Made by a program: the position numbers and the translations under genes. Below, one piece after another: positions 1 to 64,000 of a DNA stretch of 64,000 nt. Below the pieces are notes generated by a model. That model searched no databases and was not told where the DNA came from. It saw only the letters and a program-made list of their open reading frames with translations. Origin of the DNA: Hydnum rufescens UP504 (taxonomy: Eukaryota; Basidiomycota; Agaricomycetes; Cantharellales; Hydnaceae); assembly GCA_014904985.1 (NCBI GenBank), contig MU129043.1, positions 104,104 through 168,103 on the forward strand. The letters run 5' to 3'. The stretch's first letter is position 1, and each line of letters begins with the position of its first letter.

Positions 1-8
1 CAATCAAC

Positions 9-195
9 AATTTGCATCCCCTGCACTTAATATACATCTTGGAATAATGCCATGGTAACTGGCAGAAAGGTGGGGTTAAGGCGAAAATGATGAAAAGATA
101 TCGAGTCAAAGCTTCAAAACTGAAGGAGATATTCAATTAACAAGTCAGAATAGGGGAATATGGCTTAACCAAGGTATTCCTCTCTCCTACTGAAA
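9..195 (-). repeat. Inverted fragment of the TGTTGG LTR-like repeat
   Basis: This segment is the reverse complement of about 62010-62200 and of 47320-47510, for example the stretch reading GTTAAGGCGAAAATGATG. It belongs to the 1.36-1.38-kb TGTTGG...TTACA repeat found whole at 46456-47833. The following 198-522 segment belongs to the same repeat but runs in the forward direction. The copy is therefore either internally inverted or made of two abutting fragments. It is diverged and has no coding content. Confidence 0.7.
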
Positions 196-197
196 TC

Positions 198-522
198 TCT
201 CTCTTATTTCCCCCTCACCCTCAGTCTCTAAAGTCTTGAAGGACAGCTGTTGGCATCAGGGTGACTTCCAGAATACATCTAGTATTGTTCACGCTTTGGA
301 TAGGCCCTCAAGAGGAGAGCCATCAGTGTGATTTCTGAATTAAATCCTCCATTCATTCATTGTTAGAGCAAGCCCACCCTAGCAAGACAAATTCTCAACC
401 TCAAGGCCTTTCATTCAATTGGACCTTAACCTACGGATTGACTCTGTGGCCCTCTCCTTTCATCCTTGATTCAACAATCTTGGGCTGTGGCATAGTCTCT
501 TAGGAGATTCCTGTCAACAACA
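198..522 (+). repeat. 3' part of the TGTTGG LTR-like repeat (diverged copy)
   Basis: It aligns in direct orientation with 62205-62520 and 47525-47835. Shared blocks include TCAAGAGGAGAGCC and the terminal CAACA-type end. There is no target duplication at its edges, so it is a fragment. It lies next to a decayed minus-strand retroelement gene. Confidence 0.65.
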
Positions 523-529
523 TGTTGTG

Positions 530-1730
530 GGTTTCATGTCTTCAATCTGTTAAGATTTCCAAGTCCATTGCATAAAGGGGAACTTTTTGATGTCCTCAGA
601 TCAGCCAGGTGTCATGGAATTGTGTACCTGTCTTGAGCGCTGGGGTCTTTGGTAAATTGTGAGTGTGCCATCATATGGCTTAGGTCTCCTGGTTGACTGA
701 AATGCTCAAACATATTCATGGGCTTTGTACATCGCAGTTCAAGAAGCGGGTAGGGATTTGACCACCAATCAGCCCAGTCACAGGTATACTCAGATCCTCG
801 ACATGGTATGCCAAGATTGTCATAGCGCAGGTTCACATGTACATCGCAGGGGTTACCACTCAGTTGCAGTTGTGCAGACAATGCCAAGAACCCGGTGTTA
901 GACTTTTCAGCAGAGGGTAAGTGCACCTTCATCAAATCCTTTTCTCAAGTTTTAACAAGGTTTTCCAATGAGATGAAGAACTTGTTGCATTCCTGATCTT
1001 GTGTACTCGGCTCGCTTTTCTTACTCCCTGGATGAGTATCTATCGGTCCTTCAAGGATTGGGTGGCAGTACTGGCTTCGGCCTCTTGACTCATGTCTCCT
1101 GACATCCGAATGATGTGGGTTTCCTCGTTCATCTTTGGACTTGAATATGTGAGGATTTCAAGATCGACAGCACTCCGCCATGCTACAAGCAAAGGTAAGG
1201 CAACTGGGTTTTGATTGTTTGTCATTGAGGATGCTAATTCCAGTCTTGTCAGACGTGCTCTGGTCATTCTCGAGCCTCAAGGTGTGATTCCATTTAAACT
1301 TTGAGGCATCCGCATTACTGACATTGATCTTTCCTTTAAATTGCGTTGTTTCTTCAGTCCTTCAGCATCTTTTCGACCTCCAAGGCAACAAATTGAATAT
1401 CCTGGACATGAAATTCTCTCCTTTCGAGAATTGCAATGAGTCAATCTCTGTATCTGGATCCTTATAGGCATGACTCAATAGTCTGTGCTCATCTGGTTTG
1501 CTGCGTTCGACATTCTCAGATCTCGTGGAATTGATAGGCATCAAAGGAAACAATCCCAGCTTCAAAGGATTGGAAATCAAGGGTCTGCAACCTGGGTTGT
1601 AACTTGCTATAGAATGGATTCTTCTGTGGGTGGGTGTGTTCTTGTCATCCAAGACAATTCTCGTAGTCTTGTCAGTGAGCTCTGTGACATTAGGGAATGT
1701 ATGACCATCTTGAATAGACCCTTGTGTGAA
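530..1730 (-). other. Degraded downstream part of the Gag-protease element
   Basis: Only short minus-strand open stretches remain, the best at 612-935 with about 107 codons. Their composition resembles the neighbouring Gag-protease gene, but I recognise no domain. It is probably the decayed C-terminal coding part or 3' untranslated part of the same element. No conserved motif is visible, so this is position-based inference. Confidence 0.35.
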
Positions 1731-4597
1731 TCAAAGCCTCAATTTGCTCTCTTGAATGATATCATGGAGATAATAAGCTCGGTACAGGGCTTCATGGATT
1801 GCGGGCAGCTCTAAAGCTCGAATCAACAATCCTTTGGCATTGACATGAGGCCTCAGCTTTTTCAAGTTGAGCTCCCCCTCAGGAAGGAATTCAGGTGTGC
1901 TTTTCAGTGTGGCGGTGTCAATCAAAGTAGAAGGTTCATTTTTGATGCCTCGCTGTATTGCCTTGATGGAACAGACATTTCGGGGTGCGGACATGATAGG
2001 CAAAGTCACTCATACAGATCGTCCACAGTCACAATCACCATCTTGCCACAATTGTAAGTTCATTCCTATTCCGTGTGCATATTCAATTCTTGCTGAGTAC
2101 GAATATAACCAGGGCTGGCCCAAGATCATATCCTTTTGGCCAATGTTGTCCAATGTGATAAAGAAGTTGTGGGGGAGGGGAATTCCTCTGACTTGAACAG
2201 GAATGTTACAACATAATCCAACAAGATTAATGTTATGGCCTGAAACACCTTGTACAAGCCAGTCCTCTGTGGATGAGTCGATTGATAATTCAAGTTTCAT
2301 TTGGACTGACTGGACCATGATGTTGTCAGGGTTCGCCCCCAACTCCGGTCTACTCCGGTCAACTCCGGTCCTCGTCCGCCCACCTCCAGTCCGGTTCTCC
2401 ACTTATTTCCCTCGCCCAAGTCCACTTTGCTTCCGGCTTGATTCCGGTTTGACTCCGGTCCAACCCTATCTTGGTTTCATTTCCTTTTCATTTCCCTTTC
2501 ATTTCCCATTGCTTCCGGTTCACCCCCTGGCCGAGTTCCTGTTCCTGTTCCTGTTCCTGTCCCCCTTGTAACCACCTCCAGTTTAGCGATCACTCCCCGT
2601 AGTATAGTCATCATGTATAAGTAGTCCGAGAGCGAAGTCCAGAGACCCCAGCTTTGGTCTCTCAGGATTTCCGCTGTTACTCTGGACTACAGGTCAGCCT
2701 TCATGTATCCCGTATTCGTATTACATAATCTCAGGATTTCCGCTGTTACTCTGGACTACAGGTCTGAGTATTTTCCAGTTGACTCCGCGAGCTTAAGGAC
2801 CGCTGTGCTCGTTTCCGCCTAGTCCCTTCCAGGCTGCTGGATTGCCTCTCCGTCCCCTCCTATCTTCGTTATCTCATTCCTGCCCGGATTCTCTTGGACT
2901 TAGCCGGACTTACACCGGACTTAGCTGGAATTATCTGTGTTTATATTTGTTTGGTGCTCTCGTCGCAGCGTGGCCCTGACAGATGTTCAATTCGCTGCCA
3001 TTGTCAATGAGCATTGTACATGGGTGGTCAAATATTGTGCCCTGGATTCTGGCTGTCACCATTGCAAGAAAAGATGGGTGAAGGGAATAGTCAGTCTCCC
3101 TAATATTGAACTGCGGCTTGTGTTCATCCTCGAAGTCACGCATGTAGAATTTGTTGGCTTGACCATCGGAATTAAATTTGGAAGGAGTATCATCCACAGG
3201 ACTATCTTCGTCACTGGTTTCATCATCTGAGTCAACTAGAGGTGCATTGACACCAAGATTGCCTTTTGGGGGTCAATAGATTAAAGGGCACCTCTGAGGT
3301 CACGTCTTCATTTCCAAGGGATTGATTCCATACTCGGCTGAGCTAATTGAAAGCTCAATGCTCTTCATCTGCATGGCCTCACAACTAATGGGGACTCGCT
3401 GTGTCTTTGTTGCAATTTGTAGTCTCTTGCCTAACTTGAAGGAAGATCTGAGGATATCACCAAGTCTAACAGGGACTTCCTGGCTCATAAGGGACTTGAA
3501 TAGGGCCTTGACATTCACACTCTCTTGAAGTTCACTGGCAAAATGATAGGCTGGGACGCTCTTGTCTTGATTTGGCCATTCTTGTCATGGATGATCACAT
3601 CGTCTAATGTAACTTTGGCTTTGTCCCTAGGTGTCATGGGGTGTGTCTCTGTAACAGCTGGCCTGTGGACTCATGGGTGATCTGCCATTCCATCACACAT
3701 TTCAACATCTTCATTAGGCAGGATGGCAGTGGAAGGTTCAGGAGGATGAGTTTCTCACTTCAGAATAGTAGGAGGCTTGTTCACATGGCTCTCAGACTCT
3801 TGTTTGCTAATGGGGTGTTGAGGCAGCTCAATATATGCACATTTAGGACATTCCACCTTCTTTGGCCTTGGCTCTTCCTTGTCATCAGACTGGGGTTGCT
3901 TCTGGCCACGTATCTGCTCATGACTAGCAGGAAAGACTTTGTAGTTATACTCTCCAAAGGTAGCAAACTCTTGATTCAAGAGATTGAAGTTGCATAAGTG
4001 TTCCATCTCAATGTTAGAGGCATTGACAAGTTGGTCTCATAGGACTCACGCAACTCTGCCATCATTGATGTCACCTCGCGGAAGATCAGATCCATCAGCC
4101 TGTATGAGTCAGCCTTCACTTGACCACCTCAAGACTTTCTTTGCAACAAAGGCTTTTGTTTCAGGGCAATCCTTGAGTAAGTGACCTTGTTCTCCACACA
4201 TAAAGCATGTAATTGATGAAGTAGAAAGGTTTACAGGATGAGTTCCAACTGTATCAGCTTGCAAATGGCCTAGCACAATGGTCAAACGTCTGATCTTTTC
4301 AGCAAGATCATCAATATTTGATTTGACAAGATTGCGAGTGTCCTGGGGCTTCAGCTCCAGGGCAATGATTGTAGGTTTGTCTTTGCTAGGCTTGGCCTCA
4401 TGTTTAACCCAGTATCTCTTGAATCCAGTGTGCCTTGCATCTTGATTGGTATTGGAATCGATTGAAGAAAACTCATCTGAGTCAGAGGAATCCGTTGTGG
4501 CCTCATTGTCATGTAATCCATATTGTCCGTCATCATCCAGGACTTGGTACAAGTCTCGTTTGAGGCGTAACTTGATGGTTTGAATCACCTCTGGCAT
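1731..4597 (-). pseudogene. Decayed retroelement Gag with zinc knuckle and retropepsin
   Basis: This is a minus-strand remnant of a Ty3/Gypsy-type Gag-aspartic protease gene. Reading from 4597 downward it shows a charged N-terminal part. A CCHC zinc knuckle (CFMCGEQGHLLKDC, 4166-4207) would bind nucleic acid. A linker follows, then a retropepsin with active-site LIDNGSEL near 3015 and the C-terminal motif ILGQPW near 2115. The protease is cut between these motifs by a solo LTR (2324-2981). Deleting the LTR and one copy of its duplication makes the two halves join in frame. Many stops and frameshifts interrupt the rest. I see no reverse transcriptase. Gag-protease genes without RT are familiar in basidiomycete genomes, but truncation of a full element is equally possible. 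Confidence 0.75.
2324..2981 (+). mobile_element. Solo LTR of the chromovirus family, 5-bp TSD GATGT
   Basis: The repeat starts TGTCAGGG and ends CCCTGACA, the same ends and interior as the chromovirus LTRs at 53920 and 60636. GATGT flanks it at 2319-2323 and 2982-2986. Inside are a GTTCCT run (about 2535-2560) and two copies of a 33-bp block starting CTCAGGATTTCCGC, at 2661 and 2730. No internal region remains, so LTR-LTR recombination has left a solo LTR. It interrupts the retropepsin gene on the opposite strand. Confidence 0.93.
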
Positions 4598-4614
4598 AGG
4601 TGGGGGACAGGCAA

Positions 4615-4795
4615 TGTTAGTGGTGTCTGGAGCCCCTTAGGCCACTCAGCAGACTTACAGGTAGAGCCATAGCTCTTGGCTTCTTTCTCTCTTCTTTTTC
4701 TCTTTTCTACTTCTTATTCAAACCCAGTGGAAAGCTTCTCCACTGGAGTTTGGTGCTGCCCTGGCTTATAGCTAGATTCGTCTCTTATTATTACA
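4615..4795 (+). repeat. LTR of Gypsy-B, copy 1
   Basis: It runs from TGTTAGTGG to TTACA, is 181 bp long and pairs with the 179-bp copy at 33451-33629. It contains a hairpin at 4725-4745 (CAGTGGA stem, 7-nt loop, TCCACTG) followed by GAGTTTGGTGCTGCC, both conserved in the other copy. Gag-like coding remains follow on the + strand. The exact 3' end is inferred from the TG...CA rule and from where the two copies stop matching. Confidence 0.6.
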
Positions 4796-5036
4796 TAATC
4801 AGCCTAGTAACAGCCAGCCATGGCAAAGCCCGAATGTATCTTTTCTACCATCATCAACTGTCCGTCTCACAGAGTCGTGGACCTGTTGATTACGCACTAC
4901 ACACTGTGCGACTCCCAGCTTTATGACTAAACCTTCTTACTTTGCCCTAGTGGGCATAGAAACCCTAACCCTCCAGTAACTGTTAGCCTGTCGGGCTAGA
5001 CGGAATGGTCTCAGTCCCACAGACTGGACTAATGCA

Positions 5037-7785
5037 TTGGAACTGGAACCTCCTCCATCCTCCAGTCCCTCCCCACTCCTTAATTCAGATACTACTGAAT
5101 TAACACTGGTGGAGTGTGTAAGAACTCCATTGGCAGGTCCCTACAGGACTGCCCATGGCTTGAACTCGGCACCCTCATCCTCCCTCTGCACACCCCTGGA
5201 TGCAAATATTCATGACTTGAATGTTGGCAAGAGCATCTCTAGATCCTCGACAGCTCAACCTCTAACCTCCTCATCTACTTATGGGAATTGGCTGTCTAAC
5301 CCCCTGCCTTGCAGGGTGGATACCTCAAGAAGGGTGGCCACTCCCCTTAAAAATTATGGTGACCCTAGTCTCATAAGGATCACCAATGACTCACACTCGT
5401 CTCATCCTAGACCTTATGACGTTCTTGCGGATGCAAACATAGCTCTTCCATCCTTCAAGGATCAGTCTCCTAGAACTTCTGTTTCCAGACGAGTCCACAA
5501 GCCACTTGTTGACAGAACTCTTAGCCCCCTCTCAAACAGGGTGGATACCTCAAGAAGGGTGGTCACTCCCCTAAATTTGTGTCATAGACCAGGTTCACCT
5601 CGTACTCAGCCACCCAACACCTCTGTGGCTAGACAATTTAATGTACATCCGGACATGCAACCCTCGAGCCACCACCAAGTTCATTCTGGCTATAATAATG
5701 ACTTGTGTCCTGTTCCCTCTATGATGTCCAGCTACTGGTCAAACGAGGCCTCGAGAACCATCCACCATAGCTGTGATCCGGGGACGCAGAAACTATCCTC
5801 CCCACCTTATAAAGCTATTTGGGCCTCACTCCATCAAAGCAATAAGTTTGACTTCCGTAGAGCCGCGAATATCATCTCCACATGGCTGGACTGGCTGATC
5901 TACAATCTGGATGTGGACTCAAGGTACTTCCTTAACCAAGTTACCTCTAATTTCCCAAAGGATCGTTAAACTATACATTGGATTCTACACTGGCATATGC
6001 GATACTACACTGTGGGGATGTACTGCAAGAGGTGGTACAGGAAACCACGCTGTTTCAGGGACTGACATGTACCCCATACAACTTCAGTCTGAGCAACTAT
6101 GAACGTGCCCACCTCCTCAATGGAACCCAATCTCTGAGTTCACTCCAATATACAGTCGCTCAAGCGCAACAACACCTGAGGAGTACCTCTGACAGGTTAG
6201 TTTCCTGCTTGAACGAGCCCAAATGTCAAGCTCTGTCCAGGATTATAGTATCATCTGCACGCTGCAGCCCATCAAGCCCGGCCATAGCCAGGAAGAACGA
6301 GTGTCATCGTGATACACTGTCAAATGTGATGTCCAGGACCCTAATCCCTGAACCCAAATTAATGCAGCCTCCCCTTCGATCGAATGGAGCCCTGGAGCCT
6401 TGGTGCAAGCCAGACCTACACCAGCGGAGCACATCCCAGATCTCAAGTCGTACGAACGCCCGGAATACGGTAGTCCAGGACTATTCTAATACCGGCGAGG
6501 TTGGATCTAAAAGGAAATCCGGACTTGGATCTAGCATTGAGTCTATCGCCCAAAACATCTCTGAGTCTCCTTCTTGCCGAATCGAAGGTCTGTGATCGAA
6601 CGAAACTATGGGGCTTCCATACAATGCAATGAGTCTAGATGGACTTGAACGAGAGCTGTTCAGGCCATCAGTACCTCCCTATGAAATTGGCAAAAGACTA
6701 GAACACAGGTCGAGGACAAGACCTTACTCACCACACTCGAGCCTCATCATAAGACCGAACGAACAACGAACTCAAGAATCCGCCCAGAGTGTGGCCATTA
6801 CGCACCTACAATGGAAAATAGATTCATTCCTGTGGAGTGAAACCCTAAACCCCGGGCCATTTGGGTATCCGCAGCCACCACAGGTTGGAGCTTGCGATAA
6901 CCAAGTGGATAGACTGGAGTCGTCCATAATCCCCACCCGAGTTAGGTGTTTTATCGAACCCAAATGGAAGAGGGACGTAACAAGTTTTAATCAGGAATTC
7001 AACCTTGAATTTGGGGCTAAGGATGATAAACGCAACGCAAGGCCTGTAGATTCACGCTTTCAAGTATCGTCCCGGCCATTGAGTGGTGCTGAAAATCCTG
7101 CATATGAGGGATGGATTGTAATTACAAGCACTATCATTGTTGGAAAGCACGAACTCTCATTGTGAGACTATCCTACGCGAGCAAACTGGAGCAACGACAT
7201 AATGCCACCATTTTCACAAGCAAAATTGCCCCGGGAGTGTAGTCCCCAACTCGTGGATTGTATGGCTGCGTGGAGTATCAAGATCAGCCAGAAAGGGGTC
7301 CTAGACCTTAATGAGGAGTCTCAAACATACAAGGGGAACAGATCAACTGAAGAAGAGCCCTCACATCCCCGATCTATGAAAGGCAGCCGCAATGAGCGTC
7401 TTTTCAAGCCCAGGTTGTCCAGAGTTACTAAGAGTCATAAACAGAGCCAGATTCTATGCCTGAGTGCGATGTCGGACGTACCATACGAGTCTTTGCTTAA
7501 TTATGAGGCAACATCCCTGCCGTACTCCAATGGCCCTGAGTCCATGCGAATACAAGAGGATGTACTGAACGGGTCTAGTTGGCCTGACGATGGAAGGCTG
7601 CCTCCAAACCGCTACCGACAGCCAAATCAGGGTGACGTTGTGCGACCAGCCCCATGAGTGGGCATATCTCCATCTAACAGACTCCAAATCTCCGCTCGAA
7701 TAAGCGTACGAGGTGTAATGGGGTCCAAACAAGAGTATGGGTTTAAGGACAGTGTCAAGCACCGCAAACAGACTATTGAAACTAC
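5037..7785 (+). pseudogene. Decayed Gypsy-B Gag-like polyprotein, copy 1
   Basis: Coding remains run 5037-5969 in one frame and then, after a frame change near 5970, 5978-7785 in a second frame broken only by TGA codons near 6595, 7165 and 7657. The protein is rich in Ser and Pro. It repeats the motif RVDTSRRV.TPL twice (about 5320 and 5545), which also appears in the 33-39 kb copy near 34620. The segment starting at 5978 (AILHCGDVLQEVV) matches LTLLHCGQIVQDAV at about 35210. I see no capsid or protease here because the copy stops at a dispersed repeat at 7786. The start codon is not defined. Assignment to a Gag N-terminal region rests on the second copy, where capsid, zinc knuckle and protease follow. 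Confidence 0.55.
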
Positions 7786-7973
7786 AGGCTGGTCAGACAC
7801 TCTTGGGGGCCTTAAAAGGTATGTCATTTTGATATCTGTATAGTGCCTGATAGGCTTGTATTATGTTTGATATCAAAAAGTGATCAAAAGAGTATTTGAT
7901 AGCAAAAGAGTCGGGTTTTGAGCTCAAGTTGAGCTCAATTTGAGATCAATTCTGGAACTTGTAGAATTCTGCA
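7786..7973 (+). repeat. 188-bp dispersed repeat R188, copy 1
   Basis: It is nearly identical to 43085-43282, including the run GGTATGTCATTTTGATATC, but shorter because the other copy has extra TTTGAGATCAA repeats. It directly abuts truncated Gypsy-B coding sequence on its left. There is no coding content. It could be a MITE or LTR end. Confidence 0.8.
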
Positions 7974-8316
7974 CTGGCCAACCTGTCAATTACCTAAATA
8001 AGAAATTATGTAATCCACCCAAAAAAGTGGTGCAATGATAGTATTATGTAATATTAAATTACATAATTTGTTGATGATATAATTAAATATATTATATAAT
8101 ACATATTATATAATACATATTATATAATACATATTGTATAATACATATTACCTAATATATATAATTACCTAATTAATTACACAATCCAGGTTGCATAACC
8201 ACACCAGTGCCAACAAGAGGGGGCACCCCTGCCCCAGACCAACTAGAGGGGTGGGCAGGGGTTAGGGGGACCCACCAGAGGGGATGGGGGCTCCTGGGTG
8301 TGCACTTGGGGGGAGC
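7974..8316. other. AT-rich spacer with a short tandem repeat
   Basis: No gene is visible. About 8085-8160 is a tandem of a 14-bp AT unit (ATACATATTATATA), and the flanks are also A/T-rich. From about 8215 the sequence becomes G/C-rich with runs of G. The right edge touches the 3' splice site of the hairpin-intron unit at 8317. Confidence 0.6.
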
Positions 8317-8461
8317 CTATAATGGGGGGTCGACAGGTCAGTAAAAAAAACCAATAGTAGTGCAAAAAGAGCAGCCAGAGGCTGCCCCTTTTGCACTAGA
8401 GTAGCTAAGACTATAATTACATACCTTAACACCACACCCCAGTCTATACTGGGGTGTGGTG
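8317..8461 (-). other. Solitary hairpin-intron unit (related to the 13-17 kb array)
   Basis: On the minus strand this reads as exon end, hairpin P2 (8430-8461), then an intron-like piece of 108 nt (8424 down to 8317). The 5' site is AAG/GTATGT, the branch-like TACTGAC is at 8337-8343 and the 3' site is TTATAG. Hairpin P1 (8359-8397, arms AGTGCAAAAAGAG...TTTTGCACT) lies between 5' site and branch. This is the same order as in the main array. Two GGCAATTGCC sites lie 60-110 bp upstream in the sense direction. It looks like a diverged first unit of a second element copy. Confidence 0.6.
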
Positions 8462-8518
8462 GCTTGTCCTGGGCCTTGGTAGATGGAGGTGGTGGTGTCG
8501 CGCAACAGAAACAATTTT

Positions 8519-8569
8519 CCGGCAATTGCCAGTAAATTGAACCCGGGACTCAACGCCGGCAATTGCCCA
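8519..8569 (-). promoter_or_regulatory. Pair of GGCAATTGCC palindromes upstream of the solitary unit
   Basis: CCGGCAATTGCCAG (8519-8532) and CCGGCAATTGCCCA (8556-8569) recur at the same relative position as the sites at 15192 and 15802, just upstream of the first unit of each array arm. A palindromic motif conserved in place suggests a dimeric protein-binding site or core promoter element. No binding family is identified. Confidence 0.4.
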
Positions 8570-9084
8570 GTTTCAAAGGCAACCCACCTGCTGCTATGAA
8601 AAAGCCTAAATGCGGTAACTAGATAGACCAATATAAAAGGGTAGATTAGATAATACTCCATAATAATTTTGGATCATATCCCATTACATAATACAGTGAT
8701 TCCTATTAAAAAAAGCCTAAATGCGGAAATTGGATGAGGTACATCCAACTAACCATTGAGTGGATCATTCTGAAATTTGGCACATAATTAGATACTATGT
8801 CTATGCAAATCATATCAAAATTTCAGCCATATTAGTGCAGGGGTTATGGAGATATCAGGCAAACAAGTCTGAACATTGAAAATTCATTTCCTCCCCTTTC
8901 AGAATAGCTAGAGACTTGAAAATTTGCAAAAAGCCAGACAATATAATGTACTAATCATGTGCCAAATACCAGCCCAATCCACACACTTTAAGGGAATGAA
9001 CTGGACAATAGGTACCAGAAGCACTGGAAAGTGCTGAAATGTAAGGAGGCCAAGGATCATTCTGAAATTTTGCACATGATTATA
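8570..9084. other. Non-coding spacer with a direct repeat
   Basis: No gene is visible. A stretch of roughly 135 bp at 8756-8890 (GGATCATTCTGAAATTTG) is repeated diverged at 9051-9190, about 295 bp later. The motif AGCCTAAATGCGG occurs twice (about 8603 and 8713). The region leads into the large palindrome. Confidence 0.55.
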
Positions 9085-11057
9085 TACTGTTTAGGCAAAG
9101 AACATATCAAAATTTCAGCCAGATCCATGCAGTAATTACAGAGATATAAGGGAAACAAGTTTAAACATTGAAAACCAATTTACTCTCCCCACAGCAAAGG
9201 TATGGACTTGAAATTTGACATGGGGTATAATAATATAATCAAATAAACATGTGCCAAGAATCAGCTTATCCTGTTTACTTCTAGATATTCAACTCCCTTT
9301 TCAGGCAAAAAGAGAACAACAAGCTACCATGAATGCTGAACACTTTAAATTACACCCAAATTAGGTGGAATGGGCCTATAATATTATAGCCCTCACTATA
9401 TCCAAAAATGGAATGAATTGGATGTGTGGAAGTGGCTGAAATTGAGGGGGAGGGGGAGAAAGATCAAAAGTGCATTACATAGGATGTAGAGCAGGGGTGG
9501 CTCTGATATTACACCACTGAGTTAGTACATATATGGGAGTGCACATGCCAGATATCAGCCAAACTGGGCTCCATTTAGGCAGTGCTTCACAGGCCTCCCC
9601 CTAAACAACAATTTCCTCCCCAGAGCCCTCCATCCATGCAATTGCCTTGAAAATGCACACTTAGGTCATCCAAACACATCTATAGCATCCCTCAAAATTT
9701 CAGACTCATGACTCCAGTGTCAGAGTCTCCATAATATTTTCAAGTTTCACTGAGATAATCCCTGCAGTTGGGACATTTCCAGAACTCCAATCACTCTGAT
9801 TTTTTGTAGGCCACACCTTCTCACTATTTGAGGCTCAGCCCCAAAATTTCAGCCCATTCTGAGGACTTTTGACATCTGTCACATGACCAAGATCCTCCCC
9901 TCCCCCTGCTTCACTCAATCATCCAGTTTGTATGGAATTTGTTGCCATCTGTAGTAGTAGTATGTGACAGTGTTTGATTCAAATTTCAAGAGATTCCATT
10001 CAATATTCAGTGAGTTATTCAAGAAACATTCAAGATCAATTCAATTTGGGGGTCAGAACAGTGGCATTTCCACTAAATACCACTGTTCTGACCCCAAATT
10101 GAATTGATCTAGAATGTTTCTTGAATAACTCAATCAATATTGCATGGAATCTCCTGAAATTTGAATCATGCACTGTCACACACTACTACTACAGATGGAA
10201 ACAAAGTCCACACAAATTGGATCACTGAGTGAAGCAGGGGGAGGAGAAGATCTTGGTCATGTGACAGATGTCAAAAGTCCTCAGAATGGGCTGAAAATTT
10301 GGGGCTGAGCCTCAAATAGTGAGCAGGTGTGGCCTACAAAAAATCAGAGTGATTGGAGCTTTAGAAGTGTCCCAACTGGAGGGTGTATTTCAGTGAAACT
10401 TGAAATATTATGGAGACTCTGACAATGGAGTCATAAATTTGAAATTTTGAGGGATGTTATAGATGTGTTTCAATGATCTAAGTGTGCATTTTCAGGGCAA
10501 TTACATGGATGGAAGGCTCTGGGGAGGAAATTGTTGTTTAAGGGGGAGGCCTGTGGAGCACTGCCTAAATGGAGTCCAGTTGGGCTGATATCTGGCATGT
10601 ACACTCCCCATATATGTATTAACTCAGTGGTGAAATATCAGAGCCACCTCTGCTCTACATCATATGTAATTCACTTTTGATCTTCCTCCCCCTCCCCCTT
10701 AATTTTAGCCACTTCCACACATCCAATTCATTCCATTTTCAGATATAATCAGGGTTATAATATTATAAGCCTATTCCACCTAGTTTAGGTCTATTTTGAA
10801 GTGTTTAACATTCATGGTAGCTTGTTGTTCTCTTTTTGCCTGAAAAGGGAGTTGAATACCTAGAAGTAAACAGAATAAGCTGATTCTTGGCACATGTTTA
10901 GTTAATTATGTGGTCATACCCCATGTCAAATTTTAAGCCCATACCTTGTCTGTGGGGGGGAGTAAATTGATTTTCATTGTTTAAACTTATTGTCCTTATA
11001 GCTCTGTAATTAATGAATGGATCTGGCTGAAATTTTGATATCTTTTTCACCTAAGTA
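9085..11057. repeat. 2-kb giant palindrome
   Basis: Two arms of about 980 bp face each other around a 15-nt loop at 10065-10079. The inner stem is GGTCAGAACAGTGG (10051-10064) against CCACTGTTCTGACC (10080-10093). Matching pairs continue outward, for example CAAGTTTAAACATTG near 9155 with CAATG-type partner sequence near 10975. Arms differ by scattered substitutions and small indels. CpG is almost absent. No ORF or transposase is visible inside. Confidence 0.85.
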
Positions 11058-11063
11058 ATCAGC

Positions 11064-11275
11064 CCTGGCCGTAAGATTATATGCTAAAAACCCACAAAGC
11101 TCCTGTAATAATTCATGCCAGCTTCATGGGATAGCATATGATTACTAATACAGCCCTGGTCGTCAGATTGCATGCTAAAACCCCACAAAGCCTGTTGTAG
11201 CATTTGATTACTAATATTCATTATTATTATTATTACTTATTTATTTATTTATTTATTATTTATTTATTTATTTAT
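11064..11275. repeat. Tandem duplication followed by an ATT/ATTT microsatellite
   Basis: A block starting CAGCCCTGG(T/C)CGT is present at 11064 and again at about 11152. It is followed at 11218-11275 by runs of TTATTATT and ATTTATTT. Nothing is coding. Confidence 0.65.
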
Positions 11276-11308
11276 CACTATCTATATTATTTACATACAT
11301 CCACAGTA

Positions 11309-11614
11309 GCACAGAAAGAGTAGCCACAGCTACTCCTTCTGTGCAAGTGTATCTACAACAATAAAAAAGACCTTACCTTACACCAGTAAGGCAGGTGTGG
11401 TGCACGGGCTTCCTGTGTTTTCATTTTGTCTGTTTCGCGGGTTGTTATTCCCAGGCATCGTATTTTGTTCGGTGGACCTTCGGTTCATGGTTCACGTGAG
11501 TTTCAAGTCGGGAGGGGGATTGTCACTGGTTCTGGGCTCGGATAACAAAGCCTTAGTGAAAAAAGAAAAAGAAAAAAAGTACTTACCTTTAAATCACCAC
11601 ACACCCACTAAGGC
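11309..11614 (-). other. Two degenerate hairpin-intron units, the second truncated
   Basis: The first has hairpin P1 at 11309-11344 (GCACAGAAAGAGTAG...CTACTCCTTCTGTGC) and a minus-strand 5' site TAAG/GTAAGG at 11377/11376. The second has a 5' site AAAG/GTAAGT at 11587/11586 and only the left half of a P2 hairpin (ACCACACACCC from about 11597). That half-hairpin is cut off by the repeat that starts at 11617. Same family as the 13-17 kb array. Confidence 0.55.
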
Positions 11615-11616
11615 AG

Positions 11617-12571
11617 TATAGAAGAAGGATTGGGAGCTCCGATGACTGTCAAATCAAACTCTGGTTCAGCCAGTGTGTAGATGGGAGACTGTATTTCTGT
11701 TTTTATTCAATGGGCTGGTTCGCTCTGATGGTTGATCACTCTCTAACAAGTTAGGTATGGTATTCAGTGGAGGATAAGATTGTGGTATGGACTAGCTATA
11801 GTCAATGATATATCATGGGATGCTTGTGAAAGGCTCATACGTGTTGTATTGAACTGTTTACTGCTATTTGTAGGTACCTATTTGTGTCCTCCTGGTCAAA
11901 ATGCGGATTCTAAAGAGGACTCTAGACTAGTTTAAGCTTGATTTAGTATGTCAATGTGTTTCTTTCTTCTTCTGACTTAACTTTGTTTTTACTCACCTTT
12001 CCTTGGATGTCCAGCAACTCTAACCTTAGGTCCTGCAACTATCCTTGGCTCAGTATTTCGCGTAGAGGGCTTCCAGTGACTTAGTCTTAACAACCTTGTA
12101 TATGACTTAGCTCCAGATGGCTTTAGATCAGTACTCTCTTAAGATGCAAGCAGATTTGTAGACAGTAGTATATTCCAGTTGTGAGAAGATGATGGGGGGA
12201 TACAGGAAAATCTACCAGCTTTTATACCTTTCTGAAGGTGGCTGTGTTTAAAGAATATGACTCACTCCTAGGTGAGTCATATGTGAGAACAATAGGGTTG
12301 TCAAGGAGGGTGAGTCATTCATAAAGTGGTTGCAAGATAGGTGAGTCATTCATAAACAGAACAAAAGGGTTGCTAAGGTGTTATCTTTCATATCTGTGAG
12401 GTTCTAGAAGTTATTTGTGGCAATGGGAGATGAAATCAAAGGATATTTCCGAGTTCTTGGAGATTAATTTGTTTGTAGTCCAGTGGTTAAGATGTTTTTG
12501 TTGCTGGTTGATAATGGGGACAAGTGCATGGGATGGGATTTGATGCAGAAACAACAGTTTACATCCGTAAT
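11617..12571 (+). repeat. Dispersed repeat E, copy 1
   Basis: It starts TATAGAAGAAGG and ends near CATCCGTAAT, and is shared with 23237-23888 (truncated) and 25330-26444. It contains one copy of the ~29-bp motif GGATGCTTGTGAAAGGCTC, which is amplified in the other copies. No ORF is visible. It may be an LTR or a non-autonomous element. It lies exactly between a cut hairpin unit and the end of the giant palindrome. Confidence 0.75.
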
Positions 12572-12720
12572 CAACTCAGTCAGCCACAAATGTAGGTCTA
12601 GTTAGATATTATGAGCCTTGCATTTATATAGTCTAACTAGAGGTTTTGATGCTGGGGCCCCTGGGGCCGGCTAACATGATTTGCATGATTCAGGCAGGGG
12701 CCCCAGGGGCCCCTGCCTCT
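12572..12720 (+). repeat. Left terminal block of the giant palindrome
   Basis: It begins CAACTCAGTCAGCC and contains CTAGTTAGA and TCTAACTAG, able to pair around TGCATTTATAT. Two GGGGCCCCTGGGGCC-type palindromes follow. The inverted match is 17760-17905 and a direct copy lies at 33247-33392. Confidence 0.75.
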
Positions 12721-12963
12721 CACCTTAGACTGGGACTTAGAGATTCTCAGATGACAGTGGGCTACACAGGCTTATTGGGGATAATCACCATTGTTTATTA
12801 TGATGTAGCGGGCCATATGGGCTTATCGGGGATAGTTCCATTTATAATTATTTATTTATTATATATTAAACATAACCTGGGTGGGGTTTTGTTCAGTGGT
12901 CCCATTATTTTAATTATTGATTTATCCCTCAAAATTAAAAAAAAATTAAAACTACTTAGTAGC

Positions 12964-13139
12964 ACCACACACCCACTAGGGTGGGTGTGTGGTACTGTCC
13001 ATACAAATCAAAGAGAAAAAAAAAGTACTACTTAGTAGCACCACACACCCACTTGGGCAGGTGTGTGGTGCCATCCCTCAAAATTTAAAAAAAAAAAGGA
13101 TTGAGTAGCACCACACACCCGCTAGGGCGAGTGTGTGGT
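12964..13139 (-). other. Three closely spaced P2 hairpins without introns
   Basis: P2 hairpins lie at 12964-12993, 13039-13070 and 13110-13139, each with ACCACACACCC arms. They are separated by A-rich runs of about 40 nt rather than by a P1 hairpin and branch site. They form the distal end of the left array and look like collapsed units that lost their intron part. Confidence 0.65.
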
Positions 13140-13238
13140 ACGGGGGGCTGGGCTTGGTGATTCACCATTGGGCAGGTTGTTGGGACGAGTTGCGGGTTGC
13201 GGGTCGCAGGTCGTCGTTTCGGGGCTTCAATTTGGATC

Positions 13239-13370
13239 CTAAAATAATAGCGTACATTAGTAAAAAAAAAGTTGAAGTGACGCAAAGGAGCAGCTTGGGC
13301 CGCTCCTTTTGCATCGCTGTACATATAAAAATCTAAAAAAAAACCTGCACACCTGCCAAAGCGGGTGTGG
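13239..13370 (-). other. Array unit L4 (intron 13344-13239)
   Basis: Minus-strand intron-like piece of 106 nt: 5' site CAG/GTTTTT, P1 hairpin 13282-13312, branch TACTAAT at 13256-13262, 3' site TTTTAG. A shortened P2 is at 13348-13370. The 5' site is weak, consistent with distal decay. Confidence 0.5.
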
Positions 13371-13469
13371 TACTGATTTTGCACCCGGGTCGCGTGCTTT
13401 GTACTCGGTTTTGCGCATGGGGGGTGTCCGTTGGGGTGGGTCATCATTTCGGGAGCCTTGATTTGATTC

Positions 13470-13616
13470 CTAGAATGATAGTGTATGTTAGTAAAAAAAT
13501 TTCGAAGTGACACAAAAGGAGCAGCTTGCGCTGCTCCTTTTGCGTTGCTGTATGCATAGAAATTTAAAAAAAAAACCTTGTAGTACCACACACCCACTTC
13601 GGTGGGTGTGTGGTAC
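13470..13616 (-). other. Array unit L5 (intron 13576-13470)
   Basis: 107 nt: 5' site CAAG/GTTTTT, P1 13510-13545, a perfect TACTAAC branch at 13487-13493, 3' site TTCTAG. P2 (13583-13616) is a perfect stem with arms GTACCACACACCCAC closing on a TTCG loop as read on the + strand. Confidence 0.6.
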
Positions 13617-13771
13617 TCATTTGTACCACGGTTGCACGTTCAGATTTGCGTACGGGGGCTGGTCGTCATTTGGGCGAGTGGTTCGTTTGCAGGTTTCCGT
13701 TCTCGTGTGTTTTTCGGCAGGTGTCACGGGTCTTGATTGGGGGTTGGTTGGGTTGTAGGATCAGAGAAAAC

Positions 13772-13909
13772 CTAGGAATAAATAATGGGTTAGTAAAAGA
13801 GAAGAAACAACAAAACAAAAGCCACACAAAAGGAGCAGCGTACGCTGCTCCTTTTGTGCGATTGTACTTACCCTGAATTACCACACACCCGCCGAAGCGG
13901 GTGTGTGGT
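13772..13909 (-). other. Array unit L6 (intron 13871-13772)
   Basis: 100 nt: 5' site CAGG/GTAAGT, P1 13825-13858 (a perfect 34-nt palindrome with centre GCGTACGC), branch TACTAAC 13789-13795, 3' site CCTAG. P2 13880-13909 has loop CGAA. Confidence 0.65.
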
Positions 13910-14021
13910 TCGTCTGGGGTCCTGTCGCATTGTGTCGTCTGTTCCCGTTCCCGGGTTTCGTTTGGCGGGTCGCGTTGTCATTTCCGAGTGGGGGGTTCGT
14001 TTGGCCAGCTCGGGCAAAAAC

Positions 14022-14178
14022 CTAGAATAATATGATAAATGATGTGTTAGTTAAAAATTAAAACGAAAAACGAACGCAAAAAGAGCAGCCCTTGCTGCTC
14101 TTTTTGCGTCGTTTGGGGGTGTACTATATCACTTACCTTTTGTAGAACCACACACCCGCTATCGCGGGTGTGTGGTTC
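14022..14178 (-). other. Array unit L7 (intron 14136-14022)
   Basis: 115 nt: 5' site AAAG/GTAAGT, P1 14074-14109 (ACGCAAAAAGAGCAGC arm), branch TTAACTAAC near 14046-14054, 3' site TTCTAG. P2 14145-14178. Confidence 0.65.
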
Positions 14179-14264
14179 GTGCGGTTCGGTGTCCCTTATT
14201 TGACGCGCCGCGGTTCGGGGGAGGGGGAGGTGGCTTCGCGGCCTTCATTTGTGGTGATGATAGC

Positions 14265-14406
14265 CTAGAAGACTGCATTATTAGTCAAAAAATTTAAACC
14301 AGCGCAAAAAGAGCAGCAGGTGCTGCTCTTTTGCGCTGTTGCGGGTACCCAACGTTACTTACCTTGCATAGAACCACACACCCGCTATGGCGGGTGTGTG
14401 GTTCTA
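14265..14406 (-). other. Array unit L8 (intron 14362-14265)
   Basis: 98 nt: 5' site CAAG/GTAAGT, P1 14301-14337, branch GACTAAT 14280-14286, 3' site TTCTAG. P2 14369-14406 is a perfect 17-bp stem with loop TATG. Confidence 0.65.
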
Positions 14407-14520
14407 TGGGTTTGGGTCGGCTCGTGTCTTCGTTTGGTGCATCGTCGTTCATTGGTTTGGTTTTGGGGGCTGGTCATCGTTTCGGGGTGATTCGTTTCAC
14501 CGATCTTCATTTGTGGCAGC

Positions 14521-14664
14521 CTAGAAGAAAAGATGTATTAGTTAAATAATAATAACCGGCGCAAAAAGAGCAGCACTTGCTGCTCTTTTTGCGCCGTTGT
14601 GGGTACCCAACGTTACTTACCTTGTATAGAACCACACACCCGCCATAGCGGGTGTGTGGTTCTA
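14521..14664 (-). other. Array unit L9 (intron 14620-14521)
   Basis: 100 nt: 5' site CAAG/GTAAGT, P1 14557-14596 (18-bp perfect stem, loop ACTT), branch AACTAAT, 3' site TTCTAG. P2 14627-14664. It is nearly identical to unit L10, suggesting recent tandem duplication. Confidence 0.7.
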
Positions 14665-14774
14665 CGGGTTTGGGTCGGCTCATGTCTTCGTTTGGCGCGT
14701 CGTTCGTTGGTTTCGTTTTGGGCCGGTCATCATTTCGGGGGCGATTCGTTTTGCCGATCTTCATTTGTGGCAGC

Positions 14775-14915
14775 CTAGAATCAAAGATGTATTAGTTAAA
14801 TAATAATAACCGGCGCAAAAAGAGCAGCACTTGCTGCTCTTTTTGCGCCGTTGGGGTGCACAAGGTAACTTACATTATATAGAACCACACACCCGCCACA
14901 GTGGGTGTGTGGTTC
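14775..14915 (-). other. Array unit L10 (intron 14873-14775)
   Basis: 99 nt: 5' site AAT/GTAAGT, P1 14811-14850 identical to that of L9, branch AACTAAT, 3' site TTCTAG. P2 14882-14915 has one wobble pair. Confidence 0.7.
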
Positions 14916-14995
14916 CTGGGGCCTCCCATTGGGCGGTCTGTCGCCGGTTCTGGTTTGGCTCTTGCCGTTCGGGTTCTCGTAAACCCAAACAGCGA

Positions 14996-15136
14996 CTAAA
15001 TAATAAAAGCTATGTTAGTATAAGACTTCAAAACGGCGCAAAAAGAGTAGCTTTCGCTACTCTTTTTGCACCCTTGTATCTACTGAAACAAAAACTCACC
15101 TTAGGACCACACACCCGCAGCAGCGGGTGTGTGGTC
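14996..15136 (-). other. Array unit L11, proximal to the centre (intron 15099-14996)
   Basis: 104 nt: 5' site TAAG/GTGAGT, P1 15038-15069, branch TACTAAC at 15014-15020, 3' site TATTTAG. P2 15105-15136 (GACCACACACCCGC arm, loop AGCA). This would be the first unit of a leftward transcript. Confidence 0.65.
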
Positions 15137-15191
15137 GTGTGCCTTTCTGGGCCGTTTGTTGGGTGTGGCTGCGTAGTTGCACAATTCAACG

Positions 15192-15205
15192 CCGGCAATT
15201 GCCGG
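15192..15205 (-). promoter_or_regulatory. CCGGCAATTGCCGG palindrome, left-arm promoter candidate
   Basis: A perfect 14-bp palindrome just upstream, in the sense direction, of the first left-arm exon-like piece. The same motif stands at 15802 for the right arm and twice near 8519-8569. The conserved position suggests a regulatory site; the function is inferred. Confidence 0.45.
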
Positions 15206-15801
15206 TCATTAAAAAGCGCCGAAGTGTAGTGCCACGAGCAGAATACATATTAATAACAAGTATATAGACGTAGAATCAATACTATATAATACATATTTGT
15301 CCAAACAAGCAAAGAAGATGACGATAATGAGTCAGAGCTCAAATAAGGCACAATATGCCTAATTGCAGAGTGGATTGAGCCACTTCTATGGGTCATAATT
15401 GGCCCAAATATAGATATAATGATGGTATATGCGAATCCCTACATGGGGACCAGGTATATTGGACGATTCTGGCATTTTTCAATTTTTCACGCCTTCAATT
15501 CCCTAAATAGGGAATTGAAGGCGCAAAAAATTGAAAAATGCCAGAATTGCCCAATATACCTGGTCCCCCATGTAGGGTACATATATCTCACCAATATATT
15601 TAAATTTGAGCCGATTCTGAACCATAGAAATCGCCCAATCCACTTTGCAATCTTCATGCCTTAGTGAACTCTGACTCATTGTCATGGTCTCTTTATTTCC
15701 TTTCGACAAATATTAATTATATGGTATTTATTTACATTTAGTCACTTGCTACTAATTCATACTGTAGTCGTGGCGCCGGACACTTGGGCGCTTTTTGGAT
15801 G
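15206..15801. repeat. Central palindrome core of the array element
   Basis: The centre is CCCTA-AA-TAGGG at 15501-15512. Arms pair outward through GGCATTTTTCAATTTTTC (15471) and CCAGGTATATTGG (about 15450). They continue diverged through GTGGATTG (15370 and its partner near 15640) to the AAAAAGCGCC blocks near the promoter motifs. It has no ORF of note and sits where divergent transcription would start. Confidence 0.75.
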
Positions 15802-15815
15802 CCGGCAATTGCCAG
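15802..15815 (+). promoter_or_regulatory. CCGGCAATTGCCAG, right-arm promoter candidate
   Basis: Mirror counterpart of the 15192 site, one base off perfect symmetry. It is followed by GTTGAGTTGTG and then a first exon-like piece with CGCAACCACCACC. That piece also resembles the exon of the solitary 8.4-kb unit. Confidence 0.45.
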
Positions 15816-16371
15816 CGTTGAGTTGTGTTTCTTTCTCGCAACCACCACCTAACAGGAAAACCACCCAAAGAAGGAAAGATGACCACCACCGCGATTGCGG
15901 GGTGTTGGGCATAAGGTCAGTGTCGTATTTTCTCTTTTGTGGTGGTTTCATCTTTGTTTATGGTAGTAGTTCGATTGCGCACACAAGAACACAAGAAGCT
16001 TTCCGCTAAGCGCTCGCCTTTTGCGACTTGCTTTGTAAAAATATGTTTACCTCAACAAACCCTTTTACCCATTTTATACATTACATGATCCGTATAGACT
16101 ATCCTAAAGGACCAGCTTGAAATCAGAACCAAACGAACGAGGGTCCAAACCTGCCGGGGCGCAAAACAGGACCATTGCCAGAACAATTTACAAGAGGAGA
16201 CCGCCGAACAACCGACAATAAGGCGACAAATGCGACTGGCGCGACAACGCGAACCAACTGCGACAATGGACTAACGCGACGAGCAGACAAGCAAGACCAA
16301 TGCTGAGCACACGACGAGCACCGACCAACGCGACCACGACAGACGACAACGCGCCCGGTGATGGCCCGCAC
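15816..16371 (+). other. Right-arm leader before the first complete unit
   Basis: No recognisable gene. It contains a possible donor (ATAAG/GTCAGT near 15915), a hairpin-like AAGCTTTCCGCTAAGCGC stretch near 15998, and a T-poor exon-like piece from about 16110 to 16371 that leads into unit R1. Confidence 0.4.
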
Positions 16372-16517
16372 GAACCCCACACCCGCTACAGCGGGTGTGT
16401 GGTTCTCTATAAGATGAGTCCCCCCCTCTAAATATATCCAGCCGCGCAAAAAGAGCAGCAAAAGCTGCTCTTTTTGCGCTGGTTTTCATTTCTCACTAAC
16501 GTAAATATTTTTTCTAG
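16372..16517 (+). other. Array unit R1 (intron 16414-16517)
   Basis: P2 16372-16404, then AAG/ATGAGT where GT is expected, P1 16444-16479 (16-bp perfect stem, loop AAAA), branch CACTAAC 16494-16500, 3' site TTCTAG. 104 nt. The donor dinucleotide is AT, not GT. Confidence 0.6.
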
Positions 16518-16728
16518 GTTATCCCTGCCCTACAACCAACGAAATGAAGAGAAGAACCACCCAACAAAGAATGAGCGGAATGGAGCCCCGCCAAACGAAC
16601 CCCGACCCCCCCCAAAACGACAGCCCGTGACACGAACATGCACCAAAACCCACACACCAAACGAAAAGCACGCGAGTGAAGAAGGACCATCACACAAAAC
16701 GACATGGAGCCAACGAGTGGCCCCAGGA

Positions 16729-16874
16729 ACCACACACCTGCTGCGGCAGGTGTGTGGTACTTCAAGATAAGTGTTTATTGTTTATTTTTTTTTATTTTTG
16801 TGGCGCAAGAAGAGCAGCGTAAGCTGCTCTTCTTGCGATGCTTTAATATTTAACTAACCTGTTCATTTTTCTAG
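16729..16874 (+). other. Array unit R2 (intron 16767-16874)
   Basis: P2 16729-16758 (loop TGCG), AAG/ATAAGT at the donor, P1 16804-16837 (CGCAAGAAGAGCAGC arm, loop GTAA), branch AACTAAC 16852-16858, 3' site TTCTAG. 108 nt. Confidence 0.6.
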
Positions 16875-16929
16875 ATATTGAACTTGAACCCCACAACACC
16901 AAACCCATGGAGCGAAACCCACGATGCCC

Positions 16930-17016
16930 AACCCGCCGAACGAAGGCCCGCGACGCCAAACCCGCCGAACGGAGGTCCGTGATGTCAAACCCGCTGAACA
17001 AAGGCCCGCCCCCATG
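16930..17016 (+). repeat. 29-nt tandem repeat inside an exon-like piece
   Basis: Three copies of AACCCGCCGAACGAAGGCCC-type sequence start at 16930, 16959 and 16988. The piece has very few T residues in the sense direction. Confidence 0.7.
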
Positions 17017-17084
17017 AATGAAACCGCGAAACGACTGACGACCGACATGAACCCGCGAACTGGGCTGCACAGGAAAATAGGGAG

Positions 17085-17215
17085 CCACACACCCGCTGCG
17101 GCGGGTGTGTGGTACTCTAAGATAAGCTTGTTTTCATTTTTGTGGCGCAAGAAGAGCAGCATAAGCTGCTCTTCTTGCGATGCTTTGATGTTTAACTAAC
17201 GTCCTTATTTTCTAG
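17085..17215 (+). other. Array unit R3 (intron 17122-17215)
   Basis: P2 17085-17112, donor AAG/ATAAGC, P1 17146-17179 (loop ATAA), branch AACTAAC 17194-17200, 3' site TTCTAG. 94 nt. P1 is almost identical to that of R2. Confidence 0.6.
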
Positions 17216-17351
17216 ATCTCGAACCCCGCACGAACCCCCGACGCCAAACCCGCAACCTGAAACCCCGCAACCGAAGCCCGTGACCCGAAGCCCCACGACC
17301 CCAAACCCACCGAACGAAACAAAACCCGTGAACGAAACCGCGAACGTGTGA

Positions 17352-17490
17352 GTACCACACCCGCTGCGGCAGGTGTGTGGTACTCTCAAGGTAAGTCTTT
17401 CTTTCTGGAGCTACAATCGCGCAAGAAGAGCAGCCATGGGCTGCTCTTCTTGCTCTTCACTACATTAAAGTAACACATCTTTTATTTTAG
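17352..17490 (+). other. Array unit R4 (intron 17391-17490)
   Basis: P2 17352-17383 (imperfect), donor CAAG/GTAAGT, P1 17421-17453, branch-like AGTAACAC near 17470, 3' site TTTTAG. 100 nt. It is the only right-arm unit with a canonical GT donor. Confidence 0.6.
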
Positions 17491-17637
17491 GTGACAAAAT
17501 AGCCTCCCCCCTGAATAAGCCCCCGCGAGATGTGCGCACTGGGCCCCACGCAAATGGGCAAACGGGCCCATACGAACATGTGAGCTAGGCCCGGGGTGAT
17601 CATTTACAGTATGAATTTTCATTTTGCTACAAGTGTG

Positions 17638-17668
17638 CAAGAAGAGCAGCCTGTGGCTGCTCTTCTTG
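17638..17668 (+). other. Array unit R5, P1 hairpin only
   Basis: CAAGAAGAGCAGC pairs with GCTGCTCTTCTTG. No P2 precedes it; a possible donor is GTATGA near 17609. It is the distal end of the right array, before the terminal block. Confidence 0.55.
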
Positions 17669-17759
17669 GGTGCATGGGTCCCCACTGGGCGAGCCTAGTG
17701 TATATAATAATAATCAATAAATAAATAATAAATAAATAAATAATCCTAATGGCTAGGGG

Positions 17760-17905
17760 CCCCAGGGGCCCCTGGGCTGCTTGACCAGCCCCCCCGACTG
17801 AATTGCAGGGGCCCCTGGGGGCCCCCCAGGTCTGATATCTAGTTAGAGCATATAAATGCAACCCTTTAAATATCTAGTTAGATACCGATAATTGGCTGAC
17901 CAGGC
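17760..17905 (-). repeat. Right terminal block of the giant palindrome
   Basis: It is the reverse complement of the 12572 block: two GGGGCCCCTGGGG-type palindromes, then CTAGTTAGA motifs around TTTAAATATC, ending ATTGGCTGAC. It supports a single inverted-repeat element. Confidence 0.7.
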
Positions 17906-18515
17906 TGTTCACGACGCCCCATTGCTTTTTCTTTTTTTCTTTTTTTCTTTTCACAAGCTTTCTTCTTTTCATTTATTGATGGTTCGGCTAGGTACTTGGA
18001 ATACAAGCAGTGACCCACCCTCTCTAGCCCCCTCAATGAAGACCCCCCAAAAATAGCCAAGGGAACAGGCTGGGGAGCAGGTTGAGCACAGACGTATCAC
18101 GTTATTTTAATGTTAGGAAATTAAAAAAGGCGGGTTTTGAATGGACAGCAGCACCAGGCTGAATGGACAGCCTGGAGGCCCCACTTTTTGGCTGGGTGGA
18201 CCCCCAGGGGGTATCCCTGCCCACTGGTCCCAAGCCCGCAGGGTGCTGGTAATGGTGGGCGCTGGATGCGCTTTTTTTTTTTGGATGTAGTACAGTTTTG
18301 TATTGAATATTTTTGAATGGACGGTGAGCAGGGGGGGTGGAGAGCCTGCCCAGTGGTGTCAAGCATATATCCAGTATGCCCACCCATCCAATGTCTGCCC
18401 CCTACCCTAATATTAGGCAAATTAGACTGGAGAATCAGACATGGTGCTTACCGTCATTCTTGCATCCCCTTTCATGGTACCATACCATGTATGATGCCAT
18501 CAATACTACAGTATA
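17906..18515. other. Non-coding spacer
   Basis: No gene is recognised. There is a pyrimidine tract with TTTCTTTTTTTC near 17930-17955. The motif GAATGGACAG or a close variant occurs three times (about 18137, 18160, 18313). Both flanks are repeats. Confidence 0.5.
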
Positions 18516-18985
18516 GGCTGTGTGACATGTGTGAGCCCACATATCGCGACATGCATGAGCCCATGTATCGTGACGCTCGTGAGCCCTTGTATTGTGATGC
18601 TTGTGAGCCCCCGTATCATGATGCTTGTGTGCCCCCATATCATGACACTTGTGAGCTCCCATATCACAACTCTCATGAGCCCCCATATCGCAACTCTTGT
18701 GAGGCTCCATATCATGACTCTCATGAGGCTCCATATCACAACTCTCATGCACCTCCTCATCACAACTCTCATGAGCCTCCATATCGCACACCTCGTGAGC
18801 CTCCTCATCGCCACTCTCATGCACCTCCCCATCGCCACTCTTGTGAGCCTCTGTATTGTGATGCTCATGAGCCTCCATATCCTGACACTCATCAGCCTTA
18901 TCGCAACTCTCAGGAGCCTTGTATGTCTCACAACCCTCCTTATCATGACTCTCATGACTCTTCTCATTATGACTCCCATAACTCG
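18516..18985. repeat. 24-bp minisatellite, about 19 units
   Basis: Units resemble GAGCCTCCATATCATGACTC and are 24 bp, a multiple of three, so several frames on both strands stay open. On + one frame reads repeats like EPPYHDSH; on - one reads SHDMEPHE-like repeats. I see no promoter, start context or domain that picks one frame, so I call it a DNA minisatellite rather than a gene. A 225-codon + frame (18317-18994) contains it. Confidence 0.75.
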
Positions 18986-19465
18986 TCAGCATGACTTTTA
19001 TGACCATGATCCTTGACATGGTCCTCTCAAAGTTTCACCTTGTCCTGGAAACCCTTGCTTTCTGATTACCCTGCTCAGGAATAATACATCCCATGTCTCC
19101 CCAATATTTGCTGCTGTACATTGATTGGATGGCTTTGTCCCTATTTGCATGTCCAGTTCTCCATCTTTACCCCCTCATTTTTACGGTTTCACTGTACATA
19201 CCTTATCTACCAAATTCTAAGCTGCATTCATTTGTTCCAAGACCTGGAGCAAGAATCATCCCTACTGAGGACCTCATCAGGATTAATACAAGAACCAAGG
19301 GAGAATTTCTTGATACTTCTCAGTCGATTCACACTAGATTCTTGTATCAATTCTCACAAACTCTTTGCAGTGAGATCCCCCCTATTAAGGAAACTAGACA
19401 TCTGTTGGGAAGGTATAATCTGAACATTTAATGAAGGAACATGATTATATGTGGTCTATTCGAGA
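18986..19465. other. No recognisable feature
   Basis: Short overlapping open stretches of about 100 codons on + (19093-19431) show no motif and no repeat partner elsewhere in the window. Confidence 0.5.
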
Positions 19466-19770
19466 GACAACTGCTCATGTGACTACTCAAGTGACGACCA
19501 CTTGCGTGACTATTCGAGTGACCACTGTAGTCGCACTGTGTCTTTCTACCATATGTCACAATGTCACAGTATGATTGTAGGTGTGGCCATGGCACTGGTA
19601 GCATTACATGTCCTCAGAGGCCCCTTCACTTGGCTAGCTTGAATTGGTGTACATCACAAGAAAAATTTTAGACTTCACACAACTGCTGTATTCGAGTGAC
19701 TATTTGAATGACTATTCAAGAGTGACTACTACTCAAGTGACTGAATTCATGAATGACTACTGATGTGACT
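19466..19770. repeat. Degenerate ~15-bp GTGACTATTCGA repeats
   Basis: Variants of GTGACTA(T/C)TC(G/A)A recur irregularly, dense at 19470-19530 and 19690-19770, with unrelated sequence between. Confidence 0.5.
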
Positions 19771-19906
19771 GCGCGCAGTCCATGTCATGTTGTCATCTAC
19801 TGCAGGCTGGATTATAATACAGGTTCATGTGCATGTATAAACCCAATAATTGTCGGAAATAGATATTGGGCACATTTTTTTGGGGTTCGGAGGTATGCAC
19901 TGTGCT

Positions 19907-22900
19907 TTATTCGAATTCAGAGGCATCGTCAGGGAATCCTTCACTTCTACTACATTCCTCATCCTCGTCTATTTTCCTCAATTCCTCAGAGATGGGGATT
20001 GCAGCATTCCACTCCTCTGTGCAATCCTCACTATCAGAATTGGGCCCGTCTTCATGTGCTGGGGTAGAGAGCACATGGACGGAAATGGTGTCAGCAGGCA
20101 CAGTCCTCGATGCAAACTGTACGACGGATTGTAGCTCTGCAGGGTATGGTAGTTGACGCAGCGAATAGTCCCATGTTGCTCCAACTTCCTCAAGTGCAGC
20201 GAGTTTGCGTGAAAGATGGAATCGAAGAGTGGAATCAGTTTCTGTGGAGGATGGTGAGAATCAAAAACATGAATGTGGGATCATGTCCATACCAGCCTCG
20301 TGAATTGCGGCCTGAATGGCATTGTATTCCTCTGCATACCAGACATGTACGTTCATCACTTCCCATTTGATTATATCAAGTTTGACTTGACAACCCTCTA
20401 AGTCCAGATATGCAATTATGGCCACTCACATATTTTCATCTGCCAACCATCTTGGTGGCGCACGATTGTTGCCAAGTCCAGCTTCCAGCACATGCAAACC
20501 TTTCCAAATCACACCATTGATGTCTAGAGAGAACAGCCCCTTCCGGTCGAGTGTTTCAGGTAGGATCATGCCCTGGGGGGCATCATCCCAGTTGTCCAGC
20601 ATACATTGGATTTCTTTGTTAAGTTGTTCAAGGCAATGCAGGATAGCAGGTTGTTGTTTTTTGTCCACTTTTGCCTCATGAATATGCACTTTATGATCTT
20701 GGGGAAAATGTTGGTGTCAGATTAGGTTACACCTTTAGCACTCAAACTCACCTAATATATGGCTTCAGTAATCCTCAATACGCTGAGTAATAGTGAATTT
20801 ATGGCCCACCAAGGCTGATACCAGCCGGTGGTAGTGCGCTTGAGCTCAAATCAAAGCATCGTACCACTGAGAAGATTTAATCTTATCTAAATCGCCCCTC
20901 GTCATCTTGCTGTGAAGAAGCAGATCACTCTCCTTTTTCACAAGCTGCAATTCAACCTTTTCTAGGGATGTCCGCAGTTGGTCGAGCTGATCGAGGAATT
21001 CATTGCAAAGTGGAGATGAAGGGTCGTGTAGAGCAGCAGCTGCCTGTCGATTTGAAGTAGTCATGATTTGCCACTGAAGAGAGGTTCGAGTCTTCAAGAG
21101 ATTGAGTACGGCTTCAATTGCCTTCATGCCGGCATTCTTTTCTGGGCCTAACGAATTGTTGTCAGTAATTGCAGATAGGTTGAATGAGATAAACTAACGA
21201 GGCAGCTCAGCCTGTTGAGTTGACAGTTGCTCAGCCCACACAGCCTTGATGTCAGCAACCGGGATCATTAGCTTCTCCAGAGCACATTCTGCATCTTCTA
21301 GTTTGGCCAAAGTATCATCAAAGCGGCATTTCAAACAGCTTCCAAGATTGAGATGGTTTTGTTCATCGATGTGTGCTTGTTTGTTATTGATCACAAATAA
21401 ATGACAATGGAACTGTAAGAATTTTAGTGCAACCCAATGCAGAAGTGAAGGAATAAACGTATGCCCAAAATATAACATGTAGGAATGATCCCATTGAGTA
21501 GATTCCACTCCCTCTCACATCCCTCACCATCTGTGTGACCAAATTCAGGGTTTTTGTATGGGTGGTAAGATAGTTGACAGGGCCATTGATGGCCATATGA
21601 GTGGAACACAGGGGTGGCAAATTTGAGGTGTGGAAGGCATTGTAGCAAAAGCTGCCACTACCCTGGGTCATCAGTGACCTAATGGCTGTCAGAAAATAAA
21701 TTTACATACACATTCCATTTCACAATGCATCACACATATAACATCATAAAAGAACCCTACCATGAACGACTCTGGGAGCTCCCCAAGGAGCTTTTGTATC
21801 ATCACGAGCATGAAATACCATTTTTCTCCATTAGGACCCATATTGATAAACCAAATAACATGGTCATGTCGGCAAACCAGTACAATGAGTCCTTTATCTG
21901 CATGTTCCTTGGAGACCCTGATGCGGTAGTCCTTTGCAGCAAGATAGGAGTCTTCGCATCAATCGATGACATCATTAATCACCACCATTCCCTTTTCACA
22001 AACATTGGGGGGATGCTTGTCAGATGCAGACTTTGCAGCTGCCTTGGTTTCAGTGTAGTATTCACTCATTGCAGAAGTTTCCGATGTAGGTACAAATAAG
22101 TCTCGTGGAACAGGTGATCCAAGTGGGTAGTCTTGCCCGCCGTATCTATCTTGCTGTCGCCGTTGCATAGTGCATCCGTCACCAGCAACAAATATGCATG
22201 GCCTGGAGTTGGTAGAGTCAATATTGAAGACTTAACAACATAAAGTGTTGCACGAAAGTACGTACCAGCCATCCTTTGGGTATTCAACTCCTCCAAAGCA
22301 GGCTGGGCAGCGATACTGGAGGTATATACTAGGGTGAGTATTGTTTACAGTCGGCTTGTGGTCTTCCGGGTCCATGTGATACGAACAAGTATAGGGATTT
22401 TCTGCCAGATCATCTAATGAAGGCAATGAAGTTTGTAATTGGGATGATCATCCTTCAGGCAGTGACAATACGGGTAGTTGTCCTCTGGGCAGTGACAAAA
22501 CAGGTGATTGTCCTTCAGGTGGTGGTGTCGGCAAAGGCAGCTGGGGCAGAGACAATGAAGGGACAGGCGACGAGTGATGCAAAGATGATGGTTTGAGCAA
22601 AGGTGAAGATGATGATTCAAATGAGGATTGCGAGTAAGTTAAAGACAATGGAGCTGCTGAGGGTAATTGACCAGAGACTGCTGGCACGGTGCTTGTCACA
22701 TGATCTGACAGAACCCGATTGGGGAGAGATGTACTCTCCTGCTTCCACTTCCTTGCCAGTATGACTGCATTATTCACAACTTCTTCCATTGAACTGACTA
22801 AGATGTCGTAATATTGCAATGCTTTCCCAAAACGCCATCAAAGCGTATCCTATTAGGGAGGGTATGTGAAAAAAAGGCAGTATAGTTTGGAATATCAGGA

Positions 22901-23230
22901 CGAGTTCATACATCGCCTTCCAAAACATGTCCCTGTTTCCATAAAAATCTCTGCAAGGAACTCACCCACCCATGGATATTGGGTTGCTCTACTTTGAAGA
23001 CTGTTGACATAAAGTCGAGAAGATCCAGGTCAACTGCGAGTGTAGGATGTACAGGGGCTGAGGGGAAAAGGCCAAGTTCAAGAAGAAGGAGAGCTGCTGG
23101 GCCACAGTTGCAGACAGATAAAGTGATTTTGTGAATACCTACATAGAAATGACTGAAGATAAGCACTCATATTTGGAAATGATCCATGGGCACATACTTT
23201 TGAGATGAATGCAAGTAATCTTCAAGGTCC
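19907..23230 (-). pseudogene. KDZ (Kyakuja-Dileera-Zisupton) transposase, copy 1, decayed
   Basis: Read from 23166 downward, the protein shows FPSAPVHPTLAVDL followed by a Leu/Phe-rich segment (about 23075-22950). A proline/serine-rich linker and a CxC-type zinc segment YRCPACFGG (about 22285) come next. A catalytic-type motif GDGC.MQRR (about 22170) follows, then the family hallmark FHSYGHQWPCQLSYHP with TDGEGCER (about 21600-21520). A helical tail and an acidic C-terminus end near 19907. A spliceosomal intron fits 22265-22203 (GTACGT...CCAG, 63 nt). The gene lacks its N-terminus, cut off by repeat E at 23237, and carries frameshifts and stops. KDZ transposases move large DNA elements in fungi and are expanded in Agaricomycetes. 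It is diverged from the copy at 43-48 kb. Confidence 0.8.
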
Positions 23231-23236
23231 TTGTGT

Positions 23237-23888
23237 TATAGAAGAAGGGTTGGGAGCTCTGATGACTGTCAAATCAAAATCTGGTTCAGCCAGTGTGTAG
23301 ATGGGAGACTGTATTTCTGTTGTTATTCGTTGGGCTGGTTCGCTTCAATGGTTGATCACACTCTGCAAGATGTGTATGGTGTTCAGTAGAGAATAGGGAG
23401 GGATATGGACTAGCTGTAGTCAATGATATATCATTTGGGATGCTTATAGAAAGGCTTATATGTCTGTGATGCTTATAGAAAGGCTTATACATCTGTGATG
23501 CTTATAGAAAGGCTTATACATCGTTGGGGATGCTTGTAGAAAGGCTTATACGTCTGGGATGCTTATGGAAGGCTTATACATCATGTAGGATGCTTATGGA
23601 AAGGCTTATATGTCTAGGATGCTTGTGGAAAGGCTTATACGTTGTTCATGTTGTGTTGGTTCGTTTACTGATATTTGTGTATTCTTGTTTACGTTCTCCT
23701 GGTCAAAATGCGGATATCTGTGGGTTATAGACTGGTCAGTGCTTGGTTAGTCTTGTTAGTATGTTTCTTTCTTCTTTCTTCAAAACCTGATACATATTTC
23801 GTTATGCTTACTTTTCCTTGGATGTCCAGCAACTCTAACCTTAGGTCCTGCAACTATCCTTGGCTTGTAGAGGCTTATACATCCTGGG
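23237..23888 (+). repeat. Dispersed repeat E, copy 2 (3' truncated)
   Basis: Starts TATAGAAGAAGGG like the copies at 11617 and 25330. It joins a truncated Gypsy LTR at a shared GGGG run near 23889. Contains seven VNTR units (separate entry). No ORF. Confidence 0.8.
23434..23645 (+). repeat. VNTR inside repeat E, seven units
   Basis: Units of 28-32 bp follow GGATGCTTATAGAAAGGCTT. Copy 3 at 25538-25625 has three units and copy 1 near 11818 has one. Confidence 0.85.
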
Positions 23889-24180
23889 GGAGTGATCGCT
23901 AAACTGTGGGTGGTTACAAGGGGGACAGGAACAGGAACAGGAACAGGAACTCGGCCAGGGGCAAACTGGAAGCAATGGGAAATGAAAGGGAAATGAAACC
24001 AAGATAGGGTTGGATCAGAGTCAAACCGGAATCAAGCCGGAAGCAAAGTGGACTTGGGCAAAGGAACTAAGTGGAGAACTGGACTGGAGGTGGGTGGACA
24101 AGGACCGGAGTGATCCAGAGTGGGCCGGAGTGGACTGGAGTGGACCGGAGTGGACCAGAGTGGAGGGACAAACCCTGACA
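23889..24180 (-). mobile_element. Truncated chromovirus-family LTR (5' 290 bp)
   Basis: Reverse complement of the first ~290 bp of the LTR at 2324-2981. It ends ACCCTGACA at 24180, includes the GGAACA run and stops at AGTGATCGC. Orientation is opposite to the intact chromovirus. Confidence 0.85.
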
Positions 24181-24639
24181 CAAGGTCTGAACTCTGGGCC
24201 AGTAAAAAGCCTGGAATCCTATCTTCACCACCTCCCGTTGGCTTGGACCAGTAAAAAGTCACCCAACAACCTCGGATTTGTGCCAGTAAAAGGCCAAGCC
24301 CGACTCTCCCTCCAGTCCAAGCTCGACCGCCTATCTTATTCACTTTCACATTCCCCATTCATACTCACTCGGAGTCCCGCTGTTAACATTCCACCCAACA
24401 CAAAATCTGAATCCACAACTGTCATCGGTCCCACTTTCCCATGGATTGGACGCCCATCATGACCTTCGCACCATTTTCCTTTGCTCCACCCCGGAAACCA
24501 AACTCTCGCCACATACAGCTATTTTCAAGGAGGACAATTGTATATCCAAAGGCACCCCGCATGCTCTCTAGGGTCACTATGCAGGTTGAGGGAGGGTGTT
24601 GAGACAGATATAGGCTCGATTACATAATGTACATACTTC
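24181..24639. other. No gene recognised; upstream flank of Copia-1
   Basis: Contains three copies of CCAGTAAAA(A/G)(G/T)(C/T)C at about 24199, 24249 and 24292. No 5' LTR matching the Copia-1 3' LTR is visible, so the element's left end is missing. Confidence 0.45.
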
Positions 24640-25329
24640 GTGTTTCTCTTCTACATGTGCGTTACGCTTCCGCCGAGCACCGTCGCTCATTAGGAGGCGT
24701 GGTGGAAGAGGGACGAGGCCATGGTGAAACAGCTTGTTGCTGGCTCGGTCCCCGACACAGTGTTCAGCCAGATTAAGGCTGGGCTCAAGGCCAAGGAGGT
24801 CTGGGAGCAACTTCGGGCCCTATATGAAGGATGCTTGAAATTAATTCTGGTTGATCTATGGAAACAGCTGCAGAATACTCGGTGTGGCACCAATGATGAT
24901 GTCCAGGCACATTTTGATAAACTCAGTGCTCTCAAGCAGCAATTGGCATCTATGGGGGCCACCATTTTGGATGAAGAATACGCCAACATACTGTTGGGAT
25001 CTCTCCCCAAGGCATACGACAATACAATGAATTCCATCACAGCAGCCACCGATCTCAGCGAGAAAACGGTTACATCGGCCCTTGTTATTTGGCTCATGAC
25101 AGACGAATATGACTGATGATCCCTGAAAAAGGGAAAAGGGAAATCAAGTACCAATGAGGCCTTCTCTGCTGATGGGCAGAAGAAGGGCAGGAGGAACATC
25201 GAGTGTTTCAACTGTCATCGGAAGGGCCACATTAAGGCAGACTGTTGGGTGAAGGGGGGAGGAAAGGAAGGACAGGGGCCTCGGGCCACTCAGGTTCTAA
25301 TACGGGTGCTAAAGAGAGCACATTGGTGG
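24640..25329 (+). pseudogene. Copia-1 Gag with zinc knuckle (5' part of the element)
   Basis: This is the nucleocapsid/capsid precursor of a Ty1/Copia element. The typical segment VWEQLRALYEG lies near 24800, then a helical region with LSALKQQLASMG and LLGSLPKAYD. A CCHC zinc knuckle (CFNCHRKGHIKADC, 25204-25245) follows. The frame is broken by a stop near 25115. Coding is cut at about 25329, just after the knuckle, by repeat E; it resumes at about 26956 with protease sequence. The N-terminal start is unclear. Confidence 0.8.
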
Positions 25330-26444
25330 TATAGAAGAAGGGTTGGGAGCTCCAATGACTGTCAAATCAAAATCTGGTTCAGCCAGTGTGTAGATGGGAG
25401 ACTGTATTTCTGTTGTTATTTGTTGGGCTGGTTCACTTCAATGGTTGATCACACTCTGCAAGACGTGTATGGTGTTCAGTGGAGAATAGGAAGGGATATG
25501 GACTAGCTGTAGTCAATGATATATCATTTGGGATGCTTATAGAAAGGCTTATATGTCTGTGATGCTTGTAGAAAGGCTTATACATCTGGGATGCTTGTGG
25601 AAAGGCTTATATGTTGTTCGTGTTGCGTTGGTCTGTTTACTGATATTTGTGTATTCTTGTTTATGTTCTCCTGGTCAAAATGCAGATATCTGTGGGTTAT
25701 AGACTGGTCAGTGCTTGGTTAGTCTTGTTAGTATGTTTCTTTCTTCTTTCTTCAAAACCTGATATGTATTTCGTTATGCTTACTTTTCCTTGGATGTCCA
25801 GCAACTCTAACCTTAGGTCCTGCAACTATCCTTGGCTTTAGTGATTCGTGTAGAGGGCTACCAGTGGCTTTGTCTCAACAACCTTGAAGATGACTTAGCT
25901 CCAGATGGCTTATAGATAGACTGTTCTTTAGAGGCAAGCAGAAAAGTTGACAGTGGTTGACAGTGATGATTTCCAGAGAGGAGATGATTGTGTGGGGATA
26001 CAGGAAATCTACCAGCTTTTATACCTTTCCGAAGGTGGCTGTGTTTAAGAAATATGACTCCCCCATGGTGAGTCATATGTGAGTCATAGGTGAGAACAAA
26101 AGAAAAATAACAAGATGATGTAATAATGTGGTCATAGCTGAGTCATGCATAAGGAGAAAAAAAGGAATCATGAGGGGTGATGTCATAGTGATGTCATTCA
26201 TAAAGAGAACAAAAGGAATCATGAGGAGGGGTGATGTCACCAATTTGCTGAGCATGTGGAATGCTTGGAGCATGTGGTCACTGACCATGTGGAGCATTCT
26301 GGAGGCGAAATGAAAGGATATCTCCAGGTTTTGGAGATTAATTTGAGCATAGTCCAGTGGTTAAGGTGTTTTGTTGTTGGTTGATAATGGGGACAAGTGC
26401 ATGGGATGGGATTCAATGCAGAAACAGCAGTTTGCATCCATAAT
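25330..26444 (+). repeat. Dispersed repeat E, copy 3, inserted in Copia-1
   Basis: Longest clean match to copy 1 (11617-12571), from TATAGAAGAAGGG to CATCCATAAT. It carries three VNTR units at 25538-25625. It splits the Copia-1 gag-pol gene between zinc knuckle and protease. I could not find a convincing target duplication. Confidence 0.8.
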
Positions 26445-26955
26445 AGACGTTATTGGTATCATTAGATGCGGATTTTTAACAGCTTTTTGGGCGCAGTGGT
26501 TCTGAGCAGATCCGGTGTAAATTGACAGAGAAATTCGTTTTTTACTGATGGGTGTTGATTCTGATAGTAATATCGTTCTGTAGAGTTCAGTTTTGATCTG
26601 TTCTTCACGTGCTCGATACTGTTGGATGTGGATTCTTTATATCTTTCTAGGTGCGGTTGTTCCAAAAGGATTGAATGCGAACTGACAGAGAAATTCGTTT
26701 TTTACTGGAAATCCCGGATTTTGGTAGTAAAATTGGCCTGGAGAGTGCAGTTTTGGTCTGTTCGACTTGTGTTTGGTACCGTTCGAAAGGTGTGAATTGT
26801 AGCTTTCTAAGAGTTATATGGGTGTACCTCTCCGATCAAAACTGATGGAGGTATAGAATGAATTTGATTTCTGCGCATAGCTGTAATTAATTTCATAATT
26901 GGTCATGTGATTATTCAAAGGCTGGGAGTGGTGTGATTTTGCATTTTCTGATACT
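26445..26955. repeat. Second foreign segment inside Copia-1 with a ~160-bp tandem repeat
   Basis: GACAGAGAAATTCGTTTTTT occurs at about 26524 and 26683, each followed by a GTAGTAA-to-GTTTTG(A/G)TCTGTTC stretch. Near 26810-26860 the inverse of a CTCCATCAGTTTTGATC motif appears, which is also in the TGTTGG repeat. No gene. Confidence 0.55.
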
Positions 26956-29900
26956 GGATGTTTTTATCTTCCACAGCAGCCACAGAGCATGCTGACATCA
27001 AAGCATGGGCGATAATCGAGGCTGCCAAGCCTGATACAGGCATTGGGGCCATGCTGAACGATCAACCAAATTCCCTTGCTTATGCTGAACTATACAATTC
27101 AGGGGCAACAAGACACATGTCACCCTACAAAGAGTTGTTTATCAACTACCATTCTATTGATCCTCGACCGATCACAGCAGCCAACAAACAAATTTTCTAT
27201 GCTGTCAGTACTGGTGATTTAAAGATACAAGTCCCGAATGCTGGAAAATTCACCCCAGTTATTCTACATGACGCTCTGCATGCCCCCAAAATGGGACTTA
27301 TGGTTGTCTCAATCAATCGTATTACAAAGGTGGGCCACAAGGTTCTATTCAATGGAAACATGTGTAGGATTAAGAATTCCAAGGGTGCCATCATTGGTGA
27401 AATCCCAGTCAGCGGAAATGGTCTATACAAAGTCGAGCATGCCAGTATGGCAGCCAGGGCCATGACCGAAACCATAAAACTCTCCAAACTCCATAAATGA
27501 CTGGGCCATATTTCCATCGACACAATCTGTTCCCTCATTAAAAATAATGTCATTCAAGGCATCAAACTCATTGATGACCTAAATGAATTCACTTGTGATT
27601 CATGTGAATATGGGAAGGCCACACAGAAAGTCATTCAGAAGGAATGAGTGGCACCACTTGCATCTTCTTTCGGCAATGAAATTCATACGGATGTTTGGGG
27701 ACTGTTGCCGATTCATTCATTGGGTGGGTGCTCGTATTATGTCACATTTACAGATGATGCCACCTGATATTCAAAGATTCAGGTCATACGCACAAAGGAT
27801 GAAGCCTTCAGTGCTTATAAGGACTATGCAGCATGGGCGAAGACCCAGCATGGTGTCCAAATCAAATGGCTGCACTCAGACTGAGGCGGTGAATACACGA
27901 GTTCAGCATTTACGGAGTTCCTGCGTACTCAGGGGACCGAATGGCATTTAACTACACACAATATGCCACAACACAATGGTGTCACTGAGTCCCTGAATTG
28001 GAGGATTCTCGAACGAACTTGGGCCATGCTACATCAATCCCAGATGCCGAAAAGCCTTTGGGGTGAAGCAGTGAATTGGGCCATATGGCTCAAAAATTGT
28101 ACTTCCACTTGGGTCCTCAGCCACATGACCCCTTTCGAATGACTTACGAAAGAGAAACCGAGCCTGGCAAATGTCCCTATTTGGGGCCAGCGAGTCTGGG
28201 TGCATAATGACTCTGGGTCAAAATTGGATGAATGCATGAATGAAGGGTTTTGGGTAGGCTATGATAATGATAGCCCACATGCTCACAGAATTTATTAGAA
28301 AGGGCGGAACAAGATCTCAGTTGAACGAAACATCAAGTTTATTGTGCTGATGATTGAAATTCCCTTCAATAAACCAAGCACTGGCGCTCAGCCACACCCG
28401 GTAGTCACCAAAACCCTGCTGCCAGCTCCATCTGCTACACCACCACCCCATGCCAACTCAACCAAGTCAGATGATGGGGATCACAAAGAAGATGGGCCGA
28501 CCATGCCTGTCCAAGCACCCCAGCTCCTTGAAATACCTTTGGCACCAAACCTGGTTCGGACTATTCAACCCAAACAGTGATCCACTCATGCCCACAAGCC
28601 CTCCCAGTATGTACAATGCCTTGAGCAGGGCGAAGGTACAGTCCACGGCTATCTGCATTCGAAACCCAACAGCCAAATCCCTGGCGTCAGGGGGAGCAGC
28701 ACCACATTTGGTAATACTGAAGACACAAATTCTTTTGTCAATGACACCATGTATTACATTGAATTCAACAATGTCACACTACAGAACCTGGATGGCAACC
28801 CTGGATCACTGGAAGAGGCAAAGTCAAGGACCGATTGGCCAGAATGGGAGAAGGCTACCAATACTGAGCTCAAAACTGTTGAGGATGCTGGAATGTATGA
28901 AGAAGTGCTGAGACCCCAAGGTAAAAACATCATTGACTGCAAATTGGTCTTTAAGATCAAGCGCAAGGCCGATGGTAGTATTTTAAAATACAAGGCACAT
29001 CTCATTGCTCACAGTTTCACTCAAATTTATGGCATTAACTATTACGAAACCTATTCTCCCATGGCCTGAATGGCAAGTTTTTGGATGACCATTGCAATCA
29101 CTGCCAAAAAAGACTGGGAGATTGACTCATTTGATTTCAATGGTGCCTATCTAAATGGCGAATTGAACCCCGACGAGGAAATTTACATGCAATTCCCCCC
29201 GGTTACAAACCTCAGGGTACGAATACGATCCTGTGATTATGGAAGACCCTTTATGGTCTTAAACAAGCCGGCCGACACTGGTATGATTCACTCTCATGGG
29301 CCCTTACTGATCTCGGATTCAGCATGAGCCAAGCCGATCCCGGTGTTTTTCATACTGAGGAAGAGGGACAGCCACTGATACTGGCAATCCATGTCGATGA
29401 TTGCGCATTTATGGGTCCATCAAGAAGGTTGCTTGATGTGTATAAGGAGAAAATAAATGCTAAGTACTCTATTACTGATCTCAGGCCACTACACTGGCTA
29501 CTTGGAATTAAGGTTGAGCAAGATCGCAAATCCTGAATTATTCAACTCTCGCAGACTTCTTACATCAACTCCATCATCGGACGATTCTCCCTGAATGATG
29601 CGAAGCCTGTTACTACACCAATGGAGCCTGGAGCCACATACTCACAGGCAGACTGCCCAACTGATCTTAAAGATGTCACCCAAATGAAACAGACTCTGTA
29701 TTGTGAGGCTATTGGCAGCCTTATGTATGCATCGGTAGCCACCCACCCTGATATTACCTTTGCTGTTTCAACTTTATCCCAATTCCTTGGCAACCTGGGA
29801 CCAGTACACTGGGAGGCCGCCAAACAAATCATCCGATATTTGGCAGGTATGAAAGATGTTAATCTAGTGTATGGTACTCAACATCATGATCTACTCAGCT

Positions 29901-30355
29901 TCACAGATGCCAATGGAGCCACGCAGAGCCACTGACATGTGATCTCTGGATATGCATTTCTAATCAACAGCAGTGCCATCTCATGGAGCTCGAGAAAACA
30001 AGAGCTGGTCACATTATCTATGGCAGAGGCGGAGTATGTCGCTGTGATGCATGCAGCCAAAGAAGGTATATGGCTTCGGTGGCTAATTAACAAATTGTTT
30101 TGGCTCTTGCTTGAGCCAACTGTGCTCTATTGCGACAATCAGTCAGCATTAAGACTCACAATGGGTGACAATTATCACGCCCAAACGAAACATATCAATA
30201 TACGGTTTCACTTTATCCATGAGACAATCAAAGATGAAACCTTCAATTTTACTTATTGTCCCATGGATGAAATGACAGCCAACATTCTCACGAAAGCCCT
30301 CAGGCCAATGAAATTGGATTTTCACACAGTTGGACTTGGATTAGGTCATGCTTGA
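26956..30355 (+). pseudogene. Copia-1 pol: protease, integrase, reverse transcriptase, RNase H
   Basis: Domains in order: aspartic protease with YNSGATRHMSP near 27093 (active-site Asp replaced by Asn, codon 27096-27098); GAG-pre-integrase with LGHISIDT; integrase with HTDVWG, HSD(stop)GGEY and NGVTESLN; reverse transcriptase from about 28830 (LVFKIKRKADG, IDSFDFNGAYLNGE, HVDD near 29390); and RNase H with a typical Copia C-terminus (QKHINIRFHFI-like, ANILTKAL) ending at 30355. Stops are mostly TGA at conserved Arg positions, for example before LGH (27498), in HSDRGGEY and after SPMA (29067). There are also frame changes near 28300 and 29310. The element is dead but its domain order is complete for Ty1/Copia. 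Confidence 0.88.
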
Positions 30356-30362
30356 GGGGGAG

Positions 30363-30742
30363 TGTTGGAGTTGGAGTGTTTGACAGGCCAAAGGATGGGT
30401 CCAGTGGGCCAAAGGATGGTTTTAGAGGGGGCAACCCCTATTCGGTAATCACATTGGGTTCAAGCACATCTGCTGCATTTGGTGGATGTCTCCTAGGTCC
30501 ATGAGCAGTTTCCTGCACCCATGGACCACTGTCATAATTTGACCTGTATTCTCTTTAGTATGTCTCTGTGTTTCCACTTGTAACTCCTGTATTTTCTCCT
30601 ATCCTGTAGGCCATAAATTGGCCAGTAGTTCCAAATACCATAGTCTCTTCTTGCTCCGCCTGCCCTCACTCTGCTTGAGCATTTAGGCTCCCCTCTAGGT
30701 CTATCCACCCTCATCGTCAGTTCCTGGTCCTTAGGTTCTACA
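30363..30742 (+). repeat. Copia-1 3' LTR (end uncertain)
   Basis: TGTTGGAGTTGGAG starts directly after a polypurine tract (GAGGGGGAG) and the pol stop. The end is placed at TTCTACA near 30742 by the TG...CA rule only; no second LTR is available to confirm it. Confidence 0.5.
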
Positions 30743-33246
30743 TAGTCACAAGGCAGACCACCTCAGAAGGTTTGAGGGTGGTGCAAGGGAGATACAGTAA
30801 TCGGGGTCACAGATAGTTAAAAATAATTTTCAAAAAATTCTGATGGCTGACACCTGAGTCTGGAATGATCAAGAAATAGTTCCCAGACCTCTCTGGGGAG
30901 TATGGGGCCAGTCTCTGGCCTGTTCTGAGCCTGTGCACAACAACCTATTACTAATATATTAGTACTCATTACACAGGTATTACTCCTGCCAGTAATTAAT
31001 ACTAATAGTATGCTATTATAATATATTATAATACAGATTTAATAGTAACACTGTGGAGCCTTACTGTCGATCCTTCCGCAACCGGATGTATCTGAACAGC
31101 ATGTGATGCCCTGTTTCCAAGGAGCGGTAGTTGCAATGAGTTGTTGTTGTCATTGTTGTGCTCTGCATTGCCTCTCCTTTACAGCCACAAGCATTTGGTC
31201 CACGTGACTATCCGGCCAAATCAATTCTATGACACTTATATTGTTATTAACTGTACATTACTCTTACTGCATGTTAGAATTCTATGTGCACTGCTGAAAC
31301 TGCCTGTAATATAGATTGATAAACATGTTGCCAGAGCCTTGAAAGAGAAAGAAGTACAACTTCCATACATACAAGATAGAAGTCAAAACAAGCCAGCTCT
31401 GTAAACATTGTACAGTAATTTGTAAATCATCTGGACAAAGGAGACTGCTCATAATATAGTCATTGTCTTGATCCCACACCAGTCCCAAATTTCTAAACCA
31501 AGATCCTCACACCTTCATTTTTTTTTTGAGCTCTGAGACAATAACAAAGCTGCACAGTCATCTCAAACCCAAAATTGTGGAGGCCTTAAAGGTTATGTTG
31601 AAAAAGAATTACCTGAACTTCATGGATGGCTGGACAACAGACCTCACAGAAATGTAGGTGGAGCAGGCTTCTCATCAATCAAAACTGAACAGTATTTTGT
31701 GGTGAAAAAATTGTGTTGATTTGGTGGAAAAGGCCAGTCTATTTGATGATGAGCAATGAATATTATATGCAGATATGGGAAGTGCCAGCAGTCACAACTT
31801 GTGACTTGACTGTGACTTGGAAGTTGTATGAAGTCACTTGAATGTTGCTGGAAGTTGCCAAAAGTCAAGTCATGGCATCACTAGGTCCTGGTAAAGTTGG
31901 GACTAATGATAAGTACACCACCATGATGCACTTGAAAACTAATGAGAATTTGACCAACTGTCTAGGACCAAATTCACAATTTGATTTTTTTGAGGTTTTA
32001 GGCCACTAAGGGTCTTGGTGTTGAGTTGCATCATAGCAATGGTATTTGCATCCAGTTGTGGAAGGATCAACAAACACCCCCAAAATCTCCATCAATCTTG
32101 AAATTTGTTTTTCTCAACCACAGGAGAAGCTAGCCACTCATGGCTGGGGGACTGGGCTCTTGTTGAATTCCTGCAGGTCATGTCATCACCAGAATTTTGA
32201 GTTTCAAAGATTTGATGGTTTTAGGTTTTGAAAACCATTTCCCCTCTCCCTCACTCAATTTTGATCAGTTGCCTCCCATTTTTGAATATGTTCTTTCTGC
32301 CATGAATACCTAGGAAATGTTGAAGCCTGATTTTTAAAATTCACATTTTCAGTTTTTTCCAATAGTAAATTGTACTTGCCTGGTGTACCAAGTTGAATCT
32401 CAAATATAATATTGAAAACAGCTCCATTTTGTCCACAAATTTGCATGTGGGACAGTTTTGTGTAATTGGCTATTATCTCCCCATCCACAGTGTCTTTTGT
32501 CTCAAAATTTTCATGAAATCAAATATTTTGATATTGGCCATGCACACAAAAAACTGTACATGAATCCATAAGACAGATGTAGAGCAGTGAGGAATCTGTA
32601 TCATGGGGTTTGAACATCTTTGGGAAAAACTGTGATCAGGTAATGGGACAGCAGAAGTTTTCCCTTCTACATCATTCACCATGCTTCCTAAGGACTCATT
32701 TGTCACTCTGTTTGTTACTAGGAATCAACCTGGGTTCACACCAGCAAAGAGGTGCTACAATAAACCATCAAGTTTGTCATTTTTCTATGTTATCATGCCT
32801 CCTCAACAATATCAGCACATCCAGGGCATCCTGGTCCACTTGGGCATCCCCAGCAGCCCCAGAGAGAGGTGGGAGAGGTCCCTGATGACCTGTGGGCCCA
32901 TTATCTGATGAATGTTGGAAGCTGTGAACCATTCTGTTGCCATTATTAGCTGCAGCAAGAGCATCTCCAAAGGCACCCATGGTGCAAGGGCAAGGGTGAG
33001 AATGAGAATGAATGTGTTCAAATGGTTGTTGAATGCTTGGAGATGATACAGGGGTGTTTAGGTGAAGATTCTGGTGTGTTTCCTTGTCTTCTGTCATCTT
33101 CCTTTTCTGACCTCACTGTCAGGGTGACACTGCTGTCAAAGCCACAAACAGAAAGAGGAAAGAGATTAATTAACCACATGCTATCACAGTGGGAATCCTG
33201 AGTATACACCACACAACAAGGGACAGACAAGTCTCACACCTATCAC
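30743..33246. other. Long region without recognisable genes
   Basis: No domain is identified on either strand. It is AT-rich around 30950-31040. A minus-strand open stretch at 32777-33097 (about 106 codons, with LPPLSGAAGDAQ) and shorter ones at 32255-32488 and 32473-32706 show no motif I know. CpG is rare, as expected for old decayed repeat sequence. Confidence 0.5.
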
Positions 33247-33392
33247 CAACTCAGTCAGCCACAAATGTAAGTCTATTTAGATATTATGAGCCTTGCATTT
33301 ATATAGTCTAACTAGAGGTTTTGATGCTGGGGCCCCTGGGGCTGGCTGGGGTGATTTCTGTGGTTCATGCAGGAGCCCCCAGGGGCCCCTGT
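33247..33392 (+). repeat. Third copy of the giant-palindrome terminal block
   Basis: Starts CAACTCAGTCAGCC like 12572 and keeps TCTAACTAGAGGTTTTG and the GGGGCCCCTGGGG palindromes. It stops at about 33392 with no hairpin array behind it. It is either an end fragment or a solo non-autonomous derivative. Confidence 0.75.
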
Positions 33393-33450
33393 GTGGGACT
33401 TCACATATCAAACCAAGGTCCAACTTATAGATCTCAACCAGGACTCTCTC

Positions 33451-33629
33451 TGTTAGTGGTGTGGGAGCCCAGCAGGCACTCAGCCCTATCAACCATTGGA
33501 TAGCCCTCTCATTGTGTCACCCATCCTCCTTTCTTTCTTTTATTCTTTCTCTTGAACTCAACTGGTGGAAAGCTTCTCCACCAGAGTTTGGTGCTGCCCT
33601 GGCTTTAGTTAGATTTGTCTCTTATTACA
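33451..33629 (+). repeat. LTR of Gypsy-B, copy 2
   Basis: TGTTAGTGG to TTACA, 179 bp, with the same hairpin (GTGGA...TCCAC) and GAGTTTGGTGCTGCC block as copy 1 at 4615. The downstream coding remains match in the same order. Confidence 0.6.
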
Positions 33630-34465
33630 TAAGTAGTGTAATATAGTGTATTATGTAATTAAGTTAGGACTCAAAAGTCATGTATATATGGCAGATTCCA
33701 CAGAATCAATAGTTAACCTTTGCCCAGATCTTTGTCACCTAGTGAGAAACTGTGAATATCTGTCTCTACTCTGCTTCTATCTGCCTATCTGGTTGGCCTG
33801 TCTAGTAGCCATCAATACTAGTCCTTTCCCTGGCTTTGGACCTGTGCCTTTGGACCCCAGCTGGGAAAGCAGTGAGTAGGATAGTCCATTCCTCTCACTG
33901 ACCCCCCACTCTCTCCTTAGTTAGTGACTGTGCCACTTGGCCAGTCACTACTTTATATCCTTTCACCATTCTTCCCACTCCCTTGCACTCTTTTCCCCTG
34001 GACTCAGAGCAAAGCCAGTGCTTAGCTCTGTGTCCAGCTCCTCTGTCCAAAGCTAGTGCTGAGGGCAGTATGATTACTCTTTCTCCTCCTATTCTCCCTT
34101 ATCTTACTCCCTCCCCTGTTGACTTGCTTTGTCCAAGTATGACAACAAGTACCCTCCTGAATCTGGGAGGCACTTTGTTACAAGTAGACTAGCCATGGCT
34201 GTACCTAATGTCATCTTCTTTTTGTTCAGAACTTGCACCTGCCACAGTGTGCTGAACCATGCACTGTGTCCTAGGCACTGTGAGACCCAGACTTATGAGT
34301 ACTACCATTCCCACTGGTCCTCTGAAGTCCTTGACCTGTTTTGGCTATCAAGAAGCCTCTTGACTCAAAGCTGACTACCCTGTCTTAGAGTCTACACAAC
34401 CTTCCTCCCTCATGGATTACAATCTCAAGCCTGGACCAGAACCCCCACCCCTAGCTATTTGATGA
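33630..34465 (+). other. Gypsy-B leader, no clear coding
   Basis: Between LTR and first recognisable coding motif. Short frames (33646-33879, 33983-34374) are present but none matches copy 1 convincingly. Some may be decayed Gag N-terminus. Confidence 0.4.
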
Positions 34466-36377
34466 ACATCTATGAGCCCAGATATGCCCAGACTAACACT
34501 GGTGGAGGGTGTAAGAACTTGTTCATGGGATCCAATGACTACTGCATCAACTTGTGACCAAGTTTGCAAGGCACTCACTATTGTGGACCCTAACTCCTTG
34601 TCTACCAGGGTGGATACTTCAAGAGGGGTGGATACTCCCCCCAAAAAATACAAAACCTCAGGGTTCACTCTCAGGGGTGAAGCTCAACCCTGATCTCCAG
34701 CTTCCTTTAGCACATGATCTTCTGTTTCCAGCCTCACCCAAATAGCCTGGAAACCTGGCTGTAATGTGTCTCATGAAAGTCCAGAACCCTGGACATGAGG
34801 GTACAATGACCTATTTAAATGAGACATTCATACCCCTTCTGGTCCATGATCCACCCCTCAGAAGTCTTCCATGCCTGCAACATGCCTTGAAATTCATGAC
34901 ATAGTAGTGGAGTAGCCATGCCCCCTTTTACTGAAGCAGCATGAACTCCAAATGCTGAACCTCAAGGGGATGTCCAGGATGTTGACACAGAGATGTCATG
35001 GTGCAGAACCCTACTCATGTCCATGGCCAATTCCATCCACCATGAGCAGGGTGGCAATGCTGCAGCAGATGTGTGCATGATTAACACTTCACTCTATCAT
35101 TTCTCTTTCATACTCAATGTGGAGCTGTCTGCCTTTACCGATACTATTGTATGGGTGGCCTGGGCAGGACAGCCTATTGTCTACAAGCCCGATGTGGAAT
35201 TCCCACTTACCCTACTACACTGTGGTCAAATTGTGCAAGATGCAGTGGCTGAGATAGCTAAACATTATTTTCTATCAAATCCCAATCCCTTCAAGTTTGA
35301 CCCTGGAGGAGTGCTTGCCATACATCTTGAAGCAGGAGTTCCTTCACAAGAATGTGTTACACAACTTGCTGCCCTTGCCTTGCACCATTTATGTACTGGC
35401 TTAAAGGTCATAGCCCAACTCCAAAGTGTAGACAACAATGAGTTGGTGGCTTACACAATGAGCTCCAGAGCACAAGGGCTGGTTAGTGAGCTTGTGGAGG
35501 TTCCCCAAGGAGCTACCTTGCCATTGGCAGCCTATTATGGTCCCAGGGATATGTTAGCCTGGTGAGCCCAGGAAGTCCCAACACCTGGAACCCTGGCTAG
35601 CAACAAGGGAACCCAGGTACCACATCCCTGGTTTGAAATGAGGAACCTTTGACCCTCTGTGGACCTGTTATGTCTCCTAGCCCATACAAACCAGTCCATG
35701 ACACCCATGGCCTTGCAACCTGAATTCCATGACTATCAATTGGAAGAATCAAGCTGTGCCCCTGCCATACTCCCCATGACCTCCTTCTTGGCATGGCATG
35801 GTCAATGTGACCAACCCCCCATGAAGATTCATGAAGGGCCCCCCTGGATGGTGGCCCCTTGGATGATGGGGAACCCAATGATGGAGGAGGGGGACCCCCC
35901 TGGAGAGATCCACCCTACCCCAGAGGACCAGGGAGTGGGGACCCCCATTGAGGGCTGCTGGGTGGAGGACACCCTGGTGGGGGAGGCCCACCTGGGAATG
36001 GCCCTCCAGCTGGAATGGCTGAACTACCCAAGTCACCTTATGGTACCAATGCCTACTACAAGGCTAAGTTCAAGCTCAAATTCCAGCCCAGTGATTTACC
36101 TGAATATGATGGATCTGACAATGCCTTTGTTGCCTGGATGGAAGAACTAGACCAGTATGCAGCAGGGAGCTGGTGGATGCATGAACAGCTTCCTTTTGCA
36201 GCCACAATGTGGTTTACCAAGCATGCCAATGTCTGGTGGCATAGTCTACCCAATACTACTAAGGTCCAGGCCAATTGTGACTGGGATTCATTGAAATATG
36301 TCATACAAACCAGACTACTAGGAAATCATTGGTACAACAAACAGGTTACAATCTATGACAAAATGCATTATTGCAAC
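34466..36377 (+). pseudogene. Gypsy-B Gag, copy 2, N-terminal and capsid parts
   Basis: The first part repeats the copy-1 motif LTLVE.VRT and RVDTSRGVDTP (about 34495-34640). A 190-codon open stretch (34993-35565) holds LTLLHCGQIVQDAV, matching copy 1 at 5978. A Met/Gly/Pro-rich linker follows. The capsid-like domain starts near 36015 with YDGSDNAFVAWMEELDQY and TANVWWHSL-like residues, ending at KMHY where a MITE interrupts at 36378. The frame changes at least twice. The role is structural, packaging element RNA. CpG is scarce. Confidence 0.65.
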
Positions 36378-37052
36378 TATGGATGCCTTTGGTCTGGTTT
36401 AAACCTACAGAACCTGGGTTTAAACCTAAACCAGACCCAGGTCTGGTTCCATTCAGGTCAGGTTTCATTTGGTTTTCTTCAGGTCAGGTTCAGGTTTTTC
36501 CCTTGCCTGGAATCCAAAAACTGGTCTGAAACCAGGTTTAAACCTGAACCTGAAAAGTAGGGTGTAGCTTCCATTCTATGTAAATTGACCATGATTCTGG
36601 CACCAAATCTGGCAATTTACACATGTGACTATAGTTCTGGAGTCAGAAGTCACATGACTCAGCAATCAAATGAAGTAATTGGTGCAGGCCACAAGTCACA
36701 TGACAGAATGTAATGACTAAATGCCATCTCTAGAAGATGTGTGAGCAATAAATTGAAGTGAATGGGGGCTAGGAAGGAGATGTGGACCTAAAGCAGGATG
36801 TAAGGGGAGTGGCAGAGGCAGAGACTTGAGCAGAGGGTGTAGATATTCTATAGTACCCCCTGAAAATGTTGGCTCTCCCCATAGCTCAGGTTTGAGGTTT
36901 AAACCAGGTTTAAACCTGAACCTGACCTGAATGGAACTGAACCTCAGGTCAGGTTCAGGTTTTGCCCTCATGGGTGATTTCAGGTTCAGGTCAGGTTTAG
37001 GTTTTGCCCAAAATGGGAAAAACTGAACCAAAACCAAATCTAGGCATCCATA
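36378..37052. mobile_element. MITE-like element with 10-bp ends TATGGATGCC
   Basis: Ends are TATGGATGCC (36378) and GGCATCCATA (37043-37052). Sub-terminal sequence is rich in AGGTTTAAACCT-type palindromes and AGGTTCAGGTC repeats. TA at both outer ends fits a TA target duplication. It splits Gypsy-B gag between KMHY and the C-terminal tail. No transposase. A truncated relative lies at 43005-43084. Confidence 0.75.
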
Positions 37053-38557
37053 ATCACAACTGAGGGCATGAAAGGGAGACCCCTATAGACTGGCTAACAC
37101 AGAAGGTTCATGCCTGTTGAGTGCTACACCCTCCTCCTGAGCCATTGGACCCATCTTTTGAGTCATTGGAAGTGGGTACAATCATGGAGCATGCACTGCC
37201 TTCCTGGTGAGCCTACATGGACATTGACCTATGCCATAACACCAATGCTCTTTTCACCTGAGTCAAGGACCAGGAAGACTAGCCTTGACCAGCCTCTCCA
37301 GTAGTCAACAGGTTGATGACATAACCAACAACATCCTATGGTGTGTACAACATGAACTACAATGAAGTCAGTATTGCACTCCAGTCATGATGGTGGGTTC
37401 TAGCTCCACCACTTCCAGCTACACTTATGAGAATAGCAATGTCAAGTCCAAAAGGAAACCCCTATGATCCTGTTGACACTGTGGGAACAAATGGCACTAC
37501 AATTACGACTGCAGTTTGTACAAGAAGGACCTGAGCCAAGCCAAGCCCATCCATTGCTCCAAACAAGAAGCAGCATACTGGAAGGCCTACCTTGCTATGA
37601 ATTCAGGATCTGAGGAAGTATACCAAGCTGCTATGGTAGTAGCCCATGAGATGCTTAGTAGTGAGGAAGAAGAAGAAGAAGCAACTGTCATGTTTGTTGT
37701 ACCTGATGAATTGTCCAAAAAAGAACTTGCCTGTTATGTCATGTCTGACCAGGGAGGACTACCCCCTAAGTTGATGGACAATGAGCTACCTGACCCCCAA
37801 GAGGAGACATAGATGCCAGAGCCTAATGTGAAAAGACCCCCTGGACTGGCTAGTCTAGGAATGGATGTGTTCAAGTTAGAATGTTGAATGAATGACCCTA
37901 ATGGCATGATATCAGAAGTAGTGGCTGACTTGGGAGCTGCTGCAACTCTAATATCAGTGAACTGTCTAAGATCCATGGGAGACAAGATGCCCAAGATTTA
38001 AACAGGGTCTAAGACTATGCCTACTCCACCTCATGGGGGAGGCCAAATGTCTAGGATATGTTCACCTTGACCTGTACTTCTGAAGCCAGTTAGGACCAGT
38101 ACTCCTAGCTGGAGTGGAAGCATATGTCATGGAAGGAATGAATGCCAACTTACTAATTGGTGAAGATACCCACTGTGCCTGGCAACTACACACCATGAGG
38201 CCTGAACGGGAGGCCTATTGGCAAGTTGGGGCCACTGAACACTGTATTCCAGCTAAACATATGGACAGGGACAAAGAGGTCTTTGCTATCTCCTGGTTGG
38301 ACAAGGACAACACCACTATGTCAGAGACAAAGGGAAATGGCCCATTGACTGATGAGTCCTCCAAACAATGACCAGGAACAGGTAAACTGACTGCTACAAA
38401 AGATGTACTCATACCTGGGGGATATGTGGCCCAAGTACGGGTCTCGGGGAATTATGACTGGCATAATGGAGTATGACTAGTGGAAATATGAATACTGTGG
38501 AGGGGTAACCATAACTTCCTGGCCACAGTGGACTGCCTAGTAGACACTGCTCCTGAA
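37053..38557 (+). pseudogene. Gypsy-B Gag tail, zinc knuckle and protease
   Basis: The Gag C-terminus (IDWLTQKVHAC, IMEHALPSW) leads to a CCHC knuckle at 37471-37512, C(stop)HCGNKWHYNYDC, whose second residue is a TGA. An open stretch 37516-37812 has an acidic run. A retropepsin-like domain has DLGAAATLIS (about 37930) instead of D(S/T)G and LLIGEDTH near 38155. Several frame changes separate these pieces, so the copy is dead. The order Gag-knuckle-protease fits Ty3/Gypsy. Confidence 0.7.
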
Positions 38558-38970
38558 TCGAGCTTACAGCACCAGAGACTCCCCCAATCAGGCTCAATGC
38601 TTCTAACCACCACAAAATTGACCGCATCGAGAACCACTCCAGCGCCTCCATCATTCTCTTCTCCCCAAACTCCACATGTGATAGATGTAATGCCCAGTAC
38701 CGGCATGCATACCGAACCTCCGGGGCCAGTGCCTCTCTCACTTTTTCCTCAAATCCATTTACTTCACTGTTGAGCAGTGATGGATCCGAGATACTAGCTA
38801 TGTCCCGCTTTAGATGTATCGCCATGAGGTCGAAGCATTGGGCAGCATGCTGCAGTTCCTGTTCTGGCACAGGAGCAATTACAAACTCCCACATAGAACA
38901 TTGCGAGGCATCCATGATAAACTCGATAAATGAGGGATGATAGATACGGGGCGCCTCGTCAATACCTGAA
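38558..38970 (-). pseudogene. Captured fragment of a NACHT-WD40 (STAND/NLR-like) gene
   Basis: The minus strand is open from 38970 to about 38560. It carries the post-NACHT helical region typical of Agaricomycete NACHT-WD40 proteins: RIYHPSFIEFIMD, CFDLMAIHLKRDIASI, VRYACRYWALHLS and SILWWLEALSLIGGV, in the usual order. These proteins are thought to act in non-self recognition or programmed cell death. NACHT and WD40 repeats themselves are absent. CCTGAA stands at both edges (38552-38557 and 38965-38970). CpGs are frequent here and rare in the flanking Gypsy-B sequence, so the fragment is a late arrival. It interrupts the retroelement between protease and RT. It cannot be functional alone. 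Confidence 0.8.
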
Positions 38971-39420
38971 GGTAGAGGACTTCAGCCTGCCAGTAGCCAA
39001 CCCTTCACCCACACCCCACATGATAGGCAAAATGAGGTCCTAGGGTACATGGTCAACCCCAACCAGTGTTTAAGCAAGGAGAGCAAACTTAGTGCTGAAA
39101 GCAAGTTACAATTTGACCAATGAGCCATGTTTATCTGCACCCTAGTGCAAGGACCACTCAACAAGCAAGACCTGAACCACATTGAGTCTAACACTCCATG
39201 GGCCCTAGCAGCCCCTGAAGGAGCAAAGGAAACATCAAATGATGCAGGAGACTGGGGCCCTAAGACCACAGAAGCAGGTGACATGACCACCATGAGTTCC
39301 CAAGACCTAGAAAAACTGATTGACATTGACCCCTTGCTACTGGTGGGACTATGTGCTCAGGCCTTTGATGTACTATGAAAACATGAATTGGCTTTCAGGT
39401 TTGATGGAAGGTTAGGAAAA
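38971..39420 (+). pseudogene. Gypsy-B start of reverse transcriptase region
   Basis: After the NLR fragment the + strand continues with NEVLGYMVNPNQ, then an open stretch 39127-39378. KHELAFRFDGRLGKH follows near 39380, resembling the segment just before the RT palm in basidiomycete Gypsy elements. The palm domain, RNase H and integrase are missing because the copy ends here. Confidence 0.5.
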
Positions 39421-39724
39421 CATCTGACTAAGCACCTTGGTCAGCCACTTGGACTGATCTCAAAAGGCATGTCAAACCACATCAAATTAATTGCCTATGA
39501 GGCATCAAAATCCTTTGATCTCAAATAATTTCAATGCCATGACCTCAGGCAACAGATATGGTCTTTTGATCTCAAATAATATCAATGTGGGGACTTAGAC
39601 TACATAGATCAATGTATCAATGAGCTTCCAAGTTAAATTAATAAGTGTACATCTATTATCTATTCAAGAGATGAGAAACTACAAGATTGACAAGGACATG
39701 AATCCAACAGGATAACAAAAGAGC
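39421..39724. other. Spacer with a short direct repeat
   Basis: CTTTTGATCTCAAATAAT or a one-base variant occurs at about 39512 and 39571. GATCTCAAAAGGCATGTCAA near 39457 is weakly like repeat R188. No gene. Confidence 0.4.
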
Positions 39725-41655
39725 TCAAAATAAGGGAGATCCAGCAAACACATACAATCCAAGGCCCAAATCAGGATATTGTGCAAGCAATGCATCAAAG
39801 TCACTAGGAGGGACATCATTTGGCACCACAGGGTTGTACACTCCAGTGTTCACCCCATTTTCCCAGTTAACTGGCACAGTGAATGGGTCGGGTCCTGAGG
39901 CACTGCCAGAAATATCACCAAGTGATGCATCAAACATAGATGCCCCCTGATCTTCAGGCTCTTCATCTGACTCTGCTATGAACTTGCTGGATATCACATC
40001 CCTAGTGCCCTTCTTCCTGCCACCATGAACCTGTTTCTTCTTCTGGACTGGTCCCCACTTGTATCAGACCTTCACTTTCGGGATCTAAATGAGCCCATGG
40101 CAACTGAATTTGACTGTGGGTTGTTGGGTTCTGGGGGGGGAGCATTTTCAGTGGCTGAAGAACCCACCCCATTCACATCATTATGACTTTCTGGTCCACC
40201 CAAGCCCTCAGATTCATATGCTTGCCCAGTGGTAACAAGTATTGCATTATATCGATCCACAACAATAGCAATGTCATCTGGCAATCTTGTGTCCTCCACC
40301 AACTGTAGAATTTGAACTAGCTGCAAATCATCCTTCAGTTCAAAAAATGCCCACCACAGTTTCTTCCAACTATCCATTCAGACCACTGATACATCAAGTG
40401 ACATTAGATTTGGAAAGTACAACTCTGTGACCCAATTCTCCATCTTCAGATGATTGTTGGCAAGGAATCTGGGTAGAGTTGCCCATGGCACCCTAGGGAT
40501 GTGACCAACAAATGGCTTCAGAAGATTTTGGAGCTCTTCTGAAATCTCCTTCCACATCATGTGCATAGTTTTTGGGACCTTCTGCCTCACATCCCTTTGC
40601 AACTGCTGCTCCCCCTGATAGACTAGGATGTGAGAATGAATCATCTTCAGCAATGTGCTGTCCTTGGGAAATGATTCATCCAGCCATGCTTTCATTGCTG
40701 GTGTCCCAGTAAACACAGCATTGTGTTTGGATGCCACCTCATCAGGAATGCCACTAAAAAATGTGCAGAACCCATGGATGTTCATAGTAGCCATCCATTT
40801 CAAATCATTGGTCCAACATTTTGTTGTTTGCTTGATGACTTTACCCATAGCGGCAGGAGATAGTGCAATTGCAGTGGCCTGGGCAGCCTTTGAAGCATTG
40901 TGTTGCTCCACAAGTTCTTTGGCCTTCTTCTTCCACTCAGCAGAGTCTTCACCACTATGTTCAAGAATGAGCAAACAGTATGCAGGCTGTATAACCTTCT
41001 CCACATACTCATGATGAGGCTGATCTGGGTCAGAATCCTTTTCATATGAGTGATGAAACACATTCCATGGATTCCCTCCACTTTGTCATTCTCTGGTATT
41101 GATGCCAAGGCTGCCAATCCACATCACTGACTCCAGAGGTCACTCCCATTCCTCAGCCTTTTGCTCTAGCTGTTGATTCATAGCATCAACTATCTCCCTA
41201 GTCTCAGCAATTTGTTGCTCAGTAAAGGGGCCTCCAAGAGATTTGGCCAGGACCTCATTGCCACTATCAATGTCTCCACCATTCTCAAGACTGTGGTCAA
41301 TCTCATCCTCACTTCCTTCCCCATCATCAAGGAACAGGGGAGTATCACCCCTATGGTCTTGAGTGGGAGTGGGAGTGGGAGTGCAGAAATCAAAATCCAG
41401 TTTGTCAAAATAAAAGGCAAGGGGTGAACACAAGTGGGGCAAACACAACTGGAGTGAAGAGTGGTATGGAGAATTGCCAGGGGAAGCTGGGGAACCATGA
41501 GGAGAGCCCAAGGAATTCCAAGGGGCCAGAGAACTGCCAGTAGAGAGGGCTGGAGAATTGACAGTATTGTGGACTGGGGAATTGGAAAGGGAGCCGACAG
41601 GCGAGTGAGCAGGACTTATGTCTGCCATGGATTGGATTAGGGGGTGGAGGGCCAA
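39725..41655 (-). pseudogene. Unrecognised gene, several hundred codons, decayed
   Basis: A single minus-strand frame runs from 41655 to 40072 with TGA stops near 41140, 41098 and 40378. A further piece lies at 39997-39725 in another frame. The N-terminal part is Ser/Pro-rich with repeated SPVGSL/NSP motifs. Then come an acidic stretch, GGNPWNVFHHSYEKD (about 41070), a helical core with TNDLKWMATMNIHGF and PKDSTLLKMIHSHILVYQGEQQ, and an acidic C-terminus. An intron could cover some stops between 41140 and 41085. I do not recognise the family. Its position beside a KDZ transposase, same strand, would allow an accessory gene of that transposon. Confidence 0.55.
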
Positions 41656-43004
41656 TGGTGCATCTGACTGTCATGGTGGTATCTCAACACTCCATTTCAT
41701 GCAAGGAGCTGTTGACTGTGGAACTAGATTGTCAACTACACTTTTCATGGGTGCATCAGATGACCCCATTGCTCTGGGCTTAGTGGAAGGCCTGGCCATA
41801 GAAGACTCTGCCATTTTACCCTTAGAAAAGGCTGGGCTGGCAGTCAGCACTGTCACCCATTTATTTCTCTTATATGTTTTTCATGCTTTTGGTGGCATAG
41901 TGAATGTGAAGGAGTATGTTGTTATGGAACTTGGGATTTTAGCAGCAGGGGAGTGCAATAGGTGCAGTGTCAAAATCCAAACCATGACAGCTGGATGGAA
42001 AACCAGATATTAACACAGCTGGAGTTGGGAGCACAATGCAGTGTACTGTCAAACTCCAGGCCACAATGGATGTGTGGAAAAGTTGAGACAAGTTGGGAGT
42101 GCAAAGCACTGTCAAACTCCAGACCACAAGATTTACATAGAGACAGTGTAGTACAGTTGGAGTTTGGAGTGCGATGTGCTGTCAAACTCCAGACATGGTA
42201 TCAAGAGATAAGATGCTGAGAATGAATTGATATTGGCAATTGCTGTAATTTCTCCGGGTCTGAATGAAGAGTGGGTTGGTCAGAATTCTCATTTGTATAC
42301 TGCATAGGCTCCTGCAGGGGGCCAAGAGCAGTTTGACTACATACTTGAAATTATTCTAACAGTGGGTGGGAAAATGTAGAGCAGGTGGATGACTATATTC
42401 ATCCTAGATGTATCATTACATACATACATAAATCCATACATACATCAGAAATGAAGGAGAAAAACATAATGCCAAAGGGGGGAAGGAGATGAAGATGATG
42501 ATAATGGGGTAATGATGAAGATGATGATGATGATGGAGGTGATGAAGGTATTGACAACAAACAGGTTGATAACAAAGAGGAAGAGGACTATGCAGTGGGC
42601 TTGAAATACTGAGGTCAATCCAGCTCTGGTTCCAATATTATTTGCCACACCAGTTGAACTTTTGTACATGCAAAACTCTCCAAATTTGAAGAAACACTGC
42701 TGCTGCTGAGATCAGCAATTGCTCACCTCATGATCTGGCAAATGTCTGAGTTCATTGTGCCCCAACAGTTGGCCAGATATTCAAGTTGAAACTGAGTGGG
42801 GTACCCTTGACAGGTGTTTTATGTGTGATCAACTGCATCTCCATATGTCAGATCCCAATGGTCACAGAAGCTGGGTTTCCCTGGTGCACACTATAGAGTT
42901 GCCTGCTTAGCCATTCCATGTCAAATTCAACAGAAGTCATGGGGCAACTTTGCTGTGGACCAGGGTGGGGATCTATCAGAGCCAGAAACTGCTTGTAATC
43001 CAGC
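41656..43004. other. Spacer with minor tandem repeats
   Basis: No gene. About three ~75-bp units containing CTGTCAAACTCCAG occur at 42010-42200. A CATA run lies at about 42417-42444 and a GAT-rich microsatellite at about 42486-42555. Confidence 0.55.
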
Positions 43005-43084
43005 TATGGATGCCTAGGTTCAGTTTTGGTTCAGTTTTTCCCATTTTGGGCCAAACCTAAACCAGACCTGAACCTGAAATCACC
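43005..43084 (-). mobile_element. Truncated MITE end
   Basis: TATGGATGCCTAG and the following ~70 bp match the reverse complement of 36975-37052. It is cut exactly where repeat R188 begins. Confidence 0.75.
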
Positions 43085-43282
43085 AGGCTGGTCAGACAGT
43101 CTTAGGGGCCTTAAAAGGTATGTCATTTTGATATCTGTATAGTGCCTGATAGGCTTGTATTATGTTTGATATCAAAAAGTGATCAAAAGAGTATTTGATA
43201 GCAAAAGAGTTGGGTTTGAGCTCAATTTGAGATCAATTTGAGATCAATTTGAGATCAACTTTGGAACTTGTAGAATTCTGCA
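43085..43282 (+). repeat. Dispersed repeat R188, copy 2
   Basis: Near-identical to 7786-7973, with TTTGAGATCAA present three times instead of once or twice. It ends next to the 3' side of the KDZ-2 gene. Confidence 0.8.
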
Positions 43283-43347
43283 ATGCTTTACTGTGGTGCA
43301 GATGAGACATTTTATTATGCAAAGCATTTACATGGTTAAAGGAAATA

Positions 43348-46300
43348 TCATTCTGAATCCAAATCTAGTTCTACAATTGCTTGGTCCACTGCAGCTATCA
43401 AACCAGCTTCCTCCAGCTCAAAGAACTCCTCCAGCTCACCACCCTCTGAGTCATCATCTGAACTTGCATCAAAATCATTGAGATTCCTTCTACTTTGAGA
43501 ATTATGGTCTGGGCATGGTGGGGTTGTAGTGGCAACTAAAGATTCTTGTTCCAATTGCACTCAGATGTTAGACTGAACACCATAATGTTGATGTAGTGCC
43601 AAAGACATTTGAACCGAGTCCCAACTTGGAGCACCAGGAGCAATGGGCACTTGGACTATGTCCTTTTTCCAAGCTGTCATCCAGTCATACAGTTGGTGTG
43701 CCTGCAGAAGCCCAAAATATGAGACATCTTCATCCTTGGATCCCATGAAGAGGTCCATTGCAGCTGAATACTCTTCATGGAACCACATCTGAAGGTTGGC
43801 ATGCTCACCCTTGCACCTCTCAAGCTCCTGCTGGCAGCTGGCCACCTCCTGTGAGATCCGGATACCTTCTTTGACTGAGGGATCTGCCAACCAAGGGGGC
43901 ACAACTCCATCCAGGAAATCTGCAATATCACCTTGAGAATCTTCCCATATATCTTGATCCACATCCAGCTTGTACAGGCCATCCATTGTGAGCATTAGCA
44001 GAATGTATGCATCTCTCTGAATACCTCCCCTTCCCCTAAGCACAACCAGTTCCTTTAGCCTTGCATTGTATTTATTTACAGTAGCATCAATCCTGCCAGA
44101 TCGGTTTTTCACAGCTTTCTTGACATGGGCCTTTGTCTTCTGGTCCAAGATGTGACTCAAGTTTGCACAGTCCAATGTGTCAAGCTCAAACTTCCTAGCC
44201 CTCAGCTTCTTCAGAAGTTGCTCACAAAGTGCATGGAGGTTGAGCTGAATATTGACCCATTTATCCTTCTTGAGCCTATTTAACTCAGATGCAGACACAT
44301 GGTCAGTTAGCTGCAGCTCATCAGTCTTCTTGTTGATCGTGGTCTCCAATTGCCAGATGGCCTCCTTCAGCAGCCTGACTTTTTCCTGCCACTCTGCCTG
44401 CACTTCATTGCTTGCAGTCATGTCATCTTGGACCAAATCATTCCCCTCAGCAATCAAATCCTTGAGATTCCCTCACTGAGCCTCAAGGGTTGCTGTCAGA
44501 GATATGATCTGTTCCACAGCTTGGGCACCTTTTGTCTGAGACTGGTGTGAAACAGGTTGGCTGTGATATTCTCATTGGGCTTTGAACTGCTCCATTAAGT
44601 AACTGGGAGAGCAGTCACCAAGCTTCATCTCTGCCTCTTCTAGGCAGTGCTGCAACCAATCAATTCAACCTTGGAGCCACTTTCCCATTCCCATGTGCTT
44701 CCCTTCATCAATGTGCTCCACCTGGAGGTCAAGAATGAAGAGACACTGGTGATAGCCTGTCACCCACAGCCCAGGGATAAGCCTGTGAAGCTCACTCCAA
44801 AACCACTCACACCCTTTGCCATCTGAGAGTCCCCAGAGCTCTGATTTGCAAGGATGACACCGGAGCTGGCATGCCCATTGATGACTGTACACATGGAAAA
44901 TTGAGACCCCCCACTCCAAGCAAGGCAGCCATTCCGGCATGAATCTCCACTTTTTCAGAGTCTGGTCCATCTGACAGCCAATGTCATACAGGGCCCCAAT
45001 TCTCTAGTGACTCAGTATGTGTTTCAGGACAGTGTCCAACAGTGCAAAGACATAGAACTGCTTCTCTCCTGCAGTCCACATGCTTGCAACAGCAAGTGGT
45101 ATGTCATGACAGCACAGTAGAGCTATTACCCCAGTATCTTCAAAATACTGGGTTGATGCCTTCACATGATCTTCATCTGCAGCAATAAATGACTGCCAAC
45201 ATGCATCATAGGTTGAGTTCAGTGCATGGAGGCCTGGTTCCACCATATCATCCTCCAGGTGATCTGCATAATAATTGGTGCCCTCGTTGGCTGTGCGTTT
45301 CAGTCCCATGTGTGCTGGCCTTGCAGGATGAGTCTCCAGGATTTTCCTTTCCCAGGACTCCAAATAGTCCCTCAACAACACAATTGTCTTGGGTGAAGTG
45401 ACTGGGGGATCACATGCCCCTGTCTCTCCCTCATGACCATGTTGTCAGTCTTCATTGCAGATCTGCTTAAGTTGGAAATTTGCATCAATGCAAACTATGA
45501 GCTGGACTCTATAAGTTTCATTGCAGTTATAATGACTATTATCCCAGCTTGTCACAGATAATAGCCTGCTCATGGCATACTACATGTGTCTGTATGATTT
45601 CCTCCAAAACAAAGTGGGCATTGCAACCTCAAGTATTCACTGGGGCAGGTATGGTTGGCAGGAATGAAATTTGGGCAGATGTCAGGAGGCAGATCAGTAG
45701 ACACATGAGTGAGAATGGTGGCAGGAGCATTAACTGAAGCATTTGTAGGAGTTGAGTTTGCAAAGAGCTTCAGATCACTCTGAATGTTGAGATATCCCCA
45801 CTCATGTACTGGCATTCTCTCATCCAACTCTGAGATCAACCCTCTCTTATCATCCTGCACAATTCAAGTAATCTCTGCCCTGACTAACTGAGCAAGCACC
45901 TGATAGTGTGCAAGTGCATTCACAAAGCATCACTGAAATGAATCTCCTGTTGCAAACTCATACCCATGAGCTTTGAGGTACTTGACCAGAGTAGCAGCCC
46001 ATGCTCTTTCATTGGGTGCTGTATGAAGAAATAGGGAGGCCACAAATTCGAGCATGTTGAGACTGACTGCCAATGTGGGGAAAAGAGGTGCACATGGGAA
46101 GAAACTGTGCTCGACAAGCTGGATGGCAGCCAGACACCATACACAGACTGTCAGCACAACCTCTTCCAGTTGCTCCATGGAAATGCAGAGAACCTGAAGG
46201 GGTCAAGGTGCCCCACATCTACATACTGCAGGACTATGGGGCTCTTCTGCTGAGAGGTCTGAGAAGCACCCCTGAGTGACCTTCATGTAGGGATGGATAA

Positions 46301-46455
46301 GGCTGGGTAACACCTCTCTGTTCCATCTATCTGCTTGAGCAAGTTTATGAAGTGCATGCTGAGATTGTTTGTCCTTCATTACTTGTATTTTACTCTGGCT
46401 TGTTTCAGCTGCATATTGCACATCCACATGATCCCAGCTGAAGTACTCAGAATGT
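43348..46455 (-). pseudogene. KDZ transposase, copy 2, main part
   Basis: Running down from 46455: WNREVLPSLIHPYM (about 46310), FFPCAPLFPTLAVSL, and a linker to a CxC-type segment YLRLQCPLCFGG (about 45610). A catalytic-type CIDANFQLK (about 45495-45470) with TGACDPP follows, then a segment with DTGVIALLCCHDIPLA. The hallmark FHVYSHQWACQLRCHP with SDGKGCEWFW lies at about 44905-44810. A 298-codon coiled-coil-rich C-terminal part (44457-43561) has LYKLDVDQDIWED and PPWLADPSVKEGI, and an acidic tail ends at 43348. Several breaks are TGA codons. The 5' part is separated by an LTR-like insertion. It is better preserved than copy 1 but still inactive as it stands. Confidence 0.85.
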
Positions 46456-47833
46456 TGTTGGAGGGACAAATCCCTACTACATACAAACCCTATCTGAGGA
46501 CGATCTTTCAAACAAATGAACCATTTCTCATGTCAATCCAGATGTCAATTCCCATGCTGTCATTCATTTGAGAACAAGCCTGAATCCCATATGTCTAGAA
46601 TCCATGAATCCATGTCATTCCTTTACCTATCCACAAGCCAATTTATTGTTCATCTGCAGCACTTCAACAGGCCATCCTAAATTCCACCTTTTTATGCCAT
46701 GTCTCAATGTGGCAATAGCAATTCAACTTGCTTGCTTTGTCTGACCTTCAATCAGTCTCCACTTCTGATACGCACTTCCTGTTCCCTCAAGGGTGACTCT
46801 AATGAATTGAAATTATGTAATACAACAGATTACACACCCAGGCCTTGATTATGACTTGCAGACTTGTCACATGACAAATAGGGGCTAATGCGGTGCTTTC
46901 AAGGAGTAAACGCGAAATATATCCCTCAGTTTTGGTCGGATCGACTCGGCAAGATAGCGCCCAGAAAGCTACGATTCATACCTTTCAGGAGATACCAAAC
47001 ATGAGACGAACGAATCAAAACTGCACCTTCCAGGTCGATTTTACTATGTGTTTCATATATCCCTTCAGTATTTTTTGAATTTCTCCATCAGTTTTGATCC
47101 AATTCGTTCGTGACAAGCACGCCTAGAAAGCTGTCGACAGTCCGCATCCAATGGTACCAAGGGAAAAACTATCTGATAAGAACTCGGCTCTCTACAATTT
47201 AACTCCCTCATGTCTCATTCCATTATTGCCTCCGCTTTTTTGATTATTAATGGCAATTATTCTCTGCCCCTCTTATATCTGATGAAGGGTACATCTAGGA
47301 CGACCAGTTCCACCATTCCCCAAGGGATTCTGTTCAGCAGGAGAGGAGGAATAGCTTGGTTAAGCCATATTCCCCTATTCTGACTTTATTTTGGAATATC
47401 TCCTTCAGTTTTGAAGCTTTTGACTTGATTTCTTTTTCATCATTTTCGCCTTAACCCCACCTTTCTGCCGGTTACCATAGAATTTTTCTGTGATGTATAT
47501 TAAGTCCAGGAGATGCGAATTTCTATAGTCTCCCCCCTCCCCAGTTTTGAGGCACTGATGTATTGCTGCTGGTTCTTTGGGTGAATTCCACTAAGACTAC
47601 TACACTTTGTCTAGGGCCTCAAGAGGAGAGCCTTAGGATGTGGTTTTGTGACCCATATTCATTCTTTGTTCTATTGCTTGGGCAGGTGTTGCTTACAGCA
47701 TTAGATTTCTATCCCAAAAGACCTTCCTTCCTTCAAGCCTCAACATTCGGATTGATCCTGTGGTCCCCTCTTTTTGTTCTTGATTCCATATTGTGGACTG
47801 TGGCTGGATTCCTCCCTCCGTTTCCTGCTTACA
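46456..47833 (+). mobile_element. TGTTGG...TTACA LTR-like element in KDZ-2 (TSD ATGT)
   Basis: 1378 bp beginning TGTTGGAGGG and ending CTTACA. ATGT flanks it (46452-46455, 47834-47837); the duplication may be AATGT, because the boundary A is ambiguous. Removing it and one duplication restores the KDZ-2 reading frame exactly (LTH/SEYFSW). It is homologous throughout to 53895-53919 plus 61183-62519. TG...CA ends and a short duplication suggest a solo LTR, perhaps of a Copia-type element, although it is long. No ORF is inside. Confidence 0.8.
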
Positions 47834-48064
47834 ATGTGTAAGGGGAGGATCAGGAGGGAATCAAGGCAAGACCAATGCTTCAAGGGAGGGCAAAGGTGAA
47901 TCAACAATGTCTCAGGCAGATGCAGGTACAGAAGGGGCCATCATGTGCCTAGGCCTTTTGGACGGAGGGGGCTCATGCTCACTACCTCAACTTGAAGGTA
48001 GTTTTTGTTTTTGCTGCATTTGTTTCTCCCTCCTCTTCTTGGCAGCCATGACTGCAGCCAACAT
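47834..48064 (-). pseudogene. KDZ transposase, copy 2, N-terminus
   Basis: ATG candidates are at 48064 and 48049; the latter starts MAAKKRREKQ, a basic stretch like a nuclear localisation signal. Three TGA codons follow, after PSS, before DIVDS and before FPPDPP. The segment joins 46455 in frame once the insertion is removed. The ~120-bp satellite begins about 30 bp upstream. Confidence 0.7.
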
Positions 48065-48089
48065 TATGTGAAAGCAGAGCAAGAAACTC

Positions 48090-48491
48090 AGAAATGGTAT
48101 TGATGACGCCATACAATAGGAATGAATGATAGGGAAGGTGGTGCATGGGTGAGAAAAAACTTGACAATGGATGGATGGCCGGTTCATGCAAAAGACTGCA
48201 CTGCATGACTGGCAAGAATAATGGTGACTGCAGGTGAAACTGTGGTGTGACACTACCCAATGCTTTGAGATGGTGACAAAGTAACTTGTGAGGGAGAAAA
48301 AACTCAAAAAAAGAGCTGGTTTGCACAAGAGATGGCACAGATAATGGTGACTGCAGACAAAACTGTGGTGTGACACTACCCAATGCTTTGAGGGAGGGTG
48401 ATGAGATGATGTACAGGTGAGGCAATGCTTGAAAAAAGAGCTAGTTCACACAAGAGGTGGCACAGATAGTGGTGACTGCAGATGAAACTGC
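48090..48491. repeat. ~120-bp satellite, block A
   Basis: Core GGTGTGACACTACC at 48244 and 48367, with flanking GTGACTGCAG and AAAAGAGCT(G/A)GTT. It continues as blocks B and C after two insertions. It lies directly upstream of the KDZ-2 start, so it may be the transposon's sub-terminal repeat. Confidence 0.85.
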
Positions 48492-48805
48492 TGTAGAAAC
48501 AGAAAGCCTGCAATGCAGGAACCATAATCGATTGGTTGAAGGTAAGTGTATATACATGGAGTTAAAGGAGGACTGGAATGCTTGCCTGCAATGCGAGAAC
48601 CATAATCGATTGGTTACCAAGTTGCAAGGCCTGCGTGACATTATATAGATGAAGAGAAACAATGTGTGTACACACAAAGAGAAACAATGCGCCCTTTGGT
48701 GCGCATCTGGATGAGGTGCATTTTGCCATGGAAGTGGTGTGCAATGAGGAAGAGGTGGTGGCGGATGTTGCAGTAGTGGCAGTGTCAGAGTGTTTTGCTG
48801 TAACA
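48492..48805 (-). repeat. Copia-2 3' LTR
   Basis: In element orientation it begins TGTTACAGCAAAA and ends TTTCTACA. It is 314 bp and matches 53138-53426 closely, with a short extra GTGTACACACAAAGAG-type insertion. Flanked on the outside by ACTGC (48487-48491). Confidence 0.92.
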
Positions 48806-48879
48806 TGCCCCCTTGCTCTGACTACTGACAGGTACTAGGTGTCACAATTCAGGGGGAGGTGTGTCAGCCCCACCAAGGA

Positions 48880-49767
48880 TCAGAAGAGGTGGACTTTGTG
48901 CTGGCTGAGGGGCTTGGTGAAGAGGTCCGCAGGATTGTCAGCAGTGGAGATGAATTTAAGGTCGATGGAACCATTGGTAATGCACTGGCAGATGTAATGG
49001 TGGCGGACGTCAATATGTTTGGTGTGGGCATGATTAATGGGATTTTTGGCAAGGAGTTGGGCACTGAAATTATCAATGAAGAGAGTGGTGGGGGAGGTAA
49101 TGTCCTGATCCAAATCCAGCAGCAAGTGGCAGAGCCAGATAAGCTCTTTGGTGGCTTCTGCAGCAGCGATATATTCTGCTTTGGTGGAGGATTGAGCAAC
49201 CATGGCTTGGCCTTTGGAGCTCCATGAGAGCAGGCCACCCAACAGGGTGAACACATAGCCAGAGACAGATTTGCGAGTTGTCGGGTCCATAGCATAGTCA
49301 GAGTCAGTGTAACCAAGGAGGTTGCCACCATTGGATCGGAAGGTAATGCCATAGTGGATAGTGCCAGCAAGGTAGCGGAGGAGGTGCTTGAGAGTGGTGA
49401 CATGTTTAGTGCCCGGACGAGAGGAGAATCTAGACAGTGCAGCAACTGCATAGGTGATATCGGGGCGGGTTCCAGTCATCGCATACATCATGGATCCAAT
49501 CACTTCAAGGTACAGAAAATTGTGAGCAGCATCAACCTCAGCATCAGTTGCAGGCTCCAGTATGATTTTTTCTGGAAGGGGGGTTGAAGTTGGTTTGCAG
49601 TCAGCCATTCCAAATTGGGTGAGTACTGTTTTCAGATACTGTGACTGGTCAACAGTGAGGGTTGAGGTTTCGAGGTTGTAGTGAACATGCATCCCAAGGA
49701 TCCAGCATAAAAGTCCAAGGTCAACCATTTCAAAGCAGGACTCCAATTTGGTAATGATATGTTGCAT
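48880..49767 (-). pseudogene. Copia-2 RT C-terminal part and RNase H
   Basis: A 295-codon open stretch with LGMHVHYN, GSMMYAMTGTRPDITYAV, LLGYTDSDYAMD, SWSSKGQAMVAQSSTKAEY and HTKHIDVRHHYI, the standard Copia connection and RNase H motifs, ending ADLFTKPL. It continues from the RT in the upstream piece. Confidence 0.9.
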
Positions 49768-50567
49768 CGGAGCTGTATTATTGTAGCCAATAAGAAGGTC
49801 ATCAACATACAGGGATATGACAACATAGTCATCATTTCAGTGTAGCAGGTAGATGCAGTGATCGGCTTGTGTGCGGTTGAACCCCAAGGTGAGAAAGAAG
49901 GTGTTGATAGTGGCATACCATTCACGTCCCCCTTGCTTCAGACCATATAAAGCTATCTTGAGCTTCCAAACCCAGGTCTCCTTCCCTCGTTCCTCATAGC
50001 CCTTGGGCTGGTGCATAAAGATATCTTCCTTGAGGACACCATGAAGGTGCACTTGACATCCATGTGATGGATTTTCAGGCAGTGCTGAACACAAAGGGCA
50101 AGGAAGACTCGGATAGCAGCAGACTTGACAACTGGAGCAAAACTTTCAATGTAGTCGATGTTTTCCCATTGTCGGTCACCATGAGCCATCAAGCAAGCTT
50201 TGTAGTGGGTAATCTGTCTGTGTTCATCATGCTTCTGGCGGAGTACCATTTTATTCCCAATGAGGTTTGGGATGCTGATAGTGTCAGGGTTTATGAGGTC
50301 ATAGACATCAGCCTTTCGGATAGAGTCAAGTTTGGCATGAATAGCAGCATCCCAGAGATGGGATTCTGGTCCAGCAAGTGTGTCATCGGTGCGGGGTAGG
50401 TCAGGAAGTTTGGTATCAATATCCAAGGTATTGTCCACCCCCTTGATGTGGGCAGTGCTTAGAAGGCTGATGAGCTCCTGGGCAAGATTGGCCTGTAGGG
50501 AACCCTCAGGTGTGTCCTTGTGAATGGTGTCATAAAATGCCATAACAACCATAGTCATCAGGCTCAA
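49768..50567 (-). pseudogene. Copia-2 reverse transcriptase N-terminal part
   Basis: Contains the fingers region (LDSIRKADVYDLI, NKMVLRQK, CLMAHGDRQ), HMDVKCTFM, ALYGLKQGGREWY and the catalytic SLYVDDLLIGY at about 49830-49795. One frame change (near 50050) and a TGA just before the YVDD motif interrupt it. The YVDD residues themselves are intact. Confidence 0.88.
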
Positions 50568-50573
50568 GGTGCT

Positions 50574-51700
50574 TCAGGGCTTTAATGGAGTGACAATCAC
50601 ATAGCCTGGGTAGGGGTGCAGCAGGAGGAGGAAGGGCATCTGGAAGGTCAGGGGGAGGATCATGTAGGGAGGGCTCACTGGCTTGGTTGGCAGGTGGTCA
50701 GTCAGCATCCTCACTGGGTGGGCCCTCAGGGGTGGTAAATTCAACATCAGTGTGTGGGAGAGTGGTTTCAACAAACAAGGGGGAGCAGCTAGTGTATGTG
50801 CGGTGCGTAGCTGGGTCCCAGAACTGGTATCTGCTGACACCTTCTGGGTACCCCAGGAACTTTACCTTCCGAGCTCTATCACCCAATTTTTTTGCTCCAT
50901 CACCTTTGGGAATGTGGATGTAAGCATCACAATAGAAGACTCGAAGGTGCGAGATGTCAGGTTTGCGGTTGTAGAAGGACTTGAAGGGAGTGATTCTGCC
51001 ATTTGAGGATATCATGGTGCGCTGATGACAGTAAGTGGCAGTGGCCAAGGCTTCAGCCCAAAGTCCTTGAGGACAATCCATGTCCTTGAGCATGGCCCAA
51101 ACCTTATTCATGAGCATGCAATTCATCTGCTCTGCAACACCATTTTGCTCAGGAGTACCAGCAACAGTGTGCTTGACTTGGATTCCATGTTCAGTGCAGT
51201 AAGTCTCCAGCTCAATATTGATGTATTTGCCTCCATTATCAGTGTGTAGGATGCCAATGTGATGTCCAATCAAGTTCAGGAAGATTTTGTCCATCTTGAT
51301 GAACCAAGGTGTGAACTTGCTTTTACATTTTAGGGAACGAGTCCAAACCATTCCAGATTTGTCATCAACAAGTGTGGCAAAGTAAAGGTTGCCTCCAAGG
51401 GACAGGATGTCCATTTCACTGCAAATGTCTGAGTGGATGCAGCCAAGGATGTCAGGTGCATGAGTGTGACCGATGTCAAAGGGGAGGCGAGTCATTTTGG
51501 CCATAATGCAGGATTCACAGGGAGTGTTGCTGACTTTGTCAAGGGCAATTCCATCAACTCCGTTGACAAGTTTGTGGTGCAGCATATCCTGTAGGGTGTG
51601 GATACTCGGATGGCCAAGATGCTTGTGAAGAAGGTCTAGGGAGGGGGTGGGGTGGGTGGTCTGCAGGGCCTGGGGTGATATGGCAGGTGGTGAGGAAGGG
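50574..51700 (-). pseudogene. Copia-2 integrase
   Basis: A 295-codon stretch 51585-50698 has GAG-pre-integrase (MLHHKLVNG, CESCIMAKMTRLPF), core IHSDICSEM, LHTDNGGKYIN and the Glu in PEQNGVAEQMN, then GYPEGVSRYQFWDP. It catalyses element DNA insertion. A TGA separates it from the RT part. Confidence 0.9.
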
Positions 51701-51831
51701 AGAGACAGGGCTGGGTGAGTGGGCTGAAGGTGCAGCTGGAGTAGTGTTCCATGTTCACAGGATTCTGTGATGATTTTTCCAGATTTTGCACGAATAAGGC
51801 ATTGGTTGCCTGTGAATATGGCCTTGTGCCC

Positions 51832-52110
51832 TCAATGCATAAGGGTGTGTATTGACAACAGGGCATTCATCAGTTCGGGGATGTGCAGGACCCAGGCAAG
51901 TTGCAGGGTGGTGTCATGGCCACTGACAATTCCAGGCAGAGATACTGGGCCCTCCCCATAGGCAAGAATGTGTGAGCCATTGGCAAGGTGCACCTTTTGA
52001 GGGATTGGGTAAGTCTCATACAAGGTGAAGTTGGTCATGGTCGGGGCCATATGGTCAGAGCATCCAGAATCGATAACCCATGTTGATCACAAAGGAGGTG
52101 CAAGATTGGC
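51832..52110 (-). pseudogene. Copia-2 aspartic protease
   Basis: WVIDSGCSDHMAP near 52085-52045 gives an intact D-S-G active site, followed by VHLANGSHILAYGEG and LAWVLHIPELMNALLS. A TGA lies just upstream of WVIDSG. Confidence 0.85.
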
Positions 52111-52207
52111 TTTGGCAGTAGCCGCATACATTTCCACTGGTTTGGAGGGAGGACTGGCTGTGGCAGTGGCCATCATCACATCTGCTTCTCCATCAATGGC
52201 ATGAACA

Positions 52208-53055
52208 GTGACAAGGTTTGCCTGTCCCTCCTTCCCACTTGCAGAGGTTTTCTTGGGGCATTTGGCTTTTATGTGGCCAGGTTTTTTGCAGGTATGGCAA
52301 GTGGCTGTCTTTAGCCATTCCTTGTACTTTGCCTTCTCCTTGGGGGTTTTTGGTGGACCACGTCAGTTCCCGGTATTGACCTGCAGGGTGGCTGATGAAC
52401 CTTTTGAAGATGAGTCTGCAACAGACTGCTGTATGTGGGTCTCTTCATCCATTAGTGCCCCCTTGATGTCATCCAATGTCACTGATGTGACACCCGTGAG
52501 TAGTGTGGTATGGACAACATTGTACAAGGCTGGCAGCCCATGGAGGAGGGCAAGGGCTAGGAGAGTGTCAGGAATGGGGGGGCCACCGATGGGACCAGAT
52601 GTGATATAGTCAGCAGCAGCAGTTTTGAGACCAGCAGCAAAGTTGGCAATGGATGTGAAGCTGGAGAGGGAGGAGGAGAATATTTTCTGGGCAGTGTAGA
52701 ACTGAGCAGAAAGGCCCTTTGGTTCGTACATGCAGCACAATTTATTCCATGCAACAGAAGGAATTTCATTGTGAGCGATGTGGGATTTCACAGCCGGTTC
52801 ACAGGTGAGGATGATGTTGTACAAGATGTTGATGGCGCCCTTCTCCCAGATCTCCATCTTTGATTCATACTGTGGATCATCGATTAGAGTGTCATTGGCA
52901 CCAATGATTTTCACAGCAGGTGGGGTGGCATTTTTCCCTTGGATCCAGGACCATTGTCTGGCATGACGAATGACAAGACGCGGATCGGCAGCCCATGCAG
53001 CATAGTTCTCATGGCCACGAAGCTTCGTGACAGATAGCTTGGCAGATTCAGTCAT
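52208..53055 (-). pseudogene. Copia-2 Gag with zinc knuckle
   Basis: Starts at ATG 53055 (MTESAKLSVTKLRG), the usual KL.G.ENY..W opening of Copia Gag. It contains AWNKLCCMYEPKG, LLHGLPALYNVV and VTLDDIKGALMDEE. After a TGA at 52365 it continues to a CCHC knuckle CHTCKKPGHIKAKC near 52300-52255. Confidence 0.88.
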
Positions 53056-53137
53056 GGCGACTGGTCGAGTAGAGTGCAAGGTGGCAACAAAGGTTATAGC
53101 TGGTGGTGCTTTTCAGTAGGGCAATGGGCCCATAACC

Positions 53138-53426
53138 TGTAGAAACAGAAAGCCTGTGACCTGGGAACCATAATCGATTGGTTGAAAGTAAGTGTATATA
53201 CATGGAGTTAAAGGAGGACCAGAATGCTTGCCTGCAACGCAGGAACCGTAATCGATTGGTTACCAAGTCGCAAGGCCTGCATGACATTATATAGATGAAG
53301 AGAAACAATGTGCGCTTTGGTGCGCATCTGGATGAGGTGCGTTTTGCCATGGAAGTGGTGTGCAATGAGGAAGAGGTGGCAGCCGTCGTTGCGGTAGTGG
53401 CAGTGTCAGAGCATTTTGCCATAACA
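53138..53426 (-). repeat. Copia-2 5' LTR
   Basis: 289 bp matching 48492-48805. It is followed on the inside (below 53138) by GGTTATGGGCCC, the likely primer-binding site. Outer duplication ACTGC at 53427-53431. Confidence 0.92.
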
Positions 53427-53894
53427 ACTGCGGTGTGACACTACCTGATGCTTTGAGAGAGGGTGATGAGATGATGTATGGGAGAGATAACAGTCAAAAA
53501 AAGAGCTGGTTTGCTCAAGAGATGGCACAGATAGTGGTGACTGCAGACAAAACTGTGGTGTGACACTACCCAATGCATTGGGAGAGGGTGATGAGATGAT
53601 GTATGGGTGAGATAAAAAAGAGCTGGTATGCACAAGAGGTGGCATGGATAGTGGCAACTGCAGACGAAACTGTGGTGTGACACTACCTGATGCTTTGAGA
53701 GAGGGTGATGAGATGATGTATGGGTGAGATAAAAAAGAGCTGGTTGGTTCACGCAAGAGGCAGCATGGATAGTGGTGACTGCAGACAGAACTGCAGTGTG
53801 ACACTACCTGATGCTTTGAGAGAGGGTGATGAGATGATGTATGGGTGAGATAACAGTTGAAAAAAAGAGCTGGTTCACTCAAGAGATGGCATGG
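53427..53894. repeat. ~120-bp satellite, block B
   Basis: Cores at 53432, 53557, 53674 and 53795, spacing 117-125 bp. It joins block A through the Copia-2 duplication and block C across the TGTTGG insertion. Confidence 0.9.
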
Positions 53895-53919
53895 TGTTGG
53901 AGGGATAAAATCCCATTAC
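53895..53919 (+). repeat. Left end of the TGTTGG LTR-like element split by the chromovirus
   Basis: TGTTGGAGGGATAAAATCCC matches the start of 46456. The last five bases, ATTAC, are the chromovirus target duplication. The element resumes at 61183. Confidence 0.85.
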
Positions 53920-54533
53920 TGTCAGAGTTCGTCTGTTTCCTGGTTAATTCCGGATTTGTTTCCGGATTTGGTTCCGGCCTGTTTCCAATTTGTCCCTGTC
54001 TCCATTTCATTCCCCTTCATTTCCGCATTTCCTTTACTTCCGGTTCCCACACACTTACCCCTGGCCCTGTCCCTGTCCCCTCCACTTTCCTGTCCCCTGC
54101 CCACTCCCCCTCTTGTGCCTGCCCCCCTGTAACCACCTCTCATTAAGCGATCAGTCCCCCGTAGTATAGGACCTATGTATAAGTAGTCCGGGGCGAAATC
54201 CAGAGACTCAGCTTTGGTCTCTCAGGATTTCTGCTTCTACTCCGGACTACAGGTTAGCCTCACTGTACCTATTCCCTTAATGTTAAGCTCAGGATTTCCG
54301 CTTCTACTCCAGACTACAGTCCGAGTACCTTCCAGCTGACTCCGTGAGCTTAAGGACCGCTGTGCTCATTTCCGCCCAGTCCCTTCCGGGCTGCTGGATT
54401 ACCTCTCTGTCCCATCCTCGTTATCTCGTTCTTGCCCAGATTCTCCCGGACCTAGCCGGACTTACACCGGACTTAGTTGGAGCTATCTGTGTTTATATTT
54501 GTTTGGTGCTCTTGTCGCAGTGTGGCCCTGACA
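53920..54533 (+). repeat. Chromovirus 5' LTR (614 bp)
   Basis: Carries two copies of a CTCAGGATTTC(T/C)GCTTCTAC block (about 54221 and 54290), as the solo LTR at 2324 also does. The 3' LTR has only one. Confidence 0.93.
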
Positions 54534-54611
54534 GAAGACCAAAGCTCTTTCACGAGCCCACCATCTGGATTGCTTAGTATCGCCGATTTCCCTCCTACCC
54601 CTCATTCCGAA

Positions 54612-55555
54612 ATGTCCGACGGTGCTCCAGTAGCCATTACCGCCGACCACCTCCAACACCTCCTCACTCAACTCCAACAACAGAATGCCGCCCTTCAAGA
54701 AGAACTGGACGACATGCGAAACCAAGGGACACATGTTGCAGGTTTTGTGTCCGCCGCAGTTCAGCAGACCCTCCAGCAACAACCCCTGCCTACCCAATCC
54801 ACTCGTGAGGCCAAGGGGGCAGACCCCGAACCGTTCTCGGGCAACCGGAAGACGACGGAAGGGTTCCTGCGCTCCGTCCAGCTGAATATTGCTCTCCAGC
54901 CCAGAGTCTACCCACAGAGCTGCACAAAATCCTATACACCCTCTCCTGGATGAAGGACGGAACCGCCGGAGCATGGGCGGAAAGTCTTTCCACCTCTTTC
55001 CTGGACCCCGAGACTCACAACCAATACGAGACCTTCGAGGAGTTCCTGGTTGCCTTCGAGAGTGCCTTCGGGGAGCCAGATCGAGAGTTCACTGCTCGGT
55101 CCCAACTTCAGAACCTGAAGCAGGGAAAGATGTCCGCCGAGGAGTACACCATGCACTTCAATGCCTTGGCTGGTCGAACTGGCTTCTGGGGAAGAGGCCC
55201 TTATCGATGCATACCAATGAGGACTCAACGAACGGTTGCTGGAGAAAATGCACCTCAGCGACCTACCAGGGACCCTCGGAGGATGGCAGGACACGGCACG
55301 CCGGCTGGACAACTTATACCTCCGGTTCCGACAGGCTACAGCGAGCACGAACCCCTATGCGCCGAGGAACCCTCCAACACCCACGGAGAAGCCCCGGACA
55401 ACACCCCCTGCCCCCAGGCCAACTCCAGTGCCTCCCGTGGCAACACATTCCTCATCAACTTCGTTTGCCCCCATGGACGTAGACTCCACACAGAAGCAAG
55501 AGGCATGACGTTGTTACAACTGCCAGGAGCTGGGACACATCTCTCGTGACTGCCC
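54612..55555 (+). pseudogene. Chromovirus Gag with zinc knuckle
   Basis: Starts at ATG 54612 (MSDGAPVAI) after the LTR. It has an N-terminal coiled coil (LLTQLQQQNAALQEELDD), then FSGNRKTTEGFLRSVQLN. A frame change near 54905 leads to ILYTLSWMKDGTAGAWAES and FEEFLVAFESAFGEPDRE, a standard retrotransposon capsid. A second change near 55195 leads to a Pro-rich linker and a CCHC knuckle CYNCQELGHISRDC (55512-55553). TGA stops at 55218 and 55506 sit where Arg (CGA) would fit. It packages element RNA. Confidence 0.9.
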
Positions 55556-55889
55556 GCACCCATCGAAAGCCGCGACAGTTCGTCTGGGCAACGGAAGACA
55601 TCGGAGCAATCTGTCTGTGAGGAACTACGGAAGCTGTTCCCACCCGCAAAGGACACACGGAACCCTCAGGATCTACTCCACAGGGTTTTCCCAACAGTCA
55701 GCAGTGAAGGATACGTCCTGCCTGACCAACAGATTCACCCCCTCCAAAACTGTACATACGGAATCGGAAATGACATGTTTTTCTCCGATGATGAGAGTGA
55801 TGATTCTGAAAACGTACCACCTATACCAACCCCGTTTATAGCCCTCCACCCTCAATCCACCTCCTCTCTGAAGACCCTAGATGAGCCAC

Positions 55890-56230
55890 AGAAGTCAAGG
55901 TGAAAATCCAATCACCCCGGACTGGAGCCATCTGTGCCGGAACTGCTCTACTGGACTCCGGAGCAACCGGGATGTTCATGGACCCGCCTTTGCAAAGGAG
56001 AACAGACTAGACGTACGGCCGCTCACCGCCCCATCCCAGTCTATAATGTCAATGGAATGCTCAATGAGATGGGATCTGTCCGCGAAGAAGTAGAAGTCAT
56101 CCTCCGGATTGATGACCACTCCAAATGGGTGGTGTTCTCCATGATTGGACTGGGTAAAACCAAATTGATCATAGGGCACACCTGGCTCCACCACCACAAC
56201 CCGGAGATTGACTGGACAACAGGGAGCTGA
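55890..56230 (+). pseudogene. Chromovirus retropepsin
   Basis: ALLDSGATGMFMDPPFA near 55945-55995 gives an intact D-S-G active site. After a frame change near 56030 the domain continues IPVYNVNGMLNEMG to LIIGHTWLHHHNPEIDW. It cleaves the polyprotein. It lies between the knuckle and the pol frame. Confidence 0.85.
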
Positions 56231-56319
56231 CGCTAACCCAATGCCTGTCTGATTGCCGAGCAATGATCCAGAGAATATGGAATACGGAACGCCGATGAGA
56301 GAGAGATGGTCGGAAAGCT

Positions 56320-59300
56320 GTGGAGACACCCCGGAATGAACCCACACCACTGGATGACGATGATGAGACCCTGACCTTGGAAAAAGGGGATGCTATTTTT
56401 GCAGCCTACTTCCCTGATGACAGTGAACACTCCGAAATCGTCCGAGCAACGTCCACCCCTTCTCAGAGGCTGGCAGAGGCTGCTAAGGTGAAAGCAAACG
56501 AACCTGCCAAAACCTTCGAGGAGCTCGTACCCGAGGAATTCCGTGACTTCCAGGACATGTTCTCCAAAGACTCCTTTGACCAACTCCCCACCTGGAAGCC
56601 ATGGGACCACCACATTGAGTTCCAAGAAGGAACTCAGCTACCTCCTCCTGCCAAACTGTTCCCACTGTCCCCAGGTGAACAGAAAGAACTTGACGACTTC
56701 CTGAAGGAGAATCTCGCTTCCAGTCGAATCCGTCCATCAAAGTCTCCAATGGCCGCTCCAGTGTTCTTCGTGAAGAAAAAGGATGCAGGGTTCCGCCTAG
56801 TCCAGGACTACCGGAAACTCAACGACATCACGGTTAAGAACGCATACCCCTTACCCCTGATCTCTGATGTCATCGATTGACTCCGTGGAGCCAAAGTGTT
56901 CAGGAAACTCAACCTCCGGTGGGGATTCCAGAACATCCAAATGGCAGAAGGAGATGAATGGAAAGCAGCATTCTGGATGAACCGAGGACTGTTCAAACCG
57001 TTGGTAATGTTCTTCGGACTTTGCAACTCCCCCGGGATGTTCCAGAACATGATCAATGATGTCCTCAGGGAATGGATCAACAACGGAGTATGCATTGTGT
57101 ACCTGGATGACATCTTATGCTTTGCCAAGACTCGAGAAGAGTATGTCTGAGGAGTCCGAGGCATCCTACAGACCCTCCGGGAAAACAAACTCTTCCTGAA
57201 ACCGGAGAAGTGTGAGTTCTTCCGAGATCGGATCGAATACCTGGGGATGATATTCATGCCGGACCATGTGGAGATGGACCCTGTCAAAGTCGAAGGCGTA
57301 ATGGACTGGCCGGAGCCCAAAAACCTGAAAGAAACACAGTCATTCTTAGGGTTCATTAACTTCTACCGACGATTCATTCAGGATTTCGCCAAAGTTGCCA
57401 GACCTCTAAACGACCTCACCCGGAAAGACACACCCTTCTGGTGGACCGATGCAGAACGTAACGCCTTCCTCAAACTGAAAGCCCTTGTCACCTCCACACC
57501 GATCCTGGTGTTTCCCTCCAAATCCAGACACTTCCGAGTGGAAGCAGACACCTCTGGGTATGCAACGGGAGCTGTACTCTCCCAACTCCAAGATGACGGA
57601 AAGTGGCACCCTGTGGGCTTCTTGTCAAAAAGCTTATCCGAGGCTGAGAGAAACTACGACATCTACGACAAGGAGCTCTTAGCCATCATCTGGGCCTTAG
57701 AAGCTTGGAGACACTACCTCAAAGGTTCCCCTCACTCAGTCGAGATCTTGATGGACCACCAGAACCTCCAGTACTTCCGGTCTGCCCAGAAGTTGAACCA
57801 GAGGCAGGCCCGGTGGAGCATATTCCTCTCACGGTTCAACTTCACCCTCCAACACCGTTCCGGGACACAATCCGGGAAGCCTGACGCCCTCTCACACCGA
57901 TCAGACCATCCACGTGGGGACTCTGACAATTCCGATGTGGTGCTCCTGAAACTGGCTGCCTTCCAGACACGGGCCGCTGACTCCCCGGAGGTCGTCACAG
58001 TCGAAGGGCCCAGCCGGAGCCTGATGGCACGGATTAAAAGGGCAACGGAGATTGATGATAAAGTGGTCCAGATCGTTAAGGAGCTGAATGGGGATGGACC
58101 GAAGACACACCTCAAGGATTGGGAACTCCATGGCTCCATGGTTCTCTACCGAGGCCGCATATATGTCCCGTTGGACCCAAAACTCTGTCATGACCTCGTG
58201 CACGAGCACCATGATACTCCGACCACGGGTCACCCCGGACGGTGGAAGACATACGAGCTGGTGTCCCGCCACTACTGGTGGCTGGGGATGTCTCAATACA
58301 TTGCGACCTATGTCTCTGCCTGTGACACTTGCAACTGGACGAAAACCTTCCCCTCCAAGTCGTCCGGAACACTCCACCCCAACCCGGTGCCGGACCATCA
58401 ATGGCAGGTCATATCCATGGACATGATCATGGAACTCCCGGAATCACATGGATTTGACAGCATGATGATCGTCATCGATCGATTGTCCAAACGAATCCAT
58501 GCAATGCCCACGACCACCACAGTCAATTCCGCCGGGGTCACCCATCTGTTCCGAGACAATGTGTGGAGACATCACGGCCTTCCAGAAACCATTATCAGTG
58601 ACCGAGGCACCACCTTCACTTCCAAGTTCATGAAGGAGCTGAACTCACTCCTTGGCATTAAGGCAAATTTCTCGACAGCATTCCACCCCCAGACGGATGG
58701 ACAGACGGAGCGTGTCAACCAGGAAATTGAGCAATACCTCCGGATCTTTGTTAACCACTGGCAGAACGACTGGGCGGAATGGCTCCCTATTGCGGAGTTC
58801 GCATATAACAACTGGGTGCACTCCTCTACATGCCAGACCCCATTCCGGCTGGACTCCAGACAGGACCCTCGCCTTGGCACCGAACCGGTCTGTGCTGGGA
58901 CGATTGAAGCCGCCTTGGACTTCATCACTCGGATGCGGAAGGCTACGGACGAAGCCCAGGCCACCTTATGGAGGGCTGCAGAAGACATGGCACGCTTCTA
59001 TGATGCCCACCACACAGACGCTCCGGAATACACAATTGGTGACCAAGTTTGGCTAGATGCATGCGACATCTCCACCGACCGCCCCACCAAAAAACTCTCC
59101 GACAAATGGCTTGGACCCTATAAGGTTGATAAAGTCATCTCCCGCTCTGCTATCCATCTCAAACTCCCTGCCTCTATGCATATCCACCCAGTGTTCCATG
59201 TGTCTAAACTCCGCCCCTTCCAACCGGACCCGATTGCAGAGCGCACAGCTCACCCCCCACCACCCCCAATCTTACGAGGAGGTGAAGAGGAGTATGAAGT

Positions 59301-59559
59301 CGAGCGAATCGAGAATTCCAGGTATTTCCGCCGGAAACTCCAGTACCTAGTGAAGTGGAAGGGGTACCTGGCTTCTGACAATGAGTGGGTCCCTGAAGCC
59401 AACCTGGAAAACGCCCCGGAGGCCGTTCAGGAATTCCACCGGACTCATCTGGAGGCCCTGAGATGCATTAATGCCGTGGAGTTCACATCCATACCGTTCA
59501 GGACCACCCAATTCCTCACAGAATCTCCAACGGACCTCCCGGACTGGTCGAGGCATTGA
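56320..59559 (+). pseudogene. Chromovirus Pol: RT, RNase H, integrase, chromodomain
   Basis: One frame of about 1080 codons with only two internal stops, both TGA (56878-56880, 57148-57150). RT covers about 56600-57200: [14 protein letters not shown], motif A reads KLNLRWG with the catalytic Asp as Asn (codon 56911-56913), and YLDD is intact at 57100-57111. RNase H: VEADTSGYATGA, YDKELLAI, MDHQNLQYF. Integrase: HHCC zinc region (HEHHDTPTTGHPG...CDTC), then core D in ISMDMI, D in IISDRGTTF and E in GQTERVNQEIEQYL. A chromodomain follows at 59281-59460 (YEVERIENSRYFRRKLQYLVKWKGY...NEWVP), which would direct integration to modified histones. The stop is at 59557-59559. Confidence 0.95.
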
Positions 59560-59656
59560 TGGATTCAAGGAACAACGTATTTACAACGAGGAACAAAAAA
59601 AAAAAAAAGGAGGAAAAGGAAACAGGGAGGAGTGGAGGACAGAACAACGACTCGGA

Positions 59657-60551
59657 CTACTCATCGCCCTCGCCCTCGTCATCATCGTCTTCATCGTCCA
59701 TGTCATCGTCCTCGTCATCAACATCGCCATTCCCACCCTCGCTGTCCGTTATGTTGATGGGCTCCTCGGTACGTTGACGCTTGATCCCGCGTCCGGACAA
59801 TGGGCCCCCACTGGAGGCCAGCTCGACCATTCCAGACCTGATCCCCATCCACTCCGGACTTGGGACCGGAGGATGAGAAACCACCTGGCGAGGGACCAGG
59901 TGCCGAGCGATGGCCTGGAGCAAGTCTTGCATCTCCCCCACCAACATTGCCATCTCCTCCATGGCCTGGGCCTGCTTCTCCAATGCCTCGGCCGACCGTT
60001 TGTGCACAAGGGCGCTTTGTTCCGCGGCTACTGCCAGTCGGAGCTGGACGTCCACAGCAGGAGCACGAGCACGGCCCTGACCCGTCAATGGCTCGGCTCC
60101 GGACACCCCTTCGTCGCCCAGTGTGCACTGAACCTTCGCCATGAAGCACGGCCGGCATGCCCGCGTTCCTGGCTTGTCCTGGGGGACACAAGAAATCCGG
60201 TGCTGAATGCAGCAGACGCACATGGTAGACCTGGAGGACATTGTTACCAAGTAAGCAGAACTTCACCAAGACACGGACTCACAGCTGGTTTGCAGAGTCC
60301 TCCCGGACCCTTCTGGCAGTAGCCTCTGCGGTAGCCTTAGCCTCCGCGGCAGCCTTGGCCTCTGCAGCAGCCTTGGCCTCCACAGCTGCCTTATGATGCA
60401 CCGCCTCAGCCGCCTTCTGCTTCGCCTCTTCCTTCTTCCGCTCCTCCTCCACGAGCCTGGCCTCCTCCTCCTGTGCCTCCCTCAACGCCTGCGCAGCCTC
60501 TTCACGGTGGAGACGAGCTTCTTCGAATGGAGAACGATTATTGCCTGACAT
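59657..60551 (-). CDS. Antisense accessory gene of the chromovirus, Cys-cluster protein (one intron)
   Basis: A spliced minus-strand gene: exon 1 60551-60283, intron 60282-60231 (GTGAGT...CTCCAG, 52 nt), exon 2 60230-59657; 843 nt, 280 residues. It starts at MSGNNRSPFEEAR. Residues to about 90 form a charged, Ala-rich coiled coil (EERKKEEAKQKAAE, repeated AAAEAKA). Next comes a cysteine module C-x2-C-x6-C-x11-C-x2-C-x6-C (CVCC...C, then CRPCFMAKVQC), spaced like a fungal Zn2Cys6 binuclear cluster. A second helix, a basic patch (GRGIKRQR) and a very acidic Asp/Glu tail complete it. The splice joins the frames exactly. It has no stops, although gag-pol in the same element is broken. It lies wholly between pol and the 3' LTR, tail to tail with pol. 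A DNA-binding or regulatory role is inference; the capture source is unknown. Confidence 0.72.
60231..60282 (-). other. 52-nt intron of the antisense gene
   Basis: Minus-strand donor GTGAGT, branch-like GCTTAC and acceptor CTCCAG. Removal joins ...ANQL to STMCVCC in frame. The length is typical for basidiomycetes. Confidence 0.75.
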
Positions 60552-60621
60552 GTTACGTGGCACGAGAACTCCAGATGCTTCCGCGGATCGATCCTTCCAG
60601 CCTGCTCGGGACGACCGGGCT

Positions 60622-60635
60622 TAAGAGGGGGGTAA
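60622..60635 (+). promoter_or_regulatory. Polypurine tract of the chromovirus
   Basis: AAGAGGGGGGTAA stands directly before the 3' LTR, the usual plus-strand priming site. Confidence 0.75.
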
Positions 60636-61182
60636 TGTCAGAGTTCGTCCGTTTCCTGGTTAATTCCAGATTTGTTTCCGGATTTGGTTCCAGCCTGTTT
60701 CCGATTTGTCCCCATCTCCATTTCATTCCCCTTCATTTCCGCGTTTCCTTTACTTCCAGTTCCCACACACTTACCCCTGGCCCTGTCCCTGTCCCCTCCA
60801 CTTTCCTGTCCCCTGCCCGCTCCCCCTCTTGTGCCTGCCCCCCTGTAACCACCTCTCATTAAGCGATCAGTCCCCCGTAGTATAGGACCTATGTATAAGT
60901 AGTCCGGGGCGAAATCCAGAGACTCAGCTTTGGTCTCTCAGGATTTCCACTTCTACTCCGGACTACAGTCCGAGTACCTTCCAGCTGACTCCATGAGCTT
61001 AAGGACCGCTGTGCTCATTTCCGCCCAGTCCCTTCCGGGCTGCTGGATTACCTCTCCGTCCCATCCTCGTTATCTTGTTCTTGCCCAGATTCTCCCGGAC
61101 CTAGCCGGACTTACACCAGACTTAGTCGGAGCTATCTGTGTTTATATTTGTTTGGTGCTCTCATCGCAGTGTGGCCCTGACA
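60636..61182 (+). repeat. Chromovirus 3' LTR (547 bp)
   Basis: Matches the 5' LTR except for loss of one ~67-bp internal repeat copy plus its spacer, and a few substitutions. Its reverse strand could supply the promoter of the antisense gene. Confidence 0.93.
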
Positions 61183-62519
61183 ATTACGTACATACAGCAT
61201 CCGGGCCCAATTACCTCCTCAAACGAATCCATATTCTTACATTTCTCTCATATCCACACTCGTTATTCCTCTGGCTGTCAAATAGCATGGATTCACATCC
61301 CAGGATCTGTGGTCCTTTTTACTTTTCCTCCACCCTATATACGAGACAATTATTTGTCTGTCCTTGGCACTTCAACAGGCCATCAAATTTGTACTTATCT
61401 CCAAGCCAGTTCAACCAGGCTATAGCAATTCAACTTGCTTACTTTTGTCCATCTATTGTATCACCATCGGCATATCCAATTGCCTCAAGGGCGGTATTTG
61501 ACCTTGTATTACGTAACACGACTCCCACTTTGACTCGCGGACTTGTCACATGTTGAATAGGGGCTATTCCAATACTCTCAAGGAGTATTTCGCAAATATC
61601 TCCACCAATTTCGATCGGATCGACTCGGCAAGACAGCGCCCAGAAAGCTACAATTAATACCTGTCTAATGGTACCACAAAAACGTTTATCAGATGAGAAC
61701 TGCATCCTCCAGGTCGATTTTCCCTCATGTTCCACACTATTCTTCAGTATTTCGCGAATAACTCCATCAGTTTTGATCTGATTCGTTCGAAACAATCACC
61801 CCTGGAAAGACGCTAAAAATCCGCATCGAACAGTACCAAGGGCAAAACGAGCGAATAAGAACTCGGCGTTCTGTAATTTAGTCTCCCCATGGCTCATTTC
61901 ACTTTTACCTCCGCTTTTCTAATTACTAAAGGCAATTATGGTTCCGGCACCCTATGTCCGATGGAGTGTACATCTAGGGCGACCAGTTCCACCTTTCCCC
62001 AAGGAATTTTGTTCAGTAGGAGAGGAGGAATACCTTGGTTAAGCCATATTCCCCTATTCTGACTTGTTAATTGAATATCTCCTTCAGTTTTGAAGCTTTT
62101 GACTTAATTTCTTTTTCATCATTTTCGCCTTAATCCCACCTTTCCGTCGGTTACCATATCATTTTTCTGTGATGTATATTAAGTGCAGGAGATGCAAATT
62201 TCTATCATCTTTCTCCCCATCCCCAGTTGAAAAGCTAGTTGAACTGCTGCTGGTGTCAGGGTAAATTCCAAAACTCAACCCCCACTAATCACACTTTTGA
62301 TAGGGTCTCAAGAGGAGGACCTAGAGTGTGATTCCCTGATTTATCAACCCCTTCATTTATTGTCTGGATAGGCTCAGTCTATACAGGACAATTTCACCTG
62401 TTCAAAGACCTCCCTCCTCTTGGACCCCAACGTTTGGATTGGCCCCATGATCCCCTCTCTTTGTCCTTGTTTCCATTTCGCGGACTGTGGCTGGATTCAT
62501 CTTCCATTTCCCACTTACA
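61183..62519 (+). repeat. Right part of the TGTTGG LTR-like element
   Basis: Continues 53895-53919 after the chromovirus; together about 1.36 kb and collinear with 46456-47833, ending CTTACA. It contains repeated CTCC(T/A)TCAGTTTTGA motifs. Removal with a 4-bp duplication (ATGG against ACAG) leaves the surrounding satellite cores 126 bp apart. Confidence 0.82.
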
Positions 62520-63075
62520 ACAGATAGTGGTGACTGCAGACAAAACCGTGGTGTGACACTACCCAATGCATTGGGAGAGGGCGATGAGATGATGTGTGGG
62601 TGAGATAAAAAAGAGCTGGTTGGTTCATGCAAGAGGCAGCATGGATAGTGGCAACTGCAGACAAAACTGCAGTGTGACACTACCTGATGCTTTGAGAGAG
62701 GGTGATGAGATGATGTATGGGAGAGATAACAGTCAAAAAAAAGAGCTGGTTCATTCAAGAGATGGCACAGATAGTGGCGACTGCAGACAAAACTGCGGTG
62801 TGACACTACCCAATGCATTGAGAGAGGGTGATGAGATGATGTATGGGTGAGATAAAAAGAGCTGATTTTCACAAGAGGTGGCATGGATAGTGGCAACTGC
62901 GGACAAAACTGTGGTGTGACACTACCCAGTGCCTTGAGAGAGGGCAATGAGGTGATGTGTGAGCAAGATAATGCTTGGAAAAAAGAACTGGTTTGTTCAT
63001 AAATAGCATGGACAGTGGTGACTGCAGTTGAAACTGTGGTGTGACACTACCCAGTTGCCTTGAGAGAGTGATGTC
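62520..63075. repeat. ~120-bp satellite, block C
   Basis: Cores at 62550, 62671, 62797, 62913 and 63038, spacing 116-126 bp. It is the continuation of blocks A and B beyond the nested insertions. Confidence 0.9.
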
Positions 63076-63277
63076 ACATTGACATTACAGTTTGTGACAA
63101 ATCCATATGCTACATTTTTGCATGGGAATGAGTGGAACAATAGAACCAGGACATCAGGCAGGAAGTGGCAAAGGTGGGAAAAGAAAGGCCATTAAAAGAA
63201 AGGGGGTACAGTAAAAAGGGGTGGAAAGAAACTGGCTACGAATTTAAAAAGGGCCAAGCTCAAGGAATAAAATACTG

Positions 63278-63775
63278 TCAGGGTAGATGATGTGTGCAGA
63301 CACCATCAATCATGCCCTTCACATTTGCATCACCACCCCCATCAGACCAAACCAGAACCATGGGGGCCCAGGGTTTCTTCTGAAACTTCAGAAACCTCAA
63401 TTGCATTGCTGCAGAAGCTGAATCAGTTGAGCTAGATTCAGCTCTTGAAGTCACATTGGTGGCAGGCAATTCCCCCTCCTTCCATACATGCTTCACAGTG
63501 GAGTCCCCTTCTGCTGACTCAATTGCCTTCTGCTTTGAGTTCAACATCTCGATTGGGTGAACATGGGGTGGCTCCTTTCCTGTCATCCACAAGCTCCATT
63601 TGGAGAATGCTGCCAGATCACTTGCCAAAGGTGAAGGCCTTTGATACACCCCAGAGTGCAGCCGTACTATATCTTGATGAAGGCACACTCAGTCCTCAGG
63701 GTCTCTGGCAATGGCCACCAAGGACTTGGTAGAGTTGCCCCTCCTCATCATCATCAAAAACCACTTGATTTGATT
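63278..63775 (-). pseudogene. Unrecognised protein fragment
   Basis: Minus strand, reading FLMMMRRGNSTKSLVAIARDPED, a TGA at about 63690, then VCLHQDIVRLHSGVYQRPSP, FSKWSLWMTGKEPPHVHPIEML and a C-terminal MVLVWSDGGGDANVKGMIDG ending near 63278. I know no family for it. The upstream start is not visible within the window. CpG is sparse. Confidence 0.4.
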
Positions 63776-64000
63776 GTCCTTGAGGCATTCAAACCCCACA
63801 ATCAAAGTTGTTTTTCTGAATTAGGCACACATTTGGACACCACAATTGGTATATCAGGTTTGCCTTTGAGAATGGTTGAATACAGATGTACACCAACAAA
63901 TGACATTTTTGCATGTTCAACAGAATCAGAAGACACCTCAAGAACAAGGGCTGATAACTGGATGGGTTTTCAAGAATGAGAATTGAAACCAAAAGAGAGC
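63776..64000. other. No recognisable feature at the right edge
   Basis: Short frames only. It may hold further upstream exons of the 63278-63775 gene, cut by the window edge. Confidence 0.4.

Follow-up and report, generated by a model that had tools for sequence, protein, structure and literature searches.

A dispersed nonautonomous transposon of Hydnum rufescens with two divergent arrays of predicted exon-intron units

Related systems and the locus

Foldback elements and MITEs are nonautonomous, palindromic, and present in many copies, with plain inverted arms. snoRNA host genes combine drifting noncoding exons with a structured RNA in each intron. Introner-like elements and repeated fungal stwintrons are repeated spliceosomal introns that are alike in sequence and, in the available text of these reports, sit in host protein genes (PMC12403724, PMC8469720). 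Hairpins as possible RNA sources are described, in the available part of the source, for fungal hairpin small-RNA loci (PMC9757828).

Judged by its sequence, the interval from 12572 to 17907 of the window (the whole 64,000-nucleotide stretch of DNA analyzed) is a single copy of a dispersed nonautonomous DNA transposon that shares features with each of these systems. In place of the plain arms of foldback elements and MITEs, it has long directional arrays of predicted exons and introns. Unlike introner-like elements and stwintrons as presented in those reports, its introns are tandem parts of its own noncoding units; unlike snoRNA host genes, it has no snoRNA match, carries hairpins in its exons too, and has its units inside a transposon; and, compared with the fungal hairpin loci as described there, its stems are short and stand in a predicted spliced context. 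The mobile shell looks ordinary and the cargo unusual. To our knowledge, no known transposon has as its cargo two multi-intron noncoding genes arranged symmetrically, and none was found in a literature search covering titles and the openings of abstracts; an unclassified consensus of the element may be present in Repbase or Dfam. The element is probably a KDZ-mobilized nonautonomous transposon whose cargo would be two divergent, spliced, polyadenylated noncoding RNAs.

Copies, units, and the central palindrome

The right end was set at 17907 by comparison with other copies. Complete copies (n = 6) are 4.8 to 5.5 kb long, and 592 matches to the family are dispersed through the genome. The 63-Mb genome holds 3,766 exact P1 cores and 907 exact P2 cores, while a backward-pattern control gave 0 matches. 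An exact 8-bp target-site duplication flanks four of the six complete copies, and a further copy has 7 of 8 bases. Common end points, these duplications, and the existence of other, dispersed copies bear out the earlier note, which had named a nonautonomous mobile element as one possibility. Its inverted terminal blocks were also recovered, with 11 of 15 terminal bases alike, as was its third terminal block at 33247; no right end matching this lone left-end block was seen within the window. Since separate insertions each carry their own duplication, an assembly artifact is very unlikely. We looked for a duplication around the window copy and found none; the sequence on its left side resembles a repeat (26301 to 26444) whose continuation is unlike the right flank of the element. 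With no duplication and disagreeing flanks, a clean insertion was rejected for this copy. A single open reading frame of at least 150 amino acids (170 amino acids, over an array) is present in it.

Table 1. Features of the window copy and a related block (P1 and P2, hairpins; slash, predicted 5′ splice site)
Feature	Positions	Strand	Details
Whole element	12572-17907	.	End points common to other copies
Left terminal block	12572-12720	.	Begins CAACTCAGTCAGCCA; GC-rich palindromes inside
Left-arm AATAAA cluster, outward sense	12794-12860	-	12794, 12851, 12855; candidate poly(A) signals
Three P2 without P1	12965-13138	-	12965-12992, 13041-13068, 13111-13138; T-rich stretch outward of each
Left-arm unit 8, decayed	13239-13326	-	Doubtful 5′ call TTT/ATATGT; P2 13345-13372, P1 13287-13309
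Left-arm intron 7	13470-13576	-	AAG/GTTTTT ... CTAG, 5′ site weak; P2 13586-13613, P1 13518-13540
Left-arm intron 6	13772-13871	-	AGG/GTAAGT ... CTAG; P2 13881-13908, P1 13832-13854
Left-arm intron 5	14022-14136	-	AAG/GTAAGT ... CTAG; P2 14148-14175, P1 14082-14101
Left-arm intron 4	14265-14362	-	AAG/GTAAGT ... CTAG; P2 14374-14401, P1 14310-14329
Left-arm intron 3	14521-14620	-	AAG/GTAAGT ... CTAG; P2 14632-14659, P1 14567-14586
Left-arm intron 2	14775-14873	-	AAT/GTAAGT ... CTAG; P2 14885-14912, P1 14821-14840
Left-arm intron 1	14996-15099	-	AAG/GTGAGT ... TTAG; exon P2 15107-15134, intron P1 15044-15063
Central palindrome	15362-15651	.	144-nt arms, 81% complementary; proposed two-way promoter
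Innermost central hairpin	15494-15523	.	CCTTCAATTCCCT...AGGGAATTGAAGG
First right-arm unit	~15840-16370	+	Degenerate or replaced; spacing 1238 versus ~750 in most other copies
Right-arm AT intron	16414-16517	+	AAG/ATGAGT ... CTAG; P2 16375-16402, P1 16452-16471
Right-arm AT intron	16767-16874	+	AAG/ATAAGT ... CTAG; P2 16730-16757, P1 16808-16830
Right-arm AT intron	17122-17215	+	AAG/ATAAGC ... CTAG; P2 17085-17112, P1 17150-17172
Right-arm intron	17391-17490	+	AAG/GTAAGT ... TTTTAG, set by eye, branch motif weak (automatic calling gave no complete intron); P2 17353-17380, P1 17424-17447
Right-arm AATAAA cluster, outward sense	17716-17740	+	Candidate poly(A) signals
Right terminal block	17750-17907	.	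Terminates TGGCTGACCAGGCTG; 15-mer also at KDZ transposon ends
Lone left-end block, same family	33247-33391	+	90.3% identity over 145 nt

As had been described, P1 and P2 hairpins alternate along two arrays, and their double-hairpin unit is, by its signals, a predicted exon-intron unit, more ordered than first read. P2 closes the exon, ~9 nt ahead of the predicted 5′ splice site, and P1 lies inside the predicted intron, 25 nt ahead of a CTAAC-like branch site and YAG. A complete 5′ site, branch site, and 3′ site in order and at the usual spacing were found in 190 of 224 units, the other 34 being incomplete. Strict 5′ sites occur in sense at 168 of 224 units versus 9 of 314 positions on the opposite side of P2, and a branch plus 3′ site follows P1 in 189 of 224 units versus 53 of 342 other P1 positions. 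Units point away from the center in 174 cases and inward in 16, with tight spacings (4 of 25 loci, L015, L024, L025, and L026, have no recognized center and were left out of this count). Six distant loci keep the grammar (5′ site in 51 of 63 units, branch in 57, 3′ site in 56; control, 5 of 77), and 0 of their 19 linkers match the linkers of loci L035 and L038. T makes up 10% of exon linkers and 37% of introns. The sense linkers are weakly structured (shuffles were folded for 25 of 140 linkers), and their lack of AATAAA is strand specific. Clusters of AATAAA in outward sense lie near both ends of all six complete copies; an outward AATAAA close to the center of locus L016 counts against the main reading.

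Predicted AT-AG introns recur in fixed order in one arm. AT 5′ calls account for 45 of the 174 outward units; 35 fit NAG/ATRAGY and 10 are doubtful. Alternative 5′ sites 4 bases downstream, sought by eye, were rejected (one class would be GC, and the rest are a poor fit to the consensus). The AT sites should splice poorly, which counts against the main reading.

No conserved reading frame was seen across the exons when spliced arms of four copies were read in three frames. Open stretches reach 237 amino acids because the exons are T poor, and the longest, in locus L027, is not common to other copies. With no shared frame among the four copies and open stretches that disagree, a protein-coding gene was rejected. 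One translation across three predicted junctions, used as the query, found no annotated protein homolog (none of the 7 word-sharing candidates reached an E of 1), a result that carries no weight either way for a noncoding gene. No exact extended P1 core was found in IMG/VR viral contigs.

The earlier note had also read the locus as a 5.3-kb fold-back and a possible source of long hairpin RNA; neither idea was supported. Long complementarity is confined to the center, where a weaker inverted match extends the central palindrome to 15094 to 15921 (74.6%, ~0.8 kb), and outside it the arms match each other mainly because every P1 and P2 is itself palindromic. A foldback element, with arms complementary over their full length, was rejected accordingly. 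Unit polarity speaks against a long hairpin RNA spanning both arms: since the arms diverge from the center, one transcript would not hold both, which leaves separate short hairpins in the context of spliced genes. The innermost hairpin is present in 22 centers from 21 loci, and the central palindrome, as a putative promoter, would supply the same start region to both arms.

Possible roles of the hairpin arrays

The favored reading, of a transposon with divergent spliced cargo RNAs, would give P1 and P2 different tasks. From the sequence grammar, the cargo would be divergently transcribed, multi-intron, polyadenylated noncoding RNAs in which every exon terminates in a P2 hairpin and every intron holds a P1 hairpin. 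P1 probably cuts the effective distance from 5′ splice site to branch site, which would keep the ~104-nt introns easy to splice. Once spliced, the RNA would consist of successive P2 hairpins connected by linkers that are poor in T, CA-rich, and weakly structured. Exon junction complexes are deposited 20 to 24 nt upstream of a junction, according to the accessible portion of PMC8184009. P2 spans about -10 to -38 relative to each predicted junction and thus covers the deposition site; it may block deposition. As a hypothesis, the likeliest benefit would be that the element's RNA withstands decay that depends on junctions and possibly also silencing coupled to the spliceosome. An RNA role in the element is what we infer from these features. 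We offer only tentatively the larger proposal of a selfish element whose spread depends on spliced noncoding RNA: two intron-rich noncoding genes in mirror arrangement would place hairpins where the spliceosome tolerates them, the RNA would shed exon-junction marks, and the AT-AG run would make one arm's product different on purpose, e.g., to trap spliceosomes or to act as a decoy for silencing coupled to them.

Stem and loop variation bears on whether RNA is the relevant form. Among units with 4-nt loops (200 unique P1 and 186 unique P2), the P1 stem covaries, with two-sided changes exceeding all 200 shuffles; its inner seven pairs are nearly fixed and the covariation lies in the outer stem, while at P2 pairs 2 and 3 mismatches or changes on one side only are frequent. 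The suggestion that structure matters is supported, since stem substitutions are not random and compensatory changes are commoner than in shuffles, but the cores are also almost invariant in sequence. Genome-wide, P1 loops read GNRA on the outward strand in 548 cases versus 37, and the 37 inverted loops have much the same intron context as the common ones. A UNCG bias of P2 loops is weaker (31 versus 7 of 136). Covariation and loop bias could be explained by DNA-level palindrome repair and common descent. Palindromic cores, mostly around a 4-nt variable middle, and loops that seem to flip would also suit binding sites or cruciforms for transposition or a host factor, with incidental splice-like signals; we consider this improbable, as the splice grammar, the polarity of the units, the positions of AATAAA, the low T content of the linkers, and the loop bias are all strand specific. 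Least probable is a relic without present role, in which an intron-bearing unit was tandemly duplicated in a transposon, hitchhiked, and was homogenized by repeat turnover. Neighboring units at 14484 and 14738 are 95% alike over 119 nt, arrays vary in unit number, and some units are decayed, as such turnover would predict; however, grammar, spacing, and hairpins are kept where linkers have no detectable similarity, and the two-sided stem changes argue the same way.

Two further explanations accept the RNA and assign it another product. P1 might be a functional RNA that a noncoding host gene releases from its introns, in the manner of snoRNA hosts, given its presence in every array intron, its nearly fixed core, its sense GNRA loops and covarying stem, and the dispensable linkers. 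That exonic P2 is equally conserved and that all 13 Rfam matches at E up to 1 fall under the gathering score makes such a product doubtful, about as much so as binding sites in DNA. Slightly less remote, though still unlikely, is a silencing source: AT-AG introns would stall the spliceosome and feed spliceosome-coupled silencing, with small RNAs targeting the element's own family or KDZ elements. The recurrent AT sites in fixed order on one arm would fit, the genome has Piwi and RdRP domains, and stalled spliceosomes can trigger small interfering RNA production in the basidiomycete Cryptococcus (accessible text of PMC6643885). Most introns, however, have good GT sites. Stems of 13 to 18 bp, moreover, look too short for Dicer.

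If the predicted RNAs are made, four matters become testable: the gain of a nonautonomous element from spliced RNA, the ability of RNA structure to prevent exon junction complexes from loading, the behavior of AT-AG introns in a fungal spliceosome, and the extent to which splicing efficiency depends on hairpins in introns. The hairpins number in the thousands and, with their natural loop flips and their decayed units, form a ready-made mutant series.

A right end shared with KDZ transposons

The mover suggested by the ends would belong to the KDZ DNA transposons (Kyakuja, Dileera, Zisupton), since the element and KDZ elements of this genome have a terminal 15-mer in common. The right-end 15-mer also terminates KDZ elements in loci L036, L037, and L040; among the domains listed, it lies 1.5 to 1.9 kb from four KDZ domains on the matching strand, and for one KDZ end 6 of 40 matches sit 1.6 to 1.7 kb from a listed domain. 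Duplication and fuzzy end searches found no KDZ left end; the sharing seen is that of the right-end 15-mer. Unlike KDZ transposons, the element appears to encode no transposase or other protein, hairpin arrays being its cargo, and a KDZ-type transposase recognizing the common end would move it in trans. In the available text of PMC12730594, Kyakuja has CA..TG ends and Zisupton 8-bp duplications, both as in the element, whereas Kyakuja reportedly makes 7-bp duplications and lacks inverted repeats, unlike the element. The same text allows an 8-bp duplication for hAT as well, and such a duplication alone fits superfamilies other than KDZ.

One KDZ domain (C135:148810-149607) falls inside the window; in the pieces that were scanned, the window's own KDZ-like open reading frames matched no Pfam family. 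A loose pattern for P1 had no match in KDZ loci L029, L032, L033, and L040, one match each in L030, L031, and L036, and two in L034.

Dispersal of the element and its candidate mover

As judged from the assembly (63,185,524 bases, 539 contigs), the whole hairpin-array interval is a dispersed repeat. A 5334-base element query gave at least 592 matches, a lower bound in that the best candidates alone were scored. The P1 core (AAGAGCAGC-N4-GCTGCTCTT) occurred exactly 3766 times and the P2 core 907 times genome-wide, with 0 occurrences of either backward-pattern control. Since six complete copies carry 6 to 9 exact P1 cores each, the family amounts very roughly to 500 element equivalents.

Copies share end points, located at 12572 and 17907 in the window, and four of the six copies with both ends (L009, L012, L016, and L023) are flanked by exact 8-bp target-site duplications; in L011, 7 of 8 bases match. 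Dispersed copies, common end points, and duplications bear out the non-autonomous mobile element suggested in the earlier note. Among the six, the window copy had no target-site duplication. On its left flank, similarity to another repeat extends to exactly 12571, but the continuation of that repeat did not match its right flank, and so the window copy has probably been rearranged. Complete copies were 80 to 94% alike over the aligned parts of the pairs compared (for L009, which is stored in reverse, L023 was the sole partner).

KDZ (Kyakuja, Dileera, Zisupton) transposase domains are abundant, with at least 154 matches (best 150 of 584 candidates scored). The terminal 15-mer pattern of the element occurs at 389 places (control, 0). 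When the first 100 of these were compared by eye with the KDZ domains among the matches listed, the right-end 15-mer lay 1.5 to 1.9 kb downstream of four domains on the matching strand (one on contig C12, two on C19, and one on C31). Among three of these loci, L036 and L040 terminate in TGGCTGACCAGGCTG, and the third, L037, carries this 15-mer followed by an extra ACCAGGCTG; the sequences preceding the 15-mer are unlike among the three. The 3′ terminus of the element in L036 had 40 genome matches, all reaching the identical last base, and 6 of them sit 1.6 to 1.7 kb from a KDZ domain on the same strand (by eye, KDZ domains among the matches listed). Because no KDZ left end was recovered, we only infer that a KDZ transposon, of whichever clade, mobilizes the hairpin element. 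PMC12730594 reports 8-bp duplications for Zisupton, as in the hairpin element, and 7-bp duplications with CA..TG ends and no inverted repeats for Kyakuja. Across 72% of its length, a KDZ-like protein of the window is 91% identical to one from Hydnum rufescens UP504.

Features of the window copy and its surroundings (window coordinates unless a contig is named)
Feature	Position	Description
Central inverted repeat	15362-15651	144-nt arms, 2 nt apart, 81% complementary
Weaker central inverted match	15094-15921	74.6%
Copies of another repeat	11616-12571, 23237-23865, 25329-26444	Element abuts end of the first, at exactly 12571
29-bp tandem repeat TGGGATGCTTATAGAAAGGCTTATACGTC	23436-23642, 25529-25614	Common to two copies of the flanking repeat
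Second near-perfect palindrome	9091-11054	1.97 kb, 90% to own reverse complement; 1.5 kb left of element
24-bp minisatellite	18524-18996	Right of element; open frames on both strands
KDZ transposon	39433 and about 40378-45504	Minus strand; includes the KDZ domain and KDZ-like end of the next two rows
KDZ domain	C135:148810-149607	
KDZ-like end	39433	

Predicted exon-intron units and their polarity

In terms of predicted splice signals, each repeat unit consists of an exon and an intron: going outward from the center, a linker and P2 are followed by a 5′ splice site, then P1, a branch site, and a 3′ splice site. A census of 224 P2-P1 pairs from 23 sources (the window, L009 to L028, L035, and L037) found a 5′ site in 211 under a permissive rule, a branch motif in 204, a YAG after the branch in 202, and both 5′ and 3′ sites in 190. 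Under a stricter rule, 168/224 pairs had a 5′ site in sense versus 9/314 on the opposite side of P2; P1 was followed by both a branch motif and a 3′ site in 189/224 sense pairs versus 53/342 other P1 positions. Predicted introns have a median length of 104 nt, and spacings are tight: 9 (median; IQR, 9-11) from P2 to the 5′ site, 35 (33-39) from there to P1, 25 (24-26) from P1 to the branch, and 22 (21-24) from the branch to the 3′ site.

At the 21 loci with a recognized center (L015, L024, L025, and L026 have none and are left out), 174 complete units point outward versus 16 inward. L013, L017, L020, L021, L028, and L039 account for the inward units, which in L013 and L028 form part of a second, adjacent array. 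Six distant loci (L027, L028, L035, and L037 to L039) had a 5′ site in 51/63 pairs (control, 5/77), a branch motif in 57/63, and a 3′ site in 56/63. The 19 linkers taken from the window and L012 had no match among 8 linkers from L035 and L038; 7 of the 19 matched L027 or L028, and 6 matched L039 in part. Across the loci compared, the predicted splice grammar outlasts spacer sequence.

The 5′ sites called in outward units comprised 129 GT and 45 AT, and NAG/ATRAGY fits 35 of the latter, the other 10 being doubtful. One arm has the order GT-AT-AT-AT, sometimes then GT, in L009 to L012, L014, L016, L019, and L021 to L023; that of the window copy reads AT-AT-AT, its first unit lost, and L013, L017, and L027 have other orders. 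By definition of a complete unit, these AT-AG introns have a branch motif and YAG. Yeast genetics leads one to expect that G-to-A at the first intron base impairs the second splicing step. In the open-licence literature, the term AT-AG introns led to one paper, which concerns gene annotation.

Hairpin conservation, loops, and the center

One P1 folds at -35.7 kcal/mol (z, -8.91) and one P2 at -25.9 kcal/mol (z, -5.11); folding of the opposite strands is about as good, as it must be for palindromes. Among units with a 4-nt loop, pairs 8 to 17 of 200 unique P1 hairpins showed 240 double-sided changes; 200 shuffles gave a mean of 89 and reached 111 at the highest, and slid registers did not exceed 69. 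For 186 unique P2 hairpins, the count was 152 versus a shuffle mean of 79 and maximum of 109. The earlier suggestion that structure matters is supported, but core sequence also shows little variation: the inner seven pairs of P1 are nearly invariant, and the covariation lies in the outer stem. Covariation in palindromic DNA can also come about through mutation.

Of 171 P1 loops of 4 nt, 60 were GNRA when read in sense and none when read in antisense (33/111 versus 0 when oriented by splice signals alone). Among 136 P2 loops, UNCG was seen 31 times in sense and 7 times in antisense. Genome-wide, with P1 orientation set by GTRAGT 18 to 45 nt upstream, 548 loops were GNRA and 37 of the inverted class. 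Several of the 37 lie in introns that otherwise resemble the common type, suggesting flipping of loops at the DNA level. Introns whose loop is TTTC instead of GAAA, the rest being similar, likewise suggest that inversion at palindromes is frequent. On that view, the strand skew reflects either selection favoring the sense loop or just inheritance from an ancestor with GAAA. Folding, covariation, and loop bias favor an RNA role, short of proof.

The two alternating-hairpin arrays described previously at 12572-17905 are present and flank the central inverted repeat. The proposed fold-back of ~5.3 kb is confined to that repeat; the arms beyond it do not form one duplex. In all, 22 centers were detected in 21 of 25 loci, some near-perfect (99.3% in L028 and 94.0% in L023). 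In L013, L035, L037, and L038, a copy's own two center arms are more like each other than like arms from other copies, suggesting re-homogenization within lineages; the window's own group shows the opposite pattern (74 to 76% within one copy, up to 99% between copies).

Transcript-like composition and possible functions

T content is 10% over 140 linkers versus 37% over introns. Sense AATAAA is absent from introns and occurs at 0.14 per kb in linkers; antisense AATAAA reaches 7.36 per kb in introns and 0 in linkers. Normalized to 100 nt, sense linkers have a folding energy of -16.2, compared with -29.8 for the complementary strand of the linkers and -31.7 for introns. Against shuffles (sample of 25), sense linkers were no different (median z, -0.17), whereas introns folded better (-5.53). 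All 6 complete copies have outward-sense AATAAA close to each end, and their arms hold one further instance, in L016 about 200 bp from the center. Translation of spliced arms from four copies revealed no common reading frame, and no homolog was found for one spliced translation. We infer that the arms may be transcribed, spliced, and polyadenylated as putative noncoding RNA, with the center a natural site for a candidate two-way promoter.

P1 might make the intron effectively shorter. Lying at about -10 to -38, P2 would cover the place of exon junction complex deposition, about 20 to 24 nt upstream of junctions according to PMC8184009, so that spliced RNA may escape junction-dependent decay. 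Rival readings take the array as a source of stalled-spliceosome silencing, P1 as an intron-hosted product, P1 and P2 as DNA-level sites, or the element as a relic. The silencing reading draws on the Piwi and RdRP domains present in the genome and on stalled spliceosomes as a silencing trigger, as described in PMC6643885.

The mobile shell is of a known kind; for the cargo architecture, no description was found in the titles and abstract openings that searches of the open-licence literature listed. At about 700-2100 of L035, the hairpin element contains an insertion that by eye resembles a Tc1/mariner-type transposon.
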